Shown piece after piece: positions 1-39,748 of a stretch of DNA of 39,748 bases. Every line of letters begins with the position of its first letter. Position 1 is the first letter of the stretch. This DNA is from Deltaproteobacteria bacterium (GTDB taxonomy: Bacteria > Desulfobacterota > Binatia > UTPRO1). The stretch is from positions 1 to 39,748 of the forward strand of contig JAJCZP010000159.1 of assembly GCA_029262315.1 (NCBI GenBank), read 5' to 3'. The notes under the pieces were generated by a model that was not told the DNA's origin, did not search any database, and worked only from the letters and a program-made list of their open reading frames with translations. A program made the translations under genes and the position numbers.

Positions 1-25
1 GCCCCGAGAGGGCTTCGCCTCCGCC

Positions 26-1447
26 CTACCCGTCCTGCGCGTTCGCCGTTGCCTTCAGCTCCTCGAAGGCGCACTCGATGTCGAGCACGAAGTCGTGCAG
101 GTCGGGCACCAGCTCCCAGTCGGCGATGAATCCCCAGCACAAGTGCCCATCGTAGCTGAAGAGCGCGACGCCGAGACCCTGATTCTCGAGCAGCGCCAGC
201 ATCGGATAGAACTCGCGCAACTGGGATCCGAGCATGTAGAGCGGCATCTGCGGTCCGGGCACGTTGGTGACGACGAGATTGAACGGACGCGAACGTGTCG
301 TCAGACGGACGGCGACCGAGAGCAATGTTGAACTCGTCCACTCGCTCACGGCCGCAAGCACCTGCGCGCCCATGGCCTGGCGCGAATGTTTCAGCCGTGC
401 CGTGGTTGCACTCACCTTCGCGAGCCGTAAAACGGGATCGCGCTCGGCGACCGGAAGTTCGGTCATCCACAACGCGATCTGATTGCCGAGTGTCCCTTGC
501 TGCTCGCCGGTACGAAGGCTCACCGGCACGCTGGCGCGGAGACGAAGCACGTCGACGTTCACGCACCGGCGCTCGAGAAAGCGTCGCAGTGCTCCAGCGA
601 CGGTGGTGAGCACGACGTCGTTGACCGTCCCACCGAGCTTGTTCTTCACGGCCTTGACGTCGGCCAACTCCATCATCGCCCAGTCGAATCGGCGGTGCGG
701 CCCGATGGGACGATTGATGGGCGTCTCCGACGCGCGCTCCGAGGCCGCCCCGAGCGCTTCCCCGACTGCCTCCAACTGCTCACGCACGCCCGCGACGAAG
801 GTGCCTGGCGAGAGCAACGGCGTCGCAAGATCGTGCCACAGCTCGAGGGGCTGGCGCACACGGCGACACAACTCGTCGCGCAGCAGTTGGAACTGGCTTG
901 GCGGTGTGCGAGGAATCCAACGTGTCGGCTCGACGCGCGGGATCGCCGCATCCGGACTCAGGAGCACGGCCATGAGATCAACACCCGAGACGCCGTCGAT
1001 CATGCAGTGGTGCGTCTTTGCCACCATCGACCACCGGTCCCCGCCTTCGAGGCCCTCGACGATCCAGATCTCCCAGAGCGGCTTGGCGCGATCGAGTTGC
1101 TGGGACACGATCCGCGCCGACAAGCGCTTCAACTGGCGGAGCGTCCCGGGACGCGGCAGACTCGTGTGTCGAACGTGATAGTCGAGGTTGAAGTGCTCAT
1201 CGTCGACCCACACGTGACGCGTGCCAAACGGCACTCCCACAAGCTTCTGGCGGTAGCGCGGAATGAGAGGCAGTCGCGACTCGATATAGGCGCGAATCCG
1301 GTCGATCTCGAGCCCGCCATCGGCGCGCGCCAGGGGCGCTGCATCGAACACGGTCGCGCCGGCGACGTGCTGGTGCGTCGTGGCTCCTTCGATCGCGAGG
1401 AAGGAGTTATCGACAACGGAGAGGCGGTCGTAGAAGTACGGGCGCAT
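26..1447 (-). CDS. WS/DGAT family wax ester synthase/diacylglycerol acyltransferase
   Basis: This enzyme class esterifies a fatty acyl-CoA with a long-chain alcohol or a diacylglycerol, making wax ester or triacylglycerol storage lipid at the inner membrane. The N-terminus has the family's RLSxxDxxFL-type opening, followed by PLWE near residue 130 and the catalytic HHxxxDG motif (HHCMIDG, about residues 146-152 from this start). A C-terminal NVPGPxxxLYxxG stretch is also typical of the family. Length (473 aa) is normal. Two in-frame ATGs exist, at 1447 and 1468. I chose 1447 because the family starts only a few residues before the RLS motif; neither has a clear ribosome binding site. The gene is divergent from, and nearly overlaps, the esterase gene at 1467. 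Whether it makes wax ester or triacylglycerol cannot be told from sequence. Confidence 0.93.
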   Translation of the reverse strand: MRPYFYDRLSVVDNSFLAIEGATTHQHVAGATVFDAAPLARADGGLEIDRIRAYIESRLPLIPRYRQKLVGVPFGTRHVWVDDEHFNLDYHVRHTSLPRPGTLRQLKRLSARIVSQQLDRAKPLWEIWIVEGLEGGDRWSMVAKTHHCMIDGVSGVDLMAVLLSPDAAIPRVEPTRWIPRTPPSQFQLLRDELCRRVRQPLELWHDLATPLLSPGTFVAGVREQLEAVGEALGAASERASETPINRPIGPHRRFDWAMMELADVKAVKNKLGGTVNDVVLTTVAGALRRFLERRCVNVDVLRLRASVPVSLRTGEQQGTLGNQIALWMTELPVAERDPVLRLAKVSATTARLKHSRQAMGAQVLAAVSEWTSSTLLSVAVRLTTRSRPFNLVVTNVPGPQMPLYMLGSQLREFYPMLALLENQGLGVALFSYDGHLCWGFIADWELVPDLHDFVLDIECAFEELKATANAQDG

Positions 1448-1466
1448 GAGGAGGGGCTCTCGGACC

Positions 1467-2393
1467 ATGGACTATAGCGGATTCCGGGCCGATGAAGGAA
1501 AGCCCCGATGGCGGGGCTGGAAACCCCTGTCGCTACTCGCGGTAGCCTGCCTACTGGGCTGCGTGGAGGGCCCGACAGCGCCCTCAGAACCCGCCACGCC
1601 CCCGTCAGACGCGCGCGCCAGGGAGGCCGCGTGGCCGAGCGCAGGCTGTACACGACCGCCGGGCGCAGCCATCGTCGAGCGTCACGGCGAACTCCAGGTC
1701 TCGGGAGATCGCCGACAGTACATCCTCGACGCACCTCCGAGCAGCGCCGATGATCCCCGCCCACTGATTCTGGCCTTCCACGGGTTCGGGGACAACGCAC
1801 CCGGTTTCCGACAGGGCCTCCGGCTCTACGATCTCGGAACCCGCGAACGCGTCATCGTCGTCCATCCGCACGGACGTGACGACATCCATCTCATGAACCA
1901 CGTCGGCCGAGGATGGGACCTCGTGGAAACTGGCGGCCGCGATCAAGATTTCGTCGAGGCCATCATCACGGAAATCGAGTCCACGCGCTGCGTCGACCGG
2001 CGTCGGATCTTCGCCACCGGGTTCTCCAATGGCGGTCTGTTCTCGAACCTCCTGGCGTGCACGCTTGGCGATCGTCTCGCCGCGGTGACTGCCGTTGGGG
2101 GCGCGGCTGCACTCGACGAGTGCACTCCCTCCCGCCCCGTGCCCGTACTGCTCCTGCATGGAACCGCCGATCGGGTGATCGACCCCGCAATGGTCCGCCG
2201 CGCCCGCGACTGGTGGGCGCAACACAACGACTGCGACACGCCACGCACCGAGGGCGAGTGCACCTCATTCGACGATTGCGTGGCCGACGTGGAACTCTGT
2301 GAGGGCCCGCAGGCTCATCGCTGGCCGCGCGACGGCATCGACCGCATGTGGAGATTCTTCGCTGCGCATGCCCTACCGGGCAAGATCGGCTGA
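1467..2393 (+). CDS. Exported PHB-depolymerase/feruloyl-esterase-like lipoprotein (LpqC type)
   Basis: A predicted serine esterase of the polyhydroxybutyrate-depolymerase/CE1 group, probably anchored outside the inner membrane. The N-terminus has a basic stretch, a hydrophobic segment and a lipobox (LLGC, lipidated Cys about residue 32). HGFGDN near residues 105-110 fits the oxyanion region, GFSNGG carries the nucleophile (Ser about 187), HGTADRVID gives the acid (Asp about 235) and AHRWP the likely catalytic His (about 284). At least six further Cys residues suggest disulfides. I chose ATG 1467 because a strong AGGAGGGG lies at 1449-1456; an in-frame ATG at 1446 would lie upstream of that site. 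The natural substrate is not evident, and small aromatic or short-chain hydroxyacid esters are equally possible. Confidence 0.88.
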   Translation: MDYSGFRADEGKPRWRGWKPLSLLAVACLLGCVEGPTAPSEPATPPSDARAREAAWPSAGCTRPPGAAIVERHGELQVSGDRRQYILDAPPSSADDPRPLILAFHGFGDNAPGFRQGLRLYDLGTRERVIVVHPHGRDDIHLMNHVGRGWDLVETGGRDQDFVEAIITEIESTRCVDRRRIFATGFSNGGLFSNLLACTLGDRLAAVTAVGGAAALDECTPSRPVPVLLLHGTADRVIDPAMVRRARDWWAQHNDCDTPRTEGECTSFDDCVADVELCEGPQAHRWPRDGIDRMWRFFAAHALPGKIG

Positions 2394-2471
2394 CCGCTAA
2401 AAACGGATGGACGGACGCATGTCGACCTTGGTAGGGACGGGGGGAGAGTCCTGAAGGGAGGTCAGCGAGCC

Positions 2472-2756
2472 ATGATCCGTGTCCTCATCGAACGCCACGT
2501 GGCAAGCGAGATGGAGGAGTCGTACCGGGCGATGCTGCACGAGGTCCGACGCGACGCGGTCCACGCGGAAGGCTATATCTCCGGCGAGACGCTCCGCGAC
2601 CACGACGACGCGCACCACTACGTCATCATCTCGACCTGGCGAAGCCGCCACGACTGGCAGCAATGGGCAACGTCGGCCGACCGACGCGCCGCGATGGAGC
2701 GCATGCGCCCGATGCTCGCCGAACCCGAGCATGTGACTGCGCTCGAGCCCGTGTAG
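2472..2756 (+). CDS. ABM-fold (antibiotic biosynthesis monooxygenase superfamily) small protein
   Basis: A 94-residue protein with the ferredoxin-like ABM/dimeric alpha-beta barrel pattern: a first strand IRVLIERHV, a long helix after it, GYISGETLRDHDD, then the strand YVIISTWRSRHDWQQW and a final helix with MRPMLAEPEHV. Family members include cofactor-free quinone-forming monooxygenases and haem-degrading enzymes, but many have no known activity, so no reaction is assigned. A GGGAGG-type ribosome binding site lies about 10 nt before the ATG. The next gene starts 16 nt downstream on the same strand, so the two are probably co-transcribed. Confidence 0.8.
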   Translation: MIRVLIERHVASEMEESYRAMLHEVRRDAVHAEGYISGETLRDHDDAHHYVIISTWRSRHDWQQWATSADRRAAMERMRPMLAEPEHVTALEPV

Positions 2757-2772
2757 CCCCCTATTCGACCAA

Positions 2773-3468
2773 GTGACAGGAAGGGGAACCACAACGCTGG
2801 AAGTTGAGACACCGCAGGATCGACGCCGGGTCGGGTCACCAGCGCTCATCGGCACTGCCGTCGCCACCACCATCCTCTACGTGGTGGCTATGGTAGCGGT
2901 GGGGACACCACCCGGCGCCGCCGACACAGGGACGCAGGTGGTGGCATGGTTCGTCGAGCATCGCGACGGCGTACGGTGGTTCGTGTGGGCGACGACCGTC
3001 AACACGCCGCTGGCGGCGCTCGAATTCGCGCTGCTGCGGCGACTACTTCCCACGCCGCACCGCGACGTATTTCTCATTGGGGCGATCGCGATCGTGGTGA
3101 CGTCCGCCGTGCAGGCGTGGGCGTGGGGCGGGCTGGCGCTGCACGCTGACCGACTGGAGCCAGCTACGGCGCGCACGGTGCTCGATGTGGCCCTGTTCTG
3201 GGGACCGGTTCTGACCGGCGCCACAGTAACCATGATGGCGCCGGTTACCCTGCTGGCACTACGCGGTCAGGCGGGGCTACCTTTTTGGCTCGGTGCACTG
3301 GGCGCGGTTGCCGTGGTGCAGCAGGCGGTCGAGACGGTCACGATCTTTGGGAGCACGGGATTTACCGAACCAGGCGGTGCGATGAACCTGCAACTCGGTG
3401 CGGGGCTCGTCGGGGGCTGGCTGCTCGCTTTCGCGCTGTGGGGAGGCGTTCGCGGACGCGTGCAGTGA
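2773..3468 (+). CDS. Polytopic membrane protein of unknown function
   Basis: I do not recognise this 231-residue protein. It has about six hydrophobic segments: ALIGTAVATTILYVVAMV near residues 25-42, a weaker one after an amphipathic loop with WFVEHRDGVRWFVW, DVFLIGAIAIVVTSAVQAW, LFWGPVLTGATVTMMAPVTL, FWLGALGAVAVVQQAV and a C-terminal GAGLVGGWLLAFALW. It looks like a small integral membrane protein of the DUF4386 kind, but that is only a resemblance in layout. The start given is GTG at 2773. An AAGGGG lies after it and could instead serve a CTG at 2797, so the first eight residues are uncertain. It follows the ABM gene by 16 nt and ends tail-to-tail with the hydrolase on the other strand. 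Confidence 0.7.
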   Translation: MTGRGTTTLEVETPQDRRRVGSPALIGTAVATTILYVVAMVAVGTPPGAADTGTQVVAWFVEHRDGVRWFVWATTVNTPLAALEFALLRRLLPTPHRDVFLIGAIAIVVTSAVQAWAWGGLALHADRLEPATARTVLDVALFWGPVLTGATVTMMAPVTLLALRGQAGLPFWLGALGAVAVVQQAVETVTIFGSTGFTEPGGAMNLQLGAGLVGGWLLAFALWGGVRGRVQ

Positions 3469-3542
3469 GGCCACGATCGGCGTGAAACGCGCACTTGCAT
3501 ACGGCGCCACTTGCATCGTGCCGCCGGGTGCGTCGTGCGAAT

Positions 3543-3574
3543 CTTCAACTCGCGAGAGCGGCGCCGACGCGCGC
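3543..3574. repeat. Copy of the 3' end of the acyl-CoA dehydrogenase gene (repeat copy 1)
   Basis: These 32 bases match 5116-5147 at 29 of 32 positions, with a 19-base exact core at 3549-3567. On the minus strand the segment reads A-R-V-G-A-A-L-A-S-stop, against A-R-L-G-A-A-L-A-S-stop at the end of the acyl-CoA dehydrogenase gene. It lies just after, and in frame with, the stop codon of the alpha/beta hydrolase gene (3578-3580). It looks like a recombination or deletion scar, though chance cannot be excluded. Confidence 0.5.
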
Positions 3575-3577
3575 CGA

Positions 3578-4471
3578 TCAACGCCAGCGTTCGCGGATGA
3601 AGCTCCCGATGCCTTCAATGGCGCGCTGCGCATCCGGCAGCTCCGCGGCGAAGAGCTGAAAGTCGTGGATCATCTCGTCCCAAACCTCGAGTGTCACGTC
3701 GACACCGGCCGCTCGTGCCTTCGCGGCGAAACTGGTCGCATCGTCGAGGAGAGTCTCGTGGTCGCCCACTTGAATGAGGAGCGGCGGTAAGCCAGCAAGA
3801 TCCGCGTACAGTGGGGAAGCCAGCGGGTGCCGCCGATCGCCCTCAGCACCAAGATACGCCGCGGCCAACGCGAGACTGAGCTGCCGCTGCACCATAGGAT
3901 CGAGTTCCGCCCGCGTTTCGTACGACGCGCCGCGCGCCTCGAGGTCGACCCAGGGTGAAAGCAGTACCGCCGCCGCGGGCAGCGCAGTCCCGGCATCTCG
4001 GAGTGCCACGAGCGTCGCCGCGCAGATTCCACCGCCCGCCGAGTCCCCGGCCAACGCAATATGGCCAGGCACGGTTCCCTCGGCGAGGAGCCAGCCATAC
4101 GCGGCAGTCGCATCTTCGATCGGTGCCGGGAACAGGTTTTCGGGCGCACGACGGTAGTCGAGAGCGAGCACGCGACATCCCGTCGCGGCCGACAGCCGCG
4201 CGATGAGATCCCAGTGCGACCGCACCGATCCAACCGAATACCCGCCACCGTGAAAATAGAGCAGGACGCGATCCGGGTTCGCCCCCGCGGCAGTCACCCA
4301 CTCCGCGGGAACGCCGCCCGCCTCGACACGCTCCGAGTCGGCCTTTGCGTCCTTGGGGCCGAACAGATCTTCCACGTCTCGGCGCATCTGCTCGACCGCC
4401 GTAACCTCTCCCCAGCTTCCGAAGACGGAGCGAATGCGCGCTTTGACGGCTTCAATTGCGGGACTGGCCAT
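3578..4471 (-). CDS. Alpha/beta hydrolase, hormone-sensitive-lipase (family IV) esterase
   Basis: A cytoplasmic carboxylic ester hydrolase of the bacterial hormone-sensitive-lipase family. It shows the oxyanion motif HGGG (residues 74-77), then DYRRAPE, typical of the family, and the nucleophile elbow GDSAG (Ser about 144). The acid residue lies in GDHETLLDD (Glu about 239 or Asp about 243) and the catalytic His in EMIHDF (about 269). At the usual DPL position the acid appears to be Glu rather than Asp. Length (297 aa) is normal. An AAGGAG lies 8 nt before the ATG. It is the last gene of the minus-strand run that begins with the oxidoreductase at 9566, so it may hydrolyse an ester from the same lipid pathway; the substrate is unknown. 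Confidence 0.92.
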   Translation of the reverse strand: MASPAIEAVKARIRSVFGSWGEVTAVEQMRRDVEDLFGPKDAKADSERVEAGGVPAEWVTAAGANPDRVLLYFHGGGYSVGSVRSHWDLIARLSAATGCRVLALDYRRAPENLFPAPIEDATAAYGWLLAEGTVPGHIALAGDSAGGGICAATLVALRDAGTALPAAAVLLSPWVDLEARGASYETRAELDPMVQRQLSLALAAAYLGAEGDRRHPLASPLYADLAGLPPLLIQVGDHETLLDDATSFAAKARAAGVDVTLEVWDEMIHDFQLFAAELPDAQRAIEGIGSFIRERWR

Positions 4472-4538
4472 GGTCGCGACTCCTTCTGGTAAGGAGTCGC
4501 TATATGCCCAGGCCTACGTTGATGCCAGGCCGGGGTCG

Positions 4539-5036
4539 CTACTCTTGCTGCATGGGAGAGTCGAGGATGCTCGGCACCTCGCCGGTGGCGATTCGTTGAT
4601 CGATGACCGCGACCATCCGCGGCGGAAGACCCGATCGCAACTCCGTCCACAGCGCGCTGCCGCCTGGGGTCGTAAAAAGAGACGCGAAGAAGGTGAGGTA
4701 CGACGCGTACGTCTCGTCTTCGAGGGCCCCGGATTCGTGCAAGGCAAACGCACTTTGGAAATGCAGGGCCTGGTCGACCATGTAAGCACCGAACTTGGTG
4801 CGACCTGGCTGGGGCATGTCCGGGTAGCGGCGGAGACCGTCGACGTAGAGTTCGGGAAGTCCATCGACGATGAAGAGTTGACGGTTGAACGCACGAAAGC
4901 TCTCCACGATGTCTTGACGACTCGCCGCGCGCACGGAAGCGGTATTCTGCCGAACCTGAACGGCCAGATACAGCAGTGTTGCGATGACGGCGATGCCACC
5001 GATGAAGTCGCCGAGATTTCCGAGTGCATCGAGCAT
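4539..5036 (-). CDS. Small membrane-anchored protein of unknown function
   Basis: A 165-residue protein with one N-terminal transmembrane helix (FIGGIAVIATLLYLAVQVRQ, about residues 11-30) followed by a soluble, mostly helical region rich in aromatic residues (RAFNRQLFIV, ALHFQSAFALHESG, YLTFFASLFTTPGG). Small proteins of this layout, with a RQNTASVRAAS-like stretch after the helix, are frequent in Proteobacteria and have no known function as far as I know. An AGGGGA lies 6 nt before the ATG. It sits between the second acyl-CoA dehydrogenase (81 nt gap) and the hydrolase (67 nt gap), all on the minus strand, so co-transcription is plausible. Confidence 0.72.
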   Translation of the reverse strand: MLDALGNLGDFIGGIAVIATLLYLAVQVRQNTASVRAASRQDIVESFRAFNRQLFIVDGLPELYVDGLRRYPDMPQPGRTKFGAYMVDQALHFQSAFALHESGALEDETYASYLTFFASLFTTPGGSALWTELRSGLPPRMVAVIDQRIATGEVPSILDSPMQQE

Positions 5037-5115
5037 GTCGATCCCCTAAACGGCAAGCTCCCCGCGACTCGAAAACCGCGATCCCGTAGTCGTTCCCCCG
5101 CTCACTCCTTGCGAC

Positions 5116-5147
5116 CTTCAGCTCGCGAGAGCGGCGCCGAGGCGGGC
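5116..5147. repeat. 3' end of acyl-CoA dehydrogenase gene (repeat copy 2, probable source)
   Basis: This segment includes the stop codon (5118-5120) and last residues of the acyl-CoA dehydrogenase at 5118-6236. It matches 3543-3574 at 29 of 32 bases in the same orientation. Because it belongs to an intact gene here, it is the more likely source of the pair. Confidence 0.5.
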
Positions 5148-6236
5148 GAGTTGCTCGCTCGCGGGACCGAGCATGAGCTCGATGTGCTTCGACCACAGGA
5201 AGTAGCGGTGCAGCGGGTAGTCGATGTCGACGCCGATCCCCCCGTGCAAATGCTGCGCGGCCACGGCAACGTGCTGCCCGCCTTCGGACGCCCAGAACTT
5301 TGCGACGATCACGGCCCGCTCGGCTACACCATCGCGCTCGAGTAGGAAAAGCGCCTCCTGCATCGAGAGCCGCATCGCTTCGAGATCGATGAACGCATCG
5401 GCGGCGCGCTGCTGCACGGCCTGAAACGTCGCGATCGGGCGATCGAACTGCTTGCGCTCCGTCGTGTACTCGGCCGTCAGTCGAAGAGCACGATCACACA
5501 CGCCGAACTGCTGGGCGCAGTATCCGGCGAGGGCACGCTCGTGCAGCCACCCGAGTACGCGCCGCCCCTCCTCACCTGGGACACCGATCGTCTCACCGTC
5601 GGCGACGACGACACCGTCGAGGGCGAGCCGGGCGTGGGGCTCGTTGTTGGTCGCAATCTGGCGTTCACGCGTGACGCCCGGGGCCGTTGGATCAACCAGG
5701 AAGACGCCCACACCGCCGTCGGCCAGCGTCGCCGACACCAGAATGGCGGTGGCGCGCTCGCCCGCCGACACGCAGATCTTCGTCCCGGACAGACGCCAGC
5801 CTGAGCCGTCCCGGGTGGCGATCGTCGTCGGGGAGAGCGGATCGCGTCCGTCGAGCTCGGCGAGCGCTGCCGTCAACACGGCCTCGCCGGAGACGACCCG
5901 CGGCAGCCACCGCTTCTTCTGCTCGGCGGAACCAAACGCGACCAGCGGAAGCGCACCGAGCACGGTCGACGCGAACACCGGCACCGGAGCAGCCGCACGT
6001 CCGACCTCCTCGAGCAACAGCCCGAGCTCGATCAGACCGAGCCCACTGCCGCCAAACTCTTCCGGCACCGCGATACCAAGCAGGCTCGCCTCCGCGAGCT
6101 TCCCCCACACGACATCGTCGAACCACTCGCCACTCTGCTCGAGCGCCCGCAGACGCTCTTGCGTCACGTGGTCTTTGAAGATCGAGCGCGCGAGCTCGCT
6201 CAGGGCCTGCTGCTCATCGCTGTAGGTAAAGTCCAC
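5118..6236 (-). CDS. Acyl-CoA dehydrogenase family protein (second subunit of a pair)
   Basis: A flavin enzyme of the acyl-CoA dehydrogenase superfamily, introducing a 2,3-double bond into an acyl-CoA and passing electrons to ETF. It has the N-terminal helical domain (FTYSDEQQALSELARSIF), the mid beta domain, and in the C-terminal domain TTERKQFDRPIATFQAVQQ, the usual FAD- and dimer-contact segment, followed by LHGGIGVDIDYPLHRYF. It ends (372 aa) without the usual YEGTxxIQ segment. The neighbour at 6246 has the opposite pattern, so the two probably form an alpha2-beta2 enzyme like the FadE26-FadE27 or FadE28-FadE29 pairs known from actinobacterial steroid side-chain oxidation. The start is GTG at 6236, preceded by GAGGA and 9 nt after the stop of the upstream gene. 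The substrate is not known. Confidence 0.92.
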   Translation of the reverse strand: MDFTYSDEQQALSELARSIFKDHVTQERLRALEQSGEWFDDVVWGKLAEASLLGIAVPEEFGGSGLGLIELGLLLEEVGRAAAPVPVFASTVLGALPLVAFGSAEQKKRWLPRVVSGEAVLTAALAELDGRDPLSPTTIATRDGSGWRLSGTKICVSAGERATAILVSATLADGGVGVFLVDPTAPGVTRERQIATNNEPHARLALDGVVVADGETIGVPGEEGRRVLGWLHERALAGYCAQQFGVCDRALRLTAEYTTERKQFDRPIATFQAVQQRAADAFIDLEAMRLSMQEALFLLERDGVAERAVIVAKFWASEGGQHVAVAAQHLHGGIGVDIDYPLHRYFLWSKHIELMLGPASEQLARLGAALAS

Positions 6237-6245
6237 GGGGAGTCC

Positions 6246-7418
6246 TCAGCGCGAGCGGGGCATGCCGAGCCCGGCCTGCGCAATGATCTCGCGCTGAATT
6301 TCGTTTGTCCCACCGCCGAACGTCAGCACGGGCGCATGGCCCCGGTAGAGACCTTCGGCGCGGCCACGCAGTCTCGCATCGGGGCTCCCCGCACGGAGTG
6401 TTCCCACCGCGCCCAATACCTCGAGGAGCAGCCGGTAGGCCTCGACGTAGAACTCGCTCCCGAACACCTTCACGACCGAGGCCTCGGCGTAGTTGAGCGT
6501 CCCCTTCGCGATGTTCCAGGCCTGCTTCCAGTTCGTCAGGCGGAGCACCTCGAGGTGGGCCTGAATGCGTGCGAGGTTCATCTGCACCCAGCCAATGTCG
6601 ATCACGCGCCCGCCTCCGGCCGGCGTGTCCTTCGCCCACTGCACGGTATCCTCGAACAGGTGTTCGACCATGCCGCACGTCATCAGCGACACGCGCTCGT
6701 AGTTGAGCTGCGTCACGATCAACCACCAGCCGCCGTTCTCCGGACCGATCAGGTGATCGGCCGGTACACGCACGTCCTCGTAGTACGTCGAGTTCGTCGC
6801 AAACGTCCCCATCGTCGGGAGTGGTGTGCATTTGTAGCCAGCGGCGGTCGTCGGAATCATGAATATCGAGAGACCCGAGTGCTTCTCGGCGTCGGGGTCG
6901 GTGCGCGCGGCTAGCCAAATGTAGTCCGCGTACTCGGCCTGACTCGTGTAGATCTTGGCGCCGTTGATCACCCACTCGTCGCCGTCCCGGACCGCGCGCG
7001 TGCGGAGCGAGGCGAGATCGGTCCCCGCCGACGGCTCGGTGTAGCCGATCGAGAAGTGCATCTGGCCCTTCAGGATCTTCGGCAGAATCGTCTGCTTCTG
7101 CTCGTCGTTCCCGTGCTCCATGATCGTCGGTGCGACGGCGTTCATGGTGAGGGTGGGAACAACGACGCCGGCGTAAATCGCTTCATCGAAAAAGATGAAC
7201 TGCTCGATCGCCGACCGCCCCTGGCCGCCGTATTCCTTCGGCCACCCGATACCGAGCCAACCGTCCGCCCCGAGTTGGCGCAGGACCTTGCCATAGAGGG
7301 GACCGCCACCCTCCCCGCCACTGATCTCGGCGAGGTACTCGGGGGTCGCGAGCTCGGCGAAGTAGCCGCGTAGCTCGCGCTTCAGCGCCTCCTGTTCAGA
7401 GGTGAGTGCGATTTCCAT
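6246..7418 (-). CDS. Acyl-CoA dehydrogenase (first subunit of a pair)
   Basis: A full-length (390 aa) acyl-CoA dehydrogenase. The N-terminal domain includes GWPKEYGGQG, the substrate and flavin loop is seen in GYTEPSAGTDLASLRTRA, and the beta domain contains INGAKIYTSQAEYADYIWL. Helix G carries LNYERVSL, whose Glu is at the catalytic-base position used by isovaleryl-CoA dehydrogenase. The MCAD-type base position reads GGGTNEIQR, so that Glu is missing. The usual RxxFxxPI flavin-contact segment is also absent (VQWAKDTPAGGGRV instead) but is present in the neighbour at 5118. This complementarity suggests an obligate heteromer. It follows the HdrD-like oxidoreductase by 51 nt, fitting an ETF-to-quinone chain. 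The substrate could be a branched, cyclic or steroid-type acyl-CoA. Confidence 0.94.
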   Translation of the reverse strand: MEIALTSEQEALKRELRGYFAELATPEYLAEISGGEGGGPLYGKVLRQLGADGWLGIGWPKEYGGQGRSAIEQFIFFDEAIYAGVVVPTLTMNAVAPTIMEHGNDEQKQTILPKILKGQMHFSIGYTEPSAGTDLASLRTRAVRDGDEWVINGAKIYTSQAEYADYIWLAARTDPDAEKHSGLSIFMIPTTAAGYKCTPLPTMGTFATNSTYYEDVRVPADHLIGPENGGWWLIVTQLNYERVSLMTCGMVEHLFEDTVQWAKDTPAGGGRVIDIGWVQMNLARIQAHLEVLRLTNWKQAWNIAKGTLNYAEASVVKVFGSEFYVEAYRLLLEVLGAVGTLRAGSPDARLRGRAEGLYRGHAPVLTFGGGTNEIQREIIAQAGLGMPRSR

Positions 7419-7469
7419 AGGGGGGGTATCTCTTCGGGGAATTGTCGGAACGGAACGCCCGGACCAGGA

Positions 7470-9566
7470 CTAGGTCAGTTGGCGCTCGATGATCTCCATG
7501 ACGTCGACCGCCTCGACCTTCTCCTCGAGGTCTTTGGCTTTGATGCCGTCGTTGATCATGGTCATGCAGTAGGGGCACGACATCGCGATCTTCTCGGGGC
7601 CGGTCTCGAGGGCCTGGTCGACCCGCAGCAGGTTAACCCGTTTGTCGGCGTCCTCCTCGATCCACATGCGACCACCGCCGGCGCCACAACACATGCCCGT
7701 GCGTCCGTGCCGCTCCATCTCCTGCGGCTCTTTCCCGGTCGCGGCTTGAATGACCTCGCGCGGGGCATCGTATACGTTGTTGAAGCGGCCGTAGTAGCAG
7801 GAATCGTGGTAGGTCACGACCTCGTAGCCATCACCATTCGGCTTGAGCCCGATCTTCTTCTCGTCGAGTAGCTCCTTAACCAGCTCGGCCGCGTGCACGC
7901 ACTCGTACTCGCCCCCGAACTGCGGCAGCTCGTTCTTGATCGTATTGAAACAGTGCGGGCAATTGACGATGACCTTCTTGTTCTTGATGCCGGCGGCGTC
8001 GAAGGTCTCGATCAGCATCTGCGCCATCGTCTGGTAGAGGTACTCGTTGCCGAGCCGGCGCGCGCTGTCGCCGTTGCAGAGCTCTTCCTTGCCGAGGATC
8101 GCGAAGTCGACGCCCGCCTTCATGAGGATCTTGGCGAAGGACACGGTCGTCTTCTTGTTGCGATCGTCGAACGCCCCCGCGCACCCGACGTAGTAGAGGT
8201 ACTCCGCGTCCGGCTTGTCCGCGATGCGAGGAATATCGAGATCGGCAGCCCAGTCGTCACGCTTCTCGGCGCCGATGCCCCATGGGTTCGACTGCGTTTC
8301 CAGCCCCTTGAACACGCGCGTCAACTCGGTCGGAAAGCGCGCCTCTTCCTGCACGAGGTGCCGGCGCATATCGGCGATCTTGTCGACGTACTCGATGTTG
8401 ACCGGGCATGCGTCCTCGCAGGCGCGGCACATGTTGCAGCTCCAGATGACATCGTCTGGCACCACACTGTCGGCCCCGACGACGTTCACCCCAACTTCGG
8501 GCGCCTCGGCGGCTTCGCCGTTGGCGCCGTTGGCCGCGGCGGCATGCTTCTCGATCACCTCGTCTTGATGCTCGTACAGGTAATCGCGGAGATTCAAGAG
8601 CATCTGGCGCGGCGCCAACGGCTTCCCGGTGGCCGTCGCGGGGCAGTTCGACGAGCAGCGACCGCACTCGGTGCAGGTGTACATGTCGAGCACCTGCTTC
8701 CAGGTGAACTGGTCGATGCGCGACGTCCCGAAGGTCTCGGCCGTCTCCAGTTCCTGCTTCGACAACGCACCCAGCGGCTCGAGCTTGCTGAAGAACACGT
8801 TCGGGAGCCCCGTGATGATGTGAAAATGCTTCGACAAGGGCAGGAGATTCACGAAGATCATGATGATGATGTTGTGGCCCCACCACCCGATCTCGGAGAC
8901 GATCCGCGCGTTCTCGGCACCGATCGGCTGGATCAGGGTCGAGAGCATGGAGGCGACCGGCACCCACGAACGTTCTGCCTCGACGGCCGGATCGCCGGCC
9001 GCGTAGATGAACCGACCGGCCTCGAAGAAGAGATCGGTGAGCATGATGCCACCGATGAAGCACAGAATGAGGATCGCCTCACCGTGCGATTGGCCGGCGA
9101 GCCGGGCCTCGGCGGGCTCGAAACCGTACAGGCGCTTCGGATGAATGAAGAGCCATCGGACGAGCGCGAACGCCACCGAGCAGATGACGACGACCTCTAT
9201 CAGGTCTTTCAGGAGCAGGTAGGGCCCGCCCAACATGTCGGCACCCATGAGTGGCAGGTGGAACTCGAGCCCGAACCAGCCCTGCCCGAAGGCTGTCACG
9301 ACGCGTAGGCCAAGGATCACGAAGCCCCAGAAGATGAAGAAATGCATCCAGCTGGGCGCCGGATCCTGCCGATCGACTACGAACTTCTTCTGCCCGAACC
9401 CATAGACCACGAGTTTGTTGATGCGCTCGGGGATCTTGTCGAACAGGTCCGTCCATGCAACGGACTGGAGGACGCGCAAGCGCCCATAGATGGTATTGGC
9501 AAAGTAGCCCACCGCCGCCACGAAGAGCACTGAATGGACGACGAATCTCGCGCCGATCTCTGGCAT
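7470..9566 (-). CDS. Membrane HdrD-like iron-sulfur oxidoreductase (probable ETF:quinone oxidoreductase)
   Basis: A 698-residue membrane-bound Fe-S protein. The N-terminal third has about six hydrophobic segments of the nitrate-reductase-gamma kind (for example FVVHSVLFVAAVGYFANTIYG, WMHFFIFWGFVILGLRVV, VVVICSVAFALVRWLF). Next come two 4Fe-4S motifs, CTECGRCSSNCP and CNMCRACEDACP, separated by an Ala/Gly/Asn-rich insert. Two CCG domains follow, with CNGDSARRLGNEY, CPHC, CCGAGGGRMW and CPYC, as in heterodisulfide reductase subunit D. Proteins of this build (FadF/EMO type) pass electrons from ETF to menaquinone. Its place directly before two acyl-CoA dehydrogenases supports that role. I chose ATG 9566 because a GGGAGG precedes it and it opens on a transmembrane helix; the frame continues 75 codons further upstream without protein-like content. 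Confidence 0.93.
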   Translation of the reverse strand: MPEIGARFVVHSVLFVAAVGYFANTIYGRLRVLQSVAWTDLFDKIPERINKLVVYGFGQKKFVVDRQDPAPSWMHFFIFWGFVILGLRVVTAFGQGWFGLEFHLPLMGADMLGGPYLLLKDLIEVVVICSVAFALVRWLFIHPKRLYGFEPAEARLAGQSHGEAILILCFIGGIMLTDLFFEAGRFIYAAGDPAVEAERSWVPVASMLSTLIQPIGAENARIVSEIGWWGHNIIIMIFVNLLPLSKHFHIITGLPNVFFSKLEPLGALSKQELETAETFGTSRIDQFTWKQVLDMYTCTECGRCSSNCPATATGKPLAPRQMLLNLRDYLYEHQDEVIEKHAAAANGANGEAAEAPEVGVNVVGADSVVPDDVIWSCNMCRACEDACPVNIEYVDKIADMRRHLVQEEARFPTELTRVFKGLETQSNPWGIGAEKRDDWAADLDIPRIADKPDAEYLYYVGCAGAFDDRNKKTTVSFAKILMKAGVDFAILGKEELCNGDSARRLGNEYLYQTMAQMLIETFDAAGIKNKKVIVNCPHCFNTIKNELPQFGGEYECVHAAELVKELLDEKKIGLKPNGDGYEVVTYHDSCYYGRFNNVYDAPREVIQAATGKEPQEMERHGRTGMCCGAGGGRMWIEEDADKRVNLLRVDQALETGPEKIAMSCPYCMTMINDGIKAKDLEEKVEAVDVMEIIERQLT

Positions 9567-9589
9567 TTGGCCTCCCGAGAGGTGATGAA

Positions 9590-9637
9590 TCCGCTCGAAG
9601 CGGACGCTTATGTAGTGTATCGAATGGGGACGTGCAA
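9590..9637 (-). promoter_or_regulatory. Candidate promoter and operator of the oxidoreductase-dehydrogenase operon
   Basis: On the minus strand TTGCAC (9637-9632) and TACATA (9614-9609) are separated by 17 nt and read toward the oxidoreductase gene. Just downstream is a perfect inverted repeat, TCCGCT-CGA-AGCGGA (9590-9604), where the transcript would begin. The same half-sites occur at the methylmalonyl-CoA decarboxylase promoter (10148-10175). The boxes are weak matches to the sigma-70 consensus. Confidence 0.4.
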
Positions 9638-9640
9638 GCA

Positions 9641-10120
9641 ATGAAGACCTGTGTTTCCAAGGCGTTAGTCTCCCTCGTGCTCCTCGCGGGGGTGATGGCG
9701 GAGGCCTGCGACTCCAACGCGGGAGGAGCCGAGGTGGTGCTGGAGACGTCGCACGGTCCCATGACCGTCCAGGTCGAGGTGGCCGACACACCCAGCGCGC
9801 GAAGCTTTGGGCTGATGTACCGACGAGAACTCGCCGCCGATGCGGGCATGTTCTTTCTCTTCGACGACATGCAGGATCGAAACTTCTGGATGAAGAACAC
9901 CGTCCTCCCCTTGGACATGATCTTCATCGATGACGCGCTCGAAATCGTGGGCATCGTCCACGACGCGGTCCCGTTCACCACGACGGCACGCGGGGTCGGT
10001 CGACCGTCGCGCTACGTCCTCGAGGTCAACGCGGGCTTCAGCGCCCAGCATGGCGTCCAGCCAGGCACACGGATCGAGGTCCGCGGCATCGGCGGGATTG
10101 CGCCCGCGCCGGGCGGCTGA
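9641..10120 (+). CDS. Exported DUF192 protein
   Basis: A 159-residue DUF192 protein of unknown function. The N-terminus looks like an export signal (VSKALVSLVLLAGVMAEAC); the Cys at about residue 23 could be lipidated, but the lipobox (AEAC) is poor. The family core is clear: FGLMYRRELAADAGMFFLF, then FWMKNTVLPLDMIFID, then a later GVGRPSRYVLEVNAG and GVQPGTRIEV. I chose ATG 9641 because it directly precedes the signal sequence; the frame is open further upstream but overlaps the divergent oxidoreductase gene. The 74-nt gap to that gene holds a candidate shared control site. Confidence 0.9.
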   Translation: MKTCVSKALVSLVLLAGVMAEACDSNAGGAEVVLETSHGPMTVQVEVADTPSARSFGLMYRRELAADAGMFFLFDDMQDRNFWMKNTVLPLDMIFIDDALEIVGIVHDAVPFTTTARGVGRPSRYVLEVNAGFSAQHGVQPGTRIEVRGIGGIAPAPGG

Positions 10121-10142
10121 TCGGGCGCGAAACACCCGTACC

Positions 10143-10175
10143 TTGAACTCCGCTTAACCTATCGGTATAGCGGAG
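10143..10175 (+). promoter_or_regulatory. Candidate promoter with overlapping inverted repeat for the mmd operon
   Basis: TTGAAC (10143-10148) and TATAGC (10166-10171) are separated by exactly 17 nt. This is the best sigma-70-like match I noticed in the window. An inverted repeat CTCCGCT (10148-10154) / AGCGGAG (10169-10175) starts at the -35 box and covers the -10 box, so a dimeric repressor could bind there. The leader to the mmdA start is about 90 nt. Confidence 0.55.
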
Positions 10176-10268
10176 CGTTTTCGGCGTCAGGGAAGCCGGC
10201 AGTCTCCCAACGATCCACACGACAGACGAAGCACGGTCGCGGTCGGCGGCCATCGAGGCGAACGCCAC

Positions 10269-11819
10269 ATGGGTCTGAAAGAAAATCTCGAACAGCTCGA
10301 CGAACTCAATCGCGTCGCGGAGTTGGGCGGCGGGCAGAAACGCATCGACCGTCAGCACAAGGACGGCAAGCTCACCGCCCGGGAACGGGTGGAGCATCTG
10401 CTCGACGACGGCAGCTTCGTCGAGATGGACAAGTTCAAAACGCATCGCTGCACTGATTTCGGGATGGACGAGAAGAAGATCCCGGGCGACGGCGTCATCA
10501 CCGGATACGGCACGATCGACGGACGGCTGGTCTACATCTTCTCGCAGGACTTCACGGTCTTCGGGGGTAGCCTGTCCGGTGCCTTCGCCGAGAAGGTCTG
10601 CAAGGTGATGGACCACGCCATGAAGACCGGCGCCCCGGTCATCGGAATCAACGACTCCGGTGGCGCCCGTATTCACGAAGGCGTCGTCAGCCTGGCAGGC
10701 TACGCCGACATCTTCCAGCGGAACGTGATGTCGTCGGGCGTCGTCCCGCAATTGTCGTTGGTGCTCGGCCCGTGCGCCGGCGGCGCCGTCTACTCACCGG
10801 CCATGACCGACTTCATTTTCATGACCAAGAACATCAGCCACATGTTCATCACGGGCCCCGAGGTCATCAAGTCGGTCACCCGCGAGGAGGTCACCAAGGA
10901 AGATCTCGGTGGAGCCATCAGCCACAACACCCGAAGCGGCGTGGCCCACTTCATCGCCGAGACCGGTGACGACTGCCTGCAGCAGGTGCGCACCCTCCTC
11001 TCCTACATCCCGAGCAACAACCTCGAGGGTCCGCCCACGATCGCAACAGAGGATCCGTCGGATCGCTGCGACCCGGCACTCCGAACGATGGTGCCCGACA
11101 ATCCGAACAAGCCGTACGACATGGCCACACTGATCCAGACCGTGGTCGATGATGGCGTGTTCTTCCAGGTGCAACGCGACTTCGCGAAGAACATCCTGGT
11201 TGGCTTTGCGCGCTTCGGTGGACGCTCGGTCGGGATTGTCGCCAACCAACCCGCCCACCTCGCCGGCTGTCTCGACATCGATGCCTCGGTCAAAGCGGCC
11301 CGTTTCGTCCGCTTCTGTGACTGTTTCAACATCCCGATCGTCACGTTCGTCGATGTCCCGGGCTTCCTGCCCGGCACGGCCCAGGAATACGGTGGCATCA
11401 TCCGCCACGGCGCGAAGCTTCTGTACGCGTACTGCGAGGCAACGGTCCCGAAGATCACCATCATCACCCGGAAGGCCTACGGTGGCGCGTACGTTGTCAT
11501 GTCGTCCAAGCACATTCGCGGCGACATGAACTTCGTGTACCCGACCGGCGAGATCGCGGTCATGGGGCCGGACGGCGCCGTCAACATCATCTTCCGCGGC
11601 GAGATCGCCGAAGCGGGCACCGACACGTCAGAGAGGACGCGACTCGTGGACGAGTATCGTCAACGCTTCGCCAATCCGTTCATGGCGGCGGAACTCGGCT
11701 ACGTCGACGAGATCATCCTCCCCGAGGAGACCCGGCCGAAACTGATCCGCGCGCTCGAAGTCCTGCAGAACAAGCGGGACAAGAACCCCCCGAAGAAGCA
11801 CGGTAACATCCCCCTCTGA
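10269..11819 (+). CDS. mmdA: Methylmalonyl-CoA decarboxylase alpha subunit (carboxyltransferase)
   Basis: A 516-residue carboxyltransferase of the PccB/MmdA family. It would remove the carboxyl group from (S)-methylmalonyl-CoA, or a related beta-carboxy acyl-CoA, and place it on carrier biotin. Family segments include [34 protein letters not shown], the first oxyanion loop [14 protein letters not shown], the second loop [16 protein letters not shown], and [28 protein letters not shown]. By itself it could be propionyl-CoA carboxylase beta. The three genes that follow (small membrane subunit, biotin carrier, sodium pump) identify a membrane decarboxylase instead, and no biotin carboxylase gene is present here. 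GAGG lies about 10 nt before the ATG. Glutaconyl-CoA or malonyl-CoA decarboxylase is the main alternative reading. Confidence 0.92.
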
Positions 11820-11834
11820 GGCGAAGGAGCGCGC

Positions 11835-12164
11835 GTGGATTCCACATCGGGTCTGAACATGGCGGTAATCGGCATCACGACGGTCTTCCTCGCCTTGTCG
11901 ATGCTGGTCGCCGTCGTCTCGGGCTTGGCACGCCTGCTCAACGACAGCCCGCCGACGGCGGAACCGACAGCCGCTGCAACCGAACCGGCCGCCGCGACAG
12001 GACCCGATCCGCGGCTCCGCGCTGTTGCCCTCGCGGCGTTTGCCTTCCATCACCACGTAGCTCGTCGGCGCCGCTTCACCCCACTGGCGGCAGCCGAGAC
12101 AGGAACACCATGGATTCAAGCGGCACGCGCCGAACAAGCGGGCGCGGTGCCGACGCGAGGATAA
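11835..12164 (+). CDS. mmdD: Small membrane subunit of sodium-pumping decarboxylase (OadG/MmdD type)
   Basis: A 109-residue protein with one N-terminal transmembrane helix (MAVIGITTVFLALSMLVAVVSG, about residues 10-31), then an Ala/Pro/Thr-rich linker. Its C-terminal part has RAVALAAFAFHHHVARRRR, the Ala-rich, His-containing tail expected of OadG-like subunits, which hold the complex together. The last 25 residues are poorly conserved in appearance. The start is GTG at 11835 with AAGGAG 5 nt upstream. It lies 15 nt after mmdA and 9 nt before the biotin carrier gene. The position in the operon carries much of the assignment because the family is short and variable. Confidence 0.85.
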   Translation: MDSTSGLNMAVIGITTVFLALSMLVAVVSGLARLLNDSPPTAEPTAAATEPAAATGPDPRLRAVALAAFAFHHHVARRRRFTPLAAAETGTPWIQAARAEQAGAVPTRG

Positions 12165-12173
12165 GGACGAGGG

Positions 12174-12599
12174 ATGGCCACCTACAAAATCAGCGTCGAA
12201 GGTAAGGAATACGAAGTAGAGGTCGTAGAGGGCGCCGCGAGCAAGGCGCAGGTGACCGTCGAGGGGACGACGTTCGACATCGAGCCCGTCGTCACGCACG
12301 CGGCACCGCTGTCGGGCACCCCGGCACCGGTCGCTGTCGTGGCACCACCGGCCGCTCCGCGTCCAGCCGCTCCGGTCGCCGCTGGCGCCGGTGACGTGAC
12401 GGCACCGATTCCGGGTGTCATCACGAAAGTATTGGTGAAAGCTGGGGATCAGGTGCAAGCTGGCCAGGTCGTAGTGAAGCTGGAAGCGATGAAGATGGAG
12501 AACGACATCGCATGCGCGGTTGCCGGAAGCGTCAAAGAGGTCGCCGTGAGCGAAGGAGCCGAGGTCCGCGATGGCCAGCTCCTCGTCTCGATCGGCTAG
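12174..12599 (+). CDS. mmdC: Biotin carboxyl carrier subunit of the decarboxylase
   Basis: A 141-residue biotin carrier. Residues 1-45 form a small beta-rich region (YKISVEGKEYEVEVVEG). A flexible Ala/Pro/Val linker (about 44-72) follows, then a biotinyl domain beginning VTAPIPGVITKVLVKAGDQV with the biotin attachment motif EAMKMEND, the modified Lys being about residue 107. It would shuttle the carboxyl group from the alpha subunit to the membrane beta subunit. The ATG lies 9 nt after the previous stop with a GACGAGGG ribosome binding site. The next gene starts 12 nt downstream. A biotin protein ligase must be encoded elsewhere. Confidence 0.94.
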   Translation: MATYKISVEGKEYEVEVVEGAASKAQVTVEGTTFDIEPVVTHAAPLSGTPAPVAVVAPPAAPRPAAPVAAGAGDVTAPIPGVITKVLVKAGDQVQAGQVVVKLEAMKMENDIACAVAGSVKEVAVSEGAEVRDGQLLVSIG

Positions 12600-12611
12600 A
12601 GGCCGGGCCCG

Positions 12612-13733
12612 ATGCTTGAATCCTTCCTGACTTTTTTCGCTGACACCGGCTTCGCCCTGCTCCCGCAGCATCCGCAGAACCTCATCATGATCGGGGTCGG
12701 CCTGACGCTGATCGGCCTGGCCATCCGAAAGAACTACGAGCCCCTGCTGCTGGTGCCCATCGGCTTCGGCATGGTGATGGGCAACATCCCCGAGTCCGGA
12801 GCGTCGCCCGATTCGGAGGGTGTCATCCACTTCCTCTACTTCGGCATAAAGCACGAGATCTACCCGGCACTGATTTTCCTCGGCCTCGGCGCCATGACCG
12901 ATTTCTCGGCCATGCTCTCCCAGCCACGGCTGATCCTCCTCGGTGCCGCGGCGCAGGTCGGCATCTTCGCGACGTATTGGGGCGCATTGTTTCTGGGCTT
13001 CACACCGCAACAGGCAGGCTCGATCGGCATCATCGGCGGTGCCGACGGCCCGACGACGATCTTCATCACCTCGGCGCTCGCGCCCGATCTGCTGCCGGCC
13101 GTGGCGGTCGCCGCCTACTCGTACATGGCGCTGGTGCCGATCATCCAACCGCCGATCGTTCGCCTGCTGACGACCCGAAAAGAGCGCCTCATCAAGATGA
13201 AGCGCCCCCGTGAAGTCTCGACGCGGGAGAAGATCTTGTTTCCAATCATCGCGTTCCTCGTGTGCACGATCGTAGCGCCCAAGGCGACGATCCTGCTCGG
13301 CATGCTCTTCTTCGGCAATCTGCTGAAGGAGTCGGGCGTTACCGAGCGCCTCGCCAACACGGCCCGTACCGCCTTCATCGACTCGGTCACCATCATTCTC
13401 GGGATCTGCGTCGGAGCAGGCGCCTCGGCCGACCGATTTCTCCGCCCGGAGTCGCTCAAGATCTTCGCCCTCGGGATGCTGGCCTTCTGCGTCGCGACCG
13501 CAACGGGCGTGCTGTTCGCCAAGCTCATGAACAAGCTCTCACGCGAGCCGGTGAATCCGATCATCGGCGCCGCGGGGGTATCGGCTGTCCCCATGGCAGC
13601 CCGTGTCGCAATGACGACCGGGCTGCAGGAAGATCCTACGAACTTCCTGCTCATGCACGCCATGGGGCCGAACGTCGCCGGGGTGATCGGCTCGGCCGTG
13701 GCCGCCGGCGTGCTCCTGTCGATCCTCGGGTAG
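12612..13733 (+). CDS. mmdB: Sodium-pumping decarboxylase beta subunit (OadB/MmdB family)
   Basis: A 373-residue integral membrane subunit that releases CO2 from carboxybiotin and exports sodium ions. The family hallmark GGADGPTTIFITS, with the Asp needed for sodium coupling, lies about residues 142-154. It is followed by ALAPDLLPAVAVAAYSYMALVPIIQPPIVRLLTTRKER. A second conserved region is NPIIGAAGVSAVPMAARV with NFLLMHAMGPNVAGVIGSAVAAG at the C-terminus. About nine or more hydrophobic segments are visible. It lies 12 nt after mmdC and ends the four-gene operon. Presence of all four subunits suggests that the cell uses a sodium gradient as well as protons. Confidence 0.95.
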   Translation: MLESFLTFFADTGFALLPQHPQNLIMIGVGLTLIGLAIRKNYEPLLLVPIGFGMVMGNIPESGASPDSEGVIHFLYFGIKHEIYPALIFLGLGAMTDFSAMLSQPRLILLGAAAQVGIFATYWGALFLGFTPQQAGSIGIIGGADGPTTIFITSALAPDLLPAVAVAAYSYMALVPIIQPPIVRLLTTRKERLIKMKRPREVSTREKILFPIIAFLVCTIVAPKATILLGMLFFGNLLKESGVTERLANTARTAFIDSVTIILGICVGAGASADRFLRPESLKIFALGMLAFCVATATGVLFAKLMNKLSREPVNPIIGAAGVSAVPMAARVAMTTGLQEDPTNFLLMHAMGPNVAGVIGSAVAAGVLLSILG

Positions 13734-13793
13734 CGAGCGCCGACCAATCCGACCCGCGGGGCCGCCTCCTCGTCGCGCGCACCCCCTACTTTC

Positions 13794-13822
13794 TGGACAA
13801 GGCCTCAGTCGCGGGCTACGCT
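13794..13822 (+). promoter_or_regulatory. Candidate promoter for speA
   Basis: In the 129-nt gap after mmdB, TGGACA (13794-13799) and TACGCT (13817-13822) are spaced by 17 nt and lie about 40 nt before the speA start. This allows speA to be transcribed independently of the mmd operon. I see no convincing terminator in the gap. Confidence 0.35.
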
Positions 13823-13862
13823 TCCATCGCCGCACGCGGGCACGAGGAGGACACCAAGCACT

Positions 13863-15788
13863 GTGCTGAAAGTCGGCACCCAGAGCGAGCTCCGCGCCTG
13901 GACGACCAACGACTCCATCGAGCTGTACAATATCAAGGGCTGGGGTCGCGGGTTCTTCACAATCAACAAGAAGGGTCATGTCGAGGTCACGCCCGGCGGG
14001 CCGGGGTCCGTCCGCATCGATCTCAAAGAGCTGGTCGACGACCTCCAGACACGTGGCTTGAACCTTCCCGTGCTGATCCGATTCTCGGACATCATCCGCA
14101 CGCGGATCCAGCAGCTCTACGGCTGCTTCGAGAAAGCGATCGCCGAGCACGAGTACCAAGGCACGTTCCGCGGCGTCTATCCGATCAAGGTGAACCAGCA
14201 ACGCCACGTCGTCGAGGAAATGATCGAGTACGGCCGGCCGCACGGTCTCGGCCTCGAAGCCGGCTCGAAGCCCGAGCTCCTCGTCGCACTCGCCCTGCAA
14301 GACAATCCCGAGGCACTCATCATCTGCAACGGCTACAAGGATCGGGCCTACATCGAGACCGCCCTGCTCGCCCAGAAGCTCGGCCGCCAGGTGATCATCG
14401 TGCTCGACCAGATCGGCGAGCTCGAGACCGTGCTGGCGACCTCGCGCGATCTCGACATCCGGCCGGTCATCGGCGTGCGTGCGCGCCTGTCGACGAAAGG
14501 CGCGGGCAAATGGGTGGAGTCCACGGGCGACCGCTCGAAGTTCGGGCTCACGACGGCGGAAATCGTCGCCACCGTCGAGCGTCTCCGCAAGGACGAGATG
14601 CTCGACTGCCTACAGCTCCTGCACTTCCACATCGGCTCGCAGGTCACGAACATCCGGTCGGTGAAAGACGCCCTCCGCGAATCCAGTCGGATCTTCGTCG
14701 AGCTGCACATGCTCGGCGCCAACATGCGCATCATCGACTGCGGCGGTGGCCTCGGTATCGACTACGACGGAAGTCAAAGCAACTTCCATTCATCGATGAA
14801 CTATACCCAGCAGGAGTACGCGAGCGACATCGTCAGTCAGGTCGCCGAAACCTGCAACGCCAATAAAGTTCCACACCCCGACATCGTCACTGAATCGGGA
14901 CGCGCGCTGGTCGCGCACCACTCGGTGCTCGTCTTCAACGTCCTCAGCACCAACGAGATCCTGGCAGGAGAAATCCCGGCGCGTTTGAGCGAGGACGAGC
15001 CTCCCCTCGTGCAGCAGCTCTACGAGACCTACGCCGGGATCTCGCGCAAGAACTTCCTCGAGGCCTACCACGACGCCATTCAGATCAAGGAAGAGGCGAT
15101 CTCCGCCTTCAACCTCGGCGTCCTCGACCTGAAGGCACGCGCGCGCATCGAGCAGCTCTTCTGGTCGACATGCGAGCGCATCCTGAAGATCGTGCGCGAT
15201 CTCCCGTACGTCCCCGACGATCTCGAAGGGCTCGAGCGCCAACTCGGGGATACCTACTACTGCAACTTCTCGCTCTTCCAATCCCTTCCGGATCATTGGG
15301 CCGTACGCCAGCTGTTCCCGACCCTCCCGATCGATCGCCTCACCGAGGCCCCGTCGCGCAAGGCCGTCTTGGCCGATCTGACCTGCGATAGCGACGGGAA
15401 GATGGATCAGTTCATCGATCTGCGTGACGTCAAGCACCTCCTCGAATTGCATCCGCCGAACGGTGAACCGTACTATATCGCCACGTTCCTGGTCGGGGCC
15501 TATCAAGAGATCCTCGGCGACATGCACAACCTCTTCGGCGACACCGACGCCGTGCACGTCCGCCTCGACGGCGACCACTACCGTGTCGAGCACGTCGTCG
15601 AGGGCGACTCGGTGAGCGAGGTGCTCTCCTACGTCCAGTACAGCAAGAACGATCTGGTCTCGCGCGTCCGGCGCTCGGTAGAAGCCGCGCTCTTGCAGAA
15701 GCGCCTCACCCTGGCGGAGTCGGGTCGGTTCATGCGACGGTACGAAGAAGCCCTCGAGGGCTATACGTACCTGAGCAGCGCCGACTAA
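13863..15788 (+). CDS. speA: Biosynthetic arginine decarboxylase
   Basis: A 641-residue PLP-dependent decarboxylase making agmatine from arginine, the first step of the agmatine route to putrescine and spermidine. It opens with YNIKGWGRGFFTINKKGHVEV, typical of SpeA. The PLP lysine lies in GVYPIKVNQQ (Lys about 109). The barrel includes LEAGSKPELL, LLHFHIGSQV and DCGGGLGIDYDGS, the phosphate-binding loop. The C-terminal domain has the active-site Cys segment ADLTCDSDGKMDQF, about residues 504-517. Length matches the family (about 630-660). The start is GTG at 13863; the N-terminal residues align well from there. Its last 14 bases overlap an open frame that continues into the RNase R-like gene. 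Confidence 0.96.
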   Translation: MLKVGTQSELRAWTTNDSIELYNIKGWGRGFFTINKKGHVEVTPGGPGSVRIDLKELVDDLQTRGLNLPVLIRFSDIIRTRIQQLYGCFEKAIAEHEYQGTFRGVYPIKVNQQRHVVEEMIEYGRPHGLGLEAGSKPELLVALALQDNPEALIICNGYKDRAYIETALLAQKLGRQVIIVLDQIGELETVLATSRDLDIRPVIGVRARLSTKGAGKWVESTGDRSKFGLTTAEIVATVERLRKDEMLDCLQLLHFHIGSQVTNIRSVKDALRESSRIFVELHMLGANMRIIDCGGGLGIDYDGSQSNFHSSMNYTQQEYASDIVSQVAETCNANKVPHPDIVTESGRALVAHHSVLVFNVLSTNEILAGEIPARLSEDEPPLVQQLYETYAGISRKNFLEAYHDAIQIKEEAISAFNLGVLDLKARARIEQLFWSTCERILKIVRDLPYVPDDLEGLERQLGDTYYCNFSLFQSLPDHWAVRQLFPTLPIDRLTEAPSRKAVLADLTCDSDGKMDQFIDLRDVKHLLELHPPNGEPYYIATFLVGAYQEILGDMHNLFGDTDAVHVRLDGDHYRVEHVVEGDSVSEVLSYVQYSKNDLVSRVRRSVEAALLQKRLTLAESGRFMRRYEEALEGYTYLSSAD

Positions 15789-16212
15789 ACGCTCCGGAAG
15801 CGGACCTAGCATCCCTCGTTCCCGCCCACCGCGATCGCGCCGTGCTCCCACTGCGAAACGCGGCGGTGCCAAACCGAAGCGCGCGCGCAAACAGGCCACG
15901 CCGAAGTCGGTCGAGGGCCCAGCCTCGGAGATACCGGGAGGCCGCCGATCGAAAGCGGTTGAACGTCGTCACTCGAAGACGGCCGGCGGTCGGCGCTCAA
16001 AGGCAGCCGCTGGTCGCCGGTCGAAGGCACCCGCGGGGTCTCGCTCGAAGGCAGCTGGATCCCGCCGGGACCGGGGCGCGCCCCCTCCACCGACGAGCGG
16101 CCCCACCCGTGACGGGCGCATCTCGGTCCATCGTGACGGCTTCGCCTTCCTGCTCGCGGATCGGCCCGGCGACCAAGACCTGTACATAGGCACGGCACGG
16201 CTCCGTCCCGCC
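15775..16212 (+). other. In-frame 5' extension of the RNase R-like gene without a usual start codon
   Basis: The frame of the RNase R gene stays open from 15775 to its first ATG at 16213 (146 codons) and contains no ATG, GTG or TTG. It is clearly coding near the end: GRISVHRDGFAFLLADRPG and DLYIGTARLRPAMHGD match the N-terminal cold-shock-like domain of RNase R. Before that it encodes a very basic, Pro/Ala-rich tail (for example AKRGGAKPKRARKQ) and five octapeptide repeats. The best start I can find is ATC at 15811, with GGAAGCGGA just before it. A CTG at 16150 is too late. Other readings are a frameshift, a sequencing error, or entry from the overlapping speA frame. Confidence 0.7.
15937..16056 (+). 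repeat. Five tandem 24-nt units encoding a basic octapeptide repeat
   Basis: Five in-register 24-base units (15937, 15961, 15985, 16009 and 16033) encode GGRRSKAV, ERRHSKTA, GGRRSKAA, AGRRSKAP and AGSRSKAA. The repeat has the R-R-S-K-A core and resembles basic nucleic-acid-binding tails. Codons differ between units, so the repeat is old or kept at the protein level rather than a recent slippage product. Confidence 0.85.
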
Positions 16213-18096
16213 ATGCACGGCGATCTCGTCCGTGTGGTCGTGCTGCGTCGCCGACGCGGGAAGGACGTACGGCTCGAGGGGCACGTCACGGACGTGCTCG
16301 AACGGCGGTACGTCCGTTTGCTCGGCACCGTACGCCGCGGACGGAGCGGCACCTACCTGGCGCCCCAGGATGACCGCGTCGTCTACCGCGTCGTACTGAG
16401 CGACGTGGGTGCGGCCCAAGACGGCGATATGGTCGTGACCGAGATCACACGCTACCCCGAGCCGCACGAAGACATCGAGGCACGGGTCGTGTCCGTGCTG
16501 GGACCGGCCAGCGATCCCAGTGTCGAGATCGAAGCCATTCTGTACAGCCACGATCTCCCGAGGGCGTTTCCACCACCGGTGGAACGTACGGCAAGTCGGG
16601 TTGCACAGTCCGTCGACTGCGACGCCCTCCGACTCGTCGCCCCCGATGCGGCCGACGGCCTCCCGCCACCGGCGACGAAGCGACGCCCCTGGCACGAATC
16701 GCTCGTCCGCTCCGAGCGCATCGACCTCCGCACACTGCCACTGGTCACAATCGACGGCGAGACTGCACGCGACTTCGACGACGCCGTCGCCGTTTTGAAC
16801 GGTCCGCAGGGCGGTAGCCGGCTGCTCGTCGCCATCGCCGACGTGGCCGCATACGTCCCGGCCGGAGGCGATCTCGATCGCGAAGCCCGCGCCCGCGGAA
16901 CCAGTGTCTACGTGCCCGACCGCGTGATCCCCATGCTGCCCGAAGCACTTTCGCAAGGTATCTGCAGCCTGAATCCCGACGTCGATCGGCTCGTACAGGC
17001 CGTGCTCATCGACTGCAGCCGGACGGGGACAGTACTCGGCGCGGCGTTCTTTCCGGGGCTCATGCGTAGTCGAGCACGGCTGACCTACACCGAGGTCCGC
17101 GAAATCGTCACCGACCGCGCCGTCGCCACCCGACAACGCTACGCCCCCCTCGTCGACGATCTGGAACGCATGGTCGCACTCGGCGAGCAGATGGCGCGCG
17201 TCCGCCATCGCCGCGGCTCGATCGATCTCGATCTCCCCGAAGCGGAAATCGTCCTCGATCTTCGCGGCAAGCCCGAGGATATCGGACGCGCCGAGCGCAA
17301 CGCCGCGCATCGGATGATCGAGAGCTTCATGCTGGCCGCCAACGAGGCCGTGGCCTCCTTCCTCACGGCCCGACGTATCGCCATGCCCTACCGGGTCCAC
17401 GAGCCGCCGGAGGAGGAAGCCGTCCGGGATCTCGCCCGGTTCCTCGCCGGATTCGGCCTCACCCTCGGCATCGACGAGGGCACGATCAAACCCAAGACGT
17501 TCCAACGCGTGCTGGCCCGTGTTGCCGGCCGTCCCGAGGAACGTCTGATCCACACGATCCTTCTCCGCTCGATGCAGCAAGCACGGTACACACCCATCAA
17601 CACCGGCCATTTCGGACTCGCAGCGACGTGCTACGCCCACTTCACTTCCCCCATCCGCCGCTATCCCGACTTGGCCCTGCACCGCATCATCGCCGCCGAG
17701 ATCGCCGGAGATACGACGGCTCGGGACAACGCCACCGACGACCTCGCGGCGATCTGCGCCGAGAGCTCCGAGCGCGAGCGCACCGCGATGGATGCCGAGC
17801 GTGCCATCGTCCAGCTCTACAAGGTCCGGTTCATGCAGGATCGGATCGGCGAAACCCTCGACGGCCACATCTCGGGCGTTGCCGCTTTCGGATTCTTCGT
17901 CGAACTCGACGAGTACTTCGTTGATGGCCTCGTCCACATCGCCACCCTCACCGACGACCGCTACGAGCTGGTCGACCACCAGCACCTGCTGCGCGGTCGG
18001 CGCCGAGGGACCATCTACCGGTTGGGCGATGCCGTCCGCGTCCGCGTCGGCAGTGTCTCGATCGAACGCCGACAGGTCGATCTGGTCATCGCGTGA
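16213..18096 (+). CDS. rnr: RNase R/RNase II family 3'-5' exoribonuclease
   Basis: A processive 3'-5' exoribonuclease acting on structured RNA in the cytoplasm. Shown here from the first ATG (627 aa), but family homology begins about 35 codons earlier, so the true protein is longer (see 15775-16212). Domains in order: cold-shock-like domains up to about residue 110; the RNB catalytic domain with LVTIDGETARDFDDAVAV (about residues 176-193), whose Asp cluster binds magnesium; HFTSPIRRYPDLALHR, the conserved RNB signature; and a C-terminal S1 domain (IGETLDGHISGVAAFGFFVEL...VDGLVHI). No Lys-rich C-terminal tail is present; the basic region is at the N-terminus instead. It follows speA with overlapping frames. 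Confidence 0.93.
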   Translation: MHGDLVRVVVLRRRRGKDVRLEGHVTDVLERRYVRLLGTVRRGRSGTYLAPQDDRVVYRVVLSDVGAAQDGDMVVTEITRYPEPHEDIEARVVSVLGPASDPSVEIEAILYSHDLPRAFPPPVERTASRVAQSVDCDALRLVAPDAADGLPPPATKRRPWHESLVRSERIDLRTLPLVTIDGETARDFDDAVAVLNGPQGGSRLLVAIADVAAYVPAGGDLDREARARGTSVYVPDRVIPMLPEALSQGICSLNPDVDRLVQAVLIDCSRTGTVLGAAFFPGLMRSRARLTYTEVREIVTDRAVATRQRYAPLVDDLERMVALGEQMARVRHRRGSIDLDLPEAEIVLDLRGKPEDIGRAERNAAHRMIESFMLAANEAVASFLTARRIAMPYRVHEPPEEEAVRDLARFLAGFGLTLGIDEGTIKPKTFQRVLARVAGRPEERLIHTILLRSMQQARYTPINTGHFGLAATCYAHFTSPIRRYPDLALHRIIAAEIAGDTTARDNATDDLAAICAESSERERTAMDAERAIVQLYKVRFMQDRIGETLDGHISGVAAFGFFVELDEYFVDGLVHIATLTDDRYELVDHQHLLRGRRRGTIYRLGDAVRVRVGSVSIERRQVDLVIA

Positions 18097-18190
18097 GGGG
18101 TGCTAGCTCCTCGCAGGCGCGCGGTCGGTCGTGCGACGCAGACACGCAGGTCAGCGTCGCTAGTCGCTCGCCCGACGCCGGGGCGCTCGC

Positions 18191-19660
18191 GTGACCCCGG
18201 CTAGTCGCGAGACGGCGCCGCCACGACTCCGCGCGCTCCATGTGTGGCTGGTTGGCCTCCTCGGGGTTGCTTGCGCCACCCTCGTCGGACCGCCGCCCAC
18301 ACATCGCGGCGCGCCACACGTTCTGCTGATCACAGTCGACACGGTGCGAGCCGACCATTGCTCGGTGTACGGATACGCGCGCCCGACCACTCCGACACTC
18401 GAGCAGCTCGCGAGGGAGGGTGCCGTGTTCGCGGAAGCCTATGCGCCCATGGCGACGACTGCCCCCGCCCATGCCTCGCTGTTCACCGGCCTCGCTCCCG
18501 CGCGACATGGCGTCCTCAAGAACGGCCTCGCGCTCCCGGAGCGCTTCCGAACGCTGGCCGAAGAACTGGCAGCCGCCGGCTACGACACCGCCGCGGTCGT
18601 CAGCTCGTTCGCCGTCCACGGGAAGTTTGGATTTCAGCAGGGATTCGCCATGTACGACGACCGCTTCGACAGCGAGCCCAACCTGCAACGCTGGCGGTGG
18701 GAAGGTCGCGTCAGCCAGGGCCCGTTCGATCGGGATGCGCGGCTGACCACCCGCCGCAGCATCCGCTGGCTCCGCAGCGAGCGCGACCGTCACGTCCCGT
18801 TCTTCCTGTGGGTCCACTACTTCGATCCGCACCAGCCGTACGACCCTCCCCCACCGTACGATCGCTCGTTCCTCTCGAACGAGTCCGACCTTCCGGACGA
18901 TCTCCAGACGACGATCGCGCGTTACGACGCCGAGATTCGCGAGACCGATGACGCCATCGGCATCCTGCTGGCGGAGCTCGACGCCCAGCAATTGCGTCAC
19001 GCGACCCTGGTCGTCGTGGCCGGCGATCACGGCGAAGGGCTGATGGACCATGGCTGGATGCATCACGGAGTACACCTGTACGAGGAGTCTCTCCGCGTAC
19101 CACTCCTGGCCCGCTGGCCCGCGCGCATTCCTGCTGGGCAGCGCGTCCAAGGCCCCGTGCAGCTCGCGGACCTGGCACCGACCATTCTCGAGATCACGAA
19201 CGCCAAGACCGAACGAGCGGCCCAGCGCCTCGACGCCCCGAGCACGCCTGGAGCGGCCGTGGCCGACCCGACCCGCGTCGACCCCGCGGCCGCCATCAGC
19301 CTCGTATCGGCAATCACAGGCGCGACGACGCTCGACCCCGCGCGTCCCATCTTCTTCCAACGCCGACGCTACGATGGGGAACGGCGCCTCGACATCGAGG
19401 TCCGCGGCGAGAAGCACGCCGTCCGTGTCGGTTCCTGGAAATACATCGAGGCGCACGCGGAGCGCACCTACGAACTCTACGACCTCGAGCACGACCCGGG
19501 CGAGACCCGGAACCTCGCCGCAACGGCACCGGCACGCGCACGAAGCCTCGCCGCCCGTTTGGCCGCGTGGCGAGGAGACGACACACGCGCCGGTGGTCAG
19601 CCGGCCCACGTACCTGACGCCGACGCCGCTCGACTGCGCGCCCTCGGGTACATTGACTGA
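18191..19660 (+). CDS. Sulfatase-superfamily lipoprotein with Thr at the nucleophile position
   Basis: An exported member of the alkaline-phosphatase/sulfatase superfamily. The N-terminus (LHVWLVGLLGVAC) has a lipobox (GVAC), so it is probably a lipoprotein. The metal-binding start is LLITVDTVRADHCSVYGY, with one Asp where classical sulfatases have two. The modification site reads TTAPAHASLFTG: the usual Cys/Ser-x-Pro-x-Arg is Thr-x-Pro-x-His, so formylglycine cannot form. GDHGEG and the following HG supply more metal ligands. A C-terminal YELYDLEHDPGETRNLA is standard for the family. It could be a phosphatase or phosphotransferase using Thr rather than a sulfatase. The start is GTG at 18191. 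The next gene's ribosome binding site begins within 10 nt of its end. Confidence 0.88.
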   Translation: MTPASRETAPPRLRALHVWLVGLLGVACATLVGPPPTHRGAPHVLLITVDTVRADHCSVYGYARPTTPTLEQLAREGAVFAEAYAPMATTAPAHASLFTGLAPARHGVLKNGLALPERFRTLAEELAAAGYDTAAVVSSFAVHGKFGFQQGFAMYDDRFDSEPNLQRWRWEGRVSQGPFDRDARLTTRRSIRWLRSERDRHVPFFLWVHYFDPHQPYDPPPPYDRSFLSNESDLPDDLQTTIARYDAEIRETDDAIGILLAELDAQQLRHATLVVVAGDHGEGLMDHGWMHHGVHLYEESLRVPLLARWPARIPAGQRVQGPVQLADLAPTILEITNAKTERAAQRLDAPSTPGAAVADPTRVDPAAAISLVSAITGATTLDPARPIFFQRRRYDGERRLDIEVRGEKHAVRVGSWKYIEAHAERTYELYDLEHDPGETRNLAATAPARARSLAARLAAWRGDDTRAGGQPAHVPDADAARLRALGYID

Positions 19661-19677
19661 TGGCTTCGGGAGGAACT

Positions 19678-20163
19678 ATGCATCGCGTTCTCGCAACCTG
19701 CGTCATCGTACTCGCAATCGGTCTGGGTCCGGCGAATGCCGATGAGAACCCGATCGCGAAGAGCGCCGGAGGGCACGGGCACCGCTCGGCAACGACCGCC
19801 GAACCCTCACCCGTCGAAAGCGGTGGCAAGCACGGGACCATCAAGGTCGATGAGCTCGTCGCTGGGCATCTCACCGAACTGAACGGACGATATCGCCTCC
19901 GTGTTGCCGAGGTGGTCTACGATCCGGGAGGGTACATCGGGTCACACCACCACGTCGGACCCGGCATCCGGTGCGTGACGGCCGGAGAACTCACGTACAT
20001 TCAGCCCGACAAGACCACGGTCTACAGGGCGGGCGACTGTTTCTACGAGACCGGCGCGGTCAGCCACACAGCTCGCAACGCGACCAAAGCACCCGCCGTC
20101 TTGCTGAATTTTCAACTCCTGCCCGCCGCGTGGTCCGCCGGCTCAGCGATACCTCCGGAGTAA
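19678..20163 (+). CDS. Secreted cupin-domain protein
   Basis: A 161-residue exported protein with a signal peptide (HRVLATCVIVLAIGLGPANA) and a single cupin barrel. Metal-binding motif 1 is seen in GSHHHVGPGIRCVTAGELTYI and motif 2 in CFYETGAVSHTARN. A short His/Gly/Ser-rich stretch (GGHGHRSATTAEP) links the two. Such periplasmic cupins are usually of unknown function. I chose ATG 19678 because GGGAGGA lies 5 nt upstream; an ATG at 19660 overlaps the previous stop codon but lacks a site. Coupling to the sulfatase-like gene suggests one transcript. Confidence 0.85.
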   Translation: MHRVLATCVIVLAIGLGPANADENPIAKSAGGHGHRSATTAEPSPVESGGKHGTIKVDELVAGHLTELNGRYRLRVAEVVYDPGGYIGSHHHVGPGIRCVTAGELTYIQPDKTTVYRAGDCFYETGAVSHTARNATKAPAVLLNFQLLPAAWSAGSAIPPE

Positions 20164-20178
20164 GTCGCCAGGACCGGC

Positions 20179-21680
20179 TCACCTAACCGCCGATGGGCCT
20201 CCCGGCTGAGCGCATTGGTCTGGGGTCGTAAGTTCGATCGGGCCGAACTCCGCGAGCTGGGCAGCGATGGTGTCGGCCGGTCCGACAATGACGATGGCGG
20301 CGTCTTCGGTCGGAACGTAGGTTGCGGCGATACGTCGTACGTCCTCGAGCGTCACCCCCATGACCCGCCCTGGGTAGGCCTCGATGTCGCTTCGTGGGAG
20401 ACCGTACGCGAACAGGCTGGCGATGCTGGCGGCCAGCGCGCCCTGCGTCTCGAGTTGCCTGGGGTGCTGCCCGGTGCGAAGGCTCTTGGCCCGTGCGAGT
20501 TCCTCGACCGTAGCCCCTCCGTTCGCGAAGCCGGTGAGCACGTCGAGTGCGACCCCGAGTGCTTCGCCGGTGGTCTCCACTTTCGTAAACGTTCCGGCGC
20601 GAAAATCCCCCGGCATGCGATGAACGTTGAAACCACTCCAGGCGCCGTAGGTCAGGCTGCGCTTGACCCGTAGCTCCTCGACCAATCGTGAGCCGAAGCC
20701 ACCCCCGAGAATGGTGGTCGTGACACCCGCGGGCACGTAGTCGGGGTCGGTACGGGCGATCCCGACGTTCCCGATCCGGATGTGCGCCTGGGTGGCGTCC
20801 GGCTTGTCGACCACCAGCATGCGTCGGCCCGACACGCGCACCGGAAGCGGCAGCAACGGTGGGCTTCCAGCACGCGAACTCCATCCGCCGAACGCGCCCT
20901 CGGCCGCACTCGACAACTGCTCGACCGTCGCGTCTCCGATCACCACCAGAACGGCGCCATCGGGAACGTAGTGCCGCTGGTAGAAGCTCTGCACGGCGTC
21001 GCGATCGAGGGTGGCGAGCGACGCCTCGGTCCCCGAAGCCGGCCGCCCATAGGGATGATCTCCGTACAAGAACGCTCCGAAGCAACGTCCGGCAATGGCG
21101 GCGGGATCCTCCCGACTGCGGATGATCGCCGCCAGCATCAGCTCCCGAGCGCGGCGGAGCTCGTCCTCGGGAAACGTCGGATGGAGCGCCACGTTGGCGA
21201 AGAGTTCGAACCCACGGCTGAGATCCTTGCTCAAAAACTCACCAGACACGTTCGAGAAGTCGGCGCCGGCACCCGCGGCGAGCGAGCCGCCGAGGAATTC
21301 AATCTCGCGAGCCAGCTCCTCGGCGCTCCGACTGCGCGTCCCCTTGCGCAACAGATCGGCAGTGATGGTGGCCACCCCACCCTGGCCCGGAGGGTCGAAG
21401 GCGGACCCGCCTGGCATCACCAGCGAGAAGACCACGAGGGGCAACGTGTGCTCCTCGACGATCAACAGGGTCAGCCCGTTGTCGAGGCGACGCTCGACGA
21501 CCGGGGGAAGCGTGAACGCCGCCGCGGTCGCACCGAGGGGCGGCAACCCGAGAAGATCGCCGAGTGCGGCCCCCCCCGTGTCGACAGCACCCGCGCCGTC
21601 GCGCGGCGGGTGCAGGATCACCGGCTGACAGCCGATCGTGACCATCAGGCTCAGGAGCGCTCCGCATATGAAGTGACGGC

Positions 21681-21684
<4 letters not shown>
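20179..21684 (-). CDS. M16 peptidase-family lipoprotein lacking the zinc motif
   Basis: A 501-residue M16 (pitrilysin/insulinase) family protein. The N-terminus is a lipoprotein-like signal (LLSLMVTIGC, Cys 19). The first M16 domain starts ERRLDNGLTLLIVEEHTLPLVVFSLVMPGGSAFDP, but the HxxEH position reads ATITADLL, so no zinc ligands remain. The second domain has ILGGGFGSRLVEELRVKRSLTYGAWSG, the conserved substrate-cleft segment. Such inactive partners pair with an active M16 subunit. The start overlaps the stop of the active gene upstream by 4 nt (ATGA), giving tight translational coupling. It is tail-to-tail with the cupin gene, with only 15 nt between them. Confidence 0.93.
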
Positions 21685-25129
<3,445 letters not shown>

Positions 25130-25135
25130 GACCCG

Positions 25136-25417
25136 GTGGCCGATCTCCTCCGACTGCGGCTCCGCATCACCGGACGCGTGCAGGGCGTCTGGTACCGAGG
25201 CGCGACCGAACGCGAGGCACAGCGGCGCGGCGTCAACGGCTGGGTGCGCAATCTTCCCGATGGAAGCGTCGAGGCGCTGCTCGAAGGCGCCCCAGAGGCC
25301 GTCCGGGGCCTTGCGGCGTGGTGCCGAACGGGGCCATCGGGCGCACGCGTCGCGCAAGTCGTCGAGACACGGGAACCCGCCCGCGGCGACCTCGAGGACT
25401 TTACGACGACCTACTGA
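25136..25417 (+). CDS. acyP: Acylphosphatase
   Basis: A 93-residue acylphosphatase hydrolysing carboxyl-phosphate bonds. The signature GRVQGVWYRGATEREAQRRGVNGWVRNLPDGSVEAL is complete in meaning: the catalytic Arg is in WYRG and the catalytic Asn in WVRNLPDG. The start is GTG at 25136, 6 nt after the ligA stop, so it is most likely translated from the ligA transcript. It ends 9 nt from the end of the convergent large haem protein gene. Confidence 0.95.
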   Translation: MADLLRLRLRITGRVQGVWYRGATEREAQRRGVNGWVRNLPDGSVEALLEGAPEAVRGLAAWCRTGPSGARVAQVVETREPARGDLEDFTTTY

Positions 25418-25426
25418 GCGCGCGCC

Positions 25427-28400
25427 CTAGGGAATGCACTCGGCGGGATAGGCCTCGAACTCCGGCACCTGGGCGCGATCCATGCAGTCGACGTCGAACT
25501 CCGTGACACACGCCGTACAGCCCACCAAATCGGCCAAGGTCGAAACGGGACCGGCGCACCCGAGGCCCCCGTGCGGGATGATCAGGTCTGGACACGTGCC
25601 AACGAAACCGATCGCCGCGGGAGTGATGTCGTCGGTCCCACCGGTGCCGCCGACGACCGCACCGCTGGTCAGCGGAATGTCGTCGTCACAACCGCGATCA
25701 TCGCCACCGCAGCGCTTGCAGAGCTTGCTGACGAAGCTCGCCTCCGCCTTGCTGATCGCCACAGCCGTCTTCTGCGCTACCGAGCCCAACACCGCGAGCG
25801 GGTCTGGACACGTATCGCTGTGATTGCCCTTGAGCCGCTTGTCCCAGCATTTCTGGATCGCCTTCGACTTCTTGTCGAGAAACTTCCGGGATTCCTTCGC
25901 GATCGTGGCGTGGCACTTGTTCAGGTCATCGGTCACGACCGGCTCGACCAGATTGAACATCCCCGTCGTGACATCGATGTCGCGATCGACCGCGACATCG
26001 TGAACGCACTCCAGACAGGTCGCGATGTCGCCGCAATCGGTGATCGGATTGTCGCATGCGCCGCCTGTGATGTTCGGGCACGTGGCTGCCCAGCCGAGCA
26101 CGGCGGGGTGGTCCTCACTCGCATCGCCGTTGCAGATCTTGTCGTCACCGCCGCAGGCGTTGGCGATCCGTACGCCGAGCAGCATCCGCGCGGTCCCGAT
26201 CCGGGCCTCGGTCTTCAGCTCGGTCTGACAGTCGGTAGCAATCGGCAGCTTGCCTTTGATCTTGAATCCCTCACAGCGCGCCAGGTGCTTCGCCTTGGCC
26301 CGGGCGAATTTCCAGCCTTCCTTCTCGATCACCCGCTGGCACTTCACGCAGCCGGAATCACCGGGGCAGACATCGGGCACGCTGAAGGCATCCGCTGGAT
26401 CGGTACCGCCATCACGTTCGTCACCGTCGAGGAACCCGTCGCCGTCCTGATCGATACCGATACGGGGACCATCGCCCGGGGGCACTGCTGTGTAGGTGAG
26501 TTCCTGGCCAGCGACACCGGCGAGCGCACGGACGGTCGCATCCGCGACGGCACCCTCCGCCTCCCGATCCGTCGAGAACTGCCCGCCACCTGCGTACACG
26601 AAGGATTGATCCTCGCTTCCGAACCGCCCCTTCACGACGACATCGCACTCGCCCGCATCCGCCCGCGCCAGCAGGAGCGTGATTCGGGGATCCGTGGTCA
26701 CGCCGTTGCTGCTCGTGCGGGTGATCTGCTGCCCGACGATCGGAAACAGGTTCGTGTCGAAGGCTAGGGTAAACGCCTCGATGTCCCGCCGCAGCGGATC
26801 CCCCGGGGCACCGATGGGAATGCCATTGGGGTTCACACCGCCTTGATTGAACACCACCGCCGAGTGAAAGCGAAAGCTCGTGTCCGCACTGCCATCGTGC
26901 ATGAATCCGAACCCGCGCACCTGATCGCCCTTGTGCCCGTTGTCACCCGCATTGAAGAACGGCGCGGCCGCCATCCCGTACATGCCGACCTTCTGGTACA
27001 GATTGCGGAGGTGGGGGATCTTGAAGAGCTGAGGCTCTGGCTGGAACGCCCACTCGCCGTCGGTGCCAAAAAACCCTGGCTTGGCCACCCCGAACTCGGC
27101 GTTGCCGGCGCGATCGAGGGTATGACAGCCGACACACGAGCGCGCCGAGTCGGACACCGGACCCATGAAGAAGTCGTGCCCGCTCTGCTGCGACGCCGTG
27201 AGCGAGTTGTCGAGATTTCGGATCGGGTTCGGCGGATACATGATCTGCAGGATGAAGTCGGTGAACGCCTGCATGTCGTCGTCGGGAATCATGGTGCTCC
27301 GACCCACGAGCCCGGGGAAGGCGACGTCGAAATTCTTGAAGGCCTCGACCTCGTTGAAGGCACCCTCGTCCGGCTGCACGCCGCCGGGAGGCTCGACGTC
27401 GTTGCCGAACGTGCGATCTCCCCGCCAATGCAGCGCGCCGTGGTTCGCCATACCGCGGAAGCTCTGCACGGTCATCGGCCCCTTCATGGCGCGGAAGTCG
27501 GGGTTGCCGATCGGCCCGAACTCGTGCGGGCCGGGGTTCGTCTTCGTGGTGATGTCGGGATCGCCGAGATCCCACGCCAGGCTGTCGAAGTCGCCGAAGA
27601 CGTGACAGCTCGCGCACGACGAGTCGCCATGGCTCGACGCGAAGCTGGTGTCGTAGAAGAGCGGGCGCCCGAAAACGATGCTCGCCGGCTCCGGATTGTG
27701 TAGCGATTCGGCGTCGAGCTCGGCCCCCGTGCCGGTACTCAGGACCTTCACGGCATTGTCGAAGCGGGTCAACACGTAGAGCTGGCTGCGGCCCTCGTCG
27801 AGCACCATGCCCGTCGGTCCGCCGCCGGAGACGGCAATCTGATCGGCCGCGTCAGGCACGAAAGCATCGGTCTCGAGCTCGGTCGTGTCGTACACGCCGA
27901 TCTCGCTGGTGCCGAAGCCCGCCACGTAGAGCGTATCGCCGGTGCTGGTCACGGCCATACCGAGCGGGAAGGCAATGCTGTTGTCGTTCTCGACATTCGG
28001 GATCGGGTCACAACAGGTACTGTAGTCGATGTGCTTGTTCAGGTGGCGGGGAGTCACCGTCACGCCATCGAGGACGGTGATGCGACTTTCGTGCAGGTGC
28101 CCCTGGACCGTGGCTGGCTCGGCGATCGGCTTGAAACCCGCGGCGAAAATCCCCGGGCCCTCGAAGCGCACCCGGTTGAACGCCTCGGTATTCGAAACGT
28201 AGATCTTCCCGCTTGCCGGGTTGACGATCATGTTGAACAGGATCGTCCCGACACCGGCGAACACGCCGGTCGGCCCCGCGATCTGCGTCGGCGGTGCCCC
28301 GTTGGCGTTGATGGCGAAAACATCCTCGTCGGGCAGTGACAGTTTGACCGAGCTGCTCCAGTCACGCCCGAGCTCATCGAGCCAGGCGGCGCCGTCGAAC

Positions 28401-29194
28401 TGGACAATGAGGCCGGTCTCCGGTTGCGGGGTAAGATCGAAGCTCGTGTTTGGCTCGGGAAGACCGCCACCCCCTTCGCCGCCATCCGGAACGAGCCCCT
28501 CGGCAATGGTCGTTGTCCGATTGCCCGAGTGAAACGCCGCGGCGTACACGGTGCTGCCGTCATCGGTGACCGCCAAGGCCCGAGGCGTGTCGCTGAAGAG
28601 GTTCACGATCGTCAACGTGTCGCCGCCGAGAGACGTCCCGAGGCTCGTCGCGTCGAATACCCAGACATCCGCCAGCCCGGTCCCCGGCGTGGTGAGCTCG
28701 CTCGTGATCGTGGCGTGCAGTGGCGTGTTCTGCCCGCGATGAGCCGTCGTGATGAACGCGCGATCGAAACTCGCACCACCAAAGACGATATCCCGCGGCT
28801 CGTCTCCCACCAGGAGCGTCCGGACGACACGGGCCGTCGCCGGATCCGAGACATCGACGATGCTCACACTGTCCGACAGATGATTGACGACCCACACTTC
28901 GGTGTTGGTGCGCGCCGCAACGGCAACCGGCTCGAGTCCGACCGGTACCGACACGACATGGGTGAGGCCGCCCACGGCGACGTCGAACACTTCGAGGCGG
29001 TTGTCAGGCGTGCTGACGGCGAACAGCTGGGCCCCGTCCGGCGACAAGGCAAGCGGTCGCACCTGCCCGCTCTCGAAGAGGGTGAACGGTGTGGCCGCAT
29101 GCGCCTGCCCGAAGGTCAGCAGGCACAAAACGGTGGCCACGAGCAGGGTCGAGACTGCGTCGATCGAGTTGCTCGGAGTCTGGCGGGAGATCAG
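25427..29194 (-). CDS. Exported beta-propeller/di-haem peroxidase-like fusion with Cys-rich C-terminal modules
   Basis: A very large exported protein (1255 aa from this start). After a signal peptide (AVSTLLVATVLCLLTFGQAHA) come YVTN-type beta-propeller repeats to about residue 500. A cytochrome c peroxidase/MauG-like part has two haem motifs, CASCH (about 526) and CVGCH (about 685), and possible Met ligands in GMYGMAAAPFF. A calcium-type loop, DQDGDGFLDGDERDGGTDP, lies about 910. Residues about 948-1255 hold two Cys-rich modules with KC, CGGDD, TCP and CxxC in the same order. The start appears to be CTG at 29194, with AGGAGGAGG 6 nt upstream; the open frame continues to an ATG at 29398 but that part is not protein-like. 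The redox substrate is unknown. It is convergent with acyP and divergent from the RND operon. Confidence 0.82.
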   Translation of the reverse strand: MISRQTPSNSIDAVSTLLVATVLCLLTFGQAHAATPFTLFESGQVRPLALSPDGAQLFAVSTPDNRLEVFDVAVGGLTHVVSVPVGLEPVAVAARTNTEVWVVNHLSDSVSIVDVSDPATARVVRTLLVGDEPRDIVFGGASFDRAFITTAHRGQNTPLHATITSELTTPGTGLADVWVFDATSLGTSLGGDTLTIVNLFSDTPRALAVTDDGSTVYAAAFHSGNRTTTIAEGLVPDGGEGGGGLPEPNTSFDLTPQPETGLIVQFDGAAWLDELGRDWSSSVKLSLPDEDVFAINANGAPPTQIAGPTGVFAGVGTILFNMIVNPASGKIYVSNTEAFNRVRFEGPGIFAAGFKPIAEPATVQGHLHESRITVLDGVTVTPRHLNKHIDYSTCCDPIPNVENDNSIAFPLGMAVTSTGDTLYVAGFGTSEIGVYDTTELETDAFVPDAADQIAVSGGGPTGMVLDEGRSQLYVLTRFDNAVKVLSTGTGAELDAESLHNPEPASIVFGRPLFYDTSFASSHGDSSCASCHVFGDFDSLAWDLGDPDITTKTNPGPHEFGPIGNPDFRAMKGPMTVQSFRGMANHGALHWRGDRTFGNDVEPPGGVQPDEGAFNEVEAFKNFDVAFPGLVGRSTMIPDDDMQAFTDFILQIMYPPNPIRNLDNSLTASQQSGHDFFMGPVSDSARSCVGCHTLDRAGNAEFGVAKPGFFGTDGEWAFQPEPQLFKIPHLRNLYQKVGMYGMAAAPFFNAGDNGHKGDQVRGFGFMHDGSADTSFRFHSAVVFNQGGVNPNGIPIGAPGDPLRRDIEAFTLAFDTNLFPIVGQQITRTSSNGVTTDPRITLLLARADAGECDVVVKGRFGSEDQSFVYAGGGQFSTDREAEGAVADATVRALAGVAGQELTYTAVPPGDGPRIGIDQDGDGFLDGDERDGGTDPADAFSVPDVCPGDSGCVKCQRVIEKEGWKFARAKAKHLARCEGFKIKGKLPIATDCQTELKTEARIGTARMLLGVRIANACGGDDKICNGDASEDHPAVLGWAATCPNITGGACDNPITDCGDIATCLECVHDVAVDRDIDVTTGMFNLVEPVVTDDLNKCHATIAKESRKFLDKKSKAIQKCWDKRLKGNHSDTCPDPLAVLGSVAQKTAVAISKAEASFVSKLCKRCGGDDRGCDDDIPLTSGAVVGGTGGTDDITPAAIGFVGTCPDLIIPHGGLGCAGPVSTLADLVGCTACVTEFDVDCMDRAQVPEFEAYPAECIP

Positions 29195-29200
29195 GGGGAG

Positions 29201-29209
29201 CCTCCTCCT
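29201..29209 (-). promoter_or_regulatory. Ribosome binding site that supports a CTG start
   Basis: On the minus strand the sequence is AGGAGGAGG, one of the strongest Shine-Dalgarno matches in the window, 6 nt before the in-frame CTG at 29194. No ATG, GTG or TTG in this frame sits at a suitable distance. The encoded product from CTG begins directly with a normal signal peptide. Confidence 0.6.
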
Positions 29210-29252
29210 AAGATACGCTGGGCACGCTAAGCACGCTGGCGAACCGACGGTC

Positions 29253-29273
29253 CTGCATGTGGTACGCATGCAG
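29253..29273. repeat. Inverted repeat in the divergent region before the haem and RND genes
   Basis: CTGCATG (29253-29259) and CATGCAG (29267-29273) form a perfect inverted repeat with a 7-nt centre. It lies in the 261-nt gap between the two divergent genes, which also holds a direct repeat of GCACGCT (29222, 29231). It is a candidate binding site for a regulator of one or both genes. I cannot place a convincing promoter in this gap. Confidence 0.35.
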
Positions 29274-29455
29274 CCCGTGGGCACCGGTTGGCCAGGTATG
29301 CACGTGCTTAACACAGAATGGGCCCAGAACAACAGGAATTTCTGCGGTTTGGGCGCTCTTGTGGGCATCTCGGATCCAGAGCATGAATGGGCCTGCATGA
29401 CCGCGAGAATCGGCCGAATATCCGGTCCGTACGGGCTTTCCGACGGGCCAGCGAC

Positions 29456-32400
29456 ATGAAACTCGTCCGCTTCGCCCTGTCGAACCCCTACACCGTCATC
29501 GTAGTCGTACTAGTGGTCGTAGTGCTGGGGATCACCTGTATCGGCCGGATGCCGGTCGACATGCTGCCCCAGTTCGAGACGCCCGCCGTCCAGGTCGTGA
29601 CCTTCTACCCGGGCATGCCCGCCCTGGTCATGGAGAAGGACATCACGAGCCGGATCGAGCGCTGGACCGGGCAATCGGTCGGCATCGCACGTCAGGAGTC
29701 GCGGTCGATGATCGGCGTCTCGATCGTGAAAGACTTCTTTCACGAGGGAATCGATCCCGCATCGGCCATCGCGCAGGTGAGTTCGTACGCGATGTCCGAC
29801 CTCTTCTACCTGCCACCCGGGACCATCCCTCCCATGGTCATGCCGTTCGATCCCACCGCCAGCGTCCCGCTGGCGTTGATCACCGTCTCGAGTCCGAAGT
29901 TCGACGAGACCAAACTCTACGACATCGCCTACTTCGAACTCCGGAACCGGCTGCAGGGCATTCCCGGCGTCATCGCCCCGGCGGTGTACGGTGGCAAGCT
30001 GCGGCGCATCCTCGCGTACATCGATCCGCACAAGCTGGAGGCCCGGGGACTCGCGCCCACCGATGTCGTCCGGACGCTGCGTGACTTCAGCACGTTGATC
30101 CCCACTGGCTCGGCCAAACTCGGCGATCTCGACTACCAGGTCATCACCAACGGCATGCCGGAACATGTCGAGGAGATGAACGACTTCCCGATCCGCATCG
30201 AGAACGGGGTTCCGGTCTTCATTCGGGACGTCGCCGAGGTGAAGGACACGCATCAGATTCAGTCCAACATCGTGCGGATCAGCGCTCCGCCCGACATGCA
30301 GGGCAAGCGCCAGGTGTATATTCCGATCTACCGACAACCGGGCGCGAACACGATCGCGGTCGTGGATGGCATCCGGAGCGCGCTCGCCGGCATCCTCGAA
30401 CGCCTGCCAGAGAGCATCGGTCTGGGCGTCGTCATGGACCAGTCGGTGTACGTCCGACGCGCCATCAAAAATCTCGTCAACGAAGGGATCCTCGGTGCCG
30501 CTCTGGCGGCGATGATGATCCTCCTCTTCATCGGCGACTTTCGCGCCACACTCATCACGGTCATCGCCATACCGCTGTCGATCCTGGCCGCGTTCATCGG
30601 TCTCTACTTCACCGGCAACTCGATCAACGCCATGACTCTCGGCGGACTGGCGCTCGCCGTCGGTCGACTGGTCGACGATGCCATCGTGGTGATCGAGAAT
30701 ACGGATCGCCACGTCGCCAACGGCTCCACGCCCGCCCAGGCGGCGCTCGAAGCTCCTGCTGAAGTCGCGATGCCCGTCCTCGCCGCCACCCTCACCACCA
30801 TCATCGTCTTCTTTCCGGTGGTGTTCCTCACGGGGATCGGGAAGTTCCTGTTCACGCCACTCGCGCTCACCGTCGCGTTCGCCATCGTGGCGTCGTACCT
30901 GGTCGCCATGACGGTCGTTCCGGTGTACTGCGCGCGCTTTCTGGGCCAGGACCGGCACACCGATGGGCGACGAGGAGGGCTCGCACGCTTCAACGCTGGC
31001 GTGGAACGCGTCCGCACGCGCTACAGACGGGCGCTCCGTGGAGCCATGCGTCGCCCGGCCCCCGTGCTCCTCGGCGTCGCCATCGCCTTCGTGGTCGCGC
31101 TCGGCGCTGGGCAGTTCATCGGCACGGACCTCTTTCCCGAGGTCGATGCCGGGCAGTTCTCGGTACGCATGCGCGCGGCAAGCGGCACCCGCATCGAGCG
31201 CACCGAAGCGCTCGTCGCCGAGGTCGAAGAGATTCTGAAGGACACGATCCCCGCGGACGATCTCCAGATGATCATCGGCAACGCGGGCGTCCTCCTCGAC
31301 TGGCCGGCCGCGTACACGCCGAACGGAGGCGCGCAGGACGCATTTCTCGAGGTCCAACTCACCGAAGACCGCGGTCGTTCGGCGCAGGAGTACGCTGCCA
31401 CCCTGCGCCCGGTGCTGCGCGAGCGCCTCCCGCACGTCGAGTTCTCCATCCACACGGGCGGCATGGTCACCGCGGCCTTAAACGGCGGCCTCCCCTCCCC
31501 CATCGACATTCAGGTCACGGGAAACTCCCTCGAGGTGGCGCACGGTGTCGCGACGCGGATTCGCGCCGCGATCGTCGACGTCCCCGGCGCCGTCGACGTT
31601 CGCGTCCAGCAGCGACTCGACTATCCCGCGATCAAGGTCAACGTCGATCGCGTTCGCGCCGCACATCTCGGCCTCACGCCCGCACATGTCGTGAAAAACA
31701 TCGTCACGAGCCTGAACTCGTCGATCAACTTCGACCCGGCGTTCTGGATCGACGAGTCGAACGGCAACCACTACTTTCTCGGTGCGCAGTACCCCGAAGA
31801 GCTGATCGAGTCGCTCGACACCCTGAAGAACATTCCCATTACCAGCAGCCGCGAAGGCCGCTTCGACCCGGTGCCAGCGCGCGGGCGCACGGGCATGAGC
31901 GGCACGAGCCCGATCCGCCGTACGCTGCTCAAAAACCTGGCGACCTTCGAACACACGACCGCACCGACCGAAATCAACCATCTCAACATCAGCCGGGTGA
32001 TCGACGTGTATGCCAACGTCGCGTCCCGTGACGTTGGCAGCGTCGCCGCCGACATCGAGCAGCGCCTGGCCCCTATCGAAGCGGATCTCCCCGCGGGATA
32101 CTCGATCGCCATCCGCGGCGAGGTCCAAAGCATGCGCGAATCCTTCGCCGGCTTACGCTTCGGCTTCCTCCTCGCGAGCGCGCTGGTGTACTTGATCATG
32201 GTCGCGCAGTTCCGCTCCTTCCTCGACCCATTCGTCGTCATGTTCGCCGTACCGCTCGGCCTGATCGGCGTGGTCGCGATCCTGTTGCTCACGGGCAGTA
32301 CACTGAACGTCCAATCGTTCATGGGGGTGATCTTCATGGTCGGCATCGCCGTTTCCAACTCGGTCCTACTCGTCGAGTTCGCCAACCGCCTGCGGGCCGA

Positions 32401-32650
32401 CGGGCGGTCCCTGGAAGAGGCCGCCATCGAGGCCGCCGAGGTCCGGTTCCGGCCGATCATCATGACGTCGCTGGCCGCCATTCTCGGGTTGCTCCCGATG
32501 GCCATCGGCTTCGGTCATGGCAGTGAGGCCAACGTGCCCCTGGCACGAGCAGTCGTTGGTGGGCTCGCCGTCTCGACCGTGCTCACGCTGTTCGTCGTAC
32601 CCATTCTGTACCGCGCACTGAAGCAACGCGGAGAAGGAGTCACGGGATGA
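29456..32650 (+). CDS. RND-family efflux permease (HAE1 type)
   Basis: The inner-membrane pump of a tripartite efflux system, driven by proton (or possibly sodium) entry. At 1064 aa it has the two-fold repeated build with TM1 near residues 12-30, a large periplasmic porter loop, and TM2-6. GRLVDDAIVVIEN in TM4 has the paired Asp residues needed for proton relay. The second half repeats this, with GVIFMVGIAVSNSVLLVEFANRLR in TM10-11 and MTSLAAILGLLPMAIGFGHGSE near the end. Porter segments such as YDIAYFELRNRLQGIPGV are typical. I chose ATG 29456 because it opens on the standard MKLVRFALSNPYTV start; residues upstream in frame are not conserved in appearance. The next gene overlaps by 4 nt. The substrate is unknown. 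Confidence 0.94.
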   Translation: MKLVRFALSNPYTVIVVVLVVVVLGITCIGRMPVDMLPQFETPAVQVVTFYPGMPALVMEKDITSRIERWTGQSVGIARQESRSMIGVSIVKDFFHEGIDPASAIAQVSSYAMSDLFYLPPGTIPPMVMPFDPTASVPLALITVSSPKFDETKLYDIAYFELRNRLQGIPGVIAPAVYGGKLRRILAYIDPHKLEARGLAPTDVVRTLRDFSTLIPTGSAKLGDLDYQVITNGMPEHVEEMNDFPIRIENGVPVFIRDVAEVKDTHQIQSNIVRISAPPDMQGKRQVYIPIYRQPGANTIAVVDGIRSALAGILERLPESIGLGVVMDQSVYVRRAIKNLVNEGILGAALAAMMILLFIGDFRATLITVIAIPLSILAAFIGLYFTGNSINAMTLGGLALAVGRLVDDAIVVIENTDRHVANGSTPAQAALEAPAEVAMPVLAATLTTIIVFFPVVFLTGIGKFLFTPLALTVAFAIVASYLVAMTVVPVYCARFLGQDRHTDGRRGGLARFNAGVERVRTRYRRALRGAMRRPAPVLLGVAIAFVVALGAGQFIGTDLFPEVDAGQFSVRMRAASGTRIERTEALVAEVEEILKDTIPADDLQMIIGNAGVLLDWPAAYTPNGGAQDAFLEVQLTEDRGRSAQEYAATLRPVLRERLPHVEFSIHTGGMVTAALNGGLPSPIDIQVTGNSLEVAHGVATRIRAAIVDVPGAVDVRVQQRLDYPAIKVNVDRVRAAHLGLTPAHVVKNIVTSLNSSINFDPAFWIDESNGNHYFLGAQYPEELIESLDTLKNIPITSSREGRFDPVPARGRTGMSGTSPIRRTLLKNLATFEHTTAPTEINHLNISRVIDVYANVASRDVGSVAADIEQRLAPIEADLPAGYSIAIRGEVQSMRESFAGLRFGFLLASALVYLIMVAQFRSFLDPFVVMFAVPLGLIGVVAILLLTGSTLNVQSFMGVIFMVGIAVSNSVLLVEFANRLRADGRSLEEAAIEAAEVRFRPIIMTSLAAILGLLPMAIGFGHGSEANVPLARAVVGGLAVSTVLTLFVVPILYRALKQRGEGVTG

Positions 32651-33852
32651 CGAGAACCGCGCACGGCGTCGAGCCGGCTCATGGCGTCCTGTCCAGGATG
32701 CTTCGCCGCAGCACGCAAGGGGCACTGCTGCTCACCGCCGCGGCAGTCCTGGCGGCGTGCACGTCGCCGGGCGAACGCACCGCCTCGCCAGCGGCCGCCG
32801 TCTCGGCACCCGTGATCCACGCCGAGCGGAACGCCATGGCGCGCACCGTATCGCTCGCCGCCAACGTCGAGGCCTACGAACAAGCGCCCCTGTACGCCAA
32901 GGTGCCCGGCTACGTCGCCACCATCAACGTCGACATCGGCGATGTGGTCGTCGAAGACCAGCTGCTCGCGACCCTGGAAATGCCAGAGATGGCGCACCAG
33001 TACGCACAGGCGGAGAGCCACCGCATCGAACAACGCGCCGCACTGGCGAGTGCCCGCGCGGAAGCCGAACTCCAAGAACGCCTGATGAAACGAAGCGTCG
33101 GCCTCCGGGCAAAGGACGCCATCAGCGAAGAAGACCTGGAGCAGGCGCGCGCGGGCGCCGCCAAAGCCCGCGCGGAGCTGGCACTGGCCGACGCGCGCAC
33201 GACGACCGTCGAAGCCCGACTGAAGGAACTCGAAGCGTTCATGGGATACGGCGAGCTCCGTGCCCCCTTCGCTGGCATCATCACCAAGCGCTTCGTCGAT
33301 CGCGGCGCGCTCGTCCAGGCGGCAACTTCGAGCAGCGACGTCCGGCCGGTCGTCGTCGTCGCTCGGGTCGATCAGCTCCGCATCTCGGTCGACGTCCCCG
33401 AACCGGACGTTCCACTGGTCGACGTGGGAGACCCAGCCGCCCTCACGATTGCCGCCCTGCCCGATCGTACCTTCACGAGCACGGTGGCCCGCATCGCCGG
33501 CGCTCTCGATCCGCGATCACGCACCATGCGGGCAGAGGTCGATCTGCCAAACACAGATGGCATACTCCGCTCTGGGATGTACGGCACACTCACGATCGAC
33601 GTCGAGACGGTAGCCGACGCGCTGACGTTGCCTACCGCCGCCGTCAACCAGGGTCGCAAAGGCGCATCGGTGTTCGTGCTCGACGGTGACGTGGCGCGTC
33701 AACGCCCCGTCACCGTCGGCCTCGCCGACGACGACCGCCTGCAGATCCTCGCCGGGATCTCGACCGCGGACGAGGTCGTCGGGACGACGGCCGGAATCGC
33801 CGACGGGACGCGCATCCAGCGGCGAACGACCGACAAGGCGCTCGCGCCGTGA
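32647..33852 (+). CDS. RND efflux periplasmic adaptor lipoprotein
   Basis: The membrane-fusion subunit joining the RND pump to the outer-membrane channel. A lipobox LAAC (Cys about 38) anchors it to the inner membrane. Domains are the expected ones: lipoyl half (VPGYVATINVDIGDVVVEDQLLATLEMPEM), a long helical hairpin rich in Ala/Glu/Arg (about residues 115-200), the second lipoyl half (YGELRAPFAGIITKRFVDRGALV), and beta-barrel and membrane-proximal parts ending VVGTTAGIADGTRI. The ATG overlaps the pump stop (ATGA) and is preceded by GAAGGAG, which fixes this start over the ATG 17 codons later. The TolC-like gene also overlaps its end. Confidence 0.94.
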   Translation: MTRTAHGVEPAHGVLSRMLRRSTQGALLLTAAAVLAACTSPGERTASPAAAVSAPVIHAERNAMARTVSLAANVEAYEQAPLYAKVPGYVATINVDIGDVVVEDQLLATLEMPEMAHQYAQAESHRIEQRAALASARAEAELQERLMKRSVGLRAKDAISEEDLEQARAGAAKARAELALADARTTTVEARLKELEAFMGYGELRAPFAGIITKRFVDRGALVQAATSSSDVRPVVVVARVDQLRISVDVPEPDVPLVDVGDPAALTIAALPDRTFTSTVARIAGALDPRSRTMRAEVDLPNTDGILRSGMYGTLTIDVETVADALTLPTAAVNQGRKGASVFVLDGDVARQRPVTVGLADDDRLQILAGISTADEVVGTTAGIADGTRIQRRTTDKALAP

Positions 33853-35330
33853 ACCTCGCCGCACTCCGACTGCTGGCCATGGTCGTCGCGCTGCTCCTCG
33901 CCGCGGAGCGAGCCCCCGCCGAGGACTCGACACAGCACGCGACCCCAGAGCCGGCGCCTGCCGCGACGCTCGCGACAGCGATCGGCGCGCCAGCCACGGA
34001 CGCGGACGCGAGCCCAAGCATCACCTTGGCGCCGGTGAAGATGCGCCTCATTGAAACGGGGCGCTCGCTCCCGATCGACCTCCCGACCGTCATCCGCCTG
34101 GCCGAAGCCAACAGCCTCGACATCCTCGAGGCGCACGCACGCCGCGACGAGGCGCACGGCCGCAGGAATGAAGCGCTGGGCGCCCTCCTTCCCGAGGTCA
34201 CCGGAACGTTCCGCGCGCGCAAAATCGACGGCATGATTCAAGCGTCGTTCGGGCAACGCGACCGTGCAACCTTCAGCACGCTGAATCCTGCCGTCGGTGT
34301 CCAGCTCGAGCTGAACCCCGCCGAGGCGCTGTTCGATGCGCTCGCCGCGCATCGCGCACTTGACGCCGCCGAGCACGAGAGTGGGCGCGCGCACCAGGAC
34401 GTCCTGGCACTCGCCACGCGGCAGTACTTCGGCCTACTCGCCGGACACGCACAAGTGCGGATCGCCGAGCAGACCCTCGAAGCGTCTCGCGAGCTGGCAC
34501 GCATCGGCCGAGACCGTACCAGCGTCGGCGCTGGTTTGAAGGTAGACGTGCTCCGCGCCGAGGCGCGCGAGGGCGCGACCGCGGTCCGACTCGTGGAAGC
34601 ACAGCGGATGCTCCGGCGAGCGTCGTTGGCGCTCGCGCTCACCCTCCAGCTGGATCCCTCGGTGACGCTCTTCCCCGCCGAAACGGTCGTGCGGCAACGT
34701 ACCCTGATCGACCCGGCGTTGCCGCTCGACGATCTCATCGAGCGCGCCCGCACGGCGCGCCCGGTCGCCAACGCCGAAGGCCAGCGACTGACCGCCGCCG
34801 AGCACGAGAAGAGCGCGAGTCTTGCCGAAGCACTCGGCCCGACGGTGTTCGGATCGTTCGAGGAAAGCGCAATCGGACGCAGTACGGGCGACCTCGACAA
34901 CCGGCAGATCTACGGCGGGTTCATCGGCCTCACGCTGTCTCCCTCGTCCATCGGACGGGTCCAGGCCGCCGACGCTCGGGTCGAGCAAGCACGGCTCGCG
35001 CAGACCCGCGTCGAGCGCCGTATCGCCGTCGAAGTCATCTCGGCCCGTGACGACGTCCTCACCGCGCAGGAACAGATTGCCGCCGCCATGCGCGGCCTGC
35101 GCGCCGCGGAGGCCGCCCTCGACCTCAGTCAGGTGCGCTTCAAGGGCGGCGTCGGCATCGGCCTCGAAGTGCTCGACGCCGAGGCCGCTCTGAGCGAAGC
35201 GCGCACGAATCTCGTCACCGCCATCCTTGCCTACGACACCTCGGAGATCGCGCTGCTGCACGCGGTAGGCAGTGTTTCGGCCTCGAGCCTTCTCGCGGGA
35301 GTCGCGACGCCCGATGGAGCACAGCCCTAA
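33849..35330 (+). CDS. TolC-family outer-membrane channel
   Basis: The outer-membrane exit duct of the same pump. It starts at GTG 33849, overlapping the adaptor stop by 4 nt. A signal peptide (LRLLAMVVALLLAAERAPA) is followed by about 60 poorly ordered residues. Then come two long-helix repeats of the outer-membrane efflux protein family: the first begins IDLPTVIRLAEANSLDILEAHARRDEAHGRR, and the second SAAEHEKSA-type helices lead to QVRFKGGVGIGLEVLDAEAALSEARTNLV near the C-terminus. Length (493 aa) is normal. The extra N-terminal stretch is a little longer than in most relatives. Confidence 0.92.
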   Translation: MNLAALRLLAMVVALLLAAERAPAEDSTQHATPEPAPAATLATAIGAPATDADASPSITLAPVKMRLIETGRSLPIDLPTVIRLAEANSLDILEAHARRDEAHGRRNEALGALLPEVTGTFRARKIDGMIQASFGQRDRATFSTLNPAVGVQLELNPAEALFDALAAHRALDAAEHESGRAHQDVLALATRQYFGLLAGHAQVRIAEQTLEASRELARIGRDRTSVGAGLKVDVLRAEAREGATAVRLVEAQRMLRRASLALALTLQLDPSVTLFPAETVVRQRTLIDPALPLDDLIERARTARPVANAEGQRLTAAEHEKSASLAEALGPTVFGSFEESAIGRSTGDLDNRQIYGGFIGLTLSPSSIGRVQAADARVEQARLAQTRVERRIAVEVISARDDVLTAQEQIAAAMRGLRAAEAALDLSQVRFKGGVGIGLEVLDAEAALSEARTNLVTAILAYDTSEIALLHAVGSVSASSLLAGVATPDGAQP

Positions 35331-36298
35331 TGCCCGACAGCACCCCGCCCGAGGCTCGGCGCTCCGATAAACGGCTCGGGTGGCGCGTCCTCATCCCGTG
35401 GCTGATTACGATCGTCTGCTTCTCCTACCTGTACACCCGCATCGAGGGGGCGGCCGCGCGCGAGGGGTTGGATCTCACGTCCTACGTGCTCGGGATTTTC
35501 ACACGCGTCCCCTGGCACCAATGGCTGGCACTGATGATCGGCTATTCGTGTTTCTTCTTCCTGGTCGACTCCCTCGTCGTGTGGCGCATCATCAATTGGT
35601 TCAATACCCGCGTCGCCTACACGGACATTCTTCCGATTCGTGGCAGCGCCTACATTCTCTCGATCATCAACGAGCAAGTCGGCAAAGGTGCGATGGGGCT
35701 CTACCTCCATCGACGGTACGGCGTCCCCGGATGGGAGGTCGGCTCGAGCATGCTCTTCATCATGTTCTGCGAGTTCTATTACCTGCTCGCCTGGGCATGT
35801 CTCGGCGTCTCGCTCCGCTGGAGCGAGCTACCGCCGGTCTTTCACTGGGTCCCGTGGATCGCCGTCGTCGCCGCTGCATTCTTCGTGTTGTGGATCCTGT
35901 ACTTCCGTGGGCGCATCGCGCCGAGCTCGACGGCGAGGGATCGCCCGATATTCCTCGCGTTCCGAAAGGCCGCACCGTGGCAGTACGGCGCCATCATGCT
36001 CCTGCGCTCGCCGGCCATGCTCGGGGCCATCGTCGTCTACACCATCGCCCTCAGGCTCTTCGGCGTGCCGGTCGAGTTTGGCTCCATGGTGAGCTATCTC
36101 CCGGTCATCTTCTTCGGCGCGGCCACGCCCGGCCCGATGCGATCAGTGGCGATCATCCTCTGGGTAACACTCTTCCCCGCCTATGAGGGCGAGATGGCCG
36201 CGTTCGGCTTCGTGCAGCACAATTTCTTCATTTTCTTCAATGCCGCGATCGGCCTCCTTTTCCTCCGGCGCGCCAACCGCGAGTTGTTCAGTCCTTAG
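35330..36298 (+). CDS. Multi-spanning membrane protein, LPG-synthase flippase-domain-like
   Basis: A 322-residue inner-membrane protein with about eight hydrophobic segments, for example VLIPWLITIVCFSYLY, WLALMIGYSCFFFLVDSLVV, VPWIAVVAAAFFVLWILYF and FFIFFNAAIGLLFL. ILSIINEQVGKGAMGLYLHRRYGVP resembles the NxxPxGxGxxxR-type segment of the lysylphosphatidylglycerol synthase transmembrane (UPF0104) family, which flips lipids, though this match is distant. Its ATG shares one base with the TolC gene stop (TAATG), so it is the fourth gene of the RND operon. That position suggests a role in moving or supplying a lipid-like substrate for the pump. I am fairly sure of the membrane layout and unsure of the function. 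Confidence 0.72.
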   Translation: MPDSTPPEARRSDKRLGWRVLIPWLITIVCFSYLYTRIEGAAAREGLDLTSYVLGIFTRVPWHQWLALMIGYSCFFFLVDSLVVWRIINWFNTRVAYTDILPIRGSAYILSIINEQVGKGAMGLYLHRRYGVPGWEVGSSMLFIMFCEFYYLLAWACLGVSLRWSELPPVFHWVPWIAVVAAAFFVLWILYFRGRIAPSSTARDRPIFLAFRKAAPWQYGAIMLLRSPAMLGAIVVYTIALRLFGVPVEFGSMVSYLPVIFFGAATPGPMRSVAIILWVTLFPAYEGEMAAFGFVQHNFFIFFNAAIGLLFLRRANRELFSP

Positions 36299-36375
36299 CG
36301 AGATGCGCTGGCGCTGAACACGCGCCGTACGAGTTCTCCCACCGTCGCCCGAGCCGCGAATCGCCACGAATCGCC

Positions 36376-36405
36376 TTGATACACCTGGATCCGAGGTGCT
36401 AGGGA
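36376..36405 (+). promoter_or_regulatory. Weak candidate promoter for the secreted-protein pair
   Basis: TTGATA (36376-36381) and TAGGGA (36400-36405) are 18 nt apart in the 206-nt gap after the RND operon. The spacer holds a partial inverted repeat, CACCT (36382-36386) / AGGTG (36394-36398). The -10 box is poor, so this is a weak call. Confidence 0.25.
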
Positions 36406-36470
36406 TCAGAGACGGGCAAGGTGGAGAGTCGGGGGCCTGACCACTCCATGCTGCTACGAGACCCCCACAT

Positions 36471-36485
36471 TGGAGCGCTGCTCCA
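36471..36485. repeat. Short hairpin in the leader of the 36505 gene
   Basis: TGGAGC-GCT-GCTCCA is a perfect inverted repeat with a 3-nt centre. It lies a few bases before the AGGAAGG ribosome binding site of the next gene, so a stem here could influence translation or bind a regulator. Confidence 0.35.
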
Positions 36486-36504
36486 CACGACCAGGAAGGC
36501 ACCG

Positions 36505-37188
36505 ATGCCGTCGCGCTACAACGATGCGCCAGGAGCATACACGCAGCAGGCTCCCGGTATCTCTGGGATCTGTGCAAGCTTCCTCGCCAACTCCGTCGGC
36601 AGCAGCCCCGCACGGCTGATCGCAGGCGTCGTCGGCGCCTTACTGATTCTCACGGTGACGACGGCCGCCCACGCGCAGATTCAATACTCGCGAAGCGCCG
36701 AGAACGTCGTCATTCGCTTCCAGGAGGTCCTCGGTGAGTTCGCCGACGGAGACCGTGGGCCTTCCATCGAAATCTACGGCGATGGCACCGCACGGGTACA
36801 CTACCCGGTGTTCATGAAGCGGGCTGGCGACTACACGACGCAGCTCGACGCCGCCGACATGGATCGCCTGATCGCCATTGTCGCCGGCGGGGGACTCCTC
36901 AACTTCGACGCCACGGCCGTGACCCACGCGAAAGCCCGCGCCGCCAACGCACGCGCGGCAACCGCGGCTCGTACCGATCAGCGCCCGACCCGACACATCG
37001 TACTCGACGCTTCGACCACGATCGTCGAGCTCGATCTCGGCGGCGTCCACCGGACCATCCGCTGGTCGGGGCTGCGCTCCGATGCACGCCACTACCCCGG
37101 GGTCTCGGAGATCCAGGGCCTGGCCCAGACTCAGCGTGAACTACTCACCTTCATGGAGCGGGATGATCTCACACGGGTGACGCCGTGA
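36505..37188 (+). CDS. Secreted protein of unknown function, coupled to the zincin gene
   Basis: I do not recognise this 227-residue protein. It has a rather long N-terminal region before a hydrophobic signal segment (LIAGVVGALLILTVTTAAHA, cut about residue 57). The mature part begins QIQYSRSAENVVIRFQEV and contains SIEIYGDGTARVHYP and LDAADMDRLIAIVAGGGLL. This layout, with a strand-turn-strand containing GDG followed by a helix, is also seen in small exported domains of the DUF6438 kind. An Ala/Arg-rich stretch (THAKARAANARAATAARTDQR) divides the mature protein. The ATG at 36505 has AGGAAGG 6 nt upstream. The stop overlaps the zincin start by 4 nt (GTGA), so the two are translated together. 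It could be a partner, chaperone or inhibitor of that enzyme. Confidence 0.7.
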   Translation: MPSRYNDAPGAYTQQAPGISGICASFLANSVGSSPARLIAGVVGALLILTVTTAAHAQIQYSRSAENVVIRFQEVLGEFADGDRGPSIEIYGDGTARVHYPVFMKRAGDYTTQLDAADMDRLIAIVAGGGLLNFDATAVTHAKARAANARAATAARTDQRPTRHIVLDASTTIVELDLGGVHRTIRWSGLRSDARHYPGVSEIQGLAQTQRELLTFMERDDLTRVTP

Positions 37189-39227
37189 CGCGCACACGAA
37201 CCGCCTCCCACCTCGTCTCGGCGGTCGGGCTTGCGATGCTGGTCGCACTCGCGACCGCCTCTCGGGCCGAAGCAGGGGCCTTCATCTTCTCAGGAGAGGG
37301 CGACCTCGACGTCATCTCACACCCCGTAGGCTACAACGGTGCCGGCGGTCCACTCATCGTCTCGGTCTGCATCGATCCTACGTCGGCCAACGCCGCCGAC
37401 ATGGTCATCCCGACGCAGAACATCATCAACACGATGAACAACCTGGCCCCCGCATCGCCAAACGTCACGACCCTCTCGATGCCCGGCGCCACCGACTGGG
37501 AGTCCGTCGCGCTGCACGAGCTCGGCCACTGCGGCTTCGCGTTCGCGCATGTGAACGCCGCCACCGAGTCTGGCCTCTCGGGCAACAACCGCAACTACAC
37601 CAAGGCGACCGACGGCGTGGACAACAGCTTCGACACCGACGATGGCGTCGACAACATCATCGGCTCGGCCGACGACGTCCGAGACGACGACGTCAACCTG
37701 CACTGGTTCAGACTCGGCAGCAACAATCCGTGCGACCCAACACTGCCGGCCACGATCGACTCGACGACCTACGCCCGCAACACGGCCTCGCTGCCCGGAG
37801 GCGACCTGTTCGCCGCCAACGCGGACTTCACCGTCTGCAACGATCTCGGCTTCGTCAACACCGAGGCCATCATGCAGCAGGGGACCTTCACGAACGAAGC
37901 GCAGCGTGGCCTCGCGGGCGACGATGTGGCAACCGCTCGACTCGGCATGGCCGGACTCGACGAGATTCAGGGCACCGCGGACGACTATACCGTCACGTTC
38001 GTCTACGCGGGACTGACGACATCGTGCGATCTGGTGATCGATTTCGACAACGGCCAGACCGGCTTCGCGGTATGCAGCGCCAACGCGACGAACTTCAGCG
38101 GTGACCACTGGAGCGTCACGACCGGGAACATGTTCTACAACACCGGGGCGAACTGGTTCTTCAACTCCGTCCCCGCCGGACCGACCGTCACGCCGACGCC
38201 AACGGTCACACCCACACCGACCGTCACGCCGACGCCACAAGTCGACCACTTCGTCATGTACAAGGCCAAGGGCTCGACGCGCATCGATCTACCCAACAAC
38301 GGCAAATTCCCCGTTAGGGACTACAACCTCCTGCTCGACGACATCGAGTTGTCGAATGCCGATGTCGACGACCCAGAGAACTATCAGGTGAAGAGGGAGA
38401 GGAGCCTGCTCGTGCCCGCGGTCAAGAACGCTGGCGCACCGCTGTTCGACGCCGACCTGCACTACATCCGCTATCAGATCAAAGAAGCGAAGGAAGGTGC
38501 GGGCGCATTCGTCGCGCCGAGCTATCCGAAGGCCCAGAAACACGAGAAACGCGTCTGGAGCCTGCTGAACCAGTTCGGCACCATCAACGTCCAGACCAAG
38601 AAAGTGGAGGCCATGCTAGTCCCGGCCGCCAAGGATCTCGTCGCGTTGCCCCCGGCACCCGGCAACCATACCCACTACATCTGCTACCAGGCGAGCGCGA
38701 CCAAGGACGTCACCGACCAGACACCCGACGCCGGCGGCAAGGGCAAGTTCCGGAAGGACCTGCAGGCCTATTTCGGGGATCAGTTCCTCGACATCGATTG
38801 CGCACTCGATCGGAACGGATTGCCGAGCTTCCCTGGCAGCCCAGTGGCCGGCAACTGCCTGCTCAATCTCAGCAAGGTCAAGTCGCTGTGCACACCGATC
38901 GTGAAAGCCGATGTGGGGGGCGCGCCCCCACGGGTGACGGTCGCGCCTGGGGGCAGCAACTCGATACCGACGTCGACGGAGAGCCTGCTCTGCTATCAGG
39001 TGAAGCTAGCCAGCAAGGTCCTGAGCGCGGACGCGGCGCTCCTCGGCAACGTCAGCGTCGGCGACTCACTCAAGCAATCCAAGCACGTGAAGCGGAGCCT
39101 CTCCACGGGGACGGCACCCCACACGCAGCCCGGCAATCAGTTTCCGGCGCCGCTGCAAGTCGACACCAAGAAGACCGAGTTCGCCTGCATCCCGAGCTTC
39201 GTGTCCGCGGTCGTTCCGGCACCGTAG
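37185..39227 (+). CDS. Secreted matrixin-like zincin with TP-repeat linker and C-terminal repeats
   Basis: A 680-residue exported protein starting at GTG 37185. A signal peptide (LVSAVGLAMLVALATASRAEA) precedes a metzincin-like domain: LHELGHCGFAFAHVN gives His 111, Glu 112, His 115 and His 122, followed later by AIMQQGTF as a possible Met-turn and LAGDDVATARLGMAG, as in matrixins. The third His is one residue further along than in the standard HExxHxxGxxH. An Asp-rich stretch (DTDDGVDNIIGSADDVRDDD) may bind calcium. A TPTPTV-type linker (about residues 334-351) leads to about 330 residues with three related segments marked by HFVMYKAK, HYICYQAS and LLCYQVK, plus paired Cys. The C-terminal part may anchor the protein to the cell surface. 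Its activity is not certain. Confidence 0.82.
   Translation: MTRTRTASHLVSAVGLAMLVALATASRAEAGAFIFSGEGDLDVISHPVGYNGAGGPLIVSVCIDPTSANAADMVIPTQNIINTMNNLAPASPNVTTLSMPGATDWESVALHELGHCGFAFAHVNAATESGLSGNNRNYTKATDGVDNSFDTDDGVDNIIGSADDVRDDDVNLHWFRLGSNNPCDPTLPATIDSTTYARNTASLPGGDLFAANADFTVCNDLGFVNTEAIMQQGTFTNEAQRGLAGDDVATARLGMAGLDEIQGTADDYTVTFVYAGLTTSCDLVIDFDNGQTGFAVCSANATNFSGDHWSVTTGNMFYNTGANWFFNSVPAGPTVTPTPTVTPTPTVTPTPQVDHFVMYKAKGSTRIDLPNNGKFPVRDYNLLLDDIELSNADVDDPENYQVKRERSLLVPAVKNAGAPLFDADLHYIRYQIKEAKEGAGAFVAPSYPKAQKHEKRVWSLLNQFGTINVQTKKVEAMLVPAAKDLVALPPAPGNHTHYICYQASATKDVTDQTPDAGGKGKFRKDLQAYFGDQFLDIDCALDRNGLPSFPGSPVAGNCLLNLSKVKSLCTPIVKADVGGAPPRVTVAPGGSNSIPTSTESLLCYQVKLASKVLSADAALLGNVSVGDSLKQSKHVKRSLSTGTAPHTQPGNQFPAPLQVDTKKTEFACIPSFVSAVVPAP
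38184..38237 (+). repeat. Three 18-nt units encoding a TP-rich linker
   Basis: Three in-register 18-base units (38184, 38202, 38220) encode TVTPTP three times within the zincin gene. The first and third units are identical and the second differs by synonymous changes only. It joins the catalytic domain to the C-terminal repeat region. Confidence 0.9.
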
Positions 39228-39244
39228 CTCAGCCATCGCGACGC

Positions 39245-39287
39245 CCGGACCGGACGGGGATCTTCCACTGATCGCCGCCCGGTCCGG
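39245..39287 (+). terminator. Possible hairpin after the zincin gene
   Basis: CCGGACCGG (39245-39253) and CCGGTCCGG (39279-39287) form a perfect 9-bp inverted repeat around a 25-nt centre, starting 18 nt after the stop codon. No T-run follows, so it may be only a processing or Rho-related structure. The remaining 88 nt before the next gene show no other signal I can support. Confidence 0.3.
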
Positions 39288-39375
39288 AGCGCACGTGCGG
39301 AACGTGCCCTGCCCCGGGGCTTCCTTTCTCAACTGCCCGTGCGCCGGGTGTCTGATACGATGAGCCTCGGGTCTC

Positions 39376-39748
39376 ATGGGTATCCCGAATCCGATTGCCG
39401 TTCTGGCCGTGTCCGCGATCACGCTGACGCTGCTCGTCGCCGCACCCGAGATCGATGCGGCCGACGAGCCCCTGGTAAGCGTCGTCGTCGAACTCGAGAC
39501 GACACCGTTGGCGCGGACGGCCGCACAACGTCAGCGCACCCAACGCCCCGACCGAAAACCACTGGGACGGCGCCGCCTCGACGCACACTCCGCAACCAGC
39601 CGGGCGCATCTCCGACGACTCGACGACGACCTCGGAGCATTCGAAATGACTGCCCGTGGCATCGCTCCGTCGATGCAACGCCTCCACCGCTACCGTGCCG
39701 TCGTAGGAGGGGTCTCACTGCGCGTTCCCGAGCGGGCGATCGCGGCCC
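39376..39748 (+). CDS. Subtilisin-family (S8) protease, N-terminal part only, cut by the window end
   Basis: The first 124 codons of a secreted protein; the rest lies beyond the window. A signal peptide (IAVLAVSAITLTLLVAAPEIDAA) is followed by VSVVVELETTPLA, an Arg-rich stretch (about residues 49-72) and HLRRLDDDLGAF...MQRLHRYRAVVGGVSLRVP. This matches the inhibitor I9 propeptide of subtilases, where the chain ends in a strand of the VxGxSxxxP kind just before the catalytic domain. No catalytic Asp, His or Ser is visible yet, so the assignment rests on the propeptide only. No strong ribosome binding site is seen before the ATG. It follows another secreted putative protease on the same strand. 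Confidence 0.6.
   Translation, partial: MGIPNPIAVLAVSAITLTLLVAAPEIDAADEPLVSVVVELETTPLARTAAQRQRTQRPDRKPLGRRRLDAHSATSRAHLRRLDDDLGAFEMTARGIAPSMQRLHRYRAVVGGVSLRVPERAIAA

Follow-up and report, generated by a model that had tools for sequence, protein, structure and literature searches.

A predicted exported protein of Binatia that combines a beta-propeller, a di-haem peroxidase-type unit and a cysteine-rich tail

Introduction

In classical bacterial cytochrome c peroxidases (CCP) a methionine serves as the distal ligand of haem 2, in MauG this ligand is a tyrosine, and RoxA and RoxB are di-haem enzymes that cleave polymers. The entry 6e1c of the Protein Data Bank (PDB), named 'Di-heme enzyme', is one that we take to be MbnH.

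The described system that comes closest to the protein treated here is hydrazine synthase (HZS), whose subunits HzsB and HzsC (beta and gamma; PDB 5c2v and 5c2w; NCBIfam NF052342) are fused in Candidatus Scalindua japonica. A recent study (Hagglund et al. 2025, PMC12758564) states that HZS had for many years been regarded as lacking relatives and that environmental bacteria very commonly encode fused propeller/di-haem homologues of its beta-gamma part. The same study describes a histidine at position 144 of the gamma subunit and a third cysteine, gamma Cys165, bound to haem gamma I, and divides the non-anammox homologues into clades I–IV, which were chosen by an adjoining alpha-type gene; clade I has extra N-terminal haem motifs, and a tryptophan is conserved in clades I–III (PMC12758564). 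As far as these sources go, the combination of a propeller with a di-haem unit is thus already known, both from HZS beta-gamma and from the environmental fusions.

Results

The window, that is, the whole stretch of 39,748 nucleotides analyzed, is contig JAJCZP010000159.1 of a Deltaproteobacteria bacterium placed in the Binatia (assembly GCA_029262315.1). The open reading frame at positions 25427–29194, originally reported with no strand, lies on the minus strand. Counted from its first ATG, the frame runs from 29398 to 25427 and encodes 1323 amino acids. The start region has a good ribosome-binding site, AGGAGGAGG, with no ATG near it, and the CTG at 29194, with which the original prediction began the frame, is a plausible but unproven start codon, from which a protein of 1255 amino acids, P0001, would be made. 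Its predicted N-terminal signal peptide makes it a protein of the exported type, as the original prediction had it. The features of P0001 are collected in Table 1.

Table 1. Positions in the window of features of the P0001 gene, in reading direction
Feature	Position	Strand	Basis
Ribosome-binding site AGGAGGAGG	29201..29209	(-)	6 bases upstream of CTG 29194; sequence
Probable signal peptide, residues 1-33, CTG-initiated	29096..29194	(-)	hydrophobic stretch ending GQAHA, judged by eye
Seven-bladed beta-propeller, residues 37-499	27698..29086	(-)	AlphaFold model and fold match
Di-haem CCP/MauG-type unit, residues 500-823	26726..27697	(-)	matches of profile A4; hhalign to 3o5c
First CxxCH, haem 1 (C527, C530, H531)	27602..27616	(-)	in 119/119 homologues
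HWRG motif, residues 589-592	27419..27430	(-)	in 119/119 homologues
Second CxxCH, haem 2 (C687, C690, H691)	27122..27136	(-)	in 119/119 homologues
Small alpha/beta domain, residues 824-908	26471..26725	(-)	secondary structure of model
TSP3-like calcium-type loop, residues 909-938	26381..26470	(-)	PF18884 below cut-off; conserved Asp; tail lengths
Cys-rich repeat A, residues 947-1088	25931..26356	(-)	alignment A2; helical model, pLDDT blocks mostly 86-98
Cys-rich repeat B, residues 1089-1255	25430..25930	(-)	alignment A2; model

The joining of propeller and di-haem unit is not a product of chance, since at least 580 relatives of the protein were confirmed in one scan and, among the 118 genomes from the class, 48 encode the propeller/di-haem core at E 1e-100 or better. 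The core is present in 24 of 38 related genomes and reaches up to at least seven copies per genome; soil and groundwater bacteria commonly encode members of the family. For alignment A1 (39 homologues and the window protein), 45 core ORFs were reduced to 41 by dropping two duplicates (L001, L029) and both halves of L065, a single core copy split by a stop codon, and two of the 41 extracted cores were then excluded, one for a long insert and the other for a masked stretch. A1 (40 sequences) and 79 sequences from the best 80 loci of at least 580 matches (L101–L180, 82 homologues less two duplicates and one truncated sequence) make up the 119 homologues referred to throughout. Clustering of the 864 neighboring ORFs of at least 150 amino acids within 6 kb of the core at 116 loci revealed no fixed partner gene, the largest neighbor family touching 16 of the 116 loci (median 2.4 kb).

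The AlphaFold model of the propeller (mean pLDDT 83.9, pTM 0.91) has seven blades when its strands are counted by eye; together with a TIGR02276 score of 34.6 bits (cut-off 27.85), this agrees with the YVTN-type propeller that had been proposed. The best fold match is the HZS beta subunit (5c2v_B; Z 36.7, rmsd 2.4, 318 residues aligned). The YVTN surface-layer propeller 1l0q resembles that of P0001 in its propeller repeats (Z 33.5) but is devoid of a haem part, whereas the propeller of P0001 contains many invariant polar residues. Across the 119 homologues, the commonest residue of a position accounts on average for a fraction of 0.70 in the propeller and 0.65 in the di-haem part, and 77 of 463 propeller positions (17%) compared with 63 of 324 di-haem positions (19%) are at least 97% conserved, figures that are overstated because the sequences aligned are the closest relatives (41–70% identity in A1, the remainder from the best 80 loci). 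A propeller so close to the haem part in its degree of conservation is probably a component of the catalytic unit and not a binder of varied polymers, although its conservation could stem from the interface alone.

In the di-haem part, one CxxCH motif begins at residue 527 and the other at residue 687, which confirms the spacing of about 160 residues noted originally. The three best matches of profile A4 are 5c2v_C (HzsC, E 1.4e-8), 6e1c_A (3.2e-5) and 3o5c_A (0.0019). The assignment to a CcpA/MauG-like context also holds: PF03150 (CCP_MauG) stays below its gathering cut-off (23.1 bits, E 1.3e-4, and 24.0 bits versus 25.6) and reaches E 0.001 in just 8 of 40 family members, but a 40-member di-haem profile aligns with bacterial CCP 3o5c over 192 columns at a probability of 95.9% (hhalign). 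The original prediction had asked whether structure models place the two motifs in unrelated folds; it is the sequence comparison that assigns both to one CCP-type unit, while pLDDT in the di-haem stretch is 45–75 in parts of the first model and under 50 in the second, and the fold lists of the first model are filled by propellers. The absence of RoxA, MauG and other di-haem chains from the fold lists therefore carries no weight.

P0001 and 3o5c share, within the aligned di-haem part, both CxxCH motifs, the tryptophan of FWDGRA and the LRN and HDG motifs. The latter tryptophan aligns with W590 of the HWRG motif in hhalign, whereas the two are unpaired in the HMMER alignment. Y733, Q577 and Q758 are as invariant as HWRG and the haem motifs (119/119). 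P0001 differs from 3o5c in the propeller that precedes the di-haem unit, in an insertion between LRN and HDG and in the second-haem ligand: the methionine of 3o5c lies 14 residues after the HDG histidine, and this position is Met in 2, Tyr in none and His in none of the 119 homologues, with Val in P0001. A Met, Tyr or His anywhere at +12 to +16 occurs in 9 of 119; at +11, P0001 has His777, and a histidine is found here in 28 of 119. Residue 568, which by spacing is near the distal-histidine region of CCP, is His in 94 of 119 homologues and Arg in P0001, so this copy may differ from the others.

The alignment with bacterial CCP and the retained tryptophan would suit a simple peroxide-removing cytochrome c peroxidase, in which a small cytochrome donates to haem 2, peroxide is reduced at haem 1, and propeller and tail do nothing but place the enzyme outside the cell. 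We consider this rather unlikely in view of the near-absence of the second-haem methionine, a propeller conserved about as strongly as the haem part, the two other CCP_MauG genes already in the genome (C265 and C144) and the copy number, which is high for a detoxification enzyme. A literature search combining YVTN, cytochrome c peroxidase and fusion retrieved no paper.

The region of the first haem also aligns with MauG and with 6e1c, which is the second profile match and presumably MbnH. P0001 might therefore oxidize a residue of a partner protein in the manner of these enzymes (e.g., tryptophan to kynurenine or to a quinone cofactor), an alternative that the original prediction also raised; the propeller would then serve for docking. 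Such a role appears distinctly unlikely to us: the position of the MauG tyrosine is never occupied by Tyr, and the invariant Y733 is another one; P0001 is much longer than MauG and MbnH; and the 116 loci revealed no partner gene linked to the core. MbnP was rejected as a partner, being encoded in 6 of the 38 related genomes and not in this one. What speaks for the idea is the light chain of methylamine dehydrogenase (PF02975), which is encoded by 17 of 24 core-bearing but 1 of 14 core-less relatives (Fisher p 1.7e-4, uncorrected for kinship), and which in one genome (L223) lies about 5.6 kb from the core; on the other hand, seven of the 24 core-bearing relatives do without it. Among 12 of the 18 mau loci, taken with flanks of about 8 kb as far as the contigs reached, one (L225) contains a WDGR-type di-haem ORF and one (L223) the core. 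Each of the 18 relatives with PF02975 also encodes its own PF03150 match (with E below 1e-40 in 17), so that a substitute for MauG is not needed, and the core as a replacement of MauG in methylamine dehydrogenase maturation is retained as a weak lead. The search terms YVTN and MauG led to no paper.

The small alpha/beta domain behind the di-haem unit resembles SpeB-type chains weakly in its fold (Z 6.4–6.6 over 79 residues). For the calcium-type loop, TSP3_bac (PF18884) matches below its cut-off (E 0.0017, 18.6 versus 25 bits), and D915, D917 and D919 are conserved in 97–99% of the 119 homologues, in line with the earlier assignment. In myxobacterial homologues the enzyme ends with this loop; all 35 sequences whose records name a myxobacterial genus stop no more than 40 residues past the core end, and the tail is therefore dispensable. 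In P0001, this tail measures 311 residues, with 24 cysteines in the last 315, close to the 300 residues first estimated. It is a separate add-on module that finds two chance-level matches in Pfam (E 0.025 and 0.088), none among PDB sequences and no fold at E 0.001 in Foldseek. A PhoU-like fold (Z 8.5) was rejected, as the rmsd is 5.2 over 198 residues and helical bundles can reach such values by chance. The module recurs on 29 other ORFs of the same genome and thus represents an unnamed domain on some thirty proteins of a single organism; its companions there are domains of kinds usual in exported proteins, among them trypsin, sulfatase, lysyl oxidase, PQQ and SGL, each on one or two of the 29. 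The module was not found in 15 enzyme-carrying genomes of other groups, and a literature search for Binatia, cysteine-rich and extracellular gave no paper. Alignment A2 of the tail contains 20 of 30 non-window carriers, namely those that passed a length filter; for di-haem part and tail combined, A6 was used, A5, A7 and A8 being misaligned to differing degrees. Among homologues the C-terminal cassettes vary or are missing; some are presumably dockerin-like or DUF4215-like, labels that we assigned from motif patterns.

A large protein of the exported type with varied C-terminal cassettes might be expected of an extracellular dioxygenase that cleaves polymers like RoxA and RoxB, its tail and propeller binding the polymer. 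We regard this as highly improbable, because propeller and haem part vary less than would be expected of substrate binders and it is the tails that vary or are missing. The tail-less myxobacterial sequences and the conserved propeller likewise weaken the original suggestion that the extra parts serve a large or polymeric substrate.

Discussion

The architecture, homology, conservation and tail modularity described above are best explained, in our opinion and with moderate confidence, by a secreted di-haem oxidase of which the propeller is an integral part. Haem 1 would activate peroxide or oxygen, W590 could relay oxidizing equivalents between the haems, and haem 2 would exchange electrons with a donor or a substrate, the direction of flow being equally putative. 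The propeller may pack on the di-haem unit and line the way to it, in which case a single conserved kind of molecule or group would probably be the substrate. The enzyme would be closed off by the calcium loop. The lineage-specific tail, probably a disulfide-rich exported module, would take no part in the chemistry and might place the enzyme at the cell surface or in the matrix.

Going further, we tentatively propose, and with considerable doubt, that propeller and di-haem unit together are a single self-sufficient oxidase of ancient origin, with part of the active site provided by the propeller and with a haem 2 ligand of its own. This enzyme class would be distinct from CCP, MauG and HZS and widespread in myxobacteria, Binatota, Acidobacteriota and gammaproteobacteria, would represent the kind of stock from which the beta-gamma part of anammox HZS arose, and in Binatia would have increased in copy number and acquired exchangeable exported modules.

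The original prediction knew of no function for this combination of domains. Fused HZS beta-gamma has the same order, propeller first and di-haem unit second, and NF052342 matches 37 of the 40 core sequences at E 1e-5 (best 5.2e-19); the window protein, the only one scored against the cut-off of this model, reaches 47.2 of 1250 bits. HzsB as the top fold match of the propeller, HzsC as the top sequence match of the di-haem unit and a WDLG stretch after haem 1 that is common to P0001 and HzsC could be taken to indicate an HZS-like enzyme of nitrogen oxides, making hydroxylamine from NO in the reaction that has been proposed for HZS gamma. To this possibility we attach very little probability. 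In place of gamma His144 all 119 homologues have a tryptophan (W590), an equivalence drawn from PMC12758564 and not from our own alignment, and 117 of 119, P0001 included, have no cysteine between the haem motifs that could form the third thioether bond. Five alpha-type proteins compared with 8,508 ORFs from 123 loci produced two weak matches, both of them core ORFs, and no core was found at five alpha-type loci. The only gene for an HZS_alpha domain in this genome (C190) is on a different contig from the core, and the domain occurs in 9 of the 38 relatives, compared with 24 for the core.

Rather than an HZS, we thus see in P0001 a putative oxidase that shares the layout of HZS beta-gamma and adds a C-terminal domain, a calcium loop and a tail. 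It resembles the homologues of clades I–IV in the fusion of propeller and di-haem unit, and those of clades I–III also in the conserved tryptophan, and differs from them, as far as they are described in PMC12758564, in having neither an adjoining alpha-type gene nor the extra haem motifs of clade I. A large family with the layout of HZS beta-gamma but residues of the CCP type, present in cultured myxobacteria, offers a testable comparison for the origin of HZS, and the same comparison bears on the function of propeller/di-haem fusions.

Architecture and gene neighbourhood of P0001

The gene for P0001 stands alone in the window, convergent with the genes for DNA ligase and acylphosphatase and divergent from an RND efflux operon (see the table below). 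Counted from a CTG behind a strong ribosome-binding site, the protein comprises 1255 amino acids. Behind a signal-peptide-like start lie a propeller and the two CxxCH motifs (residues 527 and 687); then come a small alpha/beta domain, a calcium-type loop and, finally, a Cys-rich tail. The original prediction was right about the distance of 160 residues between the haem motifs and about the Cys-rich tail; the last 315 residues of the protein contain 24 cysteines. The alpha/beta domain weakly resembles part of SpeB-type cysteine protease chains (Z 6.4-6.6 over 79 residues), a likeness that may reflect merely a common arrangement.

Features of the window and of P0001
Feature	Position (nt)	Remarks
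Two acyl-CoA dehydrogenases adjoining a protein with 4Fe-4S and cysteine-rich CCG domains	5121-9791	
NAD-dependent DNA ligase, directly followed by acylphosphatase	23036-25417	
Acylphosphatase gene	25136-25417	PF00708, 2.1e-23
P0001 reading frame	25427-29194	minus strand
Cys-rich module of P0001	25430-26374	about 22 Cys in all
Small alpha/beta domain of P0001	26474-26743	residues 818-907, behind the haem unit
CTG, probable start codon, six bases past AGGAGGAGG	29192-29209	first in-frame ATG about 200 bases upstream of the CTG
Upstream stretch common to P0001 gene and RND operon	29195-29386	
RND efflux operon: AcrB-type pump, HlyD-type adaptor, outer-membrane OEP	29387-35327	divergent from P0001 gene

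Relationship of the core to hydrazine synthase and cytochrome c peroxidase

In single-sequence searches, P0001 matched NF052342, the model for the beta-gamma fusion of hydrazine synthase (HZS), with E 9.1e-13 (47.2 of 1250 bits) and the PDB chain of the HZS gamma subunit, HzsC, with E 5e-6. When 40 core sequences, i.e., propeller and di-haem unit through the calcium-type loop, were compared at E 1e-5, all of them matched the HZS beta model, and 37 also matched the beta-gamma one; as the PQQ-associated propeller model was also matched by all 40 and the YVTN repeat by 38, part of this signal is general propeller likeness. For the 922-residue structural model of the core (mean pLDDT 83.9, pTM 0.91), HZS beta was the best PDB chain (Z 36.7, rmsd 2.4 over 318; next chain 33.5).

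Searched on its own as a profile, the di-haem part retrieved HzsC (1.4e-8), the di-haem enzyme 6e1c (3.2e-5) and bacterial cytochrome c peroxidase (CCP; 0.0019), and hhalign aligned both haem motifs of the P0001 family with those of the bacterial CCP 3o5c, with W590, the Trp of HWRG, opposite the Trp of FWDGRA. By these comparisons, both haem motifs of P0001 belong to one CCP-type unit. Unlike hhalign, HMMER left the two tryptophans unpaired; the hhalign pairing is provisionally preferred because the spacing of 13 residues from the preceding conserved stretch to the Trp is then equal in both sequences, as judged by eye.

Conserved residues in the di-haem part and the propeller

HWRG, both CxxCH motifs, W541, Q577, Q758 and Y733 are invariant in all 119 homologues, of which 40 are class sequences and 79 come from loci L101-L180, and 117 of the 119 have no Cys between the haem motifs. 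According to PMC12758564, HZS gamma contains a third haem-binding Cys (165) and carries His144 where CCP and MauG have Trp. P0001, in contrast, has the Trp and lacks the third Cys; it is therefore of the CCP/MauG type at these positions and does not share these two tested features of a hydrazine synthase subunit. The position of the second-haem Met in CCP, 14 residues past the HDG His, is occupied by Met in 2/119 homologues and never by Tyr or His; one of these three residues is found at +12 to +16 in nine of the 119, and at +11 P0001 has His 777, with His in 28/119. The family thus lacks a shared ligand of the CCP or MauG type at this place. Y733, present throughout, and M738 (108/119) are candidate second-haem ligands. 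Judged by spacing, residue 568 falls close to the distal-His region of CCP; it is His in 94/119 homologues but Arg in P0001.

Propeller and di-haem part are about equally conserved, with a mean share of the commonest residue of 0.70 and 0.65 and with 77/463 (17%) and 63/324 (19%) positions conserved to at least 97%, respectively, values that are biased upwards because the sample consists of 40 sequences of one class plus the best 80 loci of at least 580 hits. Propeller residues N104, D108, T126, D131, D135, D202, D273, D289, D291, N386 and H388 reach a conservation of 1.00 after rounding. Such invariant polar residues argue that the propeller contributes to catalysis or to a fixed interface and, judged by this conservation pattern, it is no loose adaptor. 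The most likely reading of P0001 is a secreted di-haem oxidase: peroxide- or oxygen-derived chemistry would proceed at haem 1, the Trp would mediate transfer, and the propeller would form part of the active site. Simple peroxide removal by P0001 is considered less likely.

Distribution, anchoring and possible partners

Of 118 class genomes, 48 contain the core at E 1e-100, with copy numbers reaching at least seven per genome. By record titles, the matches listed also include Sorangium, Polyangium, Myxococcus, Corallococcus, Nannocystis and other myxobacteria, Acidobacteriota, and gammaproteobacteria including Methylococcales. Core locus L095 of the class has several neighbouring genes in common with L142 and L143 (Candidatus Binatia, HR30 records), which points to Binatia as the probable class. 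A rough lipoprotein-start pattern was matched in 12/127 core ORFs; lipoprotein-type starts convincing by eye include those in L121, L138, L145, L148, L153 and L172, and some family members are probably membrane-anchored.

No partner gene family tied to the core was found across 116 core loci. Among 38 relatives, core and methylamine dehydrogenase light chain co-occur more often than expected: both are present in 17 genomes, the core only in seven, the light chain only in one and neither in 13 (Fisher p 1.7e-4, uncorrected for kinship), a link that we treat as a lead only. Each of the 18 genomes with the light chain also contains its own CCP_MauG match, which in G020 reaches only E 4.8e-7. Modification of a partner protein by P0001 appears less likely than the preferred reading, a secreted oxidase. 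In one locus (L223, G035:C97), light-chain gene and core gene are separated by about 5.6 kb.

A Cys-rich module shared with other proteins

Tails beyond the core vary. All 35 sequences under myxobacterial genus names end within 40 residues of the core end; of 17 sequences under gammaproteobacterial titles, seven do so, three have 41-90 and seven more than 90 further residues. Among nine sequences with Binatia or Binatota-type titles one ends early, and 36 of 40 class sequences extend by more than 90 residues, the other four by 41-90. Past the calcium loop, the C-termini of homologues in L082-L100 and L160-L172 are swapped: some are beta-rich domains in which a Cys lies close to the end, others are CGDG-type Cys-rich repeats, EF-hand or dockerin-like ends, or Pro/Thr linkers.

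The Cys-rich module is a tandem duplication with a repeat of about 150 residues; 21 aligned copies share 17 invariant positions, 14 of them Cys. It is helical in the structural model, which is confident over most of its length (pLDDT blocks of 86-98 and a few lower ones, the lowest 64), and fold, Pfam and PDB searches yielded no clear known fold, no Pfam family and no PDB sequence match. Among 127 core ORFs, some duplicated, a strong module is found only on P0001 and its sister on contig C152 of the same genome (support 0.998, tree of 119), the next relatives having other tails; the sole other match, in L180 (Binatia record), is weak (E 1.4e-5). Within the loci examined, the source genome has 31 ORFs with the module. 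The 29 non-core ones (L186-L212) carry it either alone behind a signal-like start, near the N-terminus, C-terminally past Pro/Thr-rich linkers, or internally. Various Pfam domains accompany it on these non-core carriers, among them trypsin, sulfatase, lysyl oxidase, PQQ, SGL, NHL, beta-helix and FG-GAP, none occurring on more than two of the 29. At E 1e-10, the module occurs in 41/118 class genomes, which also served as positive control, versus 0/15 core-bearing genomes of other groups, genome completeness not being stated; it is therefore lineage-specific and not part of the enzyme proper.

Comparison with hydrazine synthase

Genes with an HZS_alpha domain were detected in 9/38 relatives, including the source genome on a contig other than that of P0001; in the loci searched, no core gene had one beside it. 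The HZS_alpha-domain ORF of L213 (G000:C190, 3-3575, minus strand) has two CxxCH motifs and is not near a core gene. Distant fused beta-gamma homologues are already described as highly prevalent in environmental bacteria in PMC12758564 (December 2025). Added here are a well-bounded family without alpha partner, residue tests, evidence for an integral propeller, and an undescribed Cys-rich module carried by about thirty proteins of varied domains in the source genome.
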